Positions 1-64,000 of a stretch of 64,000 bases of DNA are shown one piece after another. The DNA is from Alphaproteobacteria bacterium (GTDB lineage: Bacteria; Pseudomonadota; Alphaproteobacteria; Caulobacterales; Hyphomonadaceae), in contig WGLW01000034.1 of assembly GCA_016125405.1 (NCBI GenBank), positions 1 through 64,000 of the forward strand. Reading direction: 5' to 3'. The translations under genes and the position numbers were made by a program. A model generated the notes under the pieces. That model was not told where the DNA came from. It worked only from the letters and a program-made list of their open reading frames with translations, and ran no database searches. How positions within the stretch are numbered: the first letter of the stretch is position 1; each line of letters begins with the position of its first letter.

Positions 1-43
1 CAACCACTCGCTCACGGATGTCTTCTGAATACGGCCTCGCCAT
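1..43 (-). CDS. IS630-family transposase, N-terminal fragment cut by the window edge
   Basis: Fourteen codons are visible, MARPYSEDIRERVV, which is the typical beginning of IS630/Tc1-like transposases (M-[AP]-[RK]-x-Y-S-x-D-[IL]-R-E-R-V). An AAGGA ribosome site lies about 8 bases upstream of the ATG. The helix-turn-helix and DDE catalytic domain would lie outside the window. The call rests on this short N-terminus plus the IS630-like terminus next to it. Confidence 0.75.
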   Translation of the reverse strand, partial: MARPYSEDIRERVV

Positions 44-138
44 GGCTCATCCTTCCCAGGTCCGAATCACCGGGTAAGACTCGCCCCACTGTCGCCGTTT
101 GGGAATCCCCAGATTCCTTCAGACCGGAAAATGCTTTA
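1..138 (-). mobile_element. End of an IS630-family insertion sequence
   Basis: The minus strand reads outward from a transposase start codon at 43 to a terminus near the TA at 137-138. From that edge inward it reads CTAAAGCATTTTCCGG and then two GAATC-like blocks (revcomp of about 105-138). This resembles the CTAGAGCATTTTC-type ends common for IS630 elements in Alphaproteobacteria; that comparison is from memory. IS630 elements target TA, and a TA sits exactly where homology to the neighbouring regulator begins. Only this end is in the window, so the other end and the duplicated TA lie to the left. Confidence 0.75.
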
Positions 139-168
139 GGTGAAGCACCGCCGGGCAGCGTCCAGCGC

Positions 169-2280
169 ATGGCGCTCGAACCCCTCTCCCTCTCCGCCGT
201 GGAAATCCTCGCGCGAAATTCTGGAAGAGCCGCGAGGGAAATCTACCGGTTAACCGGCGGCAATCCGTTTCTCGTAACCGAGATTCTGGCTGTAGAAGGC
301 GACGCCACTCCGGAATCGGTTCGCGACGCGACTCTGAGCCGGGCCGCAAGACTCCCGACAGAAGCGCAATCGCTTCTGGAAACAGCGTCGGTTTTTCCCC
401 GGCGCGCCAAGCTCGACGTCCTGGAGAAGCTCTGCCCCGGCGCTCTTGCGGGTCTGGATGCATGCGTCGAACGCGGAATGCTGCAAAGCGACCACGAAGC
501 CGTCCGATTCCGCCACGAACTCGCTCGTAGGGCAATTGAGGATTGTCTGCCGCCCGGAAAGCGCCGGAGTTTGCACCAGCATATTGTGGAGTTGCTGGAA
601 GCTGATCCCAGTGCGCGCGCCAGCGAAATTGCCCATCACTCCGAACTCGCAGGCAATATCCCCGCCGTCGTGAAGTACGCGCAAAGGGCGGGCGAAGAAG
701 CAGCGCGCGAGGGCGCGCCGCGGGAGGCGGCCTCCCATTTCGCAGCGGTATTGCGACATCGGCGGTATCTTGGCCCTGAACAGACGCTTGCGATTCTCGA
801 GCTGCATGCCGAGCAATCCTATCTGATGGGCGCCGCCGAGCTGGCCGTCGAACTGATGACCGAAGCGGCCGAACTCAGGCGCGCCTCTGGTGACGCCATC
901 GGGCTCGGAAGAGATTTGACACGGCTGACGCGCTATTCGTGGATTTGCGGGTCTCGCGCAAACGCCGAGCGCTTCGTGACGGAAGCCATTGCTGTGCTTG
1001 AAACACTGGGACCGAGTCCTGAACTCGCCTCAGCCTACTCACACCAGTCGCAGCTCGATATGCTCGCCGCAGACGAGGACAGCGCAATTCTCTGGGGTGA
1101 ACGAGCGCTGAAATTGGCGGAGCCGCTTGGGGCTCAGGAAATTATCGTCCACGCCCTTGGAAATGTCGGAACAGCGCGAATTCAGCGTGACGATCTGGAG
1201 TCCAGCCCAGAGTTGGAAAAAAGCCTTGAGCTGGCGCGCAAGACGGGGATGCACGACCACTTCGAACGCGCTTCCTGCAATCTCACATGCGCCGCGTACT
1301 GGCGACGCGATCATGACGGCGCCCTGGAACACATTGATCGGGGGGTGGCTTACGCCTCCAAGCGCGATCTCGTTCATTGGGAAGCCTACCTGCTGGGATG
1401 GCGGGCGCTCGCAAATCTCGATCGTGGAGATTACCCGACCGCGGAAATGGGCGCGCAGAGCGTGTGCGGCTGGCGCGGCGTGCCGGATCTCTATCGCACG
1501 CCAGCACTGTATGCATTGGCGCGCGTACGGGTCCGGCGCGGAGATCCCGACGCGGACATCCCTTTGGAGGAGGCGCGGCGCCTCACTGAACACCTTCACG
1601 AGCTGCAACGGGATGCGTACACGGCCACGATCGACGCCGAACGGGTATGGTTGGCGCGGGGATGGAACGCGGAAACTCAGGATCGCAAACTGCGTGGCCG
1701 CGATGCTCTCGTGATTGATCGCCTGTTGAAGGTTCATGAGCGGGCCATTGAACGCAAGTTGCGCTGGGCGATCGAGGACACTGCGCTCTGGCTTTTCCTT
1801 CTGGACGAACGCTTCCACGCGGATGACCTTTCAGAGCCATTTTCACATCATGTCGCAGGCCGCTGGCGCGAAGCGGCAGCAGGCTGGGCTGAACTCGGAT
1901 ACCCCTACGAGCAAGCCATCGCGCTGAGCACTGGAGACGAGGACGCACAACGCGAGGCGGTCGCCCTGTTCGATCGGCTCGGGGCGGCGCCGGCGGCCGC
2001 CCGCTTGCGCCGAAAAATGCGGAGCTCCGGCGTGAAGTCCATTCCTCGCGGACCAAATTCGGGTACGCGCGCCAATCCTCTTGGGCTGACACGGCGACAG
2101 GTTCAGGTTCTGGAGCTGGTTGCCGACGGTCTCAGCAATCCGGAAATCGCCGACAGGCTCTGCATATCGGCAAAAACGGCCGAACATCACGTGTCCGCCC
2201 TCATCACGCGCCTGGAGGTGACGAGCCGAAAGGAAGCGGCTGCGGCAGCGCGCCAACTGGGATTGATCGACGCCAGCTAG
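169..2280 (+). CDS. LuxR-family (LAL/MalT-like) transcriptional regulator, 5'-truncated by IS630
   Basis: Large ATP-dependent LuxR regulators carry an N-terminal AAA/STAND ATPase, a TPR-like middle and a C-terminal LuxR helix-turn-helix. Here the last part of the ATPase module is present (YRLTGGNPFLVTEIL, residues about 25-40, the sensor-2 region). A long helical TPR-like segment follows, then a clear LuxR HTH at about residues 640-700 (LTRRQVQVLELVADGLSNPE...AKTAEHHV). The Walker A and B motifs are missing. Homology starts upstream of the ATG, in LGEAPPGSVQRM from about 137, exactly at the IS630 end. The frame stays open to the window edge, but what lies before 137 is IS sequence. The gene is probably inactive, or makes a protein lacking its ATPase. 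It sits 224 bases upstream of the OsmC/FMO operon and reads the same way, so it was probably that operon's regulator. Confidence 0.85.
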   Translation: MALEPLSLSAVEILARNSGRAAREIYRLTGGNPFLVTEILAVEGDATPESVRDATLSRAARLPTEAQSLLETASVFPRRAKLDVLEKLCPGALAGLDACVERGMLQSDHEAVRFRHELARRAIEDCLPPGKRRSLHQHIVELLEADPSARASEIAHHSELAGNIPAVVKYAQRAGEEAAREGAPREAASHFAAVLRHRRYLGPEQTLAILELHAEQSYLMGAAELAVELMTEAAELRRASGDAIGLGRDLTRLTRYSWICGSRANAERFVTEAIAVLETLGPSPELASAYSHQSQLDMLAADEDSAILWGERALKLAEPLGAQEIIVHALGNVGTARIQRDDLESSPELEKSLELARKTGMHDHFERASCNLTCAAYWRRDHDGALEHIDRGVAYASKRDLVHWEAYLLGWRALANLDRGDYPTAEMGAQSVCGWRGVPDLYRTPALYALARVRVRRGDPDADIPLEEARRLTEHLHELQRDAYTATIDAERVWLARGWNAETQDRKLRGRDALVIDRLLKVHERAIERKLRWAIEDTALWLFLLDERFHADDLSEPFSHHVAGRWREAAAGWAELGYPYEQAIALSTGDEDAQREAVALFDRLGAAPAAARLRRKMRSSGVKSIPRGPNSGTRANPLGLTRRQVQVLELVADGLSNPEIADRLCISAKTAEHHVSALITRLEVTSRKEAAAAARQLGLIDAS

Positions 2281-2386
2281 GCCGAGCCGGGCCGGGGTGC
2301 AAACCGCCGGTTTGAATTCCTCGCAAAATCCGAACCTGCGCGAATTTGCGCCTTACGGCGCCGCAGGGCCTTGCCCCCTTATACCG

Positions 2387-2437
2387 CCCCAATCTGGCGC
2401 CTTCGAAATTGGGGGACCGGCGCATGAAAAATGGGGG
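2387..2437. promoter_or_regulatory. Candidate operator: three related G/C-run boxes
   Basis: Between the LuxR gene and the OsmC operon there is an inverted repeat, CCCCAAT (2387-2393) with ATTGGGG (2408-2414). A direct copy, AATGGGGGA, follows, with its G-run at 2433-2437. The two same-orientation G-runs are 22 bases apart, about two helical turns. NarL/LuxR-type activators often bind such spaced half-sites, so this could be the truncated regulator's binding region. A separate small dyad, AAACCG-C-CGGTTT, lies at 2300-2312. The role is inferred only from position and symmetry. Confidence 0.35.
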
Positions 2438-2504
2438 AGTCCGCCCGATGCGGGCGAAGCGCTCTTTGAGGCATTGAAGCGGCACTGACGAACAGGAGCT
2501 CGCA

Positions 2505-2702
2505 ATGTCGCCTCGCAAATTCTTCAATAACAGCGCGCTGGCATGCGTCATTCTGTTGGCGCTGGTGACCGACCCGGGTGGTCCCGGACCCGGCTCGCCG
2601 GGACGCTCCACTCCCTCCCCGATCCAGACCGTCGCCCTGGGGGCGCCTACCCCGGCGCTGGCGGCCTTCACGCCTGACCGCGGCCAATCGGCCATCATCT
2701 AA
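2505..2702 (+). CDS. Small proline/glycine-rich peptide, probably exported
   Basis: This 65-residue reading frame has a good AGGAG site 6-7 bases before its ATG and ends 17 bases before the first OsmC gene, so it looks like the first gene of that operon. Residues 1-22 form a short positive start (MSPRKFFNN) and a hydrophobic stretch (ALACVILLALVT) that could be a signal peptide or membrane anchor. The rest is rich in Pro, Gly, Thr and Ala with no recognised domain. I do not recognise a family. It could be a leader peptide or an artefact of a GC-rich frame; the ribosome site and placement favour a real gene. Confidence 0.45.
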   Translation: MSPRKFFNNSALACVILLALVTDPGGPGPGSPGRSTPSPIQTVALGAPTPALAAFTPDRGQSAII

Positions 2703-2719
2703 AAACCAAGGAGAAGACC

Positions 2720-3286
2720 ATGACAAATGCACAAGTCGCACCCCAACGCCTGAACGGGGTCAACGTTGACGCCCTTCTCGGCGCCCGCAAGGCGCTCGAG
2801 TCGGCTCCGCAAGCGGCCGAGTTCGTCTGGAAAGCCACCAGCGAATGGAAAGGCGGCGTCCACACCGGTACGAAGATCGACAAGTTCTTCGGCCTCGGCG
2901 CCGATCAGGAACGCAGCCAGTCGTTCAACCTGGATACCGATCACCCGCAGGTGTTCGCCGCCCCAGACGCCGCGCCGACTCCCGTCGAGATGGTTCTGGC
3001 CGGCCTCGCCGGCTGCCTCACTGCCGGCATCGCGTCGGTTGCCGAAAATCGCGGCATCAAGCTGCGCTCGGTTCGGGCAACCCTTGAAGGCGAGATGAAC
3101 CTCTACGGCATCCTCGGCATCGACAGCGACGTTCGCAACGGCTTCCGCGCCGTCCGCGTGAAGTACGACATCGACGCTGACGCAGATGCTGACGATGTGG
3201 CGGCTCTGGTCGCGCAATCCCAGAAGCGTTCGGCCGTGTTCGACATCATCACGAACCCGACGAATGTCTTCGTCACCGTCGAGTAA
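2720..3286 (+). CDS. OsmC family protein (first copy)
   Basis: OsmC/Ohr proteins are small alpha/beta dimers. Classical members reduce organic peroxides with a two-cysteine active site. This 188-residue protein has the OsmC core: TPVEMVLAGLAGCLTAGI carries the N-terminal cysteine (Cys99) in the central helix, followed by the strand-rich C-terminal half. The usual second, resolving cysteine is absent; its region reads SAVFDIITNP. It is therefore unlikely to be a classical OsmC peroxidase and may bind or carry a thiol, sulfur species or another ligand. AAGGAGA precedes the ATG. It is followed after 28 bases by the monooxygenase and is co-oriented with a second OsmC, so one operon is likely. Confidence 0.85.
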   Translation: MTNAQVAPQRLNGVNVDALLGARKALESAPQAAEFVWKATSEWKGGVHTGTKIDKFFGLGADQERSQSFNLDTDHPQVFAAPDAAPTPVEMVLAGLAGCLTAGIASVAENRGIKLRSVRATLEGEMNLYGILGIDSDVRNGFRAVRVKYDIDADADADDVAALVAQSQKRSAVFDIITNPTNVFVTVE

Positions 3287-3314
3287 GCGAAAGCTTGCCG
3301 AAGGAGCGAGTCCC

Positions 3315-4562
3315 ATGCGGAAAACAACAACAATCATAATCGGGGCTGGCTCCGCCGGCCTCGCCATGAGCAGACACCTCACTGCACGCAGCGTTGAGCA
3401 CCTCCTCCTCGAACGCGGCGAAGTGGGCAACTCATGGCGGACCGAACGCTGGGACTCGCTTCGCCTTCTGACGCCCAACTGGCAAAGCCGGCTGCCCGGC
3501 TTTGCCTATTCAGGGCCGGACCCGGACGGTTTCCGCACCATGCCCGAAACGATCACTTTCCTGAACGACTATGCATCCAGCTTTTCGGCGCCCGTCAGGG
3601 CCGGCGTCGAAGTCGCCTGCCTCACGCAGGATGGCGAGGATTATCGCATCGCCACAAATCGGGGCGAGTGGTGCAGCCGCAGCGTCGTCATCGCGACCGG
3701 CGCCTGCAACATTGCCTCCGTACCCGCCTCGGCTTCGACGCTGTCCGAAGACATCGAACAGGTTACGTCGCTGACCTACCGGAATCCGGACCAACTTCGC
3801 CCAGGGGGAGTTCTGATCGTCGGCGCCTCGGCGACCGGCGTGCAACTCGCCCAGGAAATCCAGGCGAGCGGGCGGCCAGTGACCCTTGCCGTCGGCGAAC
3901 ACATCCGCGCGGTTCGCACGTATCGGGGTCGCGACATCAAATGGTGGATGGATCGGCTCGGCTTGCTGGATATTGGTCTTGATGACGTCGATGACCTCGG
4001 GCGCGTTCGCAACCTTCCGTCCATGCAATTGATCGGCACGCCCTCACGCGCCTCGATCGACCTGAACAGCCTGCAGGATATGGGTGTCCGGATTGTCGGC
4101 CGCCTCGGCGGCATTGAGGGCGCCCAGGCCCAGTTCTCCGGCGCTCTCGCCAATATCTGTCGCATGGCGGATCTCAAGCTCAACCGCCTTCTCTCCGGCA
4201 TCGATGACTGGATCCTGCGCATGGGACTTGAAAACTCTCTACCAACGGCCGAATGGCCGACGCCGACACGCATACCACAAACGCCAGACCTAATGCTCGA
4301 TCTCCGCAAAGCGGGGATCAATACCGTGATCTGGGCCACCGGTTACCGGCCCGACTATTCCTGGCTTCGCATCCCGGTGCTCGACCACAAGGGGCGCCTT
4401 CGCCACAACGGAGGCGTTGTGGATGCGCCCGGGCTCTATGTCCTCGGCCTGCCCTTTCTGCGCCGGCGGAAATCCACGCTGATCGATGGCGTGGGCGACG
4501 ATGCGCGCGATCTCGCCGCACATCTGCACACCTACCTCAATCAAGTCAGTCGGGTCGCCTGA
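3315..4562 (+). CDS. Flavin-containing monooxygenase-like NAD(P)/FAD oxidoreductase
   Basis: This 415-residue protein has the two-dinucleotide-fold layout of flavoprotein monooxygenases. The FAD motif IIGAGSAGLAMSRHL is at residues about 8-22, a second NAD(P)H motif VLIVGASATGVQLAQEI lies mid-protein, and the terminal ATGYRPDYSW motif is present. Such enzymes use NADPH and O2 to oxygenate soft nucleophiles (N, S) or ketones in the cytosol. I chose ATG 3315 because it has AAGGAG 9 bases upstream and begins directly at the FAD fold; the longer open frame back to 3186 overlaps the OsmC gene. It lies between two OsmC genes, with 14 bases to the next. The substrate is unknown; a sulfur compound held by OsmC is an inference. 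Confidence 0.85.
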   Translation: MRKTTTIIIGAGSAGLAMSRHLTARSVEHLLLERGEVGNSWRTERWDSLRLLTPNWQSRLPGFAYSGPDPDGFRTMPETITFLNDYASSFSAPVRAGVEVACLTQDGEDYRIATNRGEWCSRSVVIATGACNIASVPASASTLSEDIEQVTSLTYRNPDQLRPGGVLIVGASATGVQLAQEIQASGRPVTLAVGEHIRAVRTYRGRDIKWWMDRLGLLDIGLDDVDDLGRVRNLPSMQLIGTPSRASIDLNSLQDMGVRIVGRLGGIEGAQAQFSGALANICRMADLKLNRLLSGIDDWILRMGLENSLPTAEWPTPTRIPQTPDLMLDLRKAGINTVIWATGYRPDYSWLRIPVLDHKGRLRHNGGVVDAPGLYVLGLPFLRRRKSTLIDGVGDDARDLAAHLHTYLNQVSRVA

Positions 4563-4576
4563 TCAAGGGAATCGCC

Positions 4577-5107
4577 GTGTCCTCTGTTGAGACAATCGCA
4601 AACGCTCTCGACCGCGCAGCCAATCTGGTCGCCGCGAAACCGTCCCGCGGTCAGCGCATCTACAAGAGTGTCGCGGTCGTCGAGGACGGCGTCGCCTGCC
4701 GCGTAGAGGAAAAGTCGCACGTTCTGCTAGCGGACCTTCCCCCGTCCATGGGAGGAGAGGATCGCGGCCCGTCGCCCAGCGTATTGCTGCGGGCGGCCCT
4801 GTCGAGCTGCGTGGCGATGGGCATCAAAATGTGGGCCTCCCGCCGCTGCGTCGTCGTGAATCGCGTTGAGGTGAGCGTCGAGACCAATGTCGATGCCCGC
4901 GGGCAGCTGGGCGTTGCGGACTCAGTGACCCCGGGCTTTGAAGTCATCCAGATACACATAGAGGTCGACGCCGACGCGGATGCGGCAGTTCTTCGGGACA
5001 TCGTTGAAACATCCTTGCGCTACAGCCCGCTGATGGCAGCGTTGGACAGCGCTCAGCCCATAACAACCAGCCTCAACTTTTCCCGGCGCAGCAAGGAGGG
5101 CACGTAG
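4577..5107 (+). CDS. OsmC family protein (second copy), GTG start
   Basis: This is a second, divergent OsmC-fold protein of 176 residues. PSPSVLLRAALSSCVAMGI carries the conserved helix cysteine (Cys78). As in the first copy, the C-terminal resolving cysteine is missing (YSPLMAALDSAQP). The GTG at 4577 has AAGGGA 6 bases upstream and lies just behind the monooxygenase stop, so I prefer it to starts inside the upstream gene. The stop is directly followed by the methyltransferase ATG. Two single-cysteine OsmC proteins flanking a monooxygenase suggest they act on the same chemistry or form a heteromer; this is inference. Confidence 0.8.
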   Translation: MSSVETIANALDRAANLVAAKPSRGQRIYKSVAVVEDGVACRVEEKSHVLLADLPPSMGGEDRGPSPSVLLRAALSSCVAMGIKMWASRRCVVVNRVEVSVETNVDARGQLGVADSVTPGFEVIQIHIEVDADADAAVLRDIVETSLRYSPLMAALDSAQPITTSLNFSRRSKEGT

Positions 5108-5950
5108 ATGGACATGAAATTCCAGCGTCGGATCCAGCGCTACGGCTGGGACAAGGCGGCTACTAGCTATGAAGCCGGATGGCGCGACAGCCTGGCGCTC
5201 GTGCAATCCAGACTGCTGGATATCGCCTCAGCGCAGCCTGGCGAGCGCGCACTCGACGTCGCATGCGGCACAGGGCTCGTGACGTTTCCACTGGCGCAGG
5301 CGGTCACGCCGGAAGGGCGCGTTGTCGCCACCGACATTTCTCAGGGAATGATCGACATGATCCAGCATGAAGCAGCCCATCGTGGCGTTGGGCAAATTCA
5401 AACCCTCCGCTCGGATGCCGAAGCGCTCGACGACGTGCCGGACGAAGCCTTCGATCTCGTCACCTGTGCGCTGGGCTTGATGTATTTTCCAGCGCCGGAT
5501 CTCGCATTGAAGGAAGCGCTTCGCGTCCTCAAGCCGGGCGGCCGGATTGTTGTGGCTGTGTGGGGCGCGCGCCGGAATTGCGGCTGGGCCGAAATCTTTC
5601 CGATCGTGGATGCGCGCGTCCAGTCAGCTGTCTGTCCGCTCTTTTTCATGCTGGGAACGGGAAGAATGCTGGCCATGGAACTGGAGCGGGCGGGATTCGA
5701 ATCTGTCCTGGATGAGCGGTTGACCACAACGCTCCCCTATCCCGATGAAACAACCGCACTCGACGCCGCATTTGTCGGGGGACCGGTTGCGCTTGCCTAT
5801 GGGCGCTTCAGCGAAGAGACCCGGATGGAAGCCCGTTGCGAATACCTCGCATCGATCAGTCCCTACCAGTCCGGAAACGGCTATCGGATCCCTGGCGAAT
5901 TCGTAATCGCTTCCGCCCGAAAGCCCTGGGAGCCTCACGACTCCAAGTGA
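5108..5950 (+). CDS. Class I SAM-dependent methyltransferase (UbiE/Methyltransf_11 type)
   Basis: A 280-residue cytosolic methyltransferase. SAM-binding motif I, ALDVACGTGLV, is at residues about 48-58, an acidic motif II (VVATDIS) follows, and the post-motif LRVLKPGGRIVVAVWG is typical of UbiE-like enzymes. The ATG abuts the previous stop and has AGGAGG 8 bases upstream, so it is translated in the same operon as OsmC/FMO/OsmC. The acceptor cannot be told; the operon suggests a small molecule that is both oxygenated and methylated. Only 48 bases separate it from the amino-sugar genes, so read-through is possible although the pathways look unrelated. Confidence 0.85.
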   Translation: MDMKFQRRIQRYGWDKAATSYEAGWRDSLALVQSRLLDIASAQPGERALDVACGTGLVTFPLAQAVTPEGRVVATDISQGMIDMIQHEAAHRGVGQIQTLRSDAEALDDVPDEAFDLVTCALGLMYFPAPDLALKEALRVLKPGGRIVVAVWGARRNCGWAEIFPIVDARVQSAVCPLFFMLGTGRMLAMELERAGFESVLDERLTTTLPYPDETTALDAAFVGGPVALAYGRFSEETRMEARCEYLASISPYQSGNGYRIPGEFVIASARKPWEPHDSK

Positions 5951-5998
5951 TGTATGCACGTTGTGCAACGTCACGGCTTCGGCCATCCTTTTCGGAGG

Positions 5999-7024
5999 AT
6001 GACAGATCGCACCCTCATGGAAAGCGAAGCGCGCGAGGCGCCTCTGGTCGTTGCAAAGCTTGCAACGGAAGGTCGTGAGACGCTGGCGTCCGTTGGCGAG
6101 CGACTGCGCAGCTTGAATCCCGGTCTCGTTCTGGCGGCCGGTCGGGGAAGTTCAGATGCAGCAGCCCTTCTCGCGAAATATATTCTGGAAATCCGCCTCG
6201 GCGTGCCAACGGTTTCGGTGGCGCCTTCGGTCCAGTCGATCTACGGCGCGCGCCTGCGCCTCGCGAATGCACTGGTCCTCGCCATTTCGCAGTCCGGACG
6301 CAGCCCTGACCTGGTGGAGTTTTGCCTGGCCGCAACTGGACAGAATGTCCTGCGCATCGGACTGGTCAACGACATCTCCTCGCCACTGACATCTGCGGTC
6401 GACGTCACGCTGCCGCTCATGGCCGGCCCGGAAAACAGTGTTGCGGCGACCAAATCGTGCGTCGCGGCGATGACGCTGGTTCTGGGCCTGATCGGATACT
6501 GGCGCGAGGACGCCGGAATGGTGTCCGCTTTCGAACGAGCACCCGGTATTCTTTCCGGCGCGTTGCAGGCGGACTGGACGCGCGCGACCGCGTTTCTCGA
6601 TGGCGACGGTCCGGTTTATGTCGTTGGCCGCGGCCCAGGGTTGGCGATCGCAGCTGAGGCCGCACTCAAACTGAAAGAGACGTGCGGTCTTCATGCTGAA
6701 ACGGTCAGCGCAGCGGAAATAAGACACGGCCCGTTTGCGCTCGCGGGCCCGCAACTCCGCGCCATCATCTTCGCCCAGCGCGACGCCGCCTTCCCTGGCC
6801 TCAAGGCGCTTGCCCATGACCTGGAGAAGCTTGGCGCGTCAATTCTGCTGATTTCCGCTGAAGAAACACTGCCCGGAGTTCATGTTCCGGCCGATGAAGA
6901 ACCGGTGTTGGAGCTGATCGCGATGCTTCTGCGCTTTTACCTGTTTGCAAACGAAACAGCGCTAAGGCGTGGCCGTTCGCCCGACCGACCGCCCATGCTG
7001 AGCAAGATCACGGAGACGCGCTGA
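5999..7024 (+). CDS. nagB-II: SIS-domain glucosamine-6-phosphate deaminase (NagB-II type)
   Basis: Two tandem SIS sugar-isomerase domains without the glutaminase domain of GlmS. The N-terminal SIS has LAAGRGSSDAA and AISQSGRSPD; the C-terminal SIS has YVVGRGPGLAIAAEAALKLKE and the catalytic-region SAAEIRHGP. This is the NagB-II family, which converts GlcN6P to Fru6P and ammonia in cytosolic amino-sugar catabolism. I start at ATG 5999 (341 residues, MTDRTLMESEAREAP) because relatives begin this way, although GGAGG abuts the ATG. The longer frame from 5954 lacks support. It is followed after one base by nagA, consistent with an operon acting in sequence on GlcNAc6P. Confidence 0.87.
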   Translation: MTDRTLMESEAREAPLVVAKLATEGRETLASVGERLRSLNPGLVLAAGRGSSDAAALLAKYILEIRLGVPTVSVAPSVQSIYGARLRLANALVLAISQSGRSPDLVEFCLAATGQNVLRIGLVNDISSPLTSAVDVTLPLMAGPENSVAATKSCVAAMTLVLGLIGYWREDAGMVSAFERAPGILSGALQADWTRATAFLDGDGPVYVVGRGPGLAIAAEAALKLKETCGLHAETVSAAEIRHGPFALAGPQLRAIIFAQRDAAFPGLKALAHDLEKLGASILLISAEETLPGVHVPADEEPVLELIAMLLRFYLFANETALRRGRSPDRPPMLSKITETR

Positions 7025-7025
7025 T

Positions 7026-8147
7026 ATGGCAGCGCTGGCCGCAACGCGCGTTTTTACCGGAACGGACCTGCTCGAAAACGCGACCGTTTTCATCGAAGGC
7101 GGCCGGATCACCGAAGTGAGACCCGGCCTGTCTTCCGGCGCGGATGCGCACGATGGACTGCTGGCGCCCGGGTTCATTGACGTGCAGGTCAATGGCGGCG
7201 GCGGCGCCCAGTTCAACGACAACCCTGCCGTCGAAACCCTGCGCACGATTACAGATGCGCATATCCAGTTCGGCGTCACCGGCATCATGGCGACGCTGAT
7301 CTCCGACCAGCGCGGCAAGGTCGCCGCCGCAATTGATGCGGTTGACGAAGGCATTCGCGAGGGGCTTCCGGGGCTATTGGGCCTTCATCTTGAAGGGCCC
7401 TGGCTGTCGGCGCCACGACGGGGCGTCCATCCGCAAGAATTCCTTCGCACGATGGACGCCGGCGATCTGGACCTGCTGGCGAAGGAACGGGACTTCCCCG
7501 TGCTTGTGACTCTGGCCCCGGAGCAAGCCTCTCCTGACGATGTGAAGCGCCTGACTGGTGCGGGCATACAAGTCAGTATCGGACACACAGCCGCCCCCGC
7601 CGAAATTTTGGAGCCATTGCTGGATGCGGGCGCAACGGGCTTCACACACCTGTTCAACGCCATGCCGCCCCTGGAGGGACGCAATCCCGGACCTATTGGC
7701 GTTGCACTGGCGCATTCCGAAACCTGGGCAGGGATCATTCTCGACGGCATACATGTGCATCCGATTTCCGCACGCGCCGCGTTCGCGGCAAAATCGGCCC
7801 GAAAGCTCATGCTGGTTTCGGACGCCATGGCGACCGTCGGCGCGACGGACCCTACCATGAGATTGTTCGGCGAGCGCGTGACCGTGAGCAACGGCGCCCT
7901 GCGGACATCGACCGGCACGCTGGCCGGCGCGCATCTGGAACTTTCAACCGCGGCGTGCAACGCGACGACTCTGATCCAGGCATCACAGGAACAGGCGCTG
8001 CGAATGGCCAGCCTTACGCCGGCAGAGTTTCTCAACATAGATCACGAACGTGGACGCATCGCCGCGGGCGGGCGTGCGGACATGGTTCTGCTCGGTCCGG
8101 ACCTCGATGTCCGAGGCGTCTGGAGTGCGGGAAACCGGATCCGCTAA
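7026..8147 (+). CDS. nagA: N-acetylglucosamine-6-phosphate deacetylase
   Basis: A 373-residue amidohydrolase. It shows the metal-site motifs of NagA: PGFIDVQVNGGGG near residue 50, LHLEGPWL with the catalytic-site Glu near 122, GHTAAPAEI, FTHLFNAMPPL, GIILDGIHVHP, and the catalytic Asp in LMLVSDAMA. It removes acetate from GlcNAc6P to give GlcN6P for the upstream deaminase. Its stop overlaps the 3' end of the convergent murQ by four bases. Confidence 0.93.
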   Translation: MAALAATRVFTGTDLLENATVFIEGGRITEVRPGLSSGADAHDGLLAPGFIDVQVNGGGGAQFNDNPAVETLRTITDAHIQFGVTGIMATLISDQRGKVAAAIDAVDEGIREGLPGLLGLHLEGPWLSAPRRGVHPQEFLRTMDAGDLDLLAKERDFPVLVTLAPEQASPDDVKRLTGAGIQVSIGHTAAPAEILEPLLDAGATGFTHLFNAMPPLEGRNPGPIGVALAHSETWAGIILDGIHVHPISARAAFAAKSARKLMLVSDAMATVGATDPTMRLFGERVTVSNGALRTSTGTLAGAHLELSTAACNATTLIQASQEQALRMASLTPAEFLNIDHERGRIAAGGRADMVLLGPDLDVRGVWSAGNRIR

Positions 8148-9031
8148 CCGGCCTTGATCGCATCCAGCGCGGCGCGCAGGTTTCCATCGTGCTTGCTCAT
8201 GAGCGAAACCGCGGTGTCGAGATCGATGCCGTGCGCGACAAGCACGGCCGTCTTTATGTTGCCGCCCGAAACTGCGAGCGCTTTACCGGCGGCTTCCGGA
8301 GTGCAGCCCGCTATCTGGATGACCATCTCCACCGAACGCTTACGCAGCTTCTCATTTGTGGGGCGCATATCGACCATCATGCCGCGATAGACATGTCCCA
8401 GCTGAATCATCACGGTCGTCGAGATCAGGTTTAGCGCGACTTTTTGCGCGGTGCCGGCTTTGAGTCGTGTCGAGCCTGCGATCGGCTCTTCGCCTGTCTC
8501 GATCAGCACCGGTTGATCGCAGACGGCAAGAAGCCGCGAGCCAGGATTGCTGGCGATCCCGACCGTAAGCGCCCCACGCGTCCGCGCCGCTTCCAGCACC
8601 GACACGGTGAACAGCGTGGCGCCGCTGGCGGCGACGCCGATCACGACATCATCGGGGCCAACTCCCAGTGCTCCAATGCGGCTGGCGCCATCCGCGCCGG
8701 AATCTTCGGCGTTCTCCACAGCTCGCAGCAACGCGCCCTCTCCGCCGGCGATCGCGAAGGCGATCCGCTCGCTGGGCCAGTTGAAGGTCGGCAGAAGTTC
8801 GGCGCCGTCCTGCACGCCGATCCGGGCGGACGTTCCCGCGCCGGCATAGATGATACGGCCATCCCGGCGCAGACGCTCGACCGCCCTATCCACGACCAAC
8901 GAAATGCTGGGCAAGGCGGCGCCCAAGGCCGCGACCGCCGAAAGTTGCCCCTCATAAAGCGCCCTGACCTGCTCGGCTGTAGGCCAGGCGTCGAGTTCGA
9001 GATATCTTGGACTGATGTCTTCGGTGCTCAT
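8144..9031 (-). CDS. murQ: N-acetylmuramic acid 6-phosphate etherase
   Basis: MurQ cleaves the lactyl ether of MurNAc6P to GlcNAc6P and D-lactate, feeding NagA during cell-wall recycling. It is a SIS-fold protein with the family signatures IIYAGAGTSARIGVQDGAEL and IGVAASGATLFT, the catalytic-region Glu in FNWPSERIAF, and STRLKAGTAQK. I prefer the ATG at 9031 (MSTEDISPRYLELD, 295 residues) to the GTG five codons upstream, because AGGCAGG lies just before it and relatives start here. It is divergent from the kinase gene, with 65 bases between, and convergent with nagA. Lengths match the family. Confidence 0.93.
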   Translation of the reverse strand: MSTEDISPRYLELDAWPTAEQVRALYEGQLSAVAALGAALPSISLVVDRAVERLRRDGRIIYAGAGTSARIGVQDGAELLPTFNWPSERIAFAIAGGEGALLRAVENAEDSGADGASRIGALGVGPDDVVIGVAASGATLFTVSVLEAARTRGALTVGIASNPGSRLLAVCDQPVLIETGEEPIAGSTRLKAGTAQKVALNLISTTVMIQLGHVYRGMMVDMRPTNEKLRKRSVEMVIQIAGCTPEAAGKALAVSGGNIKTAVLVAHGIDLDTAVSLMSKHDGNLRAALDAIKAG

Positions 9032-9096
9032 TTGCCTGCCTATCACTGCCGCGCTACGGCCATTGAGGGGCGATCAGACCACGATAGGCAAGAGAA

Positions 9097-9975
9097 ATGA
9101 CTGAAACGCTGTATCTGGGCGTCGATGGCGGCGGGACACGATGCCGGGCGCGGCTGGAGGCGGCGGACGGACGTGTTCTTGGCCAGGGCGAATCCGGACC
9201 GGCGAGCATGCGCTTCGGCATCCATGCGGCGAGCGTCTCGATTCTCGGCGCGGCGCGAGAGGCGCTCGCCCAGGCGGGCCTGGGCGAAGATATGCTGCGA
9301 CACACCTATGCCGGCATTGGGCTCGCCGGCACTGGCCACCTTGGCGCGCGTCAGGCGCTCGACGCCTGGAAACACCCCTTTGCCAAAGCCTGGTTCGAAG
9401 GTGACGGATACATCGCATGGCTTGGCGCCTTCCACGGCGATGAAGGCGGCATTGTGGTCTGCGGGACAGGCAGTATCGGCATTACCTACAAGGGCAAGAC
9501 GATCCGGGTGGGCGGTTATGGCTTCCCGGTTTCGGACGAAGGAAGCGGCGCTCATATCGGGCTCAACGCGATCCGCTACTCATTGCGAACACTTGATGGC
9601 CGGGCGAAGCCAACCGCATTCGCGCAGGAAATTCTCGAGCGCTTCTCGTCAGACCCGGCGGTTGTCATTCGCTGGTCGGAAACGGCGAGCGCAACCGATT
9701 ATGCCGCCTTCGCGGCAATCGTCATCAAGCACGCGGAAGCAGGAGAGCCCGCCGCAACCAACCTTCTCCGGGATGCAGCGGTTCACATTGCGAGCCTCGC
9801 CGAAGCTGTCCTCGCGCGAGGGGCGCCCCGTGTCGCTCTCGTCGGCGGACTTGTCCCCTTCATCAAACCCTTCATTCCCGAGGCGACCGCATCGCGGATC
9901 ACCGAACCACAATCTGACGCCATGGCTGGCGGCATCATGCTGGCCAGGATGCGACAAGCCGAGGACGGCGGTTGA
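9097..9975 (+). CDS. nagK: BadF/BadG/BcrA-family ATPase, N-acetylglucosamine (or MurNAc) kinase
   Basis: A 292-residue sugar kinase of the ASKHA fold. It has the phosphate-1 loop LGVDGGGTRCRARL at the N-terminus, the phosphate-2 loop VVCGTGSIGI near residue 125, the adenosine motif VALVGGL near 247, and GGYGFPVSDEGSGAHIG typical of GspK/NagK-like GlcNAc kinases. It would phosphorylate GlcNAc, possibly MurNAc, to the 6-phosphate used by NagA and MurQ. It shares a 65-base divergent promoter region with murQ. Related BadF enzymes act on either sugar, so specificity is inferred from the neighbours. Confidence 0.85.
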   Translation: MTETLYLGVDGGGTRCRARLEAADGRVLGQGESGPASMRFGIHAASVSILGAAREALAQAGLGEDMLRHTYAGIGLAGTGHLGARQALDAWKHPFAKAWFEGDGYIAWLGAFHGDEGGIVVCGTGSIGITYKGKTIRVGGYGFPVSDEGSGAHIGLNAIRYSLRTLDGRAKPTAFAQEILERFSSDPAVVIRWSETASATDYAAFAAIVIKHAEAGEPAATNLLRDAAVHIASLAEAVLARGAPRVALVGGLVPFIKPFIPEATASRITEPQSDAMAGGIMLARMRQAEDGG

Positions 9976-10310
9976 GCAGGAACGGGCCGGCCGCGGCGGA
10001 TCCTACATCGCTTAGCCCGCTCGTCCCGTTCCGCGAACCAAAGCTCCGCGATGCGCGGCGAATGAGTTAGTTAGCCGGTGCATTACAAGGCGGCTTATTT
10101 TTAGTTTTAAATATATTTTTTGTTCTTGTGCTCGGCGTGTTGTATTCTTTATTTTAACGCGCCTTTTATTTACCCCGGAAGATACTCAGGCGCCAGTCGA
10201 CGCTGGAGCAAGCACGTGGCTTCCGATCCTTTCAACGATCGAGGTCAGCCGCGCCGCTCCTGTCGAAACCTAGTTGCGGCACACGCCTGCATCTCGTCCG
10301 GAGTTTCTGA
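9976..10310. other. Intergenic region with an AT-rich block and a possible promoter
   Basis: No intact gene lies here apart from the aberrant 3' tail of the transporter gene from 10232. A perfect inverted repeat, GGAACGGG (9979-9986) / CCCGTTCC (10025-10032), has a 38-base loop, and a short hairpin CCGCG-ATG-CGCGG is at 10046-10058. Bases about 10092-10172 are strikingly AT-rich for this genome. They contain a sigma70-like pair, TTGTTC (10120-10125) and TATTCT (10143-10148), 17 bases apart and facing the DUF2336 remnant. This was probably the promoter of the lost gene. Confidence 0.45.
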
Positions 10311-11929
10311 ATGCCCGACAAGGACAACAATTTTGCCTTGCTGCTCGATCTTGCGAAGGAAAAGTCGAGCGAAAAGCGTCGCGAATTGCTGCGGATCCGG
10401 CTCATCAGCCAGGCGCCGGCGTCCGCCACGCTGCGGCGATCGAGATCGACCATCGCGTTGGCCCGGCGCATCATCGCGTTGTCGATCGCGCCGTTGAGCA
10501 GCTTGAGCGCCGCCAGCAGGGCCTCGTCCTGCCTGTCCTTCGGGGCGATGAGGATGAAGGCGTCGTAGGGCGGCAGGACGGACTTCGGATCGTCCAGCAG
10601 GATGAAGTTGTAGGCGTCGATGCGGCCATCGGTCGTGTAGGCGGTGATGACGTCCATACGGCCGGATTTGACCGCGTCGTACATGAAGGTCGAATCCATG
10701 CCCTGCGTGCGAAGCGACTGGAGGCCGTAGGCGTCGCGCGTGCGCGTCCATTCCGAACGCCCGAAGAATTCCGGGTCGCTGCCCAGCCGCACCGGCTTGC
10801 CCGCGAGATCGGCGATCGACTTGAGGCCGAGGCGTTTCGCCGTCTTGCGGCTGGTGGCGAAGGCGTAGGCGTTTTCGAAGCCGAGCCGGTCGGCCGCCAG
10901 TATGCCGTGTTTCGAAAGCAGCCAGTCGCTCATCTCGGAATAGAGGTCGTCGCGCGGTTTTGCGTCCTCGCGCTTCATGTTGGTCGCCCAGACGGTGCCG
11001 GAATAATCGACATAGAGGTCGATCTGGTCGTGCGCGAGCGCATCGAAAGCCACCGTGGAGCCGAGGCCCTGCCGGACGTCGACCTGCGCGCCCTGGCTTT
11101 CGAGGACCCGGCGGATGACGTTCGCGAGGATGTACTGCTCCGTGAACGTCTTCGCGCCCACTACGATGGTCCGGCCAGAGAGCGGCCCGGCGTTTCCGGC
11201 GGCGGCGGAAGTCTGCGCGGCCCGCGCGTGCGCCATGTACGGCCCAGCCAGCAGCGGCGCGAAGATCAGGAGGAAGCCGGCCGCGCCGACGATGACGAAC
11301 TTTAGAGAGCGACGAAGCGCGGCCTTCTCGAACAGCGCAATGATCTGGTCCAGCGCCAGCGCAAGGGCTGCCGAGGCGATGCAGCCGAAGATCACCGAAC
11401 CCCAGTTGCGCGTCTGCAATCCCTGGAAGATGTAGCCGCCGAGGCTGTGGGCGCCGACCGGCGTCGCCAGCGTCGCCGCGCCGACGACCCAGACGGATGC
11501 GGTCCGCAGCCCGGCGACGATCACCGGCGCAGCAAGCGGCAGGTCGACGCCAAACAGACGCTGGCGGCCGGTCATGCCCACCGCGAGCGCCGCCTCGCGC
11601 ACATCCGGATCGACGCCGCGAAGGCCGACGATGGTGTTTCTCAGGATCGGGAGGATCGAATAGAGCGTCAGCGCCGCGAAGGCCGGCCAGAAACCGATCT
11701 GGCCGCCAAGCAGCGGCACCATGAGGGCAAGCAGGGCCAGTCCTGGAATGGTCTGCACGATGCTCGCGAAACCCAGCGCGGCGCCGGCGACGCGCGGCGA
11801 GCGCGAGGCCAGAACGCCCAGCGGCACCGACAGAACCAGCCCTACCCCGAGCGCGCTGAGCGACAGCAGGATGTGCCCGGCATAGCGGTCCGGGAACGTC
11901 GTCCATTCATTCGCGAACAGGCCGTTCAT
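10232..11929 (-). CDS. egtU: Fused permease/solute-binding protein of an EgtU/OpuC-type ABC transporter
   Basis: Residues about 1-205 are a BPD-type permease (SIVQTIPGLALLALM...ILPILRNTIVGLRGV). A further membrane segment is near 205-230. A betaine-type binding domain covers about 250-512 (VGAKTFTEQYILANVI, DLYVDYSGTVW, PPYDAFILIAP). EgtU, the ergothioneine importer known from Helicobacter and Streptococcus, has this same permease-binding protein fusion. Lying divergent from egtB-egtD makes ergothioneine or a related betaine the likely substrate; OpuC-type choline/betaine uptake is the alternative. It overlaps the ATPase by four bases. The last 53 residues, after AGAWLMSRI, match no transporter: they are antisense translation of a DUF2336 gene start. 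The native C-terminus was therefore replaced by a rearrangement near 10398. Confidence 0.8.
   Translation of the reverse strand: MNGLFANEWTTFPDRYAGHILLSLSALGVGLVLSVPLGVLASRSPRVAGAALGFASIVQTIPGLALLALMVPLLGGQIGFWPAFAALTLYSILPILRNTIVGLRGVDPDVREAALAVGMTGRQRLFGVDLPLAAPVIVAGLRTASVWVVGAATLATPVGAHSLGGYIFQGLQTRNWGSVIFGCIASAALALALDQIIALFEKAALRRSLKFVIVGAAGFLLIFAPLLAGPYMAHARAAQTSAAAGNAGPLSGRTIVVGAKTFTEQYILANVIRRVLESQGAQVDVRQGLGSTVAFDALAHDQIDLYVDYSGTVWATNMKREDAKPRDDLYSEMSDWLLSKHGILAADRLGFENAYAFATSRKTAKRLGLKSIADLAGKPVRLGSDPEFFGRSEWTRTRDAYGLQSLRTQGMDSTFMYDAVKSGRMDVITAYTTDGRIDAYNFILLDDPKSVLPPYDAFILIAPKDRQDEALLAALKLLNGAIDNAMMRRANAMVDLDRRSVADAGAWLMSRIRSNSRRFSLDFSFARSSSKAKLLSLSGIQKLRTRCRRVPQLGFDRSGAADLDR
10311..10397 (+). 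pseudogene. 5' fragment of a DUF2336-family gene
   Basis: An ATG with GGAG 8 bases upstream opens a frame reading MPDKDNNFALLLDLAKEKSS and then EKRRELLR, the usual N-terminus of alphaproteobacterial DUF2336 proteins. After about residue 29 the frame stays open to 10568, but it is then only antisense to the transporter's binding domain, so homology ends near 10397. This marks a junction joining the start of a DUF2336 gene, with its AT-rich promoter, head-on to the 3' end of the transporter gene. The family call rests on about 28 residues. Confidence 0.5.
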
Positions 11930-12717
11930 TCCGCGAAGCCGGCGAAGGCCTGGGCGACGGCGCGCGCCGTCTTGCGCGGCGCCGCCAGCAGGGCGCGAAC
12001 GGCTTCGGTTGCGGGCGCGGCGACCAATTCGCCCGCCCCGCCCATCTGCACGATACGCCCGCCCTCCATGACCGCGATCCGGTCCGCCAGACGCAGCGCT
12101 TCGGAAAAGTCGTGCGTGACGAGCACGCTGGAGAAACCCAGCCGCCTGCGCAGCGCGGAAATGTCGTCGATCAGCGCATCCTTGGTGACGGGATCGAGCG
12201 CCGCAAAAGGCTCATCCAGCAACAGGAGCTCCGGTTCGCCCGCAAGCGCCCTCGCCAATCCCACGCGCTGACGCTGGCCGCCGGACAGTTCCGACGGCGC
12301 ACGGCCCGCATACGACGCGTCGGCGAGACCCGCCATGTCCAGAAGCGCGGTGACCTTGTCGGCGATCCGTTGCGCGTCCCATCCCAGCAGGCCGGGCGTG
12401 AGAGCGATATTTTCCGCAACCGTGCGATGCGGAAACAACCCGCCGGACTGGATCACATAGCCAATGCGCCGCCGCCACTCATGGGCGGGAATGTCGTGCG
12501 CTTCCTTTCCACCCAGACGGACGCTGCCCTCGTCGGGCTCGACCAGACGGTTCAGCATCTTCAGCGTCGTGGTCTTGCCGCACCCAGAGGCGCCGATCAG
12601 CGCCAGCGTCTCGCCCGCTTTCAGCTGAAAGCTGACGTGATCCACGGCGCGCATCTCCCCGAAGGACTTCGTGAGACCTGCGGCGTCGAGGAGGAAGGGC
12701 GAGTCAGATGTATTCAC
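11926..12717 (-). CDS. egtV: ABC transporter ATP-binding protein (EgtV/OpuCA type)
   Basis: This is the ATPase subunit for the adjacent fused permease. It has Walker A ALIGASGCGKTTTLKML, Q-loop YVIQSGGLFPHRTV, signature LSGGQRQRVGLARALA, Walker B LLLLDEPFAALDP and H-loop VLVTHDFSEAL. These are the features of the glycine-betaine/choline (OpuCA, ProV) branch, but the C-terminal CBS domains of OpuCA are missing, as in EgtV. The open frame extends to 12798. I chose the GTG at 12717 because the ABC fold begins directly after it; a strong ribosome site is not obvious and an upstream start is possible. Its 3' end overlaps the permease start by four bases. The 239 bases to egtB form a divergent promoter region. 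Confidence 0.82.
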   Translation of the reverse strand: MNTSDSPFLLDAAGLTKSFGEMRAVDHVSFQLKAGETLALIGASGCGKTTTLKMLNRLVEPDEGSVRLGGKEAHDIPAHEWRRRIGYVIQSGGLFPHRTVAENIALTPGLLGWDAQRIADKVTALLDMAGLADASYAGRAPSELSGGQRQRVGLARALAGEPELLLLDEPFAALDPVTKDALIDDISALRRRLGFSSVLVTHDFSEALRLADRIAVMEGGRIVQMGGAGELVAAPATEAVRALLAAPRKTARAVAQAFAGFAE

Positions 12718-12956
12718 GGCGCGCACCGTGCGCGAATGGAACCGATCGGACAAGCTCCCGCGGACTTCACGCGATGCCCGCTCGTGATGTGGCCCCACGA
12801 AATGGACTGTGGACTACGGACAATTCACGCGATCGCCGGCTTCGCGCCCCTAGCAAGGCCGCAATTCGTATCTATATCACCGACAATTACCGAATGGCGC
12901 GCCCCGGCGGGCTTCAACCAGCGGCAATATGCTGCGCACAGGGCCTCCTCGCGCGC

Positions 12957-14234
12957 ATGATCTCATCGGCTCTCACACCCCACCCTTCCGAACGCGCGGC
13001 GTGGCGCCGGCGTTTTTTGGCTGTGCGAGACCAGACGACGGCGCTGGCCGCCTCTCTCTCGCCCGAGGACCAGGTTATTCAGTCGATGACTGACGCCAGT
13101 CCGACCAAATGGCATCTCGCGCACACGGCATGGTTTTTCGAGACGTTCATTCTGAAAGACCACGCCGAAGGATATTCACCCTTCGATCCGGACTACGCCT
13201 ACCTGTTCAATTCATATTACGAGGCGGTGGGCGAGCGTCACCCGCGGCCGCAGCGCGGATTGCTGTCGCGGCCCTCCTCTGAGGAGGTGCTGACATACCG
13301 ATCCCATGTCGATGCGGCGATGGCGACCCTGATCGAAGAAGCCTCACCGAAGACCTGGGACATGATTCACCCGCTGATCGAGCTTGGGCTGAACCACGAG
13401 CAGCAGCATCAGGAATTGATCCTGATGGACATCAAGCACGCATTCTCGATCAATCCACTTCTTCCCGCCTACGCGCCGGCAATGAAGCGGGATCCAGCAC
13501 CTGCGCCGCCGCTGGAATGGGTCGCCTTTCCCGGCGGACTTTATGAGATCGGCCATGATGGAGAGGGCTTCGCCTTCGACAATGAAGGCCCGCGCCACCG
13601 TGTCTGGCTGGAGCCTTTCGCCCTGGCCAACCGGCTGACGACCAACGCGGATTATCTCGCTTTCATCGATGACGGCGGGTATCAGCGACCGGAGTTCTGG
13701 CTCTCCGACGGGTGGGCCGCGCGCCAGTCCCAGGGATGGGAGGCGCCGCTCTACTGGCTCACCCGCGATGGGCGCCGCGAAATCTTCACGCTGGCGGGGC
13801 CGCGCCCGCTCGATCTCTCGGAACCTGTCTGTCATGTGAGCTATTACGAGGCCGACGCGTTCGCGAACTGGACCGGCCGGAGGCTGGCGCGCGAAGAGGA
13901 ATGGGAAGCGGCCGCCAGCCGCAACCCGACGCCGCCCGATCCGGACGGCGGAAGCCGCCTGCATCCATCGGCGGCCGCTGACGCCGGCCTCTCTCAGATG
14001 TTCGGCGAGTGCTGGCAGTGGACCAGCTCGGCCTATAGCGCCTATCCGGGCTTTCGCGCCGCAAAGGGGGCCATCGGCGAATACAACGGCAAGTTCATGT
14101 CGAACCAGTTCGTGCTTCGCGGCGCCGCTGCCGTAACTCCGGCGAGCCATGCGCGTATGACCTACCGGAACTTCTTCCCGCCCGCCGCGCGCTGGGCGTT
14201 CTCAGGCATAAGGTTGGCGTCCGACGATGTATGA
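12957..14234 (+). CDS. egtB: Hercynylcysteine sulfoxide synthase (EgtB)
   Basis: EgtB is the non-haem iron enzyme that joins hercynine to gamma-glutamylcysteine or cysteine, using O2, in ergothioneine synthesis. The 425-residue protein has an N-terminal DinB-like helical domain with the iron ligands (KWHLAHTAWFFE at about 51-62 and LNHEQQHQE with His147/His151). A C-terminal FGE-sulfatase/C-type-lectin-like domain follows (WVAFPGGLYEIGHDGEG, EEEWEAAASR, GECWQWTSSAY, the last part ending in GIRLA). I chose ATG 12957 because homology starts there; the frame back to 12708 enters the divergent promoter region. It overlaps egtD by eight bases. Confidence 0.93.
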   Translation: MISSALTPHPSERAAWRRRFLAVRDQTTALAASLSPEDQVIQSMTDASPTKWHLAHTAWFFETFILKDHAEGYSPFDPDYAYLFNSYYEAVGERHPRPQRGLLSRPSSEEVLTYRSHVDAAMATLIEEASPKTWDMIHPLIELGLNHEQQHQELILMDIKHAFSINPLLPAYAPAMKRDPAPAPPLEWVAFPGGLYEIGHDGEGFAFDNEGPRHRVWLEPFALANRLTTNADYLAFIDDGGYQRPEFWLSDGWAARQSQGWEAPLYWLTRDGRREIFTLAGPRPLDLSEPVCHVSYYEADAFANWTGRRLAREEEWEAAASRNPTPPDPDGGSRLHPSAAADAGLSQMFGECWQWTSSAYSAYPGFRAAKGAIGEYNGKFMSNQFVLRGAAAVTPASHARMTYRNFFPPAARWAFSGIRLASDDV

Positions 14235-15207
14235 CAGCAGGGCGCACGCGCGACCCAACGACGAATTCAGTTTTCTGGACTTCGAGCAGGCGGATGAAAG
14301 CTTCCGCGACGCTCTGGTCGCCGGCCTCTCCCAGGGGGCAAAGGCGATCCCATGCCGCTTTCTCTATGACCAGCGGGGATCGGGGCTGTTCGACCAGATC
14401 TGCGAGCTTCCCGAATACTATCCCACGCGCACCGAAACGAAGATCCTGCGCGATCATGCCGGCGACATTTCCCGCCTGGTGGGGCCCGGCGCCTCGCTGA
14501 TTGAGCTCGGCAGCGGATCGAGCACGAAGACGCGCATTCTTCTCGACCGGCTGGACCGGCTGGTCGAGTACATTCCAATCGACGTCTCAAGAGATCACCT
14601 GCGCAACGCTGCAAGAGACATCGCCAAGGCCAACCCGGCGATCCGCGTAACCGCCATCTGCGCCAACTATGGAACCGACTGGCGATTGCCGCGCACACTT
14701 GGCCGCCCGGTGGGTTTCTTCCCGGGGTCGACCATCGGGAATCTCAGACACGCGGAGGCCCGCGACCTGCTCGCCGCGTGGCGCAAGCGCCTTGGACCTG
14801 AAGGACAGATGATCGTCGGCGTCGATCTGAAAAAGGCGAAGCGCCTGCTCGATGCGGCCTATGACGATGCCAGCGGCATAACCGAGGCCTTCATCTTCAA
14901 CATACTGGACCGCGCAAATCGCGAGCTGGGCGCCGACTTTGACCTGTCAGCGTTTGCCTATGACGCCGGCTATTCCGTGGAGCGCGGGCGCGTGGAAATG
15001 AACCTTCGCAGCCTCCTCGCGCAGACGGTTCACGTCGCCGGCCAGACAGTCGACCTGGCGGCGGGCGAACGCATCCATGTCGAGAATTCGTACAAATACG
15101 ATGTCGCCGAATTCCGGCGACTCGCGGCGGAAGCCGGCTTTCGCTCGGCCCGGCACTTCACCGACGCATCGAACCTGTTCAGCGTCTGGGTTCTCGGCGC
15201 CGGCTGA
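14227..15207 (+). CDS. egtD: L-histidine N-alpha-methyltransferase (EgtD)
   Basis: EgtD trimethylates histidine to hercynine, the first step of ergothioneine synthesis. The 326-residue protein shows the family pattern: YDQRGSGLFDQICELPEYYP near residue 45, SAM motif LIELGSGSSTKTRILLD near 95, FFPGSTIGNL, and the substrate-site HVENSYKY near the C-terminus. It overlaps egtB, so translation is coupled. The convergent cheZ ends 25 bases downstream, with no clear terminator between. Confidence 0.93.
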   Translation: MYDSRAHARPNDEFSFLDFEQADESFRDALVAGLSQGAKAIPCRFLYDQRGSGLFDQICELPEYYPTRTETKILRDHAGDISRLVGPGASLIELGSGSSTKTRILLDRLDRLVEYIPIDVSRDHLRNAARDIAKANPAIRVTAICANYGTDWRLPRTLGRPVGFFPGSTIGNLRHAEARDLLAAWRKRLGPEGQMIVGVDLKKAKRLLDAAYDDASGITEAFIFNILDRANRELGADFDLSAFAYDAGYSVERGRVEMNLRSLLAQTVHVAGQTVDLAAGERIHVENSYKYDVAEFRRLAAEAGFRSARHFTDASNLFSVWVLGAG

Positions 15208-15232
15208 ATTGCGGCGGCACGCATTCGGCTCA

Positions 15233-15742
15233 TCAGCTAAACAGGCGGTCGATCTCGTCCTGGTCGACGCCCTCGCCTGGCGCGGTTGGCCCATTGAGGT
15301 AGACGGCGCCCTCCGCTGGCTGCGGCTGTTCGACGGGCGCGTCCTCGACCTCGCCGCTTTCGGACAGCACCTCGGCGAGGCCGCCGATGTGATTTTCGAA
15401 CTTCAGCAGCATTTCGACGACCTTGGAGATTCTCTGTCCCGCCAGATCCTGGAACGCGCAGGCTTCCATGACCGACAGGCATCTCGATTCGACCAGTTCG
15501 CGATACGCATCCTGAGGCACCTCGAGCGGCTGGCCCATGATTTCTTCGGCCGCCTGCATGATCTGGTTTGCGGCGCCTTCGGTGGTCTCAACGATGAGGC
15601 CGATCTCGGTCATCGCCGACGGCAGGTGCGTGGCGCGCATTTCGGTCGGCCGGAGATCCGCCAGCGCGCGACGCACGGCCGTCACATACTCCAGCAGGGC
15701 GCGGCGTTCGGATGCAAGCGTCTCGGCGTTGAGATCCGTCAT
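15233..15742 (-). CDS. cheZ: CheY-phosphate phosphatase CheZ
   Basis: This 169-residue, mostly helical protein carries the CheZ catalytic signature ACAFQDLAGQRISKVVEML near residues 93-111. Asp and Gln of FQDLAGQ are the residues known to drive CheY-P hydrolysis. The C-terminal tail DQDEIDRLF is a typical CheY-binding peptide after an acidic, Pro-rich linker. It follows cheY by two bases on the same strand, so phosphatase and substrate are co-expressed. It is shorter than the E. coli protein (about 214 residues), which is usual for alphaproteobacterial forms. Confidence 0.85.
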   Translation of the reverse strand: MTDLNAETLASERRALLEYVTAVRRALADLRPTEMRATHLPSAMTEIGLIVETTEGAANQIMQAAEEIMGQPLEVPQDAYRELVESRCLSVMEACAFQDLAGQRISKVVEMLLKFENHIGGLAEVLSESGEVEDAPVEQPQPAEGAVYLNGPTAPGEGVDQDEIDRLFS

Positions 15743-15744
15743 GG

Positions 15745-16137
15745 TCAGAATTCCCCCAGCACGGCCGATATCTTCTGTTTGAGCACCGCCTGGGTGAACG
15801 GCTTGATGATGTAGTTGTTGACGCCGGCCTGCCGCGCCGCGACGACGTTTTCCGTACGCGCCTCGGCGGTCACCATGATGAAGGGCAGTTCCGCCGTCTG
15901 CGCATTGGCGCGCACCTGCTTCAGCAGGTCGAGCCCGGTCACGGGCTGCATGTTCCAGTCAGAGATGATCAGGCCATAGCTGTGCGGCCTCTCCTTGATC
16001 ATGGCCAGCGCCGAGGCCCCGTCGGTGGCCTCCTCGATATTGCGAAATCCCAGCTGTTGCAGGAGGCCACGGACGATGCGGAGCATTGTCTTGTAGTCAT
16101 CGACGATGAGGATCGGCAGATCCTTGCTGATCGCCAT
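15745..16137 (-). CDS. cheY: Chemotaxis response regulator CheY
   Basis: A stand-alone 130-residue receiver domain. Acidic pocket residues are in ILIVDDYKTMLRIV; the phosphoacceptor Asp is in LIISDWNMQPVTGLDLL, and the DWNMP-like sequence is typical of CheY rather than transcription regulators. The conserved Thr is in IMVTAEA and the Lys in IIKPFTQAVL. I chose ATG 16137 because GGAGG lies 5 bases upstream and the fold starts there. It is co-transcribed with cheZ and divergent from cheA. Confidence 0.93.
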   Translation of the reverse strand: MAISKDLPILIVDDYKTMLRIVRGLLQQLGFRNIEEATDGASALAMIKERPHSYGLIISDWNMQPVTGLDLLKQVRANAQTAELPFIMVTAEARTENVVAARQAGVNNYIIKPFTQAVLKQKISAVLGEF

Positions 16138-16270
16138 GAGGAGACCTCCAACAAGAGCGGCGGCTAGTTCGACAGGGGGCACGATATAAAATGCGTGCTA
16201 ATAAACCATAAATTGTTTGGGGGCAGGCTGCCGCGATCAACAAGGCCTCTTGCCTCATCGAATTGGCGCC
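16138..16270. promoter_or_regulatory. Divergent cheY/cheA promoter region with a small dyad
   Basis: The region is AT-rich around 16178-16220 and holds an inverted repeat, GCACG (16179-16183) / CGTGC (16194-16198), flanking ATATAAAATG. The dyad could be an operator for the two divergent chemotaxis transcripts. I cannot assign a sigma factor class. CheA has no strong ribosome site before its ATG. Confidence 0.3.
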
Positions 16271-19054
16271 ATGGACGACATCCTCCGCGACTTCATTTCC
16301 GAGGCCAACGAGAGCATCGAGGCGCTCGATCAGGCCCTTGTCCGGTTCGAACGCGAACCGGAAGATCCGGATCTCCTGTCGGAAATCTTCCGGGTCATGC
16401 ACACGATCAAGGGAACCTGCGGTTTCCTTGGCCTCGGCCGGCTCGCCGCCGTGGCGCACGCCGGGGAAAACATCCTGGGCCAGTTCCGTGACGGCGCGCT
16501 GAAGCCCGATCAATCGTCGGTTTCAGCCGTGCTCGACGCTGTTGACCTGATCAAACGCCTGCTGGCGGAACTGGAATCGCATGGCGTGGAACAGCCCGGC
16601 GATGACAGCGCCCTGATCCAGCGGCTGAACGCCATCGCCGATGCGGGCCCGGCCGAAGCGCCCCAGGCCGTCTCGCAGGAGCCTCTTGCGACGCGCATCG
16701 GCGGTCTCTCGTCGGTGGATTGCGCCGTGGAGATCGCGCTGGCCAAGGCCCGCGCTGCGTCCGAGGGCGTCCGGTTTCATGCCATTCAGGAAGATACGCT
16801 CAACGCCAGTGTGCGCGATGCGGTGTGGGCGGCAGTGTCGGGCGATCCGGCCACTGACATGAAGACCCTGCTTGCGGGGCTCGATATCGACAGCGACTCG
16901 GAACTGAGGCTGCTGATCTCGTGTCTCGAACACGGGTTTGCAGAGCTTGGTCTTGATGCCGCGACGATCGCCGAAGTTGTCGCTGCGCTGGCGGTGGACA
17001 TCCCGGATGCGGCGCAGGACCAGGCGCCGCAAAACGCGCCCTCTTCGAGCCCGGCAGGATCCAGCGTTGCGGCCCAGACGATCCGCGTGCAGGTGGAGTC
17101 CCTTGAGCAACTGATGAACGTTGCCAGCGAGCTCGTGCTCATTCGCAACCAGTTGCTTCAGACACTGCGCGGCCAGCCGGAGAGCCCGTTTGCGGGGCCG
17201 CTGCAGCGCCTGAACCACGTTACGACGGAGCTGCAGGAAAGCGTGATGACCACGCGCATGCAGCCGATCAGCGCGGCATGGGCGAAGCTGCCGCGTCTGG
17301 CCCGCGATCTCGCCATCGAACTCGACAAGCGCATCGACATCGTCATGCAGGGCGAGGAGACCGAGCTGGACCGGCAGGTGCTTGAGCAGATCAAGGATCC
17401 GCTCACCCACATGATCCGCAACGCCGCGGATCATGGCCTGGAATCGCCTGGCGAGCGGGCCCGCGCCGGCAAGCCGGAAACGGGACGTATCCAACTCTCC
17501 GCGCGTCATGAAGGCAGCCATATCGTGATTGAGGTGGCGGACGACGGGCGCGGGCTTGCTGTCGCGAAGATACGCGCGAAGGCGTTGGCGCAGGACCTTA
17601 TTACGCCGGCCGAAGCCGAATCCATGTCGGAAGCCAAGATCCAGCAGCTGATCTTTCACGCCGGCTTCTCGACCGCCGCGGCGATCACGGGCGTTTCCGG
17701 TCGCGGCGTCGGCATGGACGTGGTGCGCACGAATATCGAGAAGATCGGCGGAACCGTCGAACTGACCTCGACGGAGGGCAAAGGCACCCGCTTCACTGTC
17801 CGCATACCCCTGACGCTGACGATCGTCTCCGCTCTGATCGTGGATTGCTGCGGCGAGCGTTTCGCGTTGCCTCAGGCAAGCGTGGTTGAACTGGTGGGCG
17901 TCGGCGGCGGATCAGGCCGCGCCATCGAAACGATCAACGGCGCACCTGTGCTGCGCCTGCGCGACCGCCTCCTTCCGCTGGTCCCCATGCAGGAGCTGAT
18001 GGGTCTGGACCAGCCGTCGCGGGACGACGAGCGATCCATTCTCGTTGTCCGTGTCGGCGCCTTTTCCTACGGCATCATCGTCGATCGCGTCTTCGATACC
18101 GAGGAGATCGTGGTCAAGCCAGCCGCCAGCGTGTTGAGGTCTATCCCCTACTATTCCGGCGCCACCATTCTTGGCGACGGCGCCGTGATCATGATCCTTG
18201 ATCCCAAGGGCATCGCCTCCCGCATCAGCACGTCGCCCTCTGCGGAGGCGGAAGACACGGAAACCGCCGCGGCGGCCGATAGCCACAATGTCCAGTTGCT
18301 CATCGTGCGCGGACAGGGCGAGGCCTTGAAGGCGACGCCCCTCCAGCTGGTCTCACGGATCGAGGAGATTGACGCGTCCTGCGTGGAATACGCCAACGGC
18401 AAACCCGTCATGCAGTATCGCGGTCAGCTCATGCCTCTGGTCGGGCTGGAGGGCGAAGCGGTGTGCCTGGAACAGAGCGTGAGCCGGCCGGTGGTCGTCT
18501 TCGAGGACGACTCGCGCGCCATCGGCCTCCTGGTCGGCGAGATCGTCGATATCGTGGAAACGCCGCTCCATCAGCAGTTCCGCACCACGGCGAGAGGCGC
18601 GCTCGGCAGCCTCGTCATCAACGATCACGTTACCGACATCATCGACATCGCCCATTACTGGAGCGAGGCGGTGGCCGCTTCTGGCGCCGGGCCTGCGAAA
18701 GCCAGCGGAAAGCGGCGCGCCCTGATCATTGATCCGAGCCACTTCCAGCGGAACCTTCTCTCGCCGCTTCTCGCCATGGCCGGTTTCGAGGTGGTGACCG
18801 CCGAGGACTCCGTCAGCGCCAACGAGGCGATTGAGCGGGGCCCGGCCTTCGACATCATCCTTGCCGATGCCTGGATCAGCGAAGCAGATCTGCCCGCCAG
18901 CAGCCAGGCGCCCGTGATCGGACTCTATGACCACGAACGCGCCGACGTTCCCCACGCGGGCGCCTCGTTCCGGGAAACCGCGAACAGGCTCGACAGAGAC
19001 GGTTTGCTCGCCGCCATCGATGCGGCTCTGCGCCCAGCCCGGAATGCAGCATGA
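16271..19054 (+). CDS. cheA: Hybrid chemotaxis histidine kinase CheA with two CheW domains and a receiver domain
   Basis: About 927 residues. Order: N-terminal Hpt with phospho-His44 (FRVMHTIKGTCGFLG); a middle region; the dimerisation domain (VESLEQLMNVASELVLIRNQLL, about 295-315); a HATPase with HMIRNAADHGLESPGER and GRGVGMDVVR; a CheW-like domain (TLTIVSALIVDCCGERFALP); a second CheW-like domain (about 690-815); and a C-terminal receiver-like domain (RRALIIDPSHFQRN...IILADAW) with a candidate phospho-Asp. Tandem CheW plus receiver recalls FrzE/ChpA-like CheA hybrids rather than E. coli CheA. The ATG at 16271 begins the Hpt domain. It overlaps cheW by four bases. Confidence 0.9.
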   Translation: MDDILRDFISEANESIEALDQALVRFEREPEDPDLLSEIFRVMHTIKGTCGFLGLGRLAAVAHAGENILGQFRDGALKPDQSSVSAVLDAVDLIKRLLAELESHGVEQPGDDSALIQRLNAIADAGPAEAPQAVSQEPLATRIGGLSSVDCAVEIALAKARAASEGVRFHAIQEDTLNASVRDAVWAAVSGDPATDMKTLLAGLDIDSDSELRLLISCLEHGFAELGLDAATIAEVVAALAVDIPDAAQDQAPQNAPSSSPAGSSVAAQTIRVQVESLEQLMNVASELVLIRNQLLQTLRGQPESPFAGPLQRLNHVTTELQESVMTTRMQPISAAWAKLPRLARDLAIELDKRIDIVMQGEETELDRQVLEQIKDPLTHMIRNAADHGLESPGERARAGKPETGRIQLSARHEGSHIVIEVADDGRGLAVAKIRAKALAQDLITPAEAESMSEAKIQQLIFHAGFSTAAAITGVSGRGVGMDVVRTNIEKIGGTVELTSTEGKGTRFTVRIPLTLTIVSALIVDCCGERFALPQASVVELVGVGGGSGRAIETINGAPVLRLRDRLLPLVPMQELMGLDQPSRDDERSILVVRVGAFSYGIIVDRVFDTEEIVVKPAASVLRSIPYYSGATILGDGAVIMILDPKGIASRISTSPSAEAEDTETAAAADSHNVQLLIVRGQGEALKATPLQLVSRIEEIDASCVEYANGKPVMQYRGQLMPLVGLEGEAVCLEQSVSRPVVVFEDDSRAIGLLVGEIVDIVETPLHQQFRTTARGALGSLVINDHVTDIIDIAHYWSEAVAASGAGPAKASGKRRALIIDPSHFQRNLLSPLLAMAGFEVVTAEDSVSANEAIERGPAFDIILADAWISEADLPASSQAPVIGLYDHERADVPHAGASFRETANRLDRDGLLAAIDAALRPARNAA

Positions 19055-19530
19055 CACGCACATCCAGTCTTCCAGACGGCGACCAGGATTTCGTCACGAT
19101 GAGCGTGGCGGGCACTTGTCTCGGCATCCCCGTGCTTCGGGTGCGCGACGTACTGGACACCCCCGTGATACACCGCGTGCCCCTGGCTCCGCCGGAAATC
19201 TTTGGTTCGGTCAACCTTCGCGGCCGGATCGTGACGGCAATCGATCTGCGGACGCGTCTCGCCCTGCCCGCCCGCGGCAAGGACGAACGGTGCATGTGCG
19301 TGACCGTCGAACGGCTGGCCGGCGGCGCGGGCGAGGCTTACGCCATCCTCGTGGATGAGGTTGGCGATGTCCTGACCATGCCGGCCTCCGCCTACGAACC
19401 CAATCCCGTGACAATCACCGAGCGGTGGCGCGGCCTATGCCGCGGGCTCTACCGGCGCGAGGCCTCCCTGCTTGTGGTTCTTGATGTCGACGCCCTGCTC
19501 GACATCGAAGCCGGCCTGCAGGCCGCCTGA
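19051..19530 (+). CDS. cheW: Chemotaxis adaptor protein CheW
   Basis: A 159-residue single CheW domain that links chemoreceptors to CheA. It has the typical start (DFVTMSVAGTCLGIPVLRVRDVL), the interaction motif GSVNLRGRIVTAIDLRTRL and ILVDEVGDVL. The start overlaps cheA by four bases, implying coupled translation and a matched ratio. It is convergent with cheR. Confidence 0.92.
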   Translation: MTRTSSLPDGDQDFVTMSVAGTCLGIPVLRVRDVLDTPVIHRVPLAPPEIFGSVNLRGRIVTAIDLRTRLALPARGKDERCMCVTVERLAGGAGEAYAILVDEVGDVLTMPASAYEPNPVTITERWRGLCRGLYRREASLLVVLDVDALLDIEAGLQAA

Positions 19531-19552
19531 CGCCCTTCCGGCGCGCAGCGCT

Positions 19553-20395
19553 TCAGGCTGTCCGGGCAAGACCCATGGCTGGCGCAAGCCGAAACAGTCC
19601 ACGTTCTTCCGGCACACCGACGAAGCGCTGGGTTACGCCGATGATCGAGTCGGCGCTTCCCAGAACCAGCACGCCGTCCGGCGCCAGTTGCCGGGAAATC
19701 AGGTCCAGCGCCCGCGCCTTGGTGGGCGCATCGAAGTAGATCAGCACGTTGCGGCAGAAGACGATGTCGAACTGCCCGAGATGAGCCGCCGGCTCGAGCA
19801 GGTTGTGGCGCCGGAACGAGGTCATCGCCCTTAACGGCTCGGCGACGCGATACCCTTGTCCCGGAAATTGCGTGAAGTGGCGCGCCAGCCGTTCCGGCGA
19901 CAGTCCGCGGCCAACCTCGAACGCGCTGAATTCAGCCGTCCTGGCGCGTGCAAGGATGGGCTCGGAGATATCCGTCCCGACGATCTCCCAGCGCCATCCG
20001 GCCAGATGGGCGAAATCCTCGCGGATCTGCATGGCGATCGAATACGGTTCCTGTCCGCTCGAACATGCCGCGCTCCAGATGCGCACCTTCTTTGCGGCGG
20101 CGCGGGCGCGAACCAGCTGAGGCAGGACATTGCGGCTCAGAAGTTCAAAGGGCTTGGCGTCCCGGAAGAACAGCGACTCATGCGTCACCATCGCCTCGAC
20201 AACCGCCGTGATCATGGACTCGTTCGGCCGCGTGCGCAGCTCGGTCATGAGATCGATCACGCTCTTCAGCCCGAGCTTGAGCGCGACGGGCCCCAGCCGG
20301 CTGGCGACCAGATAGAGTTTGTCGCTGGTGAGCTGCATGCCGCACCGCTCCTGCAGCAGTTTCTGCAAGGCGAGGAAGTCGGGACTCGAGATCAT
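19553..20395 (-). CDS. cheR: Chemoreceptor methyltransferase CheR
   Basis: CheR methylates receptor glutamates with SAM for adaptation. The 280-residue protein has the CheR N-terminal helical domain (residues about 1-70) and the catalytic domain with VRIWSAACSSGQEPYSIAM (SAM site), IVGTDISEPIL, and DIVFCRNVLIYFD. I chose ATG 20395, which overlaps the cheB stop as ATGA. The longer frame to 20497 runs into cheB. A C-terminal pentapeptide tether is not needed here because the cognate receptor is soluble. Confidence 0.92.
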   Translation of the reverse strand: MISSPDFLALQKLLQERCGMQLTSDKLYLVASRLGPVALKLGLKSVIDLMTELRTRPNESMITAVVEAMVTHESLFFRDAKPFELLSRNVLPQLVRARAAAKKVRIWSAACSSGQEPYSIAMQIREDFAHLAGWRWEIVGTDISEPILARARTAEFSAFEVGRGLSPERLARHFTQFPGQGYRVAEPLRAMTSFRRHNLLEPAAHLGQFDIVFCRNVLIYFDAPTKARALDLISRQLAPDGVLVLGSADSIIGVTQRFVGVPEERGLFRLAPAMGLARTA

Positions 20396-21435
20396 GGCGC
20401 GCCTCGCATGGCGCTGGCGAGATAATCCGTTGTGTCGCCTATGGACAGCTGGCCCATCGCCTTGCCTGTCTTGAACGCCGCGCCGGGCATGCCCCACACA
20501 ACGCTGGTCGGTTCATCCTGCACGAAGAACCGGCCGCCATGACGCGCCACCTCCAAGCATCCGTCCGCCCCGTCGCGCCCCATGCCCGTCAGGACAACGG
20601 CAAGCAGGTCGCGGCCATAGAGCGCCGCGAGGCTGCGCAGCATCGGATCGACGGCCGGCTTGCAGAAGTTTTCAGCCGGACCATCCGAGAGCGAGATCAG
20701 CGGGCGATCCTCAGCCTTCCGGACAAGCATGTGGCGGCCGCCGGGCGCGACATAGATGTGGCCTGGCGCAACCGGCATGCCCTCGGCGCCTTCGAATGCG
20801 GGAACGCCGGCGACGCGGCCAAGCTGTTCGGCCAGCATGGCCGTAAAGGAGGCCGGCATGTGCTGCGTGATGAAGACCGGGCAACGCAGCACGCCTTTCA
20901 CTGCGCCGAATATCCGAAGCAGGGCTGGCGGCCCGCCGGTCGAGCTGCCGATGGCGATGGCGGCGGGCTTCAGTCGCGGCAAGGTGATCGTCGATGCACT
21001 GGAGCGCGCCGGAGTGTTTCGGCGCTGGCGTCCGTGCGCCTTGATCTTGGTTTTCAGTTCATCGAGGAAGGCTGGAAGCGCAGACGGCCCGTTCGCCGCG
21101 TCGGGTTTCGGCACATAGTCCACCGCACCCAGCTGGAGCGCTCGCAGGCTCATCCCCGCGTGGCGCCGGGTCAGCGCCGAAGCCATGATCACCGCCGCGC
21201 CAGGACGCGCCGCCAGAATTTTCGGCAAGGCGTCGAGGCCGTTCATGACCGGCATCTCGACATCCAGAAGAATGACGTCGGGCGCGAGCGATCCCGCCAT
21301 TTCCACGGCGGCGCGACCATCGCCGGCCGCGCCGACCACGCGGATATCCGGATCGCTTTCGACGCCGCGCTGGATCATGCCCCGCGCAACGGCGGAATCG
21401 TCCACCAGCAGAACGCCGACAGGCGCGTTGGTCAC
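20392..21435 (-). CDS. cheB: Chemoreceptor methylesterase/response regulator CheB
   Basis: A 347-residue protein with an N-terminal receiver domain (VLLVDDSAVARGMI, phospho-Asp in ILLDVEMPVMNGLD, Lys in YVPKPDA), a linker at about 120-160, and a methylesterase domain with the catalytic triad Ser (IAIGSSTGGPPALL), His (FITQHMPASF) and Asp (LTGMGRDGADG). It demethylates or deamidates receptors when phosphorylated by CheA. It overlaps cheR by four bases and lies six bases behind the chemoreceptor gene, forming one mcp-cheB-cheR unit. Confidence 0.94.
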   Translation of the reverse strand: MTNAPVGVLLVDDSAVARGMIQRGVESDPDIRVVGAAGDGRAAVEMAGSLAPDVILLDVEMPVMNGLDALPKILAARPGAAVIMASALTRRHAGMSLRALQLGAVDYVPKPDAANGPSALPAFLDELKTKIKAHGRQRRNTPARSSASTITLPRLKPAAIAIGSSTGGPPALLRIFGAVKGVLRCPVFITQHMPASFTAMLAEQLGRVAGVPAFEGAEGMPVAPGHIYVAPGGRHMLVRKAEDRPLISLSDGPAENFCKPAVDPMLRSLAALYGRDLLAVVLTGMGRDGADGCLEVARHGGRFFVQDEPTSVVWGMPGAAFKTGKAMGQLSIGDTTDYLASAMRGAP

Positions 21436-21441
21436 GGCCCC

Positions 21442-23418
21442 CTACCGGTTGACGAAGCGGTCGATGGACTGGCGCAGGTCTTCGGACTGGCGCGAAAGCT
21501 CGTTTGACGCCTGCAGCAGGTCGCCGGAGGCGGCAGAGCTCTGCTCCGCAGCTTCGCTCACGCCGCCGATGGACTCGGTGACGTCCCGCGCGAATTCAGC
21601 CGCTTGCGAGACGTTGACGGCGATCTCGCGCGTTGCGCTCGATTGCTGATCCACCGCGCCGGATATGGCGGTGGCGATCTCCGCGACCTTGCGGATGGTT
21701 TCCGCGATGCCCTGAATGGCGCTGACCGAGCCCGCCGTCGCCGCCTGCATGGCGGACACCTGGCTGGAAATTTCATCCGTCGCCTTGGCGGTCTGGTCGC
21801 TCAGGCTTTTGACTTCGGAGGCGACGACGGCGAAGCCCTTTCCGGCCTCCCCTGCACGCGCCGCCTCGATCGTTGCGTTGAGCGCCAGCAACTTGGTCTG
21901 CCCGGCGATATTGTTGATCAGGGTGACGACGTTGCCGATCTTCTGCGCGGCGTCGGCCAGGCCCTGGATCGAGAGGCTTGTCCGATCCGCCTCCGCCACG
22001 GCGCGCTGGGTAACGGAGTTGGACTCGTCCACCTGCCGCGCAATCTCGGCTATGGACGCCGACAGCTCCTCGCCGGCCGCGGAAACGGTCTGGACGCTGG
22101 AGGATGCGGTCTGCGCCGAACTGGCGACGCGCGCAGCCTGCCGCGTCGTGTCTTCGGCCGTACGCGCCATCGATTCCGCGGTCGCGCGCATTTCGGTGGA
22201 TGCGCTGGCGACAATGTCCGCGATCTCCTTGACCCGGAAGGCGATGTCCATCTGGTCGGTGATGTCGGTTGCGAACTTCACCACCTTGAACGGCTTGCCG
22301 TTGCCGTCGAAAATCGGGTTGTAGCTCGCCTGGATCCAGATTTCCCGGCCGCCCTTGCCGATCCGCTTGTATTGACCGGCATCGTATTCGCCCCGGCCCA
22401 GTTTCTCCCAGAACGACTTGTATTCGGCGGAGGCGCGCATTTCGGGTTCTACGAACATGGCGTGGTGCTGGCCGCGTATCTCTTCGAACGAATAGCCGAC
22501 TGCGCGCAGGAAGTTTTCGTTGGCCGCCTGGATCTTGCCATCAAGCGTGAACTCGATGACGGCCTGCGAGCGGTTCAGCGCCGCAAGGTTGCCCGCGTTG
22601 GAGCGCGTGACCGTGACGTTGTCCCATTCGAGAACATTGCCGACATAGTTGCGCCGGTCATCGAAAACCGCGCTGACGTTCAGCGCGAACTTGAACTCGC
22701 CGATGGTGATGTCGGTCTTGTATGGCAGCCGTGCCGGATCGGACAGCAGCCTGCGCTGATGCTCGGGATTCTTGTGGAAGATGTCGATGCAGGTTCCAAC
22801 GATCGCATCGGGATTGAAGCTCGGCCAGACCGCGCGAAACGCAGCGGCATTTTCCGAGAACAGCTTCTTCGTCGCGTCGTTGACATACTGGACGACGAGA
22901 TTCCGGTCGACCATCATCATCGCCACCGACGTGCCGATGAAGGCGGCGCTCTTGAATTGCGCCTCGTGGCGCGCCGCTTCCTGCTCGGTGATGTCGGTTG
23001 CGAACTTCACCACCTTGATCGGCCTGCCCGCGCCGTCGAAGATCGGATTGTAGCTCGCCTGGATCCAGATTTCCCGACCATCCTTGGCGATGCGCTTGTA
23101 CTTGCCGGCGTCGTATTCGCCGCGTCCGAGCTTTTCCCAGAAGGCGCGGTATTCGCGGCTGTTGCGCTGGGCCGGCTCGACGAACATCGAATGGTGCTGG
23201 CCTGCGATCTCGTCCAGCGAGTATCCCAACGTCGCCAGGAAATTCTCGTTGGCGTGCAGGATGTGCCCGTCGGTCGTGAATTCGATCACCGCCTGGGAGC
23301 GGTTGATCGCATTGACCATGCCCTCGAAATCCGAGGTTCGGCCCGGGCGCGCCGGCGACCGGCTGACGGTCTTGAGAGCGTGGGCGGTCCCGAAGTTAGC
23401 CAACATAGCCTCCAGCAT
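21442..23418 (-). CDS. Soluble PAS-domain methyl-accepting chemotaxis protein
   Basis: A 658-residue cytosolic chemoreceptor with no membrane segment. PAS1 covers residues about 39-144, a more divergent PAS-like domain about 150-275, PAS3 about 282-387, and an MCP signalling domain about 390-658. The hairpin motif is [37 protein letters not shown]1 and PAS3 are near-identical and AerC/CetB-like ([11 protein letters not shown]), so they may bind flavin or haem and sense redox state. ATG 23418 has no good ribosome site; the ATG four codons downstream has GGAGG very close. It heads a unit with cheB and cheR. Confidence 0.9.
22258..23304 (-). repeat. Internal duplication: two near-identical PAS-coding segments in the chemoreceptor gene
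   Basis: The copies are 22258-22575 and 22987-23304, each about 318 bases and separated by 411 bases. Both encode the series [47 protein letters not shown] and [15 protein letters not shown]. Many silent positions also match, so the duplication seems recent or kept alike by gene conversion. The PAS-like segment between them is clearly different. Confidence 0.8.
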
Positions 23419-23490
23419 CAGATTGGAGGCGATCCTCGCCGGTCTTGATTAACTATATATTGCTAGTAGCAAAATTATTGCGCAAATGCT

Positions 23491-24636
23491 CTAGCGCGAT
23501 CGCCCGCGGGCCTGGACCGGCCAGATCCGGACGAGCGTGTCGTGGCTCACTACATGATAGTGGTCGTAAAGATTGACCGTCGGGTCGCAATGCGGAACGG
23601 CCAGCGTCACTGCATCGCCAATCGCGAAGGTTGCATCGGCCGCAACGATGGCGCCGTGCTCATCCCCCATGAAATGATAAACTGCCCCCTCGGGCGCTCC
23701 GGAGAGGATGGTCGGCGGACCGCCATCCGTGGCCATCGCCTTGAACCCCGCATCGATCGTCGCCATGCCCGGCGTGTTGGCGCTGACCACCCGCGCATCC
23801 ACGAACAGCGACGTCTCGAACGGCGTCACGCCGTCTCCGGTCAGGTCGCAATCATTGTATTGCCTGTCCATGAAGACGTAGGAGCCGGTCTGAAGCTCGT
23901 TCAGCACGCCGAGATCCGCATCGATCCGGTGCGTGCCCGTACCGCCGCCCGTGATGACCTGAGGCGAAAGGCCGGCGGCGTTGAGCTGGTCGACAATGCC
24001 CTTGAGATAGGCGGTGCGCTTCTTCATGGCGTCCACGCGGTCCGCCCAGGCTTCGATGTGCTGCTCACGGCCACAATAATACTGCACGCCGAGGAAGCGC
24101 AGCGAGGGCGCCGCCGCAATCTGCTTCGCGAGCGCCAGCGCCGCCTCGGGCGAGGCGACGCCTGTGCGACGGATGCCGGGATCGATATCGACGAGAACCT
24201 GCAACGGTTTTTCCGTTGTCGCCGCATTCATGAGCGCCTGCACGTTGGTGGGATTGTCCGTCACGACCCTGAGATCGCCGATACGCTGGTTGAGGGCGAT
24301 CAGTCTTTCGATCCCCGGCGCGGTGACGACCGGCGATGTAATCAGGATGCTGTCGACCTCACCGTTCGCCATGGCTTCCGCTTCGCCCAGCTTGGCGGAA
24401 CACACGCCCACGGCGCCAGCCGCGATCTGCATCCGCGCTATGTCGGCGCTCTTGTGCGTCTTGGCGTGCGGACGAAGCGCCAGCCCGTGCTCGGCGGCGA
24501 AAGCCGCCATTGATTGAATGTTGCGCGCGAGGACGTCGATATCGACGACGAGGACGGGCGTGTTCAGGGCCCGCCGCCCACCCTGCTGGCCGATCAGATG
24601 CGCATGGAGATCGATATCGGAAACCGGGCTGGACAT
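23491..24636 (-). CDS. DSD1-family PLP enzyme (D-threonine aldolase / D-serine dehydratase-like)
   Basis: Fold-type III PLP proteins of this family split beta-hydroxy-D-amino acids (D-threonine, D-phenylserine) into glycine and an aldehyde, or deaminate D-serine. The 381-residue protein has the N-terminal alanine-racemase-type barrel with the PLP lysine in LRPHAKTHKSADI (about 60-72), VDIDPGIRRTGV, and the C-terminal metal site HCDPTVNLYDHYHV. I chose ATG 24636 (MSSPVSDIDLH); the frame to 24681 overlaps the upstream gene. It is the last gene of a five-gene operon with a TonB receptor and MFS carrier, so its substrate is probably an imported compound. Confidence 0.85.
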   Translation of the reverse strand: MSSPVSDIDLHAHLIGQQGGRRALNTPVLVVDIDVLARNIQSMAAFAAEHGLALRPHAKTHKSADIARMQIAAGAVGVCSAKLGEAEAMANGEVDSILITSPVVTAPGIERLIALNQRIGDLRVVTDNPTNVQALMNAATTEKPLQVLVDIDPGIRRTGVASPEAALALAKQIAAAPSLRFLGVQYYCGREQHIEAWADRVDAMKKRTAYLKGIVDQLNAAGLSPQVITGGGTGTHRIDADLGVLNELQTGSYVFMDRQYNDCDLTGDGVTPFETSLFVDARVVSANTPGMATIDAGFKAMATDGGPPTILSGAPEGAVYHFMGDEHGAIVAADATFAIGDAVTLAVPHCDPTVNLYDHYHVVSHDTLVRIWPVQARGRSR

Positions 24637-24640
24637 GGGC

Positions 24641-25921
24641 TCAGACCCTCGCTGCCGGTCGCGCATCGAAGAGGTCGGCAAGGTGCGCGTTGGCGAATTT
24701 CGCGGCTGGATCGACGCGTTCGCGTACGGCGCAGAACCGCGCTGCTTCGGGATAAAGCTCCAGCACGTCGGCGTGGCTTAGCGTATGGCGCTTGGCCCAG
24801 TGCGGGCGTCCTTGATGCGAGCGGAAGATCGTTTCGGCTTCGGCGAATATCTCACGCCAGGCCATGCGATGATACTGGTGCATGGAGATCGAAGCGCCGA
24901 GGCGGCCGCTGAACGGGCTGAGCCATATGTCGTCGGCCGCGACCAGGCGGAATTCGAACGGGAAGGCGACCGGCAGACGCTTCTTGCGGATCCATGCGAT
25001 CACTTCGCGTAACGCCGGCCAGCCGTTTTCGCGCGGCAGTTCGTACTCCATCTCCTCGAACTTCACCGTGCGGTCGGATGGAAATATCCGGTAGGCGGGC
25101 CCGACGCGGCGGCGCTTCAGCGATTTGGGGATCAGGCTGCCCTGCACCATCCGGGTCATGAACGGCGCCGCGCGGCACAATTCGCAGACACGGCGGAACA
25201 TGTCGTCGTCCATGTCGCCCTGCTCCGACATCTCGCCTTCGGACGGGGCGGGATTGAGCATCTTCACCATTGCCGTTTCGGCATAGGGAAAGACGAAGAA
25301 TTCGACATGACGGTTCTCGGCGGCCAAGTGGTCCCAGCGCTCCGCCAGTTGGTCCAGCGGCCAGGCCTCCAGTTTTTCCTCGAGATGAAAAGCCGGCAGT
25401 ACATCGATCTCGATCCGGCTGGCGACGCCGAGCAGGCCGAGCGACAGGCGCTGCGCCTCGAAGAGGTCCGGATTTTCGCTTCGGCTGCATGTGGTGATCG
25501 ACCCGTCAGGCCCGACAAGCCGAAAGGCAGTGGCGAACGTCGACAGCGATCCCAGTCCCGCGCCCGTGCCGTGAGTCCCTGTCGCGAGCGCGCCCGCGAG
25601 TGCCTGCGGATTGACGTCGCCCTGGTTCGACAGGGAGAGGCCCTTGCGCCACATGGCGTCTGTCAGTTTCGCGAGACTCCATCCCGCCGGCGCCCAGAGG
25701 CGCTTGCCATCGGCGCTCAGTTCCATGTCCCCCTCCATGTCGGCGAGCGACAGCAGGGTTCCGTCTGTTTCACAAAGGGGCACGAAGGAATGGCCAGCCC
25801 CAACCACTCTCACCTTCGCGGCTTTTGCGACGAGGGAGGAGAGTTCCGCCTCGGTGCGCGGCCGTTCGATCGCCGACGGGCTGGCGTTGACGCTGCCGGA
25901 CCAGTTGGACCATGCCGCCAT
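24641..25921 (-). CDS. FAD-linked oxidase of the D-arabinono-1,4-lactone/gulonolactone oxidase family
   Basis: A 426-residue flavoprotein. The N-terminal FAD_binding_4 (VAO/PCMH) domain has VRVVGAGHSFVPLCETDG, where the GHS His is the usual covalent FAD site in this family, and LAGALATGTHGTG. The C-terminal ALO domain ends with RPHWAKRHTLS and VRERVDPAAKFAN. Such enzymes oxidise aldonolactones or alditols with O2 or another acceptor. The ATG at 25921 overlaps the TetR stop as TGATG. It lies four bases before the D-threonine-aldolase-like gene. No signal peptide is seen. The substrate is not known. Confidence 0.85.
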   Translation of the reverse strand: MAAWSNWSGSVNASPSAIERPRTEAELSSLVAKAAKVRVVGAGHSFVPLCETDGTLLSLADMEGDMELSADGKRLWAPAGWSLAKLTDAMWRKGLSLSNQGDVNPQALAGALATGTHGTGAGLGSLSTFATAFRLVGPDGSITTCSRSENPDLFEAQRLSLGLLGVASRIEIDVLPAFHLEEKLEAWPLDQLAERWDHLAAENRHVEFFVFPYAETAMVKMLNPAPSEGEMSEQGDMDDDMFRRVCELCRAAPFMTRMVQGSLIPKSLKRRRVGPAYRIFPSDRTVKFEEMEYELPRENGWPALREVIAWIRKKRLPVAFPFEFRLVAADDIWLSPFSGRLGASISMHQYHRMAWREIFAEAETIFRSHQGRPHWAKRHTLSHADVLELYPEAARFCAVRERVDPAAKFANAHLADLFDARPAARV

Positions 25922-26553
25922 CACTCATCTCCCGTCATGGGCGCGCCGCCGAGAATCCGCGCCGCCTCGCGGATCACGGCCTCGCGCGGAATGCGATCTT
26001 CCTCGCCCAACATTTCGTCGATGGCGTAGCCCAGCTCGACGCCGATGCGCAGGCGGCGCCAGAGCACCGCACGTTTCACGTCCGGAAGCAGCGGGGCGTA
26101 AACTTCCATCATCGCATCGGTCACTTCGCGGTGGGATTCGACGCGGACATGCGCAAGCCGCGGCACCGCCCGCATCGCCCGTTCGATCCAGACGCCGCCA
26201 GGCTCCGACTCTGTCACCTTTGCGGTGGCGCGCATCAATTCCTCGACCGAGGCGGAAAGCGCCTTGAGGCCGCCGGCCTTGTGATTTTCAAGCCATCCGT
26301 AGAGCGCCTGGTTCTGCCGGTCCATCAGGCGCCGGCCCAGCGCTTCCAGGACAGCGTACTTGTCGGTGAAATACCGGTAGAGCGCGGCTGGCGAGACGCC
26401 TGCGCGAGTGGCGATCATATTGGTCGAAATGCGTTCAACGCCAACCTCGCCGAGAAGTTCTCCGGCAATGTCGAGCAGGCGTTCGCGCGTTTGCACGGCC
26501 CGATCCTGCCGGGGCAGCACCCGCTTTTGTTTCAAGGCGCGCTTCACCGCCAC
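25921..26553 (-). CDS. TetR/AcrR family transcriptional regulator
   Basis: A 210-residue repressor-type protein. Its N-terminal TetR HTH covers residues about 18-65 (RERLLDIAGELLGEVG, ISTNMIATRAGVSPAALYRYFTDKYAVLEAL); the C-terminal ligand domain resembles no specific subclass I can name. It lies inside the operon, three bases behind the MFS gene, and overlaps the lactone-oxidase-like gene, so it probably controls its own operon. The likely target is the divergent region at 29992-30146. Confidence 0.9.
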   Translation of the reverse strand: MAVKRALKQKRVLPRQDRAVQTRERLLDIAGELLGEVGVERISTNMIATRAGVSPAALYRYFTDKYAVLEALGRRLMDRQNQALYGWLENHKAGGLKALSASVEELMRATAKVTESEPGGVWIERAMRAVPRLAHVRVESHREVTDAMMEVYAPLLPDVKRAVLWRRLRIGVELGYAIDEMLGEEDRIPREAVIREAARILGGAPMTGDE

Positions 26554-26556
26554 AAG

Positions 26557-27735
26557 CTAGCCTCCCCTCGCCAGCGCGACACGCGCGCGCGTCTGGTGGA
26601 GGCCAATCGCGATCAGCACCGAAACAGCGAGACACGCGCCGCCGAAGGCGACCGCGCCGCGCGCGTCCTGGTCCGTCACCAGCATCGAAGCGAGCAGCGG
26701 TCCGAAGCTCCCGCCCAGCACCTGGGCCCCGCCGATCAGCACAGCCGCGCGGCGTGCGGGATCCGCTTCGATCACCATTGGCACGAGGAACGGCAGGGCG
26801 AAAAGCCACAGGAAGCCGAACCCGCCCGAAATCGCCAGGAAGATCGCCGGTCCGGGCAGGATAGCGAAACCGATGAGAAGCCCGACATTGATCAGCGCAC
26901 AAACGAGGATCGCCACGAGCCAGTTCACCTTGCCGGCGAGATAGGTGGCCGCCGATCCGCCAGCCACCTGACAGGCCAGCGAGATCGAAACTGCGAGCCC
27001 CGTGACGCCGGGATCATGACCCGACTGCTTGGACAGCGGCTCAGCATAGACCCAGACACCAATTGTGAAGGCGGAATAAAGGAAGGCGCCGGCAAGCGCG
27101 ATCCAGCCGCGCAAACCCGGCAGCGATGCGCTGCCGCTCTCCGACCGAGGCAGGTCGGCGTAGCTGTCAGGCATCAGGAAGGCGACGGCGGCCGTGACCA
27201 CGCAGAAGACGGCGAGGCCGTCAAACCCACCATCGGCGCCGAGCTTGGGAACCACCGCAAGCGACAGGAATGTAGCCAGAAGGAACTGCGCCAGCGTCTG
27301 CACCGTCAGATAGACGCCGGACCATCGCTCCGGCATCGGCGAGCGTGCGATCAGGGCGACGGTGATCCACATGAGGACGCCGCTGGGAATACCTGCGGCT
27401 GCGCGGATCAGCGTCACCATCTGCCCCTGCATCATAGGTGTCGCCGCATCGACGCCTGCAAGCAGTAGGGAGGCGAGCGCCGCGATGATCCGGAGGCGGG
27501 CCGGCTTGAGCAGCGCGCCGGAGAGGCCCGCCGCGAGCCCCATAGTCAGCAATTCGGCTGTCGCCGCCTGGCCCAGCTGCGCCGAGGAAATCCGGCCTTC
27601 GGCCTCCAGCGCGCCAAGCAGCAGCGGCTGCAGGCCGGCGATCATGATCGCCGTGACGCCAATGAACATGACAGCGGAGAACTGGACCCGCGTCGGCGCG
27701 GGCCCGATCCATGGGACAGGATTCGCTTCAGTCAT
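26557..27735 (-). CDS. MFS transporter
   Basis: A 392-residue inner-membrane carrier with about 12 hydrophobic segments, such as FIGVTAIMIAGLQPLLLGAL and AVFCVVTAAVAFLMP. It follows the TonB receptor by six bases and precedes TetR by three, so it probably carries the substrate delivered by the receptor across the inner membrane. Similarity is to the general MFS_1 family, and transport direction cannot be told from sequence. Confidence 0.85.
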   Translation of the reverse strand: MTEANPVPWIGPAPTRVQFSAVMFIGVTAIMIAGLQPLLLGALEAEGRISSAQLGQAATAELLTMGLAAGLSGALLKPARLRIIAALASLLLAGVDAATPMMQGQMVTLIRAAAGIPSGVLMWITVALIARSPMPERWSGVYLTVQTLAQFLLATFLSLAVVPKLGADGGFDGLAVFCVVTAAVAFLMPDSYADLPRSESGSASLPGLRGWIALAGAFLYSAFTIGVWVYAEPLSKQSGHDPGVTGLAVSISLACQVAGGSAATYLAGKVNWLVAILVCALINVGLLIGFAILPGPAIFLAISGGFGFLWLFALPFLVPMVIEADPARRAAVLIGGAQVLGGSFGPLLASMLVTDQDARGAVAFGGACLAVSVLIAIGLHQTRARVALARGG

Positions 27736-27741
27736 GCGACA

Positions 27742-29991
27742 TTAGTAGTTGAAGCGGGCGTAGACACCAGCCGTTTGCCTCGGACCCATGCTGAAGAGGT
27801 CAAATCCCAAGCCCTCGATGGGGATAATGTCCGAAATGTTGGTCTCGCCGAAAACATTTCGGCCCCATAAACCGAACTCGATGCGCCCGTCCGGCATCTT
27901 CCAGCCCGCACGGAGATCCACGAACGTGCGCTCCTGATCCGTCAGACGATCTGCGTTCGTCGTGTCGTAATAGACCTTGGACCGGTAGGACACGCTCGCC
28001 TGCGTATCGGCCGTGCCGCCGAACAGCGCCCAGTGGTATCGGGCGGATCCGTTTATTGTCGCGCGCGGAGCGTTGGGAAGATGATTGCCTGAATAGTCTG
28101 TCCCCGCTGAAGTAAAGTTGCGGTAGGTCGCCTCAAGGAAGGAGGTCGAGAGCGACAGATCGAGCCCGTCGATCGGCGAGGATGACAACTCGGCCTCAAG
28201 CCCCTGAACCTTGGCGTTGGAGGCGTTGGTGAAATTCTGGACCGTCAGGTTCGTGTTGGGATCAACCACCAGCGTATAGACCTGCAGATTCTGGTAGTCG
28301 TAGTAAAACGCCGAGACGTTGGCGGTGAGCAGCCGGCCCAGAAGCTCCGTCTTTGCGCCAACCTCGTAGGCGTTCACGACTTCATCGTCATAGGGCTTGA
28401 GCGAGGAGGCGTCTGTCGTCTGGCCGCCGAAGAAACCGCCGCTCTTGTAGCCGCGGTTATAGCTTGCATAGACGTTCGCATAGTCTGTCAGCTTGTAGGC
28501 GACGCTCACCTTTCCGGACAGCGAACTGAAATTCTTGCTCGCGTCGTCGGTCAGAATGGTGTCGAGGGTCGGCCCGCCAACGTCGCTGGCGTAAAGACTG
28601 TTGTAGTGGAAGTCCTTGCTGTCGACCGAATAACGCAGGCCGAGGGTGGCCGTAAGGCGCTCGGTCACCTTGTAGTCGACTTGTCCAAAGGCTGCGTAGC
28701 TGTCGGTCTTTTGCGTGAACGGCCAGGAAAACACGCCAATGCCCTGGGGTTCATCGACCGCCTGGACGCCGGAGTTCGCAAGGCGGAACACGTCGTAATA
28801 GGAATTCGAACTCAGGTCGTCGTGCGAATAATAGAGGCCCGCAACCCAGTTGAGCGTATTGTCGCCGTTGGACTGCAACCGCAATTCCTCGCTGCCGGCC
28901 CATTGCTTGGCGCGATAGCGCGCGGTCAGCACATCGTTCGGCCCCGCATCCGTGTCTTCAAGGTCGTCGCGGTCTGCATGGTCATAGCCCGTGACCGAGA
29001 CCAGCGACATACCCCCGAGCGTCCAGGTCAATGTGCCTGATGCGCCATAGGTCTCGACCTTGTCCTTGCCTTCAAGGTGATAATCGCCCTGGTAGAGATT
29101 GGTGCTGGTGTTGGCGTAGCCGGCCGCATCCGTGCACTCACCGGACGTGTAGTAGGCCGGCGCGCATAAGCCGTCCGGTCCGGTCGCCTGCGCCGTCGCC
29201 GGAAACAGGGAGCGGTTGTAAGCCCAGATCGAGCCGCCGTTGGACCGGCCATAGCGCACCTGGAAGAGCCCTTCGAACGTTTCGCTTGGCGTCCAGTCAA
29301 GCGTGACGCGGCCGCTGCCGCGGTCCGTATCGTTGCCCCGGTTTCCGGTGAGGCGATTGAGCGTGTAGCCGTCATTCCGCACATAAACACCGGCCGCGCG
29401 GATCGCCAGAACGCCCGGAACAACCGGGCCGCCGACGCCGCCCTCCACCGTCACGCCATTGTAGGATCCGTATTCGACCGAAGCATCGGCCTCGAACTTG
29501 TCTCCCGGCTTGCGGCTAATCAGGTTGATGGCGCCGCCTGTTGTGTTGCGGCCGTAGAGCGTGCCCTGCGGGCCCCGCAAAACCTCGACGCGCTCCAGAT
29601 CAAAGAACTGGCCCATCTGGGCGAGGGGCGAACCGATGTAGACGCCGTCGCTATAGACTGCGACGGCGCTTGCCGTGTTGGGATTGAAATCGTTGAGGCC
29701 GATGCCGCGTATGAATATTTTGGGGTTTGCCGCGTTGTCATCGGTCTTGACCTGAAGACCCGGCGCCATCGCGTTGAGGTCGAGAACGTTTGTGACGTGC
29801 TGGTCCTTGAGCGTCTCGCCGGTCAGCGCGGTGATCGCAATTGGAACATCCTGGATGTCCTCGGACCGCTTCTGGGCCGTGACGATGATGACATCCGTCT
29901 TGGCGGCGTCCTGAGCGAGGGCCTCCCAGGGAAAGACAAGAACAGCCCCCGTCGCCAGCAACAGCGCCTTCAGCGTCCTCAGCGTCCTCAT
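27742..29991 (-). CDS. TonB-dependent outer-membrane receptor
   Basis: A 749-residue receptor. Residues 1-26 are a signal peptide ending ALAQD. The TonB-box region is DVIIVTAQKRSEDIQDVPI; the plug runs to about 170 (IFIRGIGLNDFN, RVEVLRGPQGTLYGRNTTGGAINLI split over that region); a 22-strand barrel follows, ending in an aromatic residue (RFNY). It belongs to the large sphingomonad/caulobacter-type TBDR group that imports diverse organics, not only siderophores. GGGAGG lies five bases before the ATG. It is first in an operon with MFS, TetR, lactone-oxidase-like and D-threonine-aldolase-like genes. Confidence 0.93.
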   Translation of the reverse strand: MRTLRTLKALLLATGAVLVFPWEALAQDAAKTDVIIVTAQKRSEDIQDVPIAITALTGETLKDQHVTNVLDLNAMAPGLQVKTDDNAANPKIFIRGIGLNDFNPNTASAVAVYSDGVYIGSPLAQMGQFFDLERVEVLRGPQGTLYGRNTTGGAINLISRKPGDKFEADASVEYGSYNGVTVEGGVGGPVVPGVLAIRAAGVYVRNDGYTLNRLTGNRGNDTDRGSGRVTLDWTPSETFEGLFQVRYGRSNGGSIWAYNRSLFPATAQATGPDGLCAPAYYTSGECTDAAGYANTSTNLYQGDYHLEGKDKVETYGASGTLTWTLGGMSLVSVTGYDHADRDDLEDTDAGPNDVLTARYRAKQWAGSEELRLQSNGDNTLNWVAGLYYSHDDLSSNSYYDVFRLANSGVQAVDEPQGIGVFSWPFTQKTDSYAAFGQVDYKVTERLTATLGLRYSVDSKDFHYNSLYASDVGGPTLDTILTDDASKNFSSLSGKVSVAYKLTDYANVYASYNRGYKSGGFFGGQTTDASSLKPYDDEVVNAYEVGAKTELLGRLLTANVSAFYYDYQNLQVYTLVVDPNTNLTVQNFTNASNAKVQGLEAELSSSPIDGLDLSLSTSFLEATYRNFTSAGTDYSGNHLPNAPRATINGSARYHWALFGGTADTQASVSYRSKVYYDTTNADRLTDQERTFVDLRAGWKMPDGRIEFGLWGRNVFGETNISDIIPIEGLGFDLFSMGPRQTAGVYARFNY

Positions 29992-30146
29992 GGCATCCTC
30001 CCACCCGAGACCTAGATAAGCTAGTCATAGCTCTCTTTTTTCGGCAAGCGGAATTTGACGAGGAGATCGCAACTCGGTCCGGCCGCCTGCGGGTGCTGCG
30101 AAACGCATCGCTTTTGGGGGCCGCGCCGCCATGCTACGTGCCCTCC

Positions 30147-31670
30147 ATGTTCGATCTGATCGTCATCGGGGCGGGAAGCAGCGGCTGTGCGCTCGCCGCG
30201 CGCGCCTCCGAAGACCCGAACCGTCACGTGCTTCTGGTCGAAGCCGGGCCGGATTACAGCGATCTCCGGTCAACGCCTTTCGACCTCGTCAACAGCCACA
30301 ACAATTCCTACTCGGCGCACGACTGGGGCCTGTCCTATCTGCCGACTGCGGGCAGGGACGTGCGCTTCCCACGCGGCCGCGTGACCGGCGGGTCCAGCGC
30401 GGTGAACACCACGATCGCGTTGCGCGGCGTTCCCGAAGATTTTGCCGAGTGGGCCGCGACGGGACTTCCCGAATGGAACTGGGAAGGCGTGCTGCCCGCC
30501 TACCGCCGGCTGGAGCGCGACCTCGACTTCGGCGAACGCGCCTGGCATGGCGATGCGGGACCCATCCCGATCCGCCGTTATCCCGCCTCCGAGATGACGC
30601 TGCCGCATCTCGCCTTCTTCGAGGCGGCGAAGGCGCTTGGCTATCCCGAGTGCGCCGACGCCAACGAGCCCGAAGGATGGGGCGCAAGCCCCCAACCCAT
30701 GAACAAGCTCGGCCGCCTCAGGGTGTCGTGCGCGGTGGGCTACTTAGCTCCGGCGCGCATCCGGCCCAATCTGGACATCCGCCCGGAGACGCTGGTGACC
30801 CGGCTGATCATCGAGAATGGACGCTGCACCGCCGTTGAAGTCCGCAACCGAACCGGCGCCATCGAGATCATTCGCGCGCGGCTGATCGTTCTTGCGGCCG
30901 GCGCGATCATGTCACCCGCCATCCTGATGCGATCCGGCCTTGGCCCACGCGCCCAACTGGAGGCGCACGGCGTCGAGGTGCACCGCGACATCCCCGGCGT
31001 CGGCCAGAATCTGAGCGACCACCCCGCCCTCTCCGTGACGATGCGCCCGAAAGACCCGGCAATGATCGATCACGACGCGCCGATCATCCAGTCGATCCTT
31101 CGCTACACAGCGCCCGGTTCGGACAAGCGCTGCGACCTTCAGATAGAGATGCTGAGTTTCACGGGCCGCCGCGACGAGCCGCAGTTCGGCATAGCAGGGG
31201 TGGTCGAGTACCAGCATGGCCGGGGCGAACTCAGGCTGGCGTCGGCGGATCCGGATGCGGCGCCAGTTATCGACATGCATTTCTGCGAGGATGATCGCGA
31301 CCTTGAGCGCCTTGTCGCCTGCTACCGCGACGTTCTCGATTTCGCCCGCCAGCCCGCCATCGCCGATCTGGCTGAAGACATTGTCTTCCCGCGCGGGGGC
31401 TCCCCGACCGACGAGCGGATCGCCGGTCTTTGCCGCCGATTCGCCGGCAGCGGCTATCACCCCTGCGGCACGGCGAAGATGGGGCCCGCGTCCGACCCGA
31501 TGGCGGTTGTCGACCAGCAAGGGCTTTGCCACGGCGTCGACGGCCTCGTGGTCGCCGACGCCTCGATCATGCCGGCTGTCCCCCGCGCCAACACCAACCT
31601 CACCGCCATCATGATCGGCGAAAAGATTGGCGAATGGCTCAGAACCCGCCCGGCCCTCTATGGCCTTTGA
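30147..31670 (+). CDS. GMC-family FAD oxidoreductase (choline/alcohol dehydrogenase-like)
   Basis: GMC enzymes oxidise primary alcohols with FAD. The 507-residue protein has the N-terminal FAD fold LIVIGAGSSGCALAARASED and LLVEAGPD, GMC signature 1 near residue 80 (PRGRVTGGSSAVNT), signature 2 near 250 (LAAGAIMSPAILMRSGLGP), and a C-terminal catalytic region with SGYHPCGTAKMG and AVPRANTNLTAIMIGE, which contain the His/Asn active-site positions. ATG 30147 starts at the fold. It is divergent from the TonB-receptor operon and 26 bases upstream of the deacylase gene. The substrate may be an alcohol on the same imported compound. Confidence 0.9.
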   Translation: MFDLIVIGAGSSGCALAARASEDPNRHVLLVEAGPDYSDLRSTPFDLVNSHNNSYSAHDWGLSYLPTAGRDVRFPRGRVTGGSSAVNTTIALRGVPEDFAEWAATGLPEWNWEGVLPAYRRLERDLDFGERAWHGDAGPIPIRRYPASEMTLPHLAFFEAAKALGYPECADANEPEGWGASPQPMNKLGRLRVSCAVGYLAPARIRPNLDIRPETLVTRLIIENGRCTAVEVRNRTGAIEIIRARLIVLAAGAIMSPAILMRSGLGPRAQLEAHGVEVHRDIPGVGQNLSDHPALSVTMRPKDPAMIDHDAPIIQSILRYTAPGSDKRCDLQIEMLSFTGRRDEPQFGIAGVVEYQHGRGELRLASADPDAAPVIDMHFCEDDRDLERLVACYRDVLDFARQPAIADLAEDIVFPRGGSPTDERIAGLCRRFAGSGYHPCGTAKMGPASDPMAVVDQQGLCHGVDGLVVADASIMPAVPRANTNLTAIMIGEKIGEWLRTRPALYGL

Positions 31671-31696
31671 TCCGGCAGAGAAGCAGACTGGCGCCC

Positions 31697-33193
31697 ATGG
31701 CGATTGACCTGATCATCCGGAACGCCCGCATCCTCGACGGCCTGGGCAATCCCGCCTTCGAGGGCGATGTCGAGGTGGACGAGGGCCGGATCCGCACAGT
31801 GGGCGCGGCAAGCAGCGAGGCGCGCACCGAAGTGGACGCCGGCGGCCTTCACCTTTCGCCGGGCTTCATCGACGTGCACAGCCACGATGACGGCGCCTTC
31901 ATCCGCTACCCGGACATGGGCTTCAAACTGGCGCAGGGCGTCACGACCTGCGTCTGCGGAAATTGCGGATTCAGCGCCATCCCCGCAACGCCTGGCGAAG
32001 ATCCCGGGCCAGCCAGCGGCGGCATCATCACAGGCGCGCAGGGCGCCTTCGCCGACCTCGAAGGCTATTTCAACGCCGTCTACGCCAAACGGCCCGCGAT
32101 CAACGCCATCATGCTGGTCGGCCACAACACGGTGCGCGCCCAGGTCATGGGCATGGAAAACCGTGCGCCGACGAAAGACGAGCGCGCCGCCATGCGCGGC
32201 AAGGTGGCAAAGGCGATGGAACAGGGCGCCTGCGGCTTTTCCACCGGACTGATCTATCGTCCGGGCCGCTGGAGCGAGACCGAAGAAGTGATCGAACTCG
32301 CGCAAGAGGCCAAAGCCTTTGACGCCCTCTACACCACGCACATGCGCAACGAGGGCGACCGCCTGCTCGAAGCGGTTGAGGAAACCCTGACGATCGCGCG
32401 CAACGCTGGCGTGCGCGCGCACATCTCGCACCACAAGGCGGCGGGCAAGGCCAACTGGGGCAAGGTGCGCCAGTCGCTCGATCTTGTGGACGCAGCCAAG
32501 GCCGCCGGACAGACGGTGACGCTTGACATCTATCCCTACACGGCCGGCAGCGGGCGAATGATCGAATACTTCCGGCTCGACGCCATCGACCGCAGCTTCG
32601 CGGAAACCATCCGCATCGCCAATTGCCCCGCCTTCCGCGAATTCGAGGGCCGGATGCTTTCAGACATCGCCGTCGAGCGGGCCGAAGACATCGCCGACAC
32701 CGTTCGTCTTATCCTTACGGCGCCCAAGGGCGACCGCACGATCTGCATCCACTTCATCATCGATGAAGCCGACATCGAGACCAATCTTCGTTATCCCGGC
32801 ATGATGGTCGGCTCGGACGGCATCCCCACGCTGAATGGCAAGCCGCATCCGCGCCTGTTCGGAACCTTCCCGCGAGTGCTGGGCGAATACGTCCGCAAGC
32901 GCGGTGTGCTAAGCCTCGAGGAAGCCGTCGCGCGAATGACCTCCGTCTCGGCCGACACCTTCGGCCTGAAGGAGCGCGGCCGCATCGCGGAGGGCTATCA
33001 CGCCGATCTCGTCCTGTTCGATCCGGGCGTCATCATCGACGCCGCCACATATGACAATCCCAAGCAGACGCCGCCGGGCGTCTCGCTGGTTGTCGTCAAC
33101 GGCCAGATCGCGCTGCGCGACGGCGTCGCCACCAACGCCGGGTCCGGACAGATGCTGCGCTACCGCCGCCACGCCTACGCCGCTTCAGCCTGA
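31697..33193 (+). CDS. N-acyl-D-amino-acid deacylase-like amidohydrolase
   Basis: A 498-residue amidohydrolase of the D-aminoacylase/dihydroorotase type. It shows PGFIDVHSHDDGAF (metal motif HxH near residue 62), CVCGNCGFS (the Cys metal ligand seen in D-aminoacylases), GHNTVRAQVMG, FSTGLIYRPG, THMRNEGDRLLEAVEE, HISHHKA and GSDGIP near residue 375. These enzymes release D-amino acids from N-acyl forms in the cytosol. Together with the D-threonine-aldolase-like enzyme across the divergent promoter, the locus could process N-acyl-D-amino compounds. It converges on, and overlaps by 19 bases, the next minus-strand gene. Confidence 0.85.
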   Translation: MAIDLIIRNARILDGLGNPAFEGDVEVDEGRIRTVGAASSEARTEVDAGGLHLSPGFIDVHSHDDGAFIRYPDMGFKLAQGVTTCVCGNCGFSAIPATPGEDPGPASGGIITGAQGAFADLEGYFNAVYAKRPAINAIMLVGHNTVRAQVMGMENRAPTKDERAAMRGKVAKAMEQGACGFSTGLIYRPGRWSETEEVIELAQEAKAFDALYTTHMRNEGDRLLEAVEETLTIARNAGVRAHISHHKAAGKANWGKVRQSLDLVDAAKAAGQTVTLDIYPYTAGSGRMIEYFRLDAIDRSFAETIRIANCPAFREFEGRMLSDIAVERAEDIADTVRLILTAPKGDRTICIHFIIDEADIETNLRYPGMMVGSDGIPTLNGKPHPRLFGTFPRVLGEYVRKRGVLSLEEAVARMTSVSADTFGLKERGRIAEGYHADLVLFDPGVIIDAATYDNPKQTPPGVSLVVVNGQIALRDGVATNAGSGQMLRYRRHAYAASA

Positions 33194-33567
33194 GGCCGGG
33201 AGAGCAGGGTTCGACCCGCCGCCAGCACGACCAGCAGGACGACCTCGATCGCCGCGGGCTGGATCATGCTCTGCTCGAATCCGTTTACGACGACGGTCAC
33301 GATGCGACCCGCCAGCGCGAGACAGATCAGCAGCAGCGGCGCCGTCAGCAATCGCGCGCGGTCCCGAATGGCCGCGTAAAGCGCCAGCGCGCCAGCGCCG
33401 CCAAAGAAGCCGCCCAGATCGGCGCGCAGCGTCGCAAGGCCAAGACCGCCCTCGCCGGTCAGACCCAGCCGCTCAGCGGGCGCCGCCGGATTGGCCCAGA
33501 AAGCGAGGGCGACAATGATCGCCAGCACGCCCGCCACGCCCACAAGTCCCCGAACCGCCCACTTCAT
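33175..33567 (-). CDS. Small membrane protein, DUF4345-like
   Basis: 130 residues with four predicted hydrophobic helices (for example VGVAGVLAIIVALAFW and LLICLALAGRIVTVVV). The pattern ADLGGFFGGAGALALYAAIRDR then LAGRI resembles DUF4345-type proteins of unknown function. It is divergent from sulfatase 1 and shares its operator-bearing promoter region (33568-33654). A protein of similar build lies at 38293-38730, so the pair brackets the sulfatases. Confidence 0.65.
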   Translation of the reverse strand: MKWAVRGLVGVAGVLAIIVALAFWANPAAPAERLGLTGEGGLGLATLRADLGGFFGGAGALALYAAIRDRARLLTAPLLLICLALAGRIVTVVVNGFEQSMIQPAAIEVVLLVVLAAGRTLLSRPQAEAA

Positions 33568-33580
33568 CTCGTCCTCCAGT

Positions 33581-33607
33581 TATTGACATTCATTATGCCA
33601 TAATATC
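33581..33607. promoter_or_regulatory. Shared operator/promoter motif, copy A
   Basis: TATTGACA (33581-33588), 7 bases, TGCCA (33596-33600), then the -10-like TAATAT (33601-33606). It lies between the divergent DUF4345-like gene and sulfatase 1. The same layout recurs at 35471 and 42038, which suggests one regulator, perhaps the TetR at 38727. The AT-rich sequence stands out from its GC-rich surroundings. Confidence 0.55.
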
Positions 33608-33654
33608 TTTCCTCGTCGAGGCGGACGAAAACTCCGCCAGCCGAGGAGGCGAGC

Positions 33655-35460
33655 ATGGGCAAGGGCGTCCTCAACCTCGTTGCGCCGCGCGCACTTGGCG
33701 CCGTTGCGGCAGGCCTGGCGCTGCTGGGCTCGGCCCGGGCCGATCCTCCGCCAGCAAATCACCGGCCCAACGTCGTTCTGATCCTGGTGGACGACGCCGC
33801 CTTCATGGATTTCGGCGCCTATGGCGGCGAGGCGCACACGCCAAACATCGACAGGCTGGCGGGACAGGGCGTGCTCTTCACCGACTATCACACCTCGCCA
33901 CTCTGTTCGCCCTCGCGCGCCATGCTGCTGACCGGCGTCGACAATCACAGGACCGGCGTCTCGACGATCGAGGAGGTCATCCCGCCGGAACAGCGCGGCA
34001 AGCCGGGCTACACACTGCATTTCGAACCGGGCGTCGTCACCATCGCCTCGCGCCTCAAGGCTGCGGGCTATCGCACCTACATGGCTGGCAAATGGCATCT
34101 CGGGCACGGGCCCGGCGACCTGCCGGACGCGCACGGCTTCGACCACTCGCTGGCGCTGGACGCCTCGGGCGCCGACAACTGGCAGCAAAAGCCCTACATG
34201 CCGTACTACGACAGCGCGCCATGGTTCGAGGACGGCAAGCCGACCAGACTGCCGGACGACTTCTATTCCTCCACCCTGCTGGTGGACCGCATGATCGGCT
34301 ACCTGCAGGCAGGCAAGGACAGCGGTCAGCCGTTTTTCGCCTACCTTCCCTTTCAGGCTGTCCACATTCCTGTGCAGGCGCCGAAGGAATACTCCGACCA
34401 CTATGCCGGACGGTTCGATGCGGGCTGGGATGTTCTTCGGCGCGACCGCTGGGAGCGTGCGCAGAAACTTGGGCTCATCCCCGAAAGCGCGCCGCTCGGC
34501 CCAATGCCGAAGGGCTCTCGACCATGGAGTTCACTGAGCCCAGAAGACCAGAAGATCTATGCGCGCAGCATGGAGGTCTATGCCGGGATGATGGAGGCGA
34601 TGGATCACGAGATCGGCCGGCTGATCGGCTATCTTGAGGCGCAGGGCCAGTTCGCCGACACCGTCTTCATCATCGCGTCCGACAACGGCCCGGAACCCAG
34701 CGATCCGGTCCACGCGCAAGGCATGGACCTCTGGATGGGCCTGCACGGTTATGACTGGAAGCTGGACGACCTCGGCCTCAAGGGCAGTCTCAACTATATC
34801 GGGCCGGAATGGGCCGGGGCGGCCGCCTCGCCCGGCATACTGTTCAAATTCTACACGGCGGAGGGCGGCGTTCATGCGCCGCTGATCGTGTCCGGTCCCG
34901 GGATCGCCGCGGGCGCGCGGACGGCGGCGCAGGCGTTCGTCACGGATGTCGCGCCCACCATTCTCGATTTGACCGGCGTTCCCGACACCCATGCGCCCGG
35001 TGGCATCCCGATGTGGGGACGCAGCCTGGCGCCGGTGCTGGACGGGCAGGCCAACACGGTCCACGGGCCCGACGATCCGGTCGGCTTCGAGGTCTCCGGC
35101 AACGCCTCGCTGTTCAGGGGCGACTACAAGCTGGTGCGCGACATGCCGCCTTACGGCGATGGACAATGGCGCCTGTTCAATCTTGCCGCTGACCCAGGCG
35201 AAACCAGCGATCTGGCGGCCTCGCGACCGGATCTCTTCACGGAGATGAAACGCGACTACGCGGCCTACGCCAAAAAGGCCGGTGTGCTGGAGCTGCCGGA
35301 GGGCTACGACGTCCAGCAGCAGATCGTGAAAAACGCCATCGGCAAGCAGGTGCGGCGCTATGGGGGCGGTCTCGCGGCGGCCGGCGCAGCGATTGTCCTG
35401 GTTCTGGCGGCCGGCCTCTGGCTCGTGCTGCGTCGCCGGGGCAAGCGCAGCACGTCTTGA
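33655..35460 (+). CDS. Formylglycine-dependent sulfatase, exported, with C-terminal membrane anchor
   Basis: A 601-residue type I sulfatase that hydrolyses sulfate esters. A signal peptide covers residues about 1-29 (LGSARAD). The catalytic fold starts with NVVLILVDDAAFMDFGAYG (metal Asps). The key motif SPLCSPSRAMLLTG has Cys84, the residue converted to formylglycine. GYRTYMAGKWHLG (signature 2) and IIASDNGPEPSD (metal site) follow. A C-terminal helix, GLAAAGAAIVLVLAAGLWLVL, with a basic end anchors it in the inner membrane, leaving the catalytic part in the periplasm. A candidate operator lies just upstream. A formylglycine-generating enzyme in the same cluster (42113) could activate it. 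Confidence 0.92.
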   Translation: MGKGVLNLVAPRALGAVAAGLALLGSARADPPPANHRPNVVLILVDDAAFMDFGAYGGEAHTPNIDRLAGQGVLFTDYHTSPLCSPSRAMLLTGVDNHRTGVSTIEEVIPPEQRGKPGYTLHFEPGVVTIASRLKAAGYRTYMAGKWHLGHGPGDLPDAHGFDHSLALDASGADNWQQKPYMPYYDSAPWFEDGKPTRLPDDFYSSTLLVDRMIGYLQAGKDSGQPFFAYLPFQAVHIPVQAPKEYSDHYAGRFDAGWDVLRRDRWERAQKLGLIPESAPLGPMPKGSRPWSSLSPEDQKIYARSMEVYAGMMEAMDHEIGRLIGYLEAQGQFADTVFIIASDNGPEPSDPVHAQGMDLWMGLHGYDWKLDDLGLKGSLNYIGPEWAGAAASPGILFKFYTAEGGVHAPLIVSGPGIAAGARTAAQAFVTDVAPTILDLTGVPDTHAPGGIPMWGRSLAPVLDGQANTVHGPDDPVGFEVSGNASLFRGDYKLVRDMPPYGDGQWRLFNLAADPGETSDLAASRPDLFTEMKRDYAAYAKKAGVLELPEGYDVQQQIVKNAIGKQVRRYGGGLAAAGAAIVLVLAAGLWLVLRRRGKRSTS

Positions 35461-35470
35461 CGGTTCATAG

Positions 35471-35498
35471 TATTGTCAGTGATAGTGTCATTATAATC
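35471..35498. promoter_or_regulatory. Shared operator/promoter motif, copy B
   Basis: TATTGTCA (35471-35478), 7 bases, TGTCA (35486-35490), then TTATAATC (35491-35498) with a perfect TATAAT at 35492-35497. It starts 10 bases behind the sulfatase 1 stop and 47-74 bases before the GST-like gene. Its layout equals copies A and C. Confidence 0.55.
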
Positions 35499-35544
35499 CC
35501 GAACGGGAGTCGGACGCCGGCGAGACCGGCGGCGGGAGGAATAC

Positions 35545-36582
35545 ATGGGACCAGCCGCTTCGCCCGGCCCGCTCAGGCTGATGGGCGCGCCGGGCTCGCC
35601 CTATACCCGCAAGATGATCGCGCTTCTGCGCTACCGCCGCATTCCCTACGCGATCCTGTGGGGCGGCCATCAACGCCCGCCGGAAGGCTACCCCGCGCCC
35701 AAGGTGCGCCTCCTTCCGACATTCTATTTTCCCGCTGACGATGGCGCGCTCGAAGCTGTCGTCGATTCCACGCCGATCGCCCGCCGCCTCGAAGCTGACT
35801 ACCCCGGCCGGTCCGTGATCCCGGACGATCCGGCGCTGCGCTGGCTCAACGAGCTGATCGAGGATTTCGCGGACGAATGGCTGACCAAGCCGATGTTCCA
35901 CTATCGCTGGGCGCACCAGGCCGACATCCTCAATGCCGGCCCGTTGCTGGTTTACTGGTCGGCGCCAACAGTTTCGCCCGAAGAAGGTTCGGCGATGGCG
36001 GTGGCGTTTTCCGAACGCCAGATCGGGCGCCTGCATGTTGTCGGCTCCAACGACATAACGGCGGAGACCATCGAGTCGAGCTATCGGCGTCTGCTCGGAC
36101 TTCTCGACGAGCGCATTCGAGATGAAGGCTATGTCTTCGGCGCCCGGCCCGCGACGGCTGACTTCGCGCTCTACGGCCAGCTGACGCAACTGGCGATCGT
36201 CGAGCCGACGTCCGCAGCCATTGCGTGCCGGGACGCGCCGCGCGTGCGCGCCTGGATCGACAGGGTCGAGGACCTGTCAGGTCTTGAGCCGGAAGCCGGC
36301 GACTGGCTGGCGCGCGACCGGTTCGACGTGCTGCAGGCGCTGCTCGCGGAAATCGGCCGCGTTTACGTTCCTTTCCTGCTCGCCAACGCCGCCGCCGTTC
36401 AGGCGGGCGAAAAAGCGTTTGAAACCGATATCGACGGTCGCAAATGGTCCCAGCCGACCTTTCCCTATCAGGCCAAGTGCCTGCAGTGGCTTCAGGAAGG
36501 GTATCGCGCGCTCGGGTCCGGCGACCGGTCCGTCGTCGACAATGTTCTCGAGGGAACCGGATGCGAACGGCTGACTGCGTGA
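35545..36582 (+). CDS. Glutathione S-transferase family protein
   Basis: 345 residues, longer than a usual GST (about 200-230). The thioredoxin-like N-terminal domain is at residues 10-95 (RLMGAPGSPYTRKMIALLRY, LPTFYF, and VDSTPIARRLEADYPGR with the glutathione-binding Ser position). A helical GST-C domain follows (YVFGARPATADFALYGQL). An extra C-terminal helical region of about 80 residues is present. GGGAGGA precedes the ATG. It lies between two sulfatase genes with copy B of the shared motif before it. The role may be glutathione-dependent dehalogenation, ether cleavage or isomerisation; which one cannot be told. Confidence 0.82.
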   Translation: MGPAASPGPLRLMGAPGSPYTRKMIALLRYRRIPYAILWGGHQRPPEGYPAPKVRLLPTFYFPADDGALEAVVDSTPIARRLEADYPGRSVIPDDPALRWLNELIEDFADEWLTKPMFHYRWAHQADILNAGPLLVYWSAPTVSPEEGSAMAVAFSERQIGRLHVVGSNDITAETIESSYRRLLGLLDERIRDEGYVFGARPATADFALYGQLTQLAIVEPTSAAIACRDAPRVRAWIDRVEDLSGLEPEAGDWLARDRFDVLQALLAEIGRVYVPFLLANAAAVQAGEKAFETDIDGRKWSQPTFPYQAKCLQWLQEGYRALGSGDRSVVDNVLEGTGCERLTA

Positions 36583-36609
36583 TGGCTGCGGCTTCGGAGA
36601 TGGGGTGAC

Positions 36610-38277
36610 ATGAAACGATTTCTTCTGATCGCGCTCGTCGTTGTCGTCGGGCTTGGCGCTGCGGCCTTCATCTTCCGCAAGCCCCTGATCCTCTACACCG
36701 CCACCACCATCGCCAAGGCGCAAAGCAAGATCGCTCCCAACCATCCGGTCGAATGGCAGCAGGGCCCGGATCAGGCCGCAACGCCGCTGGACCAGCGACC
36801 GCCCAACATCGTCTTCATTCTCGCAGACGATCTCGGCATCAACGACATCACCACTTTCGGCGGCGGCAACGCCGGCGGCCGCGTGCCGACGCCCAATATC
36901 GACCGGCTGGCGAAGCAGGGCGCAATCTTCTCCCGCGCCTATTCCGGCAGCTCCACCTGCGCCCCGTCGCGCGCCATGATCATGACCGGCCGCTACCCGA
37001 CGCGGACCGGCTTCGAGTTCACGCCGACGCCAAACGGCATGGGCAGGCTGGTGTCGATGTTCGCCAACGGCGACGGGTCGGGCCTTCCGCCGCTGGATTA
37101 CGACGCCAAGCTCGACAAGTCCTCGCCGCCTTTCGCGCAACAGGGCCTGCCGGGAAAGGAAGTCACCATCTCCGAGGTTCTCCGCGACGCCGGCTACCAC
37201 ACTGTCCACATCGGGAAATGGCACCTTGGCCTTGGCCCGGAATTCGGCCCCAACGCGCAGGGCTTCGACGAGAGCCTTCTTATGGCCAGCGCGCTCTACC
37301 TGCCCGAGCACGACCCCAACGTGGTCAACGCAAAGCTCTCCTTCGACCCGATCGACAAGTTTCTCTGGGCCCGCATGCAGTACGCCGCCGCCTACAATGA
37401 GGGCCCTTGGTTCAAACCCGGCGGCTATCTCACGGACTGGTGGACCGACGAGGCGATCAAGGTCATCCACGCCAACCGCAACCGCCCGTTTTTCCTCAAT
37501 GTCGCGGAGTGGGGCGTGCATACCCCGCTTCAGGCGACCAAGGCCGACTATGACGCCGTCGGCGACATCCAGCCCCATCGCGCCCGCGTCTACGCCGCCA
37601 TGGTCCGCTCGCTCGACCGCAGCGTCGGCCGCATCATGGACGCCGTGAAGACCGAAGGTCTCGCGGACAACACCATCTTCGTCTTCACCAGCGACAATGG
37701 CGCGCCCGGCTATATCGGCATTCCCAAGGTCAATGCGCCCTATCGCGGCTGGAAGCTGACCCTGTTCGAAGGCGGCATCCGGGTACCGTTCTTCATCTCG
37801 TGGCCCGGACACATCAAACCGGGCACGACAATCGATGCCCCGGTCGCCCACATCGACCTGATGCCGACCTTCGCCGACGCCGCGAAGGCCGCCATTCCTG
37901 TGGGCGACGTGATCGACGGCGCCGACCTGATGCCGCTGGCGGAGGGCGATCCCGCCGCCAATCCGGTCCCGCACGATGCGATCTTCTGGGAGTCCGACTA
38001 TTATCAGGTGGTCCGCCAGGGCGACTGGAAACTGCAGACCACGAAGCGCCCCGAGAAGACCTGGCTGTTCAACCTGAAGGACGACCCAACCGAGCACCAC
38101 GATCTCGCCGCCGAGATGCCGGACAAAGTCGCCGAGCTGAAGCAGCTTCTGGCCGACCATCGCAAAGGCGCGGTTCCCCCGCTCTACCCCTCGACCACGC
38201 AAAGCCCCGTCGCCATCGACAAGACCGCCGCCGACCATTTCGAAAAGGGCGATGAATACGTCTACTGGCCGAACTGA
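36610..38277 (+). CDS. Formylglycine-dependent sulfatase with N-terminal membrane anchor
   Basis: A 555-residue type I sulfatase. Residues 4-22 are an N-terminal helix (FLLIALVVVVGLGAAAFIF) with no clear cleavage site, so it is probably a membrane-anchored periplasmic enzyme. It has NIVFILADDLGINDI, SGSSTCAPSRAMIMTG (Cys117 becomes formylglycine), GYHTVHIGKWHLGLGP, FTSDNGAPGY and a C-terminal substrate strand with WKLQTT. Compared with sulfatase 1 it is a different subfamily, anchored at the opposite end. It follows the GST gene by 27 bases and precedes a small membrane protein by 15. Confidence 0.92.
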   Translation: MKRFLLIALVVVVGLGAAAFIFRKPLILYTATTIAKAQSKIAPNHPVEWQQGPDQAATPLDQRPPNIVFILADDLGINDITTFGGGNAGGRVPTPNIDRLAKQGAIFSRAYSGSSTCAPSRAMIMTGRYPTRTGFEFTPTPNGMGRLVSMFANGDGSGLPPLDYDAKLDKSSPPFAQQGLPGKEVTISEVLRDAGYHTVHIGKWHLGLGPEFGPNAQGFDESLLMASALYLPEHDPNVVNAKLSFDPIDKFLWARMQYAAAYNEGPWFKPGGYLTDWWTDEAIKVIHANRNRPFFLNVAEWGVHTPLQATKADYDAVGDIQPHRARVYAAMVRSLDRSVGRIMDAVKTEGLADNTIFVFTSDNGAPGYIGIPKVNAPYRGWKLTLFEGGIRVPFFISWPGHIKPGTTIDAPVAHIDLMPTFADAAKAAIPVGDVIDGADLMPLAEGDPAANPVPHDAIFWESDYYQVVRQGDWKLQTTKRPEKTWLFNLKDDPTEHHDLAAEMPDKVAELKQLLADHRKGAVPPLYPSTTQSPVAIDKTAADHFEKGDEYVYWPN

Positions 38278-38292
38278 TCTGCCGAGCGATCC

Positions 38293-38730
38293 ATGTCCCT
38301 GCTGCCCGCCTCAACCAACAGCGACTACCTCGGCGCCCGGTCAGCCGCCTGGTTTCTCGCCCTCATCGGCGCGCTGACGTTCGTGCCCGGCTGCATCCAT
38401 ACCTTCCTGTCGGATGGCGGGGCAGGCGTCATCGCCGGGCTCGACCTTACCGCGAACGGGCCGCAGGTGATCGGCCTGTTCGCCTGGGCCGGCGCGACGC
38501 AGATCGCCTGGGGCGCGATGATGCTGGCGGTCGCCCTGCGCTACCGGCCGCTCACGCCGCTCGCCCTCGCCCTGCTTCTTGTCGAACGCACGCTACATGC
38601 GCTTGATGGATGGCTGCTCAAGGCGCCGGCGATCGGTCACAAGCCGCCTGAGGCTTACGCCGTTCTTGTCGCGCTGCCGCTGATCCTGATTTTTCTGGCG
38701 CTGTCCTTGCGCCGCCGCCGCGCCAGCTAG
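38293..38730 (+). CDS. Small membrane protein, DUF4345-like
   Basis: 145 residues with four hydrophobic segments (AAWFLALIGALTFVPGCIH, VIGLFAWAGATQIAWGAMML, TPLALALLLVERTLHALDGWL, LVALPLILIFLALSL) and a basic C-terminus. It resembles DUF4345-type proteins and, in build, the gene at 33175. Its function is unknown. It lies 15 bases behind sulfatase 2, so it is co-transcribed, and overlaps the convergent TetR gene by four bases. Confidence 0.65.
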   Translation: MSLLPASTNSDYLGARSAAWFLALIGALTFVPGCIHTFLSDGGAGVIAGLDLTANGPQVIGLFAWAGATQIAWGAMMLAVALRYRPLTPLALALLLVERTLHALDGWLLKAPAIGHKPPEAYAVLVALPLILIFLALSLRRRRAS

Positions 38731-39350
38731 CGCTTCGATACGAGGCGATTGACCACCGCGGCCATGACCTCTTCCGCCTCCGCCGCCGACAGGCCCTGGT
38801 CCTGGCGCATCCGCCGCCACGCCTGAAAGCCCGTCACCATCTCCAGCGCCGCGCTCAGCACCCGGTCATTGAGAATGTGCGGCGGCAGAATGCCCTGCAG
38901 CCCGCCGCGCTCCAGTCTCAGGAAGCGGTTGTAGTCATCCATCAGATAATCGGACTGGAAGCGCCGGACGCTCGACGCCACCTTCATCGGCATGATCTTC
39001 TCGTAGATGCCCGCCCGGCGCGCCACCAGCTGATCCAGCCGCCCGCGCCAGTCCCTCGCATCGAAGGGCTGCATCACGATCGGCATGATCTCGGCTTCCA
39101 TGCGCGCCGACATCTCGCGATAGAGAACGTCCATTTCCTCGAAATGGCGGAACACGGTGCGCAGGCTCACGCCCGCCGTTTCAGCGACCTTGGCCGCCGA
39201 AAGCGCCATGTCGCCCTCGCGCACGAGCTTGAACAGCGCCTCGACAATCTGCCGGCGGCTACGTTCGCTGCGCATCCGCCGGCCGTCGGCGGGCGCATCG
39301 TCGTCCACGGGCGCGGAATCCGCGCGCTTGAGCGCCTTCTGGGATTTCAT
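38727..39350 (-). CDS. TetR/AcrR family transcriptional regulator
   Basis: 207 residues with an N-terminal TetR HTH at about 28-75 (RSRRQIVEALFKLVREGD, LSAAKVAETAGVSLRTVFRHFEEMDVLYREM). Arg-rich and acidic lead residues (1-27) precede it. It is the only regulator inside the 33-42 kb sulfatase/dehalogenase cluster, so it is the best candidate to bind the three shared dyads. No copy of that motif is visible before its own gene. Confidence 0.9.
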   Translation of the reverse strand: MKSQKALKRADSAPVDDDAPADGRRMRSERSRRQIVEALFKLVREGDMALSAAKVAETAGVSLRTVFRHFEEMDVLYREMSARMEAEIMPIVMQPFDARDWRGRLDQLVARRAGIYEKIMPMKVASSVRRFQSDYLMDDYNRFLRLERGGLQGILPPHILNDRVLSAALEMVTGFQAWRRMRQDQGLSAAEAEEVMAAVVNRLVSKR

Positions 39351-39403
39351 TGCGCCGGCATCTTATTGCGACCGGCGGCCATTGCGACAGGGAAAAATCG
39401 CAT

Positions 39404-40489
39404 CTAGCCGGGCCGTGTGCGGCGAATGTCTGCCGAGCCGGCGGGCAGGCTGAACAGCTCGCCATCGGCGCCAATCTCCAACGGGCCGGAGAACACCTTG
39501 TGCGCATCGCCCAGGAAGGCGGCGTCGAGCAGGCGCGAGGGCAAGGGCGGCACGATGTGATAGAGCACAAGCCGTTTCACCCCCGCCTCTTTGGCCGCGC
39601 GGGCCGCATCTTCCGGCGTCGAGTGATAATTGATGATGTCATGCATGACCTGGGCGAGGTTCGGCTGGCCGTTCTTCTCGGCCGCATCATGCATCATCAT
39701 CACCAGCTTGGGGTTCAGCGCCTCGTGCAACATCAGGTCGGCGCCCCTTGCCGCCTCGACGAAGCCCGGAAAATAAACGGTGTCGCCGCTGAGGGCGACC
39801 GACCGGCCCTTGTAGTCGATGCGATATCCGAACGCCGGCTTCACGGGCCCATGGTCAACCGTGATGGCCGTGATGCGCACACCGCCATCGTCCAGCACCA
39901 CCTTGCGGCCGGGCGGACCATCCGGGATGTCGATCTCCTCGGCGACGCCGCCAAATCCCCCGGGGTCGGCGACCTTGGCGCCGTGATGCGCGGTGCGATA
40001 TCCGCTGTCGATCCGGTAGGCGCCGTTGAACCCGGCGACCACGTCGGCAACGCCCGCCGGTCCTGACACCGGCAACGGCGTATGGCGCGAACCGCCCACC
40101 CACGCCTGAAGCATCACGTCGCCCAACCCGTCGATATGATCGGAGTGCAGGTGCGTGAGATAGACGTGCTCGACCCGCCCGGTCGGAAATCCCATCCGCG
40201 CCAGACGCCGCGCGCCGCCCGAACCCGCATCGAAGACAAACGCCCGCGTCCCGGCGACAATTCCGACACACGGGCCATTGCGCGCCGGATCCGGCAGCGG
40301 CGATCCCGTACCGCACAGATAAACCTGCAACCCGTCGGGAAGGTCAGCCGACCGGTCGCGCCCCACCTGCTTCATCGCGGCGGTGCGGAACATTGTTTCG
40401 CCCATCTGACGTTTCATCGCCAGAAACCCGAGGGCGCCCAGGACGCCGATCGCGATGACGACGACCAGTCCGCGCCAGAGCCACTTCAT
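39404..40489 (-). CDS. MBL-fold metallo-hydrolase with N-terminal membrane anchor (arylsulfatase/RNase Z-like group)
   Basis: A 361-residue metallo-beta-lactamase-fold protein. An N-terminal helix (LVVVIAIGVLGALGFLAM) anchors or exports it. Motifs follow in order: LCGTGSPLPDPARNGPCVGI, FVFDAGSGGARRL, the zinc motif THLHSDHIDG, VDHGPVKPAFGYRI, SGDTVYFPGF, LYHIVPPLP. The layout resembles RNase Z/AtsA-like hydrolases, some of which are metal-dependent arylsulfatases. The cluster suggests an ester or sulfate-ester hydrolase in the periplasm; the exact activity is unknown. ATG 40489 overlaps the preceding DUF1330 gene as ATGA; the frame to 40684 lies inside that gene. Confidence 0.83.
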   Translation of the reverse strand: MKWLWRGLVVVIAIGVLGALGFLAMKRQMGETMFRTAAMKQVGRDRSADLPDGLQVYLCGTGSPLPDPARNGPCVGIVAGTRAFVFDAGSGGARRLARMGFPTGRVEHVYLTHLHSDHIDGLGDVMLQAWVGGSRHTPLPVSGPAGVADVVAGFNGAYRIDSGYRTAHHGAKVADPGGFGGVAEEIDIPDGPPGRKVVLDDGGVRITAITVDHGPVKPAFGYRIDYKGRSVALSGDTVYFPGFVEAARGADLMLHEALNPKLVMMMHDAAEKNGQPNLAQVMHDIINYHSTPEDAARAAKEAGVKRLVLYHIVPPLPSRLLDAAFLGDAHKVFSGPLEIGADGELFSLPAGSADIRRTRPG

Positions 40490-40953
40490 GGCGTTCCCCG
40501 CATTGTACCGGCCAGCGCCACCTGCCAGTCCGGAGCGCCGCCCGCCGGCAACACAGTCTCGATGTTGAGCTGGCCCTTGAGCCCGGCGGAACGGTGCACG
40601 GCGATCTGCCGCCACTCCTCCGACATCGACATGCGCACCATGTCGCCCCGGCCCGGATAGGCCGCGATCGCCACCTCGTCCCAAAGCTCGTCGGCCTTGC
40701 CGAGCGAGAGGAAGGTCACATCCGCAGCAAAGATCGCCTTGCCGCCAAACTTCGGCAGCAGCTCGGTAACGGCGCGGCCGTAGATCATGTAGGCCTCGCG
40801 GCCCGTGAGCGAGGTTTCCCGCCCGTCATCATATTCGGCGCGATCCTTGAACTTCAGCAGGTTGACCATGAAGACCGGACCTTCCGGTCCCGCCTCCATC
40901 AGCTTGCCGATCTGCGAGGGATCGGTCGGGAAGACCTCGTTGACAATGTTCAT
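40486..40953 (-). CDS. DUF1330-like protein
   Basis: 155 residues with the ferredoxin-like strand-helix pattern of DUF1330/dimeric alpha-beta-barrel proteins: PVFMVNLLKFKDRAEYDDGR, YGRAVTELLPKFGGKAIFAAD, and VAIAAYPGRGDMVRMSMSEEW. Such small proteins often sit in catabolic clusters; no reaction is established. I start at ATG 40953 (GAGGGG upstream), although an in-frame ATG lies at 40971. It is translationally coupled to the MBL-fold gene and follows the dehalogenase. Confidence 0.78.
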   Translation of the reverse strand: MNIVNEVFPTDPSQIGKLMEAGPEGPVFMVNLLKFKDRAEYDDGRETSLTGREAYMIYGRAVTELLPKFGGKAIFAADVTFLSLGKADELWDEVAIAAYPGRGDMVRMSMSEEWRQIAVHRSAGLKGQLNIETVLPAGGAPDWQVALAGTMRGTP

Positions 40954-40992
40954 GGCTGTCCCCTCTTGCATCCGGCCCCTGTCGCGCTCCGC

Positions 40993-41997
40993 TCAGGCGG
41001 TTTCGCGCATGAAGTCGATGATCGCTTTCGAAAACGCCTCGGGCTGCTTTTCCTGCAGAAAATGACCGCCGCCCTTGATGGTCACGTGGCTGCGTCCACG
41101 CGCGCCTGGAATGCGGGATTGGAAAGCCGCCTCGCCGCCACGCGTCACCGGATCATCGTCCGTGAACGCCGTCAGCACCGGCCGCTCGAACCGTTCCAGC
41201 ACCGCCCACGCCCTGTCATTCGCCTCTCGCTCCGCCTTGTGCTCGGGCGTCGGCAACAGCGGCACCAGCGCCGGAAACTTGCGCGCGCCGGCGATGTAGC
41301 GCGCGTCCGGATAAGGCGCGACATAGCCGTCGAGCACGGCGGGATCCTCGATCTGCGACAGGATGTTGAACACTTCGCGCACCGAAAATGTTGGCGACTC
41401 GCTGGCGTATTTGACCCAGTAGAGAAAGGCTGCCGGAGCGCCCGCGCGAAACTGCTCCGTCACCATCGCGGCGTCCGGAACCGGAACCTGCGGAAAGAAT
41501 TGCCCGAGCATGGCCACCATCGCCTCGGGCGGCGCCTTCGAGTTCGGCAGACCGGTATTGGCGATCACCAGCCGCGCGAACCGCTCCGGATGAAGCCCCA
41601 CCAGGCGCAGGCCGATCAGCCCGCCCCAGTCCTGGCACACCAGCGTCAGACCCTTGAGATCGAGTCCGGTCAGCCACTGGCTCATCCACTCGACATGACC
41701 CGTATAGGAATAGTCCTCCATCCGCACCGGCTTGTCTGACCGGCCAAAGCCGATCAGGTCCGGCGCGATCACGCGATAGCCGGCGCCCGTCAGGATCTGG
41801 ATCATCTTGCGGTAGAGATACGACCAGGACGGTTCGCCATGCAGGCAGAGGATGGGCTCGCCGTCACGCGGACCTTCATCAAGGTAGTGGAGCCGCAGCT
41901 TTGTCCCGTCGCCAGCAGCGACTTCGGCGTAGTGCGGAGCGAAGGCGTATCCGCTCAATCCCTCGAAACACGTGTCCGGCGTCCTCAGGACTTCCAT
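40993..41997 (-). CDS. Haloalkane dehalogenase (alpha/beta hydrolase, DhlA-like)
   Basis: A 334-residue alpha/beta hydrolase. The oxyanion and halide strand reads LCLHGEPSWSYLYRKMI (Glu55 as in DhlA-type enzymes). The nucleophile elbow is VCQDWGGLIGLRL, with Asp123 as nucleophile and Trp124 as halide ligand. The catalytic acid lies in LTAFTDDDPVT and the base in IKGGGHFLQE. A true Asp nucleophile followed by Trp separates dehalogenases from esterases. It hydrolyses terminal haloalkanes to alcohols and halide in the cytosol. It is divergent from the FGE gene and shares copy C of the cluster's motif. Confidence 0.88.
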   Translation of the reverse strand: MEVLRTPDTCFEGLSGYAFAPHYAEVAAGDGTKLRLHYLDEGPRDGEPILCLHGEPSWSYLYRKMIQILTGAGYRVIAPDLIGFGRSDKPVRMEDYSYTGHVEWMSQWLTGLDLKGLTLVCQDWGGLIGLRLVGLHPERFARLVIANTGLPNSKAPPEAMVAMLGQFFPQVPVPDAAMVTEQFRAGAPAAFLYWVKYASESPTFSVREVFNILSQIEDPAVLDGYVAPYPDARYIAGARKFPALVPLLPTPEHKAEREANDRAWAVLERFERPVLTAFTDDDPVTRGGEAAFQSRIPGARGRSHVTIKGGGHFLQEKQPEAFSKAIIDFMRETA

Positions 41998-42037
41998 CGC
42001 GACCTCGATTCCATCGACCGTCCGCCGACATTCTATG

Positions 42038-42065
42038 TTTTGACATAATGTGTGTCAATATAATC
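42038..42065. promoter_or_regulatory. Shared operator/promoter motif, copy C
   Basis: TTTTGACA (42038-42045), 7 bases, TGTCA (42053-42057), then ATATAATC with TATAAT at 42059-42064. TTGACATAATGTGTGTCAA is a perfect six-base dyad. It lies between the divergent haloalkane dehalogenase and formylglycine-generating enzyme genes. TTGACA and TATAAT are only 13 bases apart, so they are not a normal -35/-10 pair; the dyad is more likely an operator covering a promoter. Confidence 0.6.
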
Positions 42066-42112
42066 GGCGGCGGAGCATTGCGGCGCTCGCGCGCGTGTCG
42101 GACAGTCCACAT

Positions 42113-43189
42113 ATGCGGAACGCCATCCTCAGATCTGCCAGCCTTGCCTGCCTGCTGGCGCTCGCCACAGCGTGCAGCCGCGGCGCCGATATCCAGAAAA
42201 TGTCTGCGGCGATCTCCGCGTCATGCCATACGCCGCCACCATCCGAACACGCACCTGCGACGCAAGGCATGGTCCTGATCCATGGCGGCGATTTCTCCAT
42301 GGGGGCCCAGCCGCGCCATCGCGAGGAAGGTCCGCCGCGGCAGACCCGCGTCGGCGCGTTCTGGATCGATGAAACCGAAGTCACCAATCGCGACTTCGCG
42401 AGGTTCATCGACGCCACGCACTACAAGACGCTGGCCGAACGCCCGCTCGATCCCGCCGCGTATCCCGGACTGACGGCGGACCAGCGCAAACCGTCCAGCC
42501 TTGTCTTTGTCGGCGCAAACAGCCCCAACGCCGGGCCGCTGCAATGGTGGTCGGTGATCGCCGGCGCCGACTGGCGCCATCCGGGCGGGCCAGCCACATC
42601 GATCGCAGGACATGACGACGACCCCGTCGTGCAGGTCGCCTGGGAAGACGCCATGGCCTACGCGCGCTGGCTCGGGCGCGACCTGCCGACTGAAGCCGAA
42701 TGGGAATACGCCGCGCGCGGGGGCCTCGACAACGCGACCTACACCTGGGGCGATGCGCCGCCGGAGGACGCTTCCGGCAAGCCGCTTGCCAATATCTGGC
42801 AGGGCGTTTTCCCGGTGCTCGACACCGGCGCCGACGGCTACAAGGCGAAGGTCGCTCCGGTGGGATGCTTTCCGCCGAACGGCTATGGCCTCCACGACAT
42901 GGCGGGAAATGTCTGGGAGTGGACGAAGGACTGGTACGCGCCGGGCCTTGATCCCGCCGACGCGGACGATCCGCAGGGACCAGACCAATCCCGCGCACGC
43001 GATCCGGACGAACCAGGCGTCGCCAAGCATGTCGTCAAGGGCGGATCATTTCTGTGCGCGGACAATTATTGCCTGCGCTATCGCCCGCCGGCGCGTCAGG
43101 CCGGTCCGCCCGACACCGGATCGAACCACATCGGCTTCCGCACCATCCTGCGCGTTCCGGCAGAACCAGCGCCGACGAAAATCCGCTAA
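42113..43189 (+). CDS. Formylglycine-generating enzyme family lipoprotein (sulfatase maturase)
   Basis: FGE oxidises the CxPxR cysteine of sulfatases to formylglycine with O2. The 358-residue protein starts with a lipoprotein signal (ACLLALATAC lipobox, Cys near residue 21), so it is exported. The FGE domain follows: MVLIHGGDFSMGAQ, DETEVTNRDFARFI, LPTEAEWEYAARGG, YGLHDMAGNVWEWT. The terminal VKGGSFLCADNYCLRY keeps the Cys-x4-Cys active pair of true aerobic FGEs, which many homologues lack. Two CxPxR sulfatases lie 4-8 kb upstream, so it is very probably their activator. Periplasmic placement is unusual, because sulfatases are commonly matured before export. Confidence 0.88.
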   Translation: MRNAILRSASLACLLALATACSRGADIQKMSAAISASCHTPPPSEHAPATQGMVLIHGGDFSMGAQPRHREEGPPRQTRVGAFWIDETEVTNRDFARFIDATHYKTLAERPLDPAAYPGLTADQRKPSSLVFVGANSPNAGPLQWWSVIAGADWRHPGGPATSIAGHDDDPVVQVAWEDAMAYARWLGRDLPTEAEWEYAARGGLDNATYTWGDAPPEDASGKPLANIWQGVFPVLDTGADGYKAKVAPVGCFPPNGYGLHDMAGNVWEWTKDWYAPGLDPADADDPQGPDQSRARDPDEPGVAKHVVKGGSFLCADNYCLRYRPPARQAGPPDTGSNHIGFRTILRVPAEPAPTKIR

Positions 43190-43199
43190 CGCCGTGCGC

Positions 43200-43691
43200 T
43201 CAGCGCTCAGGCTGCGGCGGCGCGTGGCGGTCCAGCGAACCGATGTCGAGGATCGGCGAGGCGTCCATACCTTCGGCGTCCAGCAGAGCGGCGACCCGCT
43301 CAAGGGCAGAGACCACGCTTGCCTGCTCCCAGTCCTGCAGCCTGTTGAAGCGGGCGGAAAAACGGTCCTGCAGAACATCCGGCGTGTCGGCGAGGGCCGC
43401 GCGCCCCTCGGCCGTCAGTTCGGCGGTCACACGGCGGCGGTCATTGGGATCGCGCCGGCGCAGCACCAGCTTTCGCTCCTCCAGCTTGTCGAGCAGGGAT
43501 GTCACCGTCGCCTGGCTCAGCTTCGCCGCTTCGGAAATCGCGCCCGCGCCGGCCTCGCCCTGACGCGCGATGATCTGCAGCACCACCACCTGCGACGGCG
43601 TCAGGCCGGATTTCCGCGCCAGATCGCGCGATGCGAACTCGGCGGCGCGAAGGATTCGGCGGATGGCGACTAGTGCATCCGTGGCGCGCAT
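43200..43691 (-). CDS. ectR: MarR family regulator (EctR-like)
   Basis: 163 residues with a central winged helix (LTPSQVVVLQIIARQGEAGA, AAKLSQATVTSLLDKLEERKLVLRRRDPNDRR, the beta-wing RRR-DPNDRR). ATG 43691 has GGGAGG seven bases upstream. It is divergent from ectA. MarR proteins called EctR repress ectABC in several methylotrophs and halophiles from exactly this position, though often in the same direction. The dyad at 43857-43875 is its likely target. The name is inferred from position and family. Confidence 0.82.
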   Translation of the reverse strand: MRATDALVAIRRILRAAEFASRDLARKSGLTPSQVVVLQIIARQGEAGAGAISEAAKLSQATVTSLLDKLEERKLVLRRRDPNDRRRVTAELTAEGRAALADTPDVLQDRFSARFNRLQDWEQASVVSALERVAALLDAEGMDASPILDIGSLDRHAPPQPER

Positions 43692-43775
43692 CTCAGGCCT
43701 CCCGCATCGACGTTCTCTCCTAACCTCGAGCGGGGCGCTGTGCATATCTCTTCGAATAGTAAAATAATATCAGGC

Positions 43776-43800
43776 GGAACCCCCTCATTCTGCTACGGTT
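43776..43800 (+). promoter_or_regulatory. EcfG-like promoter of the ectoine operon
   Basis: GGAAC (43776-43780), 16 bases, GGTT (43797-43800). The alphaproteobacterial general-stress sigma factor EcfG recognises GGAAC-N16/17-CGTT, so this has a perfect -35 and one mismatch in the -10. It would start transcription about 75 bases before ectA, which fits osmotic control of ectoine synthesis. A second, TTGACT element (43847-43852) closer to ectA could be another promoter. Confidence 0.5.
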
Positions 43801-43856
43801 TTGATCATTAAAGCCCTGTTTTTGCCTAACGATTTGGCAGTTTGGGTTGACTTACA

Positions 43857-43875
43857 TATTTCGATGCACGAAATA
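43857..43875. promoter_or_regulatory. Perfect dyad before ectA, candidate EctR operator
   Basis: TATTTCGATGCACGAAATA is a perfect 7-base inverted repeat with a 5-base centre, placed 7 bases before the ectA start codon. MarR proteins bind such dyads. The first half resembles the TATTTAGT half-site described for methylotroph EctR. A repressor here would block both transcription and early elongation. Confidence 0.55.
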
Positions 43876-43882
43876 CCCGCCC

Positions 43883-44440
43883 ATGGAAACCTCAACCGGA
43901 CAGACCTTCGATTCCGAAGGCCGGGCGGGCCAAGCGTCCTCATCCCTGCTGTTTCGCGAGCCGCGTGCGGCCGACGGCGCGATGGTGCACGACCTCATCG
44001 CGCAGTGCCCGCCGCTCGATCCGAACTCGCTTTACTGCAACCTGCTGCAATGCAGCCACTTCGCCGGCACGTGCGTGATCGCGGAAATCGGCGGAAAAGC
44101 TGGCGGCTGGATTTCGGGCTATATCCGCCCCGACCGCCCGGACACGCTGTTCATCTGGCAGGTCGCCGTCGCTCCTGAAGCTCGAGGCCGCGGCCTCGGC
44201 CGCCGCATGATTCGCGCCATCCTCGAACGCCCCGCCTGTCGGGGCGTAACCCGTTTGGAAACCACCATCACCGAATCCAACGACGCCTCGTGGGCGCTCT
44301 TCCGCGGGCTCGCACACGATCTCCACGCGCGTTTTACGCACCGTCCCGGCTTCGAGGCCGAGACCCATTTCGCTGGCCGACATGCGACTGAGCACCTGGT
44401 CGAGATCGGCTCCTTTCGCGGCGGCCCGTCGGGCCGCTGA
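43883..44440 (+). CDS. ectA: L-2,4-diaminobutyrate N-gamma-acetyltransferase
   Basis: EctA is the acetyl-CoA-dependent second step of ectoine synthesis. The 185-residue GNAT protein has the family hallmark DPNSLYCNLLQCSHFAGTCV, GYIRPDRPDTLFIWQVAV, the acetyl-CoA loop ARGRGLGRRMI, and TTITESNDASWALF. ATG 43883 lacks a visible ribosome site and lies right behind the dyad, so the true start could be slightly different or the message nearly leaderless. It is followed by ectB after 26 bases. Confidence 0.94.
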   Translation: METSTGQTFDSEGRAGQASSSLLFREPRAADGAMVHDLIAQCPPLDPNSLYCNLLQCSHFAGTCVIAEIGGKAGGWISGYIRPDRPDTLFIWQVAVAPEARGRGLGRRMIRAILERPACRGVTRLETTITESNDASWALFRGLAHDLHARFTHRPGFEAETHFAGRHATEHLVEIGSFRGGPSGR

Positions 44441-44466
44441 ATCCGTCACACATCAGAGGGGAAACC

Positions 44467-45780
44467 ATGCTGATCGAATCGCAACCCAAACCCGCGCGCC
44501 CATTCGAGACCTTCGAGCGTCTCGAATCCGAAGTGCGGTCCTATTCCCGCAGCTTCCCGGCGGTGTTCAATCGTGCGCAGGGCGCATGGCTGCACGACAG
44601 CGAGGGCAACAAGTACATCGACTTCCTCAGCGGCTGTTCGACGCTCAACTACGGCCATAACCATCCCGTCCTGAAGCAGGCGTTGATGGATTACATCGCC
44701 CAGGACGGCGTCACCCACAGCCTCGACATGCACTCGGACGCTAAGCAGCGCTTCCTTGAAGCGTTCGAGAACCGCATTCTCGGGCCACGCGGCCTGTTCT
44801 ACCGCCTGCAATTCCCGGGGCCGACGGGCGCCAACGCCGTCGAGGCTGCGCTGAAGATCGCGCGCAAGGTCACCGGCCGCACCAACGTCATCGCCTTCAC
44901 CAACGGTTTCCACGGCGTCACGCTCGGCGCCCTCGCTGCGACCGGCAACTCGCATCATCGCGGCGGCGCCGGTGTTCCGCTGACCAACGTCACCCGCGCG
45001 GCGTTCGACGGCTATCATGGCCGCGACGTCGACACCGCAGCCCAGCTAGACAAACTGCTGTCCGATCCATCCAGCGGCGTCGATGCGCCCGCGGCGATCA
45101 TCGTCGAGACGGTGCAGGGCGAAGGCGGGCTCAACGTGGCCTCGGCCAAATGGCTGCGCGCGATCGAATCGGTCGCCCGCCGGCACGGCGCCCTCTTCAT
45201 CATCGACGACATCCAGGCGGGATGCGGCCGCACCGGCAGCTTCTTCTCGTTCGACCGCATGGGCGTCTCGCCGGACATCATCACGCTGGCAAAGTCGCTT
45301 TCGGGCATGGGCCTGCCGTTCGCCCTCACGCTGGTCAAACCGAAATACGACGTCATGGCGCCGGGCGAGCACAACGGCACGTTCCGCGGCAACTGCCACG
45401 CCTTCGTCACCGCGACGGCTGCGCTCGAGACCTTCTGGGCCGACCGCGAATTCGAACACGCGATCAAGCGCAAGGGCGAACTGGCCTCGCGCCGCCTCGC
45501 CGATATCGCCCGCGCCTTCCCCGGCCAGATCCGGGGCGTCAAGGGACGCGGCATGATGCTGGGCCTCGACCTGGGCGATGGCGACGCCGCCTCGCGCGTT
45601 GTCGATGAAGCCTTTGAACGCGGTCTCGTCATCGAAACCAGCGGCGCCTACGGCCAGATCGTCAAGCTGCTGTGCCCGCTCAACATCGAGGACGCCGATC
45701 TCGAACACGGCCTCGACATCCTGAAACAAGCCATGAAAGCCGCGCTCGCCACGTCCGAGCTGATCAGCAGCGCAGCCTGA
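44467..45780 (+). CDS. ectB: Diaminobutyrate--2-oxoglutarate transaminase
   Basis: EctB makes L-2,4-diaminobutyrate from aspartate semialdehyde, the first ectoine-specific step. This 437-residue class III aminotransferase has the EctB start ([20 protein letters not shown]), INYGHNHP-like [27 protein letters not shown], the PLP-site [17 protein letters not shown] and the PLP lysine in [21 protein letters not shown] precedes the ATG. EctC follows after 11 bases. Confidence 0.96.
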
Positions 45781-45791
45781 GGAGACCCGAC

Positions 45792-46184
45792 ATGATCGTT
45801 CGCGACCTGAAAGACGCCGACCAGACCCGCCGACGCGTGGTCTCCAAAGGCTGGGAAAGCACGCGCCTTCTTTTGAAGGATGACAAGATGGGCTTTTCCT
45901 TCCACATCACTACGATCTACGCCGGCGCCGAGCTGCCGATGCATTACCAGAACCACCTCGAGTCGGTTTACTGCATCTCCGGCGAAGGCTCGATTACGGA
46001 CAAGGCGACGGGCAAGACCCACGCCGTTCATCCCGGCGTGATGTACGCGCTCAACGAGAATGACGACCACATTCTCCGCGCCAAGTCCGAGATGAAGATG
46101 GCCTGCGTCTTCAACCCGCCGCTCAACGGCCGCGAAGTCCACGACGACACGGGCGCCTACCCGCTTGAAGCGGAGGGCGTCTGA
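45792..46184 (+). CDS. ectC: L-ectoine synthase
   Basis: EctC closes the ring of N-gamma-acetyl-diaminobutyrate to ectoine. The 130-residue cupin has the typical start [27 protein letters not shown], the metal-site region [19 protein letters not shown] and [11 protein letters not shown], and [11 protein letters not shown]. Length matches the family (128-137). GGAGA lies seven bases before the ATG, and ectD follows one base after its stop. Confidence 0.96.
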
Positions 46185-46185
46185 C

Positions 46186-47145
46186 ATGCCGGATACGGGC
46201 CTGCTTGAAACCGTCACGCAGGACGCCTGGCCATCGCGCATCGATCCCGCGCCGCGCTGGATCGGCCGCACAGGACCGACCGTGCGCTCGGCCTGGTCGC
46301 CAAAATCGCCGCTGACAAAAGAGCAGCACGAATGCTTCGAACGCGACGGCTTCGTCGTGCTGAAGAACCTGTTCAAGCCTGCTGAAATCGCGGCCCTGCA
46401 GGACGAACTCGCTCACCTGCGCGCGGACCAGTCCTCGCTGGAAGCCGACACCATCATCCGCGAGCCGTCGGACGATGACGCGATCCGCTCGATCTTCGCG
46501 ATCCATCGCCAGAGCGCGCTGTTCAACCGCCTCGCCAGCGACCAGCGGCTGGTCGACATCGCGCGACACGTCCTCGCCGACGAAGCCTACATCCACCAGT
46601 CGCGCCTCAACTACAAACCGGGCTTCCGCGGCAAGGAGTTCTACTGGCACTCCGACTTCGAGACCTGGCACGTCGAGGACGGCATGCCGGACATGCGCGC
46701 CATATCGATCTCGATCCTGCTGACCGAAAACCGCGACGTGAACGGCCCGCTGATGCTGATGCCCGGGTCACACCGCAACTACATCACCTGCGTCGGCGAA
46801 ACGCCGGAAGACCATTTCAGGAAGTCACTGCGCAAGCAGGAATATGGCGTCCCGGACGAAGACAGCCTGAGGAAGCTGGCGACAGAAGGCGGCATCGCAT
46901 CGCCCACCGGCCCGGCCGGCACGGTGGTGATCTTCGATTGCAACACCATGCACGGCTCGAACGGCAACATCACGCCGCTGCCGCGGGCCAACGCCTTCCT
47001 CGTCTACAACGCCGTGTCGAACGCCCTGCTCGATCCCTTCGGACCGAAGAAGCCGCGCCCGGATTATATCGCGGCCCGCAAGGAAACCCGCGCGCTGAAG
47101 CCGGTCGCAGGCGAGATCGAAGCGGCGGGCCGCCGGGGCGGCTGA
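46186..47145 (+). CDS. ectD: Ectoine hydroxylase
   Basis: EctD is an Fe(II)/2-oxoglutarate dioxygenase that makes 5-hydroxyectoine. The 319-residue protein has the signature FYWHSDFETWHVEDGMP with the iron ligands His and Asp, QSRLNYKPGFRGKEF, GPLMLMPGSHRNYITC, and the distal His in FDCNTMHGSNGNITP. Its presence means the cell makes hydroxyectoine as well as ectoine. It is followed after three bases by an MFS transporter gene. Confidence 0.96.
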   Translation: MPDTGLLETVTQDAWPSRIDPAPRWIGRTGPTVRSAWSPKSPLTKEQHECFERDGFVVLKNLFKPAEIAALQDELAHLRADQSSLEADTIIREPSDDDAIRSIFAIHRQSALFNRLASDQRLVDIARHVLADEAYIHQSRLNYKPGFRGKEFYWHSDFETWHVEDGMPDMRAISISILLTENRDVNGPLMLMPGSHRNYITCVGETPEDHFRKSLRKQEYGVPDEDSLRKLATEGGIASPTGPAGTVVIFDCNTMHGSNGNITPLPRANAFLVYNAVSNALLDPFGPKKPRPDYIAARKETRALKPVAGEIEAAGRRGG

Positions 47146-47148
47146 CCC

Positions 47149-48537
47149 ATGGCGGCGGCGCGTCCTGCATTCGCGAGCGGACGCGCCGAATTCGGGCGGA
47201 CGCTCACAGACTACCGCAACCTCGCCGCGATCATCGGCGGGCTCGCTCTCATGCAGGCGGGCGTCGCCGCGCTCAGCGCCTTCGCGCCGCTGGCGCTGGT
47301 TGCGCGCGGCGCGGACCCGTTCGGCATCGGCGTCGCCGCCGCCGGCTATGGCTGCGGATTCCTTCTCGGCGCCCTGCGCGCGGTGCCGGCCGTCCGCGCC
47401 ATCGGCCATGTCCGCGCCTTCGCGGGCTTCGCCGCCATCGCCGCCATCGCCTCGCTGTCCCTCTTCGCCCTCCACGACCTTGCGCCGTGGGTCGCGATCC
47501 AGGTCGTGCTCGGCTTCTGCGTCTCGACGCTTCTGACCGCCGGTGAAAGCTGGATCGCAGATCTCGCGCCGCAGGAAAGGCGCGGATCGTTGCTCGCCTT
47601 CTACCTGGTGATCTCCAAGGTCGGGCAGATCGCGGGTCCCATCACCATCGCGGCGCTCGCGCCGGGCGAGGCGTCCGGCTTCATGATCATCGGCGCCCTC
47701 TTCGCCGCCAGCCTCGTGCCCGTCAGCGTCACCCGGCGCGGCCAGCCGACGCCGCCCTCCGCCGAAGCCTTCGGACTGAAGGACCTGTGGCGCGTTGCGC
47801 CCGCCGCCGTGATGGCTGGATTGATGGCGGGCGCCGTCAACGGATCGGTGCTGGCGCTATACGCCATCTTCGCCTCCAGTCACGGCGCCGGCGCGGGGCT
47901 TGGCGCCGCCGCCGCCTTCAACGGCGCAATCGCGCTCGGCGCTGTCGCCGCGCAATGGCCGGCCGGCATGCTTTCGGACCGCATCGACCGACGCATCGTC
48001 ATCGCGGCCCTCGCCGGCGCCGGGTGCATCGCATCGCTCGCGCTGGCGTTTGCGGGCGGCGTCCTGCCGTGGAGCGGGATCCTGGTGCTCGCGGCCTGCT
48101 GGGGCGCGGGCTCGATGTCCTTCTACGGTGTCGCCGTCGCCCACGCGGCGGACCGTGCGGCGCCCGGACAGGCGACCGGCATGATGGCCGGCATCCTCGT
48201 CGTCTGGGCCGTCGGCGCCCTCATCGGCCCGCTGCTTGCCGGTCTCGCCATGTCGACGCCGCTTGGCCCGGGCGGCCTCTTCGCCTACGCGGCCTGCGGC
48301 CTTCTCATCCTCGCCATCGCCATGTTCGTGCGCCGCGTCCATGCGCCGGCCTTCGGCCTTGGCGACAAGACGCCCTTCTCCGCCGTTCCCGCCACCAGCG
48401 TACTCGTCGCCGCACTCGATCCGCGCGCCGACGACGATCCGCAGCTCGACCTCTTCGACCCCGCGCAAAGCCAATCCGCGGATGCAGCGCCTGCGCCTGC
48501 GCCAGCTGAAATCCAGACCCCGGAACATACGCCATGA
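47149..48537 (+). CDS. MFS transporter in the ectoine operon (YcaD-like)
   Basis: 462 residues with 12 hydrophobic segments and motifs of the YcaD/UMF-type MFS branch (ESWIADLAPQERRGSLLAFYLV, GMLSDRIDRR). The last 55-60 residues are hydrophilic, rich in Asp, Pro, Ala and Gln, and probably cytosolic. It lies three bases behind ectD and overlaps the next gene by four, so it is in the ectoine operon. It could export or recover ectoines, or respond to another solute; MFS carriers are not the usual ectoine transporters. Confidence 0.83.
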   Translation: MAAARPAFASGRAEFGRTLTDYRNLAAIIGGLALMQAGVAALSAFAPLALVARGADPFGIGVAAAGYGCGFLLGALRAVPAVRAIGHVRAFAGFAAIAAIASLSLFALHDLAPWVAIQVVLGFCVSTLLTAGESWIADLAPQERRGSLLAFYLVISKVGQIAGPITIAALAPGEASGFMIIGALFAASLVPVSVTRRGQPTPPSAEAFGLKDLWRVAPAAVMAGLMAGAVNGSVLALYAIFASSHGAGAGLGAAAAFNGAIALGAVAAQWPAGMLSDRIDRRIVIAALAGAGCIASLALAFAGGVLPWSGILVLAACWGAGSMSFYGVAVAHAADRAAPGQATGMMAGILVVWAVGALIGPLLAGLAMSTPLGPGGLFAYAACGLLILAIAMFVRRVHAPAFGLGDKTPFSAVPATSVLVAALDPRADDDPQLDLFDPAQSQSADAAPAPAPAEIQTPEHTP

Positions 48538-49997
48538 CCCTGACCCTTCTCGCCTTTCTTCTTTGTCTTGGCGCCTTCGTCGCCATCGGGCTCGCCTCCG
48601 TGCGCAAGTCGAGCGCATCGAACGAGGACTATTACCTCGCAAGCCGCAGCGTGCGTCCGTGGCTCGCCGGGCTCTCGGCCGTGGCGACCAACAATTCCGG
48701 CTACATGTTCATCGGCGTCATCGGCTTCACCTACACCACGGGGCTGGCCGCCATCTGGCTGATGATCGGCTGGATCGCGGGCGACTTCCTCGCTTCGCTG
48801 TTCGTCCACCGCCGGCTGCGCGAAGTCACCGGCGCAACGGGCGAGGTGTCGTTCTCCGCCGTCGTTGCGCGCTGGGCGGGCAAGGACTTCCGCCTCTGGC
48901 GCCGCATCTCGGCGCTGCTGTCCGTGATCTTCCTCGGCGCATATTCCGCCGCCCAGGTCGCCGCCGGCGGCAAGGCGCTGCAGGGCGTGCTCGGCTGGTC
49001 GCCGGAAATGGGCGCGATCATTTCCGCCGGCCTTATCCTCGCCTACAGCGCGGTCGGCGGCATCCGCGCCTCGATCTGGACCGACGCGGCGCAGTCCTTC
49101 GTCATGATGTTCGCGATGACGCTGCTGCTCGGCGTCGCCGTCGCCGCGCGGGGCGGACTGGGCGCATCGGTCGGCGAGATGAGCGACATCCCCGGCTTCC
49201 TCAATCTCTTTCCCACCGAGGTCCTGTTCCCGGGCGCCATCGGCGTCGCGCTCTTCATCATCGGCTGGATGGCGGCGGGCGTCAGCGTGATCGGCCAGCC
49301 GCACATCATGATCCGCTTCATGGCGCTGGAGAAGCCGTCCGACATGCTGGCGGCGCGCGCGTGGTACTATTCGTATTTCACGATCTTCTACGGCCTCGCC
49401 ACCGGCGTCGGCCTGATGTCGCGCCTCTACCTGCCCGACCTTGCCCATCTCGATCCGGAACTGGCGCTGCCCACCATGTCGGTGCAGCTCCTGCCGCCGC
49501 TGCTGGTTGGCGTCATGCTCGCGGGGATTTTCGCCGCCACCATGTCGACGGCGGATTCGCTCGTGCTGAGCTGTTCGGCGGCGATCACTCACGACCTCTC
49601 GCCACAGAAGCTCCAGAAGCCGTGGATGATGAAAGCCGCGACCGCGGGCGTCACGCTGCTCGCCCTGTTGTTCGCGCTGTCCGGATCGCGCAGCGTCTTC
49701 AGCCTGGTGATCCTCGCCTGGTCGACGCTGGCTTGCGCCTTCGGTCCCCTCATCGCCCTGCTGGCGATGCGGCGGCGCGTGGGACAGCCGGTCGCCATCG
49801 GTCTGATGATCCTCGGCGTCGCCATCGCCCTCGCCTGGCGCCAGATGGGCTGGCAGGACATGGTCTATGAAGGCCTGCCGGGCATGGTGGCGCCCTTCAT
49901 CGTCGGCTGGGCCCTGAGCAAGCCGGTCGAAGCCGCCGAGACCGGCAAGACCGAAGACGATGTTCCCGGCGCGGCGCGGTCCGGCGCCAAGGGCTGA
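48534..49997 (+). CDS. Sodium:solute symporter family protein (PutP-like)
   Basis: 487 residues, 12-13 membrane helices of the SSS family. It shows the PutP-type start (RKSSASNEDYYLASRSVRPW), the Na-site helix SAVATNNSGYMFIGVIGF, WTDAAQSFVMMFAM and MSTADSLVLSCSAAITHDL. The PutP branch imports proline; relatives import ectoine, glycine betaine or choline. Being last in ectABCD-MFS-SSS makes uptake of a compatible solute likely. A four-base overlap with the MFS gene shows coupling. It ends 69 bases before an unrelated hydrolase gene. Confidence 0.88.
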   Translation: MTLTLLAFLLCLGAFVAIGLASVRKSSASNEDYYLASRSVRPWLAGLSAVATNNSGYMFIGVIGFTYTTGLAAIWLMIGWIAGDFLASLFVHRRLREVTGATGEVSFSAVVARWAGKDFRLWRRISALLSVIFLGAYSAAQVAAGGKALQGVLGWSPEMGAIISAGLILAYSAVGGIRASIWTDAAQSFVMMFAMTLLLGVAVAARGGLGASVGEMSDIPGFLNLFPTEVLFPGAIGVALFIIGWMAAGVSVIGQPHIMIRFMALEKPSDMLAARAWYYSYFTIFYGLATGVGLMSRLYLPDLAHLDPELALPTMSVQLLPPLLVGVMLAGIFAATMSTADSLVLSCSAAITHDLSPQKLQKPWMMKAATAGVTLLALLFALSGSRSVFSLVILAWSTLACAFGPLIALLAMRRRVGQPVAIGLMILGVAIALAWRQMGWQDMVYEGLPGMVAPFIVGWALSKPVEAAETGKTEDDVPGAARSGAKG

Positions 49998-50066
49998 CGC
50001 TTCGACCCCTGCGGGCTATGCAGCGGACGCCGGCCTGGCCTCGCCGCCGCCCGCCGCAGGGAGACC

Positions 50067-50915
50067 ATGAGCACGCCTTCCGCCCAGCTGTTCTCCACGG
50101 CGTCCGCCGACGGGCGCCGGCTTCGCGTCTGGCTCGCCGCGCTTGCCGGGGTGCTGCTCGCCGCCTGTGCAAGCGCGCCGCCGCCCGCCAGCGGTCCGGC
50201 ATCGGGACCGGCATTGGGCGAAGCGCCACGACTTGCGGCCCGCCCCTCGACACAGCAGCCTGCGTCCGAAGCCAGAACCGGGATCACGCGCCTCACGGAC
50301 GGAACCAGCGCGGAGCTCTACGTGCCGCGCACCTACCGGCCAGATCAGCCTGCGCCCTTTCTCCTGTTGCTGCATGGCGCAACCGGACGCGGCGCGGACA
50401 TGATCGACCACTTTCGCCACGACGCCGATGTGCGGGGCGTGATCCTGCTGGCGCCGGACTCGGAGGGCACGACATGGGATGTCGTGCAGTCCTTCGTGCG
50501 CGGCAGATCCACGGGGGCGCCCACGCGATACGGCGCCGATGTGCCCCGCATCGACGCGGCGCTCACCGCCGTCTTTTCGCGCTACGCCATTGATCCCGCG
50601 CGCACCGGCGTGCTCGGCGTATCCGACGGCGCCGGCTATGCCTTGGCGCTGGGAACCAACAACCCGGCGCTCTTCCCGCGCGTCATCGCGCTGTCGCCCG
50701 GATTCATCATGCCCGTCGAAGCCACGCAGCGCGCGCGCATCTTCATCGCGCATGGACGGCAGGACCGCATCCTGCCGGTGGACGTCACGACCACGACCAT
50801 CGTTCCCGCCCTGCGCGCCGCCGGCTTCGACGTCACGCTCGACCTGTTCAATGGCGGCCATAACTGGCCGCGTCCGGTCACCGACGCCGCGATGAGCTGG
50901 TTCCTGACGCCATGA
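50067..50915 (+). CDS. Alpha/beta hydrolase lipoprotein (PHB-depolymerase/esterase-like)
   Basis: 282 residues. A lipoprotein signal (AALAGVLLAACAS, Cys near 36) is followed by a Pro/Ala-rich linker and an esterase domain. The nucleophile elbow is VLGVSDGAGYALAL (Ser of GVSDG), the acid is in IAHGRQDRILP, and the base in NGGHNWPRP. It resembles predicted esterases of the dienelactone hydrolase or PHB depolymerase type acting in the periplasm or at the outer membrane. Substrate unknown. It converges on another secreted hydrolase across a strong terminator. Confidence 0.83.
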   Translation: MSTPSAQLFSTASADGRRLRVWLAALAGVLLAACASAPPPASGPASGPALGEAPRLAARPSTQQPASEARTGITRLTDGTSAELYVPRTYRPDQPAPFLLLLHGATGRGADMIDHFRHDADVRGVILLAPDSEGTTWDVVQSFVRGRSTGAPTRYGADVPRIDAALTAVFSRYAIDPARTGVLGVSDGAGYALALGTNNPALFPRVIALSPGFIMPVEATQRARIFIAHGRQDRILPVDVTTTTIVPALRAAGFDVTLDLFNGGHNWPRPVTDAAMSWFLTP

Positions 50916-50919
50916 AAAA

Positions 50920-50947
50920 GGCCGGCCCGCGTCGCCACGGGCCGGCC
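50920..50947. terminator. Bidirectional intrinsic terminator
   Basis: A perfect 10-base stem, GGCCGGCCCG (50920-50929) / CGGGCCGGCC (50938-50947), with an 8-base loop sits between two convergent genes. On the minus strand it is followed by TTTTT, a classical intrinsic terminator for the gene at 50967; on the plus strand the tail is TCTTC, so it works less clearly there. Confidence 0.85.
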
Positions 50948-50966
50948 TCTTCAAAGTCTGCCGTGG

Positions 50967-52100
50967 CTAGCCCCGCGACCCGAACGGACCGGCTGCCGGT
51001 TTCGGCGGCGGAGGGGGCGACCACGACCCGTTGGCGATCTTGCCGCCCTTGGCCGACAGCGCCAGCGTCACCAGCTTCTCCGTCACGTTGGGCTCGAGCC
51101 CTTCGGTGTGTCCCTTCTGAAGCCGCAGCACGTCCGCCACCACACGACCGCCCTTGCAGTTCGGGAAAACGAACACCTGCGCCCGGCCCGAGCGCGGATA
51201 GTGTCCCCAGCCGTCTGTGCCGGGATCCTGCCGCGTCGCATCCCACACATAGCCGGGCTTGGGATCGATCACGTTGTCTTCTTCCTTGCGGGCGCTGCAT
51301 CCGTACTTCGTCGCCAGCGGCGATGTCGCTGCCGGAATTGTCTCGTTGGCGCCGTTCTCGAAGATGAAGGAATAATCGCACGCACCCCCGGGCGGTCCGC
51401 CCGCATCCGCCGACGGCATGCGCAGCGGCGGCGGCGCCGGCTGCTTCTCGCCGGGAACCTGCTGGTAGACCGGCTTGCCGCCCTGGGCGAAACCCTTGCC
51501 TGCCGGCGTCACGTCGCCGACGCGTCCGCCCGACAGGCTGATGCGCACATCCACCTTGTCCTTGAAGTAGTCGGTGCACACGAGACGGCTTGAGGTCAGG
51601 CCGCCCTGGCTGTGCCCCGCCAGGATGAAGTGATCGACATTCGTTTTGCCGATCGCGCCGACGACCGAGTCGACGATGTTGTGCAGGTACTCATCGTCCG
51701 CCTCGCTCCAGTAGCGCACCGGCGAGCCCGGGGTGATCACCACCAGCTTGTACTTGTCCTTGTCGTCATAGAAGGGCGCGTAGTTGCGCTGCCAGTTGGC
51801 GTAGGAGCCATAGCCGTGCAGGCTCAACACGATGTTGACCTTGTCGCCCGGCTTGTAGCCTTTCGGGCAATCGAGGAAATACGGCCGCCGCGTCTTCATC
51901 TCCACCGTGTCGCCCGGCTGGGTGACGACCGCCTGGTCGCACATCGTGTCCGGGCAGTGATAGGCGGGCGGCGCATCGCAATTGACGCCAAGCAGCGAAT
52001 GTTCGGGCGCAGCCGGCGCCTGCGCCATCGCGAGACCGGCGCTGACGACGCTCGCCGACGCAAGAACCGCGCTGCGAAGCAGGCAGGATAGCAGTTTCAT
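50967..52100 (-). CDS. Secreted alpha/beta hydrolase (esterase/PHB-depolymerase-like)
   Basis: 377 residues with a signal peptide (cleavage after AGLAMAQA, near residue 27). The catalytic domain has VNIVLSLHGYGSYANW (oxyanion strand), the nucleophile elbow ILAGHSQGGLTSSRL and a late GHTEGLEP that could hold the His. Several cysteines (NCDAPPAYHCPDTMC and others) suggest disulfide bonds in an exported enzyme. The tail is Pro-rich (SPPPPPKPA). ATG 52100 was chosen for the signal peptide; the frame upstream to 52283 lacks support. The substrate is unknown. Confidence 0.8.
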   Translation of the reverse strand: MKLLSCLLRSAVLASASVVSAGLAMAQAPAAPEHSLLGVNCDAPPAYHCPDTMCDQAVVTQPGDTVEMKTRRPYFLDCPKGYKPGDKVNIVLSLHGYGSYANWQRNYAPFYDDKDKYKLVVITPGSPVRYWSEADDEYLHNIVDSVVGAIGKTNVDHFILAGHSQGGLTSSRLVCTDYFKDKVDVRISLSGGRVGDVTPAGKGFAQGGKPVYQQVPGEKQPAPPPLRMPSADAGGPPGGACDYSFIFENGANETIPAATSPLATKYGCSARKEEDNVIDPKPGYVWDATRQDPGTDGWGHYPRSGRAQVFVFPNCKGGRVVADVLRLQKGHTEGLEPNVTEKLVTLALSAKGGKIANGSWSPPPPPKPAAGPFGSRG

Positions 52101-52302
52101 GACATCACCCCGGATTTTTGCGGACGGAACATCCGCGATTGAGCATTTCCGTTCGGCCGCGCGCCCTCTCCGTCTCATGGAAGCGTGAACGCCGGCCGCC
52201 TTCCCTAGCGGTGCTAGGTTTAACGGCCTCTGCGGAAGGCCGTCAAGCAGGACGCGGGTAGCGTACGTCCGATCCAGCCGCAACCGCCCGCTGCGTGGCG
52301 GA

Positions 52303-53247
52303 TCACGACGATACGCGCGCGCCGTCGAGCACCAGCGTTTCGCGCGCCGTTTCGCGGATCACGCTGCGCACCCAGGCCAGCACCGGATCGGCGGCGCGCA
52401 CGTGGCTCCACACAATCGTCAGCTCGAGATCGAGGTCCGGCAGCGGCGGCGTCTTCAGCACCAGCCCGAACTGGTCGGCGAACCGCGCCGCGAACACGCG
52501 CGACACGGTTGTCGCCATGTCTGTTCCGCCTACAACCGCCAGCGCCGCCATGAAGTGCGGCGTCACCAGCGCGATGCGCCGGTGCACGCCCGCCGCCGCC
52601 AGTTGCGCATCCAGCTCGGACTGGTTGTCGCCGAAGATGGACACGCCGACATGCGAGACGCGACCATAATCCTCGATCGTCCATTTGCGCCGCGCCAGGG
52701 CGTGCCCCTTGCGCAGAACCAGCACGAGTTCGTCCCGGCCCAGGTTTTCGCTCTTCGCCCCGGGCGGCAGGGGCGAGGTCGAGACCGCGAAGGCAAGATC
52801 GAGCGCGCCGGTCTCCATGCGCCGCACCATGTCCGGCCCGTAGGCTTCGATGCGAATGTCGATGCCCGACGCCTCCTTCGCCAGCCGCGCCATCAGCGCC
52901 GGCGCCAGCAGGATGCTGTGCGGATCGGCGCCCGCGATACGCACCGTGCGCTCGACCTTCGCCGGATCGAATGTCGGTTCCTGGAACACGGCCTTCACAT
53001 GATCCAGTGTCGGCGCAAGTCGCGTCGACAGCGCTTCGGCGCGCGGCGTCAGCGCGTAGCCGCCGCCCGGCACGCGCACCAGCAGCGTATCGCCGAGCAC
53101 CTCGCGCAGCCGCGCCAGCGCCCGGCTCATGGCTGGCTGGCTCAGGCCCACATCGCTCGCGGCTTGGCTGACATTCCGCCGCCGCAACAGCGCTTCCAGC
53201 GCTGGCAGCAGGTTGAGGTCGAGGCCAGACAAATTCACTTCACGCAT
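52303..53247 (-). CDS. LysR family transcriptional regulator
   Basis: 314 residues. The LysR HTH is at residues about 7-66 (LDLNLLPALEALLRRRNVSQAA, GLSQPAMSRALARLREVLGD), followed by a substrate-binding domain of the NodD/PcpR-like branch (GYALTPRA, PDLDLELTIVWSHVRAADPVLAWVR). ATG 53247 starts the HTH; the very long open frame upstream to 54180 is antisense to the neighbouring gene. It is divergent from the NAD(P)-dependent epimerase-like gene, its likely target. Confidence 0.9.
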   Translation of the reverse strand: MREVNLSGLDLNLLPALEALLRRRNVSQAASDVGLSQPAMSRALARLREVLGDTLLVRVPGGGYALTPRAEALSTRLAPTLDHVKAVFQEPTFDPAKVERTVRIAGADPHSILLAPALMARLAKEASGIDIRIEAYGPDMVRRMETGALDLAFAVSTSPLPPGAKSENLGRDELVLVLRKGHALARRKWTIEDYGRVSHVGVSIFGDNQSELDAQLAAAGVHRRIALVTPHFMAALAVVGGTDMATTVSRVFAARFADQFGLVLKTPPLPDLDLELTIVWSHVRAADPVLAWVRSVIRETARETLVLDGARVSS

Positions 53248-53269
53248 GCAAGTTATAATTACTATGCAT
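53246..53269. promoter_or_regulatory. Candidate LysR binding site in the divergent promoter
   Basis: ATGCA (53246-53250) and TGCAT (53265-53269) form an inverted repeat around an AT-rich centre containing TATAAT (53254-53259). LysR proteins bind interrupted AT-rich dyads. The left arm overlaps the LysR start codon, which would fit autoregulation. Confidence 0.35.
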
Positions 53270-53328
53270 TTTTGATATGTCGAGTCCCGCCGTAAGTTCA
53301 TCCTCGAAGCCAGTCGATGGAGATGGAT

Positions 53329-54318
53329 ATGAGCCAACGGAAAAACGGCCTTGTCACGGTGTTCGGATACGGCCCCACCGGCGAAGCGACGGTCGAGCGC
53401 CTGCTGGCCCGCGGCCAGCGCGTGCGGGTGGTCCAGCGCCGGCGCCCCGCCAACCTGCCGCCCGCCGCCGACTTTCAGGTTTGCGACGTTCTCAACGCCG
53501 ATGACGTGAGGGCGGCGATGACCGGCGCCGAACAGGCCGTCATCACCACCGGTTTCGAATACAGCGGCAAGGTCTGGAAACAGGCCTGGCCAAAGGCGAT
53601 GGCGAACTTCATCGCCGCCGCAGAAGCCACCGGCGCCCGCATCGTGCAGATCGACAATCTCTACATGTACGGACCGCAGCGCCGGCCGCTCACCGAGGAG
53701 ACGCCGCTCACCACCTATGGCGTGAAGCCGGCCGTGCGGGCGCAGGTCACGCGGATGTGGATGACAGCGGCGGCCGCCGGCCGCATCAAATGGGCCTCGC
53801 TTCGCGCGCCTGATTTCTACGGCCCCGGCGTCGAGCGCTCGCATCTCGGAGATGTCGCTTTCGGACGGATCGGACAGGGCAAGGCGGCGATGCTGGTCAT
53901 GCCGCCGGATACGCCGCACGCGGTGGCCTATGTGCCCGACATCGGCCGCGCCGCCGTCACGCTGCTCGATGCGCCGGACGACTCCTACGGCCAGGCCTGG
54001 CATGTTCCCTGCGCGCCGACGACCACGCCGCGCCGCATTCTCGAAATCGGCGCACGGGCGCTCGGCCAAAAGCTGAACGTCACCGCGATCCCGCTCTGGC
54101 TGCCGCCAGTCCTCGGCGCCTTCGTGCCCTTCATGAAGGAGGTCGCCGAAATGCGCTTCACCTGGAACCGTCCCTATCACGTCGATTCATCGAAGTTCGC
54201 CGCGCGCTTCTGGTCGGACGCAACACCCTTCGAAACGGGCGCGCGCCTTACCGCCCTGTCCTTCCGCCAGGCCGCTCAACCCGACGCGAACGCCGCGCCG
54301 GTTCACGCGCCCGCCTGA
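53329..54318 (+). CDS. NAD(P)-dependent epimerase/dehydratase-like protein (atypical SDR)
   Basis: 329 residues with an N-terminal Rossmann fold (VTVFGYGPTGEATVERLLARG), a motif reading GARIVQIDNLYMYGP where classical SDRs have YxxxK, and SLRAPDFYGPGVERS, typical of extended/atypical SDR nucleoside-sugar-like oxidoreductases. ATG 53329 follows GGAG; ATG 53317 is possible. It is divergent from the LysR gene, an arrangement common for LysR-controlled oxidoreductases. Substrate unknown. Confidence 0.85.
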   Translation: MSQRKNGLVTVFGYGPTGEATVERLLARGQRVRVVQRRRPANLPPAADFQVCDVLNADDVRAAMTGAEQAVITTGFEYSGKVWKQAWPKAMANFIAAAEATGARIVQIDNLYMYGPQRRPLTEETPLTTYGVKPAVRAQVTRMWMTAAAAGRIKWASLRAPDFYGPGVERSHLGDVAFGRIGQGKAAMLVMPPDTPHAVAYVPDIGRAAVTLLDAPDDSYGQAWHVPCAPTTTPRRILEIGARALGQKLNVTAIPLWLPPVLGAFVPFMKEVAEMRFTWNRPYHVDSSKFAARFWSDATPFETGARLTALSFRQAAQPDANAAPVHAPA

Positions 54319-54542
54319 TCACAAGACCTGACGCCGAAGCAGGTTGACGGAGAGCCGGGCCAACGGCCGACAAGAGCCGGAGCCCGGCCCATCTTCGCAA
54401 GGTTAACGAGGTCGCGCGGACGCATGACATCGGCCGCCACACAGATCGCCAGGAAAATCCCCACATATAACTCATGGAATTGTCTCGGGTCCCGATTGGT
54501 CTACTTTGAAGGCACAAGAGGGATCGACCCGGGGAGAAAAGC

Positions 54543-56033
54543 TTGGAAGAAGGCCCAGAGCGTGCCGCCCGCCGCGGCGTCCAGGCCGCTATTGCGCTTC
54601 TCCTGTTCATTCCGGTGCTGGTTCCCCTTCTGGCGGTTCTGCTCATCTGGCTGATGCAGGCGGACGCATCGCGCACGGCCGACCAGCGCGTGACCTCCGC
54701 CTCGCGGCTCGTGCGGGAAAACTTCCGGTCGCTGGTCAACGAAACGCGCGAGCGGCTGGTCCGCATCGACCGGGCGCTCGGGCCGGACCCGGCGGCCTTT
54801 TCGCTGGCGAATATAGATACCGGTCCGGGCATCGTCGGCCTCTACGACGCGGCGGGCGACACCATCACGCGAAGCGGAACACGCGGCGCGAACGTCGCGA
54901 CGAACGACGCTTTCCAGGCCCTCGCCAAAGGCAAGAGCCTGGTGATTACCCCGCTCATCAGCGTTCAGGGGGCGATCCGCCTGTTTGGCGTCGCCCACCG
55001 CATCGAACGCAACGGCATGTTCGCCGGAGTGATCACCGCCTACTTCCCCGCCGACTACCTCTCCGATCTGTGGAGCACGCTTTCGCTCGGACCGGATTCG
55101 ACCGTGGGCCTCATTCGCGACGACGGCTGGCAGATCGCGCGCTATCCGGTTCCGGAAAACCCCCTCAACTTGTCGGACTACCAGCTCTTCACGCGAGAAT
55201 TGAAGGCCTCGCCGTCGGGCGTCTACTCCGCGAAATCGCCGGTGGACGGCCATCTGCGCCGGGTCGGCTATCAGCTCGATCCCGATCTTGGCGTTATCGC
55301 TGTGGCCAGCCTGTCCCAGACGTCGGCGACGACCGCCCTCTGGTCGCGCGTGCGGTCCAGCGCGCTGGTTACGGCGCCAATCTTTCTCGCGCTGGTCTTC
55401 ATGTGCGGTTGGGTGGTGCTTCTCCTGCTCCGTCAGGAGCGCACGCGGGGCAACCTCGCCGCCGCCCTCGCCGAGAACAAGACGCTGCTGCAGGAAATCC
55501 ACCACCGCGTGAAGAATAATCTCCAGTCGGTCATCGCGCTGGTCCGCCTGCAGGAGGCGCCGGATTCGACCAAGACAGAACTCGCCGGCCGCATCGCGGC
55601 GATATCGAAGGTGCACGAGCACATCTACGAGACGGACCAGTTCGGCCAGGTGGACGCCGCGGGCTTTCTCGAAAAGCTGTTGCCCGCCCTTGCCGGCGCG
55701 GCGCCGCCCGGCGTCGACCTGGTCTGGCGGATCGCGCCCTTCGACCTTGCGCCCGGACAGGCTATGCCGCTCGGTCTGCTGGTCAACGAACTCGTCACCA
55801 ACGCCTTCAAGCACGCCTTTCCCGATGGCCGAACCGGCAAGGTGGAGGTGACGCTCACGAAGGAAGACAGCGCCGCCCGTCTGGTTGTCGCCGACAACGG
55901 GGTCGGCGCCGCAGGAAACGGCGGCGAAGGCCTCGGCACGCGCCTGATCTCCAGCTTCGTCACCCAGCTGCAGGGCGAGATGACGACGCACAACGAAGCC
56001 GGCCGGACCGTCGAGGTGATCTTCGAGGCCTGA
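54543..56033 (+). CDS. Membrane sensor histidine kinase, HisKA_2/HWE type, TTG start
   Basis: 496 residues. Two membrane helices (about 14-38 and 275-298) enclose a periplasmic sensor of about 235 residues, of the CACHE-like build. A cytosolic HisKA_2 domain (LLQEIHHRVKNNLQSVIALV, phospho-His near 321) and a HATPase (LLVNELVTNAFKHAFP, VVADNGVGA, GEGLGTRLI) follow. HisKA_2/HWE kinases with this topology include PhyK-type kinases that feed PhyR in the alphaproteobacterial general stress response. The TTG at 54543 has GGGGAGA 7-8 bases upstream. No partner regulator lies beside it. The 224 bases before it hold a weak GC-rich inverted repeat (54354-54388) and nothing else I can assign. Confidence 0.88.
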   Translation: MEEGPERAARRGVQAAIALLLFIPVLVPLLAVLLIWLMQADASRTADQRVTSASRLVRENFRSLVNETRERLVRIDRALGPDPAAFSLANIDTGPGIVGLYDAAGDTITRSGTRGANVATNDAFQALAKGKSLVITPLISVQGAIRLFGVAHRIERNGMFAGVITAYFPADYLSDLWSTLSLGPDSTVGLIRDDGWQIARYPVPENPLNLSDYQLFTRELKASPSGVYSAKSPVDGHLRRVGYQLDPDLGVIAVASLSQTSATTALWSRVRSSALVTAPIFLALVFMCGWVVLLLLRQERTRGNLAAALAENKTLLQEIHHRVKNNLQSVIALVRLQEAPDSTKTELAGRIAAISKVHEHIYETDQFGQVDAAGFLEKLLPALAGAAPPGVDLVWRIAPFDLAPGQAMPLGLLVNELVTNAFKHAFPDGRTGKVEVTLTKEDSAARLVVADNGVGAAGNGGEGLGTRLISSFVTQLQGEMTTHNEAGRTVEVIFEA

Positions 56034-56087
56034 CGGGAAGGCGAGGTTGACGCTATCCAGATATCAAACACGGGCAGGAACCCTCAG

Positions 56088-56510
56088 ATGGCGTCGATCC
56101 TCGAACCTGACCAGATCCCCAACGCGTTCGAGCTCGCCTGGAACAGCCATGACATGACGGCGTTCGGCGCCCTTTTCCACGAGACCGCGACCTTCGTGAA
56201 CCGATTCGGACACTTCGTGCGTGGTGTCGGCGACATCATCGCCCTGCACCGCCCCATCCACGAAACCATCTATCGCGATTCAACGCTCAGGAACGACCTT
56301 GTCGCGGTGGATACGCTCGCCGACGGCGTTTGCGTCGTGCACTTCTGGAGCCGGGTGGCGACCGGCGCGGCCCATCCCGCAGGTCCGCATGCGGTCGACA
56401 CCCTGATCATGGCGGTGGCGACCCGTCGAAACGGCGCGTGGCGGATTCAGGCGCTGGAGAACGTCACGCTGGTGAACCCGCGGACAGACGAACCTGTTCT
56501 CAGAGACTGA
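56088..56510 (+). CDS. SnoaL/NTF2-like (SgcJ/EcaC-type) protein
   Basis: 140 residues of the NTF2-like cone fold: PNAFELAWNSHDMTAFGALFHETATFVNRFGHFVRG, then TLADGVCVVHFWSRVATG and MAVATRRNGAWRIQALENVTLVNP. These proteins are small-molecule binding domains or isomerases with varied roles. It stands 54 bases behind the kinase gene and converges with the nitronate monooxygenase. No specific function can be given. Confidence 0.8.
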   Translation: MASILEPDQIPNAFELAWNSHDMTAFGALFHETATFVNRFGHFVRGVGDIIALHRPIHETIYRDSTLRNDLVAVDTLADGVCVVHFWSRVATGAAHPAGPHAVDTLIMAVATRRNGAWRIQALENVTLVNPRTDEPVLRD

Positions 56511-56514
56511 AGCC

Positions 56515-56566
56515 GCCGCCTCGCCCACTCAATGCCGCATTCCGATCATGCGGGCGAGGCGGCTTT
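56515..56566. terminator. Large hairpin between convergent genes
   Basis: A perfect 12-base inverted repeat, GCCGCCTCGCCC (56515-56526) / GGGCGAGGCGGC (56552-56563), with a 25-base loop is followed by TTTC on the plus strand. The right arm lies inside the last codons of the nitronate monooxygenase gene. It probably ends the NTF2-like transcript; the T-run is short. Confidence 0.5.
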
Positions 56567-57512
56567 CGATGATGGCGTCGGCTTCGCCCATGATGCGGCT
56601 GATCAGTTCGCCAACCGTGGGCACGTCGTGGATCAGGCCCGCGACCATGCCGCAGCTGAAGGCGCCCGCATCCATGTCGCCATCCTTCATGATCTTCGGA
56701 TAGACGCCGCCGACTTCCTTGATGATGTCCTCGAACTTGAGCTCCTTGCCGAGCGTCTTTTCCTTTTCGAGGATGCGGTCGACGGCGGCGTTCTCCAGCA
56801 CGCGCTCGGTGTTGCGCAGGCTGCGCATGATTAGCCGCGTGTCGAGTTCGCTGGCCTTCACCAGCGCGTCCTTCACGTTCTGGTGGATCGGCGCTTCCTT
56901 CGTCGCCATGAAGCGCGTGCCCATGTTCATGCCCTCGGCGCCCAGCGCCAGCGCCGCCACCAGCGAGCGTCCGTCGGCCATGCCGCCGGAAGCCACGAAC
57001 GGGATCTTCAGCTCCTCCGCCGCGCGCGGCAGCAGGATGAAGTTCGGCACGTCGTCCTCGCCCGGATGCCCGCCGCACTCGAAGCCATCGACGCTCACCG
57101 CATCACAGCCGATCGATTCCGCCTTCAGCGAATGGCGCACCGAGGTGCATTTGTGGATCACCTTGACGCCATGCTCTTTCAGCGCCGGCAGGTATTTCTG
57201 CGGGTTGTTGCCGGCCGTCTCGACGATCTTCACCCCGCCTTCGATGATCGCCTTGATGTAGCCGGGATAGTCCGGCGGCGTCACGGCGGGCAGGAAGGTG
57301 AGGTTCACGCCGAAGGGCTTCTTGGTCATCTCGCGGCAGCGCGCGATTTCCTTCGCGAGAAGCTCGGGCGTGCGCTGCGTCAATCCGGTGATGAGGCCGA
57401 GGCCGCCCGCGTTGGAGACCGCCGCCGCCATTTCCGCGAAGCCGACCCAGTGCATGCCGCCCTGGATGATCGGATGTTCGATGCCGAAGAGTTCGGTGAT
57501 CCGGGTCTTCAT
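56529..57512 (-). CDS. Nitronate monooxygenase family (2-nitropropane dioxygenase-like) flavoprotein
   Basis: 327 residues of the FMN-dependent NMO/enoyl-reductase barrel: ITELFGIEHPIIQGGMHWVG, ISNAGGLGLI-like VSNAGGLGLITGLTQ, GFECGGHPGEDD with the catalytic-site HPG region, VASGGMADGRSLVAALALGAEGMNMGTRFM for FMN phosphate binding. These enzymes oxidise alkyl nitronates, using O2, or act as reductases. I chose ATG 57512 (GGGAG upstream) where homology starts. A long palindrome lies 39-56 bases upstream of the ATG. Confidence 0.88.
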   Translation of the reverse strand: MKTRITELFGIEHPIIQGGMHWVGFAEMAAAVSNAGGLGLITGLTQRTPELLAKEIARCREMTKKPFGVNLTFLPAVTPPDYPGYIKAIIEGGVKIVETAGNNPQKYLPALKEHGVKVIHKCTSVRHSLKAESIGCDAVSVDGFECGGHPGEDDVPNFILLPRAAEELKIPFVASGGMADGRSLVAALALGAEGMNMGTRFMATKEAPIHQNVKDALVKASELDTRLIMRSLRNTERVLENAAVDRILEKEKTLGKELKFEDIIKEVGGVYPKIMKDGDMDAGAFSCGMVAGLIHDVPTVGELISRIMGEADAIIESRLARMIGMRH

Positions 57513-57550
57513 GTCTGGCGTCTCCCATCGACGGATTGTGCAGGTTGTTT

Positions 57551-57568
57551 GCATGATGCTCATCATGC
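57551..57568. promoter_or_regulatory. 18-base palindromic operator before the nitronate monooxygenase gene
   Basis: GCATGATGCTCATCATGC has two perfect 8-base arms around a 2-base centre and lies 39 bases before the chosen ATG, a typical repressor position. No regulator gene is adjacent, so the binder would be encoded elsewhere. Confidence 0.6.
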
Positions 57569-57699
57569 GACGCTAGGCGCCGTCAAGCGCGTCCGCGGAT
57601 CGTCCGCAACGATGACGCCGCGCCATTGTCGCAAACGGCGCAACGCGCCATAGAGAACGGCACGGGACGTCGCAAGAACACCCGCTGGGAGGACACCAC

Positions 57700-59442
57700 A
57701 TGATCCGGACGACCACGCGCCAGCCCGCCTGGCAAAGCCTGCTGCTTGCCGGCGTCGCAGCGCTCGCCCTTGGCGCCTGCTCAGGCGAAGCCGGCAAGAC
57801 CGACGCATCGAAACCCGCTGACACGGCCCAGGCCAGCAATGTGGTGCAGACGGATGCAGGCCCCGTCCAGGCGGTCGAGCGCAACGGCATGCGCAACTGG
57901 TTCGCCATCCCCTACGCCGCCCCGCCCGTCGGCGCGCTGCGCTGGACGCCGCCCTCGCCCGCCGCGCACTGGACGACGCCGCTCGCCAACACGGCCTCGG
58001 GCTCGCCCTGCCTCCAGACCAGCAACAGTCCGTTCCGCTCGAAAGGCGACAGCGAGGACTGCCTCTATCTCGACGTCCATGCTCCGGCGTCCGGCGCCGG
58101 TCCGTTTCCGGTCATGGTCTGGATCCATGGCGGCGCCTTCCTCACCGGCGCGTCCGGCGACTATGCCGATCCCTCGCCGCTGGTCTCCAAGGGCGTCATC
58201 GTCGTAGCGATGAACTACCGCATGGGCGCGATGGGCTTCCTTGGCGATCCCTCGCTCGCCGCCGAGGACGGCAGCGTCGGCGACTATGGCATCATGGACC
58301 AGCAGGCGGCGCTGCGCTGGGTGAAGACCAACATCGCGGCGTTCGGCGGCGATGCGAACAACGTCACCATCTTCGGCGAATCCGCGGGCGGCTTCAGCGT
58401 GCTGACGCACCTCGCCTCGCCTCTCTCGGCGGGCCTGTTCAACAAGGCGATCGTCGAAAGCGGCGCCTATGGCGTCAACGGACAGCTCACGCGCGACGAG
58501 CTTGAAGCGAAAAGCCGGACCGCCGCCGAAGCCGCGGTGAAGGCTGCGGGCGCCGATGCCGGCGCGGCCTGCGCTGGGGACAAGATAACGGCGGACTGCC
58601 TGCGCGGACTGCCCGAGGCCGTGGTGCGCGACCATCTGCTCACCGCCTTCACCACTGCCGTGCCCAGCGTCATCCCGTCGGTCGATGGCAAGGTGCTGCC
58701 GCAAACCATCAAGGCGACATTCGACGCTGGCGCCGAGAACAAGGTTCCGGTGATCAACGGATCGAACGAGGATGAATACCGCCTCTTCCTCGCGATCAGC
58801 GAAATGGGCGCGCGCGCCGCGAAGAGCCCGCCGGACACCGATCCGGCGGACAAGTCCTTCCTGATGTCGCCCGCGATCTACGCCATGAGCGCCAAGCGGC
58901 TCGCCGGACAGGCGGGCGTTCCGGCGAAGACGCTGACGGAGAAGGACTATCCCCTCTCCGCCTATGGCGACGACAAGTCGCTGCAGCCCAGCTTCGCTTC
59001 AGCGGCCGCCGCGACCGACAGCATCTTCTCGTGCAACGGCCTCAACGTCTCGAAGAAGATCGCACAGGAAGGCTCGCCGGTCTGGATGTACGAGTTCCGC
59101 AACCAGTCGGCGCCGCCCATCGTCGGCGTGGTCGATGGCAAATACCAGCTCGCCCTGCCGCAGGGCGCGGCGCACGCGTCGGAAATCCCGTTCGTGATGA
59201 ACATGACCGACCTTCAGACGCCCGAGAATAAGGATCTCCAGACGGCGATGTCGCAATACTGGGTGAACTTCGCACGCACGGGCGATCCGAATGGCGAGGG
59301 CGTTCCGGAATGGCCGGGCTTCGCCAAGGGATCGGTGCAGGCGCTGGATGTCGCCAGCGGCGGCGGCGTCACGTCGCTCGATGCGGCCGCCTTCGCCGAC
59401 CAGCACAAGTGCGGCTCGGTCTGGAGCAAGCTGACCTTCTAG
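57700..59442 (+). CDS. Carboxylesterase type B lipoprotein
   Basis: 580 residues. A lipoprotein signal (ALALGACSG, Cys27) is followed by a full COesterase domain: AIPYAAPPVGALRW, SEDCLYLDVHAP, VMVWIHGGAFLTG (oxyanion hole), VTIFGESAGGFSVLTHL (nucleophile Ser), INGSNEDEYRLF (acid region) and GAAHASEIPFVMN (base His). It hydrolyses esters, probably in the periplasm or at the outer membrane. It is co-oriented with, but separated by a hairpin from, the OB-fold gene. Confidence 0.92.
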   Translation: MIRTTTRQPAWQSLLLAGVAALALGACSGEAGKTDASKPADTAQASNVVQTDAGPVQAVERNGMRNWFAIPYAAPPVGALRWTPPSPAAHWTTPLANTASGSPCLQTSNSPFRSKGDSEDCLYLDVHAPASGAGPFPVMVWIHGGAFLTGASGDYADPSPLVSKGVIVVAMNYRMGAMGFLGDPSLAAEDGSVGDYGIMDQQAALRWVKTNIAAFGGDANNVTIFGESAGGFSVLTHLASPLSAGLFNKAIVESGAYGVNGQLTRDELEAKSRTAAEAAVKAAGADAGAACAGDKITADCLRGLPEAVVRDHLLTAFTTAVPSVIPSVDGKVLPQTIKATFDAGAENKVPVINGSNEDEYRLFLAISEMGARAAKSPPDTDPADKSFLMSPAIYAMSAKRLAGQAGVPAKTLTEKDYPLSAYGDDKSLQPSFASAAAATDSIFSCNGLNVSKKIAQEGSPVWMYEFRNQSAPPIVGVVDGKYQLALPQGAAHASEIPFVMNMTDLQTPENKDLQTAMSQYWVNFARTGDPNGEGVPEWPGFAKGSVQALDVASGGGVTSLDAAAFADQHKCGSVWSKLTF

Positions 59443-59479
59443 GCTGGGACGGCTCCGTCCGGTCTCAATCGTCGTGCAT

Positions 59480-59507
59480 GCGCGCGCCGCACTGGGTCGG
59501 CGCGCGC
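59480..59507 (+). terminator. Hairpin terminator after the carboxylesterase gene
   Basis: A perfect 9-base stem, GCGCGCGCC (59480-59488) / GGCGCGCGC (59499-59507), with a 10-base loop lies 37 bases behind the stop codon. A smaller hairpin, GGACGG-CT-CCGTCC (59447-59460), precedes it. Neither has a T-run, so termination efficiency is uncertain. Together they separate the esterase from the stress promoter downstream. Confidence 0.5.
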
Positions 59508-59530
59508 CTGTCCGCCAGCATGACAAAATC

Positions 59531-59556
59531 GGAACAGGACGCGCCCGCCGCTCGTT
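59531..59556 (+). promoter_or_regulatory. EcfG-type general stress promoter
   Basis: GGAAC (59531-59535), 17 bases, CGTT (59553-59556): a perfect match to the alphaproteobacterial EcfG consensus GGAAC-N16/17-CGTT, in an intergenic region and facing the OB-fold gene 113 bases downstream. Transcription would begin near 59563, leaving a leader of about 105 bases. Confidence 0.7.
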
Positions 59557-59608
59557 GGTCCTGCAGAAGCGCGGCGCCGCACCCGTGGTGCAGCAAGCTT
59601 CTCCATTT

Positions 59609-59640
59609 GGGGGGACGATAGCCCCCGCAAGCGACGGGGG
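59609..59640 (+). promoter_or_regulatory. Leader with two mutually exclusive hairpins
   Basis: Three runs are present: GGGGGG (59609-59614), CCCCC (59622-59626) and GGGGG (59636-59640). The C-run can pair with either G-run: upstream (loop of 7, ACGATAG) or downstream (CCCCCG / CGGGGG, loop CAAGCGA). The structures lie 28 bases before the ribosome site AGAGGAG, so switching between them could change translation or elongation. Confidence 0.4.
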
Positions 59641-59668
59641 TTCACTCACGCAGCAGAGGAGAGCCCAA

Positions 59669-60481
59669 TTGAGCATTCGCACAATCCCGACAACCCTTGC
59701 GGCGGCCGCGTTCGCCAGCGTGCTTTCGGCGCCCGCCATGGCCCAGTCGCCTCACAGCAGGCCAGACCAGTCATGGATCACCATCAGCGGCCGGGTTCAG
59801 CATCCCACCAACGACAAATTTCTGCTGAACTACGGCGACGGCTACATCACTGTTGAAATGGACGGCTGGGGCGATTGGGGCAACGCATGGAAGCTGCAAC
59901 CCGGCGACCAGGTAACCGTCACCGGCAAGGTCGATAACGATCTTTTCCAGCGCACATCCATCGAGGCGTCGTCGGTGTTCGTCCGGAACCTGAACACCAG
60001 CTTCTATGCGAACCCGGCGGACGAGGAGAGCGTCACGGCTTGGCTCGCTCCCTCGCCTTACGAATACACCACCAGCCTGCGCGGCGTTGTGCAGAATGTT
60101 CGCCCGGCGAAGAACCAGTTCACACTCGACATCGGCCGAACGAGCATTCTCGTCGATGTCAGTCACCTGAATTACAACCCGCTCGACAAGGTCGGATATC
60201 AGCAGATCACGCCCGGCGACCGCGTGCTGGTTTCAGGCGACATCGATGATGGTCTGTTCCAGAGACGCGAGATCATGGCCAGCAACCTTGTGACGCTCGA
60301 CCAGCGGAGCAGTTCGGGCTGGCGCAAGTCCGCCTCCATTCGCGCTGATCGCGAACGCGCTGATTTGTCCAGCCTCTCACGCGCCGTGCGCCAGAGGAGT
60401 GCGCAAGACAATTATACGACAAAGGATCTTGTCAGCGCCCAGCTTGCCGCACTGAATGACCGCCCATCCACGCGGCGCTAG
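59669..60481 (+). CDS. Exported protein with two tandem OB-fold (BOF/YgiW-like) domains, TTG start
   Basis: 270 residues from a TTG with AGAGGAG upstream. A signal peptide ends near residue 29 (SAPAMAQ). Two OB-fold repeats follow, each with the same closing strand: VTVTGKVDNDLFQRTSIEASSV in the first (split near residues 85-106) and VLVSGDIDDGLFQRREIMASNL in the second. A charged tail of about 65 residues ends the protein. Bacterial OB-fold proteins of the YgiW/YdeI (BOF) type are periplasmic stress proteins with one domain; two in tandem is unusual. The EcfG promoter upstream agrees with a stress role. The ligand is unknown. Confidence 0.75.
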   Translation: MSIRTIPTTLAAAAFASVLSAPAMAQSPHSRPDQSWITISGRVQHPTNDKFLLNYGDGYITVEMDGWGDWGNAWKLQPGDQVTVTGKVDNDLFQRTSIEASSVFVRNLNTSFYANPADEESVTAWLAPSPYEYTTSLRGVVQNVRPAKNQFTLDIGRTSILVDVSHLNYNPLDKVGYQQITPGDRVLVSGDIDDGLFQRREIMASNLVTLDQRSSSGWRKSASIRADRERADLSSLSRAVRQRSAQDNYTTKDLVSAQLAALNDRPSTRR

Positions 60482-60508
60482 CAGCTCCCGACGACCGACG
60501 CCTTCACG

Positions 60509-60545
60509 CCCCGCCGGCGCCTCGCAGCTGGCGGGGTTTCCTTGC
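60509..60545 (+). terminator. Intrinsic terminator after the OB-fold gene
   Basis: CCCCGCC (60509-60515) / GGCGGGG (60530-60536) form a 7-base stem with a 14-base loop, followed by TTTCCTT. It lies 28 bases behind the stop codon and before the convergent zinc-ribbon gene. Confidence 0.65.
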
Positions 60546-60554
60546 AGCGCGGCG

Positions 60555-60773
60555 CTAGGCGCGTTCCAGCATCGTCGTCGCTGCGGTCGACCGCAACTCG
60601 ATGTCATGGGACCCGCAGCACGGGCAGACCAGCGTCGAGCCAATATCCTCGATCCTTGCGGCGAGGCCGCGGCGGGTCACAAAGAATGTCGGATCAAGCG
60701 GCGTGCGCTGGCAGCACTCGTCACAAACAACTTCGAGGACGCGATTCAGGTCGATGACATCGGCGAGCTTCAC
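60555..60773 (-). CDS. Small zinc-ribbon protein, GTG start
   Basis: 72 residues from a GTG with AGGGAGGG five bases upstream. Cys17-x2-Cys20 and Cys50-x2-Cys53 are placed like a four-cysteine zinc ribbon (VCDECC, VCPCCGS), with LDPTFFVTRRG between. Small proteins of this pattern are common and unstudied in Alphaproteobacteria. The open frame reaches 60863, but the ribosome site supports the GTG. It is divergent from the CorA-type gene. The function is unknown; nucleic-acid or protein binding would fit a ribbon. Confidence 0.65.
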   Translation of the reverse strand: MKLADVIDLNRVLEVVCDECCQRTPLDPTFFVTRRGLAARIEDIGSTLVCPCCGSHDIELRSTAATTMLERA

Positions 60774-60880
60774 GACACCCTCCCTGTCGATGGCGGAGTT
60801 GGTTATACACGCGCGGCCGGGAGTCAGGAAGGCGTTGCACGAATTGAATCGCGCACCGCGCACCGGGGGGAGCGAGTGTC

Positions 60881-61864
60881 ATGCTGTTGCTTTCAGGATA
60901 TGCCCTGTGGGCGCTGCACTTTCGCGCAGGCGCCGCAACGTCGCTCGACACGCGTGCGCTGGCGCCGGACCTGGCGATCGACGAAGGCTGGGTGTGGGCG
61001 CACTTCGCGCTCAGTGACCAGAGATCGCGGGACTTTCTCTCCGCCGCGCCCGACATTCCGTCCAATGCGCGCGACATTCTTCTGGGAGAGGATTGCGCGC
61101 CGCGCATCGCCTTCGCGGATAGCTGGGCCTATGGCGTGCTGCCGGACTTCGGCCTCGAATTCGACGGCGCGACTGCGGGCCTTGGCCGCACCCGCTTCGC
61201 GCTCGACAACAAACGCCTGATCACCGCGCGGCGCCATCCGATGCAGACGGTGCATGACGTCCATCGCCGCGTCGAAACGGGCGGCGCAGCCTTCGCCCGG
61301 CCGCTCGACGCCTTCATCGCCATCAACCAGCGCTATTGCGAACTCGCCGAGGACCAGGTGGAGGATCTGGCCTCCGACCTTGATCACATCGAGGACCGCG
61401 TGCTGGGCGCCGAGGGCGATCTCGATGACGTCAAGCTTGGTCCCCTGCGCCGCGATCTTTCGCGCCGCCATCGCGAGGTGGCCGCGCTGCGCACCGCCTA
61501 TCACCGCGCCTCGGTGCGCCACGGTCCCGACATCGCACATCCGATCATCGAGCAGTTGCCGCTTCTGATCCAGCACACCGAAGACACCGGGCATGAACTC
61601 GCCGCCCTGCAGGACCGGGCCCGGCTGGTTCACGAGGAACTCGACACCCGGCTATCCGGCGTCTCCAACCGCACCCTGCATACGCTCACGGTGATGAGCG
61701 CGCTGCTTATGCCGCCGACGCTGGTGGTCGGCGCGTTTGGCATGAACCTGAAGGGCATCACCTTCGGCGACGATCCGGAGGGCTTCGCTCTTGTGCTCGG
61801 CGTCTGCGCCGCCACCGTCGCCGCCGTCTACATCGTCCTCAGGCGCCTGCGCGTTCTGAAATAG
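60881..61864 (+). CDS. CorA-family divalent metal ion transporter (ZntB-like)
   Basis: 327 residues: a soluble N-terminal domain with long helices (LAEDQVEDLASDLDHIEDRV, a stalk at about 160-260), then two C-terminal membrane helices, the first followed by the pore motif GMNLKG in VVGAFGMNLKGITF, the second YIVLRRL. The CorA/ZntB family moves Mg2+, Co2+ or Zn2+. The missing MPEL loop of CorA after GMN (here GITFGDDPEG) favours the ZntB-like branch. GGGGAG precedes the ATG. It converges on the hybrid kinase gene. Confidence 0.88.
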   Translation: MLLLSGYALWALHFRAGAATSLDTRALAPDLAIDEGWVWAHFALSDQRSRDFLSAAPDIPSNARDILLGEDCAPRIAFADSWAYGVLPDFGLEFDGATAGLGRTRFALDNKRLITARRHPMQTVHDVHRRVETGGAAFARPLDAFIAINQRYCELAEDQVEDLASDLDHIEDRVLGAEGDLDDVKLGPLRRDLSRRHREVAALRTAYHRASVRHGPDIAHPIIEQLPLLIQHTEDTGHELAALQDRARLVHEELDTRLSGVSNRTLHTLTVMSALLMPPTLVVGAFGMNLKGITFGDDPEGFALVLGVCAATVAAVYIVLRRLRVLK

Positions 61865-61870
61865 CGGCGA

Positions 61871-63847
61871 CTAGGCCGGAGACATGACCCTGGAAATCGC
61901 CCTGGCGAGATCGGCCTGGGAATAAGGCTTCGGCAGGCGCGGCAGATCGATCTCCGCATTCGCCGGCAACGCCGCATACCCGGTCGCCAGCACGATCGGC
62001 AGGTCCGGCTGGGTGGCGCGGACCTGGGCCGCCATCTGCGCACCCGTCATGTTGGGCATCGCATGGTCGGTGATGATGAGATCGACCGTTGCGCTGTCCA
62101 GCAACGCCAGCGCCTCCTTGCCGGACGACGCCTCCAGCACCGAGTGGCCCATGTCTTCCAGCATGGCGACGAGGTTCATGAGGATGAGCGGATCGTCGTC
62201 CACCGCCAGCACCCGCAGCGCAGCGGACGCGTCCTCGGCCGGCTCGGCTTCGCGTGGCGTCGTCGTCGCCGCCGACGGCTCGCCGCTTGCGGCGGGCAGC
62301 CACAGCTCCACCCGCGTTCCCTTCCCCACCTCGCTGCTGATCACCATGCGGCCGTCGAGCTGCTCGGCGAGACCTTTCACCATCGGCAGGCCAAGACCGG
62401 TTCCCTTGCCCACGCCCTTGGTGGTGAAGAACGGTTCGGCGGCGGACTTCAGCGTCTCCTCGTCCATGCCTTCGCCGGTGTCCGCAACGCTGAGGCAGAC
62501 ATACGCGCCCGGCGCAAGATCCTGGCCCGCGCCCTCCGCCACCGTCTTGGCCCGCGCCGACAGTGTGATCTCGCCGCCCTCGGGCATGGCGTCCCGCGCA
62601 TTGACGGCGAGGTTGAGGAACGCAAGCTCCAGCTGGTTGGCGTCCGTCAGGATGGCCGGCAGCCTCTCGGGAAAATCCAGCGACACCGTCACTTCCGGCC
62701 CCAGCGTGCGCTTCAGTATGTCGGCCATGCCGGAGACCAGCGCCGGCACATCGACCGGCTCAACCTTCAAGTCCTGGCGGCGGGCGAAAGCCAGCATCCT
62801 CTGGGTCAGCGACACGCCGCGCCGCGCGCCCTGCGCCGCGTTCTCGATCAGCTGCAGGCTCGCGGGATCGTCGATGCGTTTGCGCAGCAGCTCCAGGCTG
62901 CCGAGCACGACAGACAGCAGGTTGTTGAAGTCGTGCGCGATGCCGCCCGTCAGCATGCCGATCGCCTCGACCTTCTGCGACTGGAAGAAGGCTTCGCGCG
63001 CGACTTCCAGCGCCTGCTGCGATTCCAGCCGTTCGGTGATGTCGCGCGTCACCTTGGCGAAGCCGATCAGCTTGCCGCTCTCGTCGTGGATTGGATCGAT
63101 GATGACGTTGGCCCAGAAGCGGCTGCCGTCCTTGCGGACGCGCCAGCCTTCCTTCTCGAACCGCCCTTCGCTCAGCGCCGCAGCCAGCGCCTTTGCAGGC
63201 TCGCCCGCCTCGCGGTCTTCCTCGGTGTAGAATTTCGAGAAGTGCTGGCCGATGATTTCGTCGGCGGCGTACTGCTTGATGCGCCGGGCGCCGGCGTTCC
63301 AGTTGGTCACCCGCCCCTCGGCGTCGAGCATGTAGATCGCGTAGTCGGTGACGCTCTGAACCAGCAGGCGGAACCGCTCCTCGCTGTCGTGCAGTGCGGT
63401 GTCGGTGGCCCGCTGGTCGGAGAGATCGCGGACGATCTTGGCGAAGCCCATCAGCGCGCCGTCTTGGCCCCGGATCGCATCCACCACCACGTGGGCCCAG
63501 AAGCGGCGCCCATCCTTGCGAACCCGCCAGCCCTGGCCCTCGAACCGGCCCTCGCGCGCCGCCGTTTCGAGGATGCGGTCCGGCAGCCGCTCGCGCAGGT
63601 CCTCCTCGGTGAAGAACCGCGAAAAGTGCGAGCCGATCACCTCGCCGGCCGTATAGCCTTTGAAGCGCTCGGCCCCCGGATTCCAGCTGGAAATGATGCC
63701 TTTCGGGTCCAGCATATAGATGGCGTAGTCGGTCACCGACTCGACAAGCAGCCGGTAGCGGTCGACAGCCAGTTCATCCAGTACGCTGTTTTTATTCATA
63801 TGTTCCGTCGCGCGCCCGCCTGCCAACAGCCCCCGGCCCTGGCGCAT
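61871..63847 (-). CDS. Soluble hybrid sensor histidine kinase (PAS-PAS-HisKA-HATPase-receiver)
   Basis: 658 residues, no membrane segment. PAS1 is at about 33-140 and PAS2 at about 155-265; both carry ESVTDYAIYMLD-type starts and FWAHVVVDAI/FWANVIIDPI. The HisKA domain has IGMLTGGIAHDFNNLL with the phospho-His; the HATPase has FLNLAVNARDAMPEGG and GLGLPMVKGL; the C-terminal receiver has LAVDDDPLILMNLV, phospho-Asp in LIITDHAMPNMTG and the Lys in LPKPYSQ. I keep ATG 63847 (GGAGG 8 bases upstream); ATG 63799 (MNKNSVLDE) is the other option. It probably passes phosphate to an unlinked output protein. Its signal is unknown. Confidence 0.88.
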   Translation of the reverse strand: MRQGRGLLAGGRATEHMNKNSVLDELAVDRYRLLVESVTDYAIYMLDPKGIISSWNPGAERFKGYTAGEVIGSHFSRFFTEEDLRERLPDRILETAAREGRFEGQGWRVRKDGRRFWAHVVVDAIRGQDGALMGFAKIVRDLSDQRATDTALHDSEERFRLLVQSVTDYAIYMLDAEGRVTNWNAGARRIKQYAADEIIGQHFSKFYTEEDREAGEPAKALAAALSEGRFEKEGWRVRKDGSRFWANVIIDPIHDESGKLIGFAKVTRDITERLESQQALEVAREAFFQSQKVEAIGMLTGGIAHDFNNLLSVVLGSLELLRKRIDDPASLQLIENAAQGARRGVSLTQRMLAFARRQDLKVEPVDVPALVSGMADILKRTLGPEVTVSLDFPERLPAILTDANQLELAFLNLAVNARDAMPEGGEITLSARAKTVAEGAGQDLAPGAYVCLSVADTGEGMDEETLKSAAEPFFTTKGVGKGTGLGLPMVKGLAEQLDGRMVISSEVGKGTRVELWLPAASGEPSAATTTPREAEPAEDASAALRVLAVDDDPLILMNLVAMLEDMGHSVLEASSGKEALALLDSATVDLIITDHAMPNMTGAQMAAQVRATQPDLPIVLATGYAALPANAEIDLPRLPKPYSQADLARAISRVMSPA

Positions 63848-63943
63848 GCCCCTTGCCTCCGGTCGGATATAGGCCGCGCCAGACTGTCGGCCATATCCGC
63901 CGCGGGCAAGCAGCGACGGGCCCGTCCGCAGCGGAACGCCGGC

Positions 63944-64000
63944 CTACTCACCCTTCAGGTGGAACTGCTTGATGAACTTGTCCGCCAGGATGGCGTGCAC
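63944..64000 (-). CDS. C-terminal end of an unidentified gene, cut by the window edge
   Basis: The last 18 codons before a TAG read VHAILADKFIKQFHLKGE. The pattern looks coding and follows the same strand as the hybrid kinase, 96 bases upstream of it. I cannot assign a family from so few residues. Confidence 0.5.
   Translation of the reverse strand: MHAILADKFIKQFHLKGE

Follow-up and report, generated by a model that had tools for sequence, protein, structure and literature searches.

A small set of sulfatase, dehalogenase and associated genes in an alphaproteobacterium of the Hyphomonadaceae appears to be tied together by one operator sequence, found at three places in the 64,000-nucleotide stretch of DNA that was analysed as a whole (here, the window). 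The three sites are confirmed, by their sequence, as copies of one imperfect palindrome, approximately WATTGRCA-N7-TGYCAATW, and in our reading it is highly likely that they are the operators of the TetR-family protein encoded at 38727-39350, acting as proposed below. Operator 1 (33584..33600, + strand; TGACA-N7-TGCCA) lies between a divergent DUF4345 gene and sulfatase 1, operator 2 (35474..35490, + strand; TGTCA-N7-TGTCA) is located 5' of a unit encoding a glutathione S-transferase (GST) and sulfatase 2, and operator 3 (42041..42057, no strand assigned; TGACA-N7-TGTCA) separates the divergent dehalogenase operon (-) from the gene for a formylglycine-generating enzyme (FGE, +). The sites are AT-rich against a GC-rich genome, and all three are intergenic, as an earlier note on this DNA had placed them. 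That note had also described a shared array with an exact 7-base gap, and a scan of the window for TWTTGWCA-N7-TGYCA recovers it with zero mismatches at 33581, 35471 and 42038 on the + strand, and again at 42041-42060 on the - strand, because the copy at 42038 is a near-palindrome and is matched on both strands. With up to two mismatches the pattern has 10 matches in the window, some of them the opposite strand of the same sites, vs a mean of 2.05 and a maximum of 5 in 100 dinucleotide shuffles. The AT-rich -10 proposed to follow the array fared less well: the AT stretch is present, but not as a separate element at a fixed position, the AT-rich arms that flank both sides being part of the conserved palindrome in the symmetrised matrix described next.

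Across 46 TetR loci of relatives, the core TGRCA-N7-TGYCA occurs 70 times, compared with 0-6 occurrences at each of 15 other spacings; only 45 of these loci are distinct, since L015 and L051 are identical and were counted twice in this tally. The duplicate is also partly present in the operator matrix, while L015 was dropped from the homologue counts and L051 from alignment A1, which comprises 61 of the 70 sites. Built from 67 of the relatives' sites and symmetrised, with two low-scoring and probably chance sites (-11.9 and 0.3) retained, the matrix ranks the three operators as the top places in the window (41.8 for operator 3, 36.7 for operator 1 and 31.8 for operator 2, whose site deviates from the consensus); the fourth place scores 1.4, and the maximum in 7.68 Mb of simulated sequence is 18.3. 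In relatives, the same site stands 5' of orthologues of the same cluster genes, including the DUF4345 gene in five loci, the window among them, and this conservation, together with the positions of the sites, supports the candidate regulon that the note had put forward. One locus among six relatives (L014) carries sites that are all off-consensus (TGRCA-N7-TGACA), and 11 of 15 TetR-distant loci, chosen by hand among the profile matches listed, have a site 18-130 bp before a dehalogenase, sulfatase, GST, metallo-beta-lactamase (MBL) or DsbA-like homologue.

In its long form and as a profile, the motif is also specific within its own genome (3,863,241 bases). The longer pattern TATTGWCA-N7-TGYCATWAT, with up to three mismatches, has seven matches genome-wide, of which four fall at the three operator places with 0-2 mismatches and the remaining three carry three mismatches each; the latter are at chance level, because the reversed control yields four matches under the same limit. 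With up to two mismatches, no place in the whole genome other than the three operators is matched. A profile made from the relatives' sites only (R1) finds 42041 and 33584 and no other match in the whole genome at E<=10, and at that threshold fails to recover 35474, the left half of which is TGTCA. Many random genomic hits, the outcome named beforehand as telling against the motif, were seen with neither the long pattern nor R1.

The genes arrayed around these sites encode recognizable enzymes and several small proteins. The DUF4345 protein (33175..33567, -; PF14248, 29.4 bits, cut-off 26.5) begins at a start codon 16 bp away from operator 1. Both sulfatases carry a sulfatase domain with the C-x-P-S-R motif of the cysteine type: sulfatase 1 (33655..35460, +; PF00884, 208.9 bits) has CSPSR at residue 84 and, by eye, a hydrophobic C-terminal stretch, and sulfatase 2 (36610..38277, +; PF00884, 197 bits) has CAPSR at residue 117 and a hydrophobic N-terminal stretch, again by eye. 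The GST-like protein (35545..36582, +; PF13417, PF13410) heads the unit that continues through sulfatase 2 to a 145-aa protein (38293..38730, +), hydrophobic by eye and matched by no Pfam or NCBIfam model. On the opposite strand, the haloalkane dehalogenase (40993..41997, -; NF002043, 435 bits, cut-off 265) has as its best PDB match 5ESR (337 bits), which we take to be DccA of Caulobacter crescentus, and the aspartate, tryptophans, acid and histidine that align between them are presumably the catalytic residues. It is followed by a 153-aa conserved protein (40486..40947, -) with no Pfam match and a ribonuclease-Z-like hydrolase of the MBL fold (39404..40489, -; PF12706, 75.4 bits; NF000806, 185.4 bits, below its cut-off of 363) with a hydrophobic N-terminal stretch by eye. 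FGE (42113..43189, +; PF03781, 272.6 bits; no NCBIfam model at its cut-off) has a lipoprotein-like export signal by eye and the paired cysteines GGSFLCADNYCLRYR, presumably those of the active site. Searched with tblastn in the 45 related loci, which span at most 20.6 kb and are in some cases cut by contig ends, so that all counts are lower bounds, the 145-aa and 153-aa proteins have homologues in at least 9 and at least 28 loci, respectively. The working label DUF1330 found no Pfam support. A TonB receptor, a GMC oxidoreductase and an amidohydrolase (27742-33193) were considered as further regulon members and rejected, there being no matrix site before them and homologues in 3, 0 and 1 of the 45 loci, again as lower bounds.

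At two of the operators, the palindrome overlaps promoter elements by sequence, in two different layouts. The predicted promoter of the GST unit (35457..35486, +) is composed of a -35 TTGACG (35457-35462), an 18-bp spacer and a -10 GATAGT (35481-35486), the last agreeing with the consensus at 4 of 6 positions and lying inside operator 2. That of the dehalogenase operon (42030..42058, -) has a -35 TTGACA (42058-42053) overlapping operator 3, a 17-bp spacer and a -10 TAGAAT (42035-42030). Among relatives, TTGAC stands at offset -17/-18 before 10 of 19 sites of GST and HLD genes, and 20 of 31 operon-head sites have TA 17 bp past their left TTGRCA; one of the two layouts, designated (b), occurs at none of 11 sulfatase 1 sites. 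These better-fitting layouts replace the downstream AT-rich -10 as promoter, and no -35 at normal spacing for the TATAAT at 35492 or 42059 was seen by eye.

In the mechanism we propose, a TetR dimer would bind WATTGRCA-N7-TGYCAATW, the left half-site doubling as the -35 box at the dehalogenase promoter, while the GST promoter would have its own -35, starting 17 bases before the operator, and a -10 inside the operator. Bound TetR would cover a promoter element in both layouts and therefore most likely represses rather than activates. Activation, or action in both directions, is an unlikely alternative that draws on the sites where no clear -35/-10 pair was found in the window (sulfatase 1 and FGE, as well as DUF4345) and on the TATAAT at 42059 just downstream of the operator; TetR proteins mostly repress, however, and at both readable promoters it is the -35 or the -10 that the operator covers. 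Starting from repression, entry of a ligand, perhaps the substrate or product of sulfatase 2, would cause TetR to release the DNA, and about ten genes would be induced jointly: those for the DUF4345 protein, sulfatase 1, GST, sulfatase 2, the 145-aa protein, the dehalogenase, the 153-aa protein, the MBL hydrolase, FGE and TetR, the last providing negative feedback on the set. The inclusion of FGE in the same circuit would make sense because cysteine-type sulfatases, to which both of these belong, are activated by FGE.

The regulator itself (38727..39350, -) is probably a true but divergent member of its family. TetR_N matches residues 35-80 with 22.2 bits (E 1.3e-4), slightly under the 24-bit Pfam cut-off; the NCBIfam models FabR, MftR and AcrR match weakly, none of the NCBIfam models reaching its cut-off (best FabR, 22.2 bits vs 151), and TetR-type solved structures also match weakly (best E 3.7e-4). 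The gene is probably autoregulated, because it closes the operon headed by operator 3. Evidence linking this protein to the sites comes from a single sample of 299 genomes from the order, 115 with the TetR and 184 without, in which the site profile is present in 74/115 vs 1/184. When 41 genomes whose loci had already been read are removed, the figures become 41/74 vs 1/184 (Fisher 5e-26), and in the window's own family they are 31/41 vs 0/20. The sole TetR-negative genome with a match (G179) has a MEKHLA-domain gene beside the site and, in the 6.6 kb examined (L104), no relative of the cluster genes. At E<=0.01 with stricter filters, the profile is absent from 41 of the 115 TetR-positive genomes, and some homologues may therefore bind another sequence. 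Among the matches listed for 34 non-training genomes, the site lies within 12 kb of TetR in 28 and away from it in six; in 11 of the 28, with a TetR of 38-44% identity, the distance from the site to the matched TetR region downstream is 36-131 bp. Sulfatase 2 is the cluster gene that travels with TetR, and yet the profile tracks TetR and not sulfatase 2: genomes with TetR and no sulfatase 2 have the site in 6 of 14 cases, vs 0 of 12 for the converse (p=0.017). These tallies, co-location and the probable autoregulation support the assignment to the TetR at 38727 made in the earlier note.

The core of the palindrome is not diagnostic by itself, because the looser WTTGRCA-N7-TGYCAAW occurs in 53/115 genomes with TetR and nearly as often in those that lack it (59/184; p=0.019), although within the window's family it divides 27/41 vs 3/20; its reversed control matches 16/299 genomes (5 with TetR, 11 without). 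It was accordingly rejected as a genome-wide marker in favour of the fuller R1, and similar cores are probably used by other regulators too. This frequency, the correlative nature of all the co-occurrence evidence, and a MarR gene at 43200 that ends ~1.1 kb from the 42041 site are what can be said for another owner of the sites, with TetR a mere passenger of the cluster. We consider this very improbable, and MarR was discarded as the regulator: its homologue was found in 1 of the 45 TetR loci (a lower bound), it adjoins ectoine genes, the profile follows TetR, and the 11 distant homologues have the site 36-131 bp upstream. Finally, TTGACA is the sigma-70 -35 consensus and the sites are AT-rich, but that three promoter-like sequences should be alike in spacing by coincidence is scarcely credible given the preference for spacing 7, the simulated maximum far below the operators' scores, the lack of other genomic places within two mismatches and, strongly, the conservation in relatives.

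TetR, AcrR and KstR are local repressors of this family that regulate their own genes, and the system described here resembles them in its small regulator with a probable N-terminal HTH, its palindromic operator over predicted promoters and, probably, its own gene in the regulated set; it differs in that the regulator falls under every NCBIfam cut-off and matches solved structures weakly. We know of no described TetR with this operator, and among the literature matches listed neither such a TetR nor such a regulon appears; the local regulon would be new, of a familiar type. Sulfatase genes are known to lie alongside the gene for their maturation enzyme, as do those for the cysteine-type sulfatases and nearby FGE here. 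Unlike those pairs, a shared operator joins FGE to sulfatases, GST and dehalogenase, and the FGE carries an export signal by eye; unlike 5ESR-type dehalogenases, the one described here belongs to a regulon with sulfatases and FGE. That regulon, predicted from sequence alone, holds up in tests over 299 genomes, with operator, regulator and gene set defined, and the TetR/operator pair might serve as a sensor. The natural substrates of this group of haloalkane dehalogenases are not settled; the regulon supplies these enzymes with a candidate regulator and partner enzymes, and a one-reporter inducer screen could therefore point to the native substrate. For haloalkane dehalogenases, a review suggests natural chloroalkane hydrolysis and a role involving natural halogenated compounds (PMC6299022). 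It is possible, though we hold it only tentatively, that the regulon is a single pathway for natural compounds that need sulfate removal, glutathione chemistry and dehalogenation, and that TetR senses them; the native substrate of the dehalogenase would then be a pathway intermediate, revealed by the TetR inducer. Sulfated halogenated natural products are an example of a compound class for such a pathway, and the gene names alone bring to mind a sulfated steroid, an algal polysaccharide or a terpene.

The operator-like motif that an earlier note placed at three promoters of the sulfatase/dehalogenase cluster is real: TWTTGWCA-N7-TGYCA matches without mismatch at 33581, 35471 and 42038, all three intergenic, and the window holds 10 matches at ≤2 mismatches (several being both strands of one site) vs a mean of 2.05 and a maximum of 5 after shuffling. 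Many random genomic hits were not encountered: across the whole genome (3.86 Mb), an extended pattern matches with ≤2 mismatches at these three sites only, with 3 further matches each carrying 3 mismatches, and a reversed control pattern gives 4 matches at ≤3 mismatches. The proposal of a shared regulon for the cluster is also right in its main points, and the sites precede homologues of the same genes in relatives. Judged from sequence, the three candidate operators (33584-33600, 35474-35490 and 42041-42057) and a TetR-family regulator gene (TetR; 38727-39350, minus strand) constitute a local regulon that is new but of a well-known type.

A search of public genomes with TetR yielded six relatives (two Blastomonas, one Sphingomonas, one Sphingomonadaceae MAG and two Hyphomonadaceae MAGs), all with TGNCA-N7-TGNCA sites, 1-4 apiece and 16 in total. 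The TGRCA/TGYCA core is present in 12 of the 16, and an orthologue of a window gene lies downstream of 15; in locus L014, none of three sites has this core and all end in TGACA. Reading another 40 loci that surround TetR homologues in the order brought the set to 46 (870,530 bases; one locus is present twice, as L015 and L051). TGRCA-Nk-TGYCA occurs 70 times at k=7, in 37/46 loci, whereas counts at the 15 other spacings tested range from 0 to 6; the stricter TTGRCA-Nk-TGYCAA occurs 27 times at k=7 vs once at all other spacings combined, an excess that chance does not account for.

A symmetrised matrix from 67 sites of relatives, with the window outside the training set, has halves TGRCA (left) and TGYCA (right), favours C or T in the spacer next to the left half and G or A next to the right half, and carries AT-rich arms of about 3 strong and 3 weaker positions per side. 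Two of its own 67 sites score low (-11.9 and 0.3), the others 25 to 50. In the window, 42041 (41.8), 33584 (36.7) and 35474 (31.8) rank on top; because the fourth-ranked position scores 1.4 and the maximum in a simulated 7.68 Mb with the window's dinucleotide make-up is 18.3, the three sites seem to be the complete window set. Profile R1, built from 61 aligned sites of relatives only and run on the own genome with matches allowed up to E=10, recovers just two sites, 42041 and 33584; 35474, not recovered in this search, may be the weakest candidate operator.

TetR had been named as the probable regulator, and its distribution across 299 genomes of the order (TetR at E≤1e-20, profile match at E≤0.01) supports this. 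TetR is present in 115 genomes and a profile match in 75, namely 74/115 with TetR vs 1/184 without, or 41/74 vs 1/184 (Fisher p 5e-26) once the 41 genomes whose loci were read are set aside. Within the window's own family the match is found in 31/41 vs 0/20 genomes, so the tie reflects more than deep ancestry alone. Sulfatase 2 (36610-38277, plus strand) and TetR are a tightly linked pair, together in 101 genomes (totals 113 and 115; p about 1e-49); at the cut-offs used, 14 genomes have TetR only and 12 sulfatase 2 only, and the site occurs in 6/14 vs 0/12 (p=0.017). Thus, it is the regulator rather than the enzyme whose presence predicts the site. Among the profile matches listed, a site lies ≤12 kb from TetR in 28/34 non-training genomes, and in 11 of the 34, where the homologues show 38-44% identity, the matched TetR region follows the site after 36-131 bp. 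Outside the order TetR is rarer (15 of 385 genomes drawn from across the class, among them the window's own, E≤1e-25). The MarR regulator beside the ectoine/hydroxyectoine genes ectA, ectB, ectC and ectD (43200-47145; all four above an NCBIfam cut-off) has a homologue in 1/45 related loci.

One result cuts the other way. The loose pattern WTTGRCA-N7-TGYCAAW is found in 53/115 genomes with TetR vs 59/184 without (p=0.019; reversed control, 16/299), counts that cut against TetR as the site's regulator, and in 27/41 vs 3/20 within the own family. Its frequency in genomes without TetR argues that the palindrome core is shared; the full profile, arms included, is the part tracking this TetR. In genus g9 genomes without TetR (e.g. 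G007, G027, G047), a near-identical palindrome, TTGGCAACCCTCTTGCCAA, recurs; such copies are probably the site of another regulator. This weak loose-pattern result is offset by sites distant from TetR, the two pulling the odds in opposite directions: in 11 of 15 such loci, hand-picked among the profile matches listed, the site lies 18-130 bp ahead of a homologue of haloalkane dehalogenase (HLD; four times), sulfatase 1 or 2, glutathione S-transferase (GST), metallo-beta-lactamase-fold hydrolase (MBL) or a DsbA-like protein, and in the other four (L089, L091, L094 and L099) the same test found no such homologue behind it.

By tblastn in 45 distinct related loci (lower bounds), homologues occur for sulfatase 2 in at least 35, MBL (39404-40489, minus) 32, a 153-aa protein 28, formylglycine-generating enzyme (FGE; 42113-43189, plus) 27, a DsbA-domain protein 26, sulfatase 1 (33655-35460, plus) 22, GST (35545-36582, plus) 16, HLD (40993-41997, minus) 14, a 145-aa protein 9 and DUF4345 (33175-33567, minus) 6; few if any of the loci have the TonB, GMC and amidohydrolase genes found upstream in the window (at least 3, 0 and 1). 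Estimated site-to-start distances are -4 to 142 bases (HLD, 34-44). The DsbA-domain protein (~425 aa; L015 6993-8267, L046 11565-12851), not found in the window, is often first in the TetR operon of relatives, the position held by HLD in the window, and genes seem to be swapped in this one slot.

Dehalogenase, 153-aa protein, MBL and TetR are closely spaced in one direction from the 42041 site, and TetR, as last in this run, probably controls its own expression. Relatives' sites show two promoter layouts. At operon heads, the predicted -35 is the left half-site itself, TTGRCA, followed by TA at exactly 17 bp in 20/31 sites (second best, 13 bp, 15/31, is the AT arm); the predicted promoter of the window dehalogenase, a good member of its family, is of this type (TTGACA-17-TAGAAT). 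At GST and HLD units, TTGAC starts 17-18 bp ahead of the operator in 10/19 sites, so that the -10 falls within it; this layout occurs at 0/11 sulfatase 1 sites. The window GST has a predicted -35 TTGACG (35457-35462) and -10 GATAGT (35481-35486), and no convincing -35/-10 pair was found for sulfatase 1, DUF4345 or FGE. Under either layout, bound TetR would block RNA polymerase. Since both window sulfatases are Cys type and FGE has paired cysteines, co-induction of the sulfatases with their activator would be sensible. As a first guess, the ligand sensed by TetR would be the substrate or product of sulfatase 2, the frequent partner of TetR. By eye, FGE starts with a lipoprotein-like export signal, MRNAILRSASLACLLALATACS; if exported, it would function beyond the cytoplasm, an arrangement that departs from the usual one in bacteria.

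In G179, a genome without TetR, a single strong site (L104) adjoins a MEKHLA-domain gene. Two genomes of another family, G153 (sites at L084 3463, 7768 and 12878) and G272 (L105), have 6 and 11 profile matches, respectively, at E≤0.01, both strands counted, and these many matches suggest a larger regulon there.
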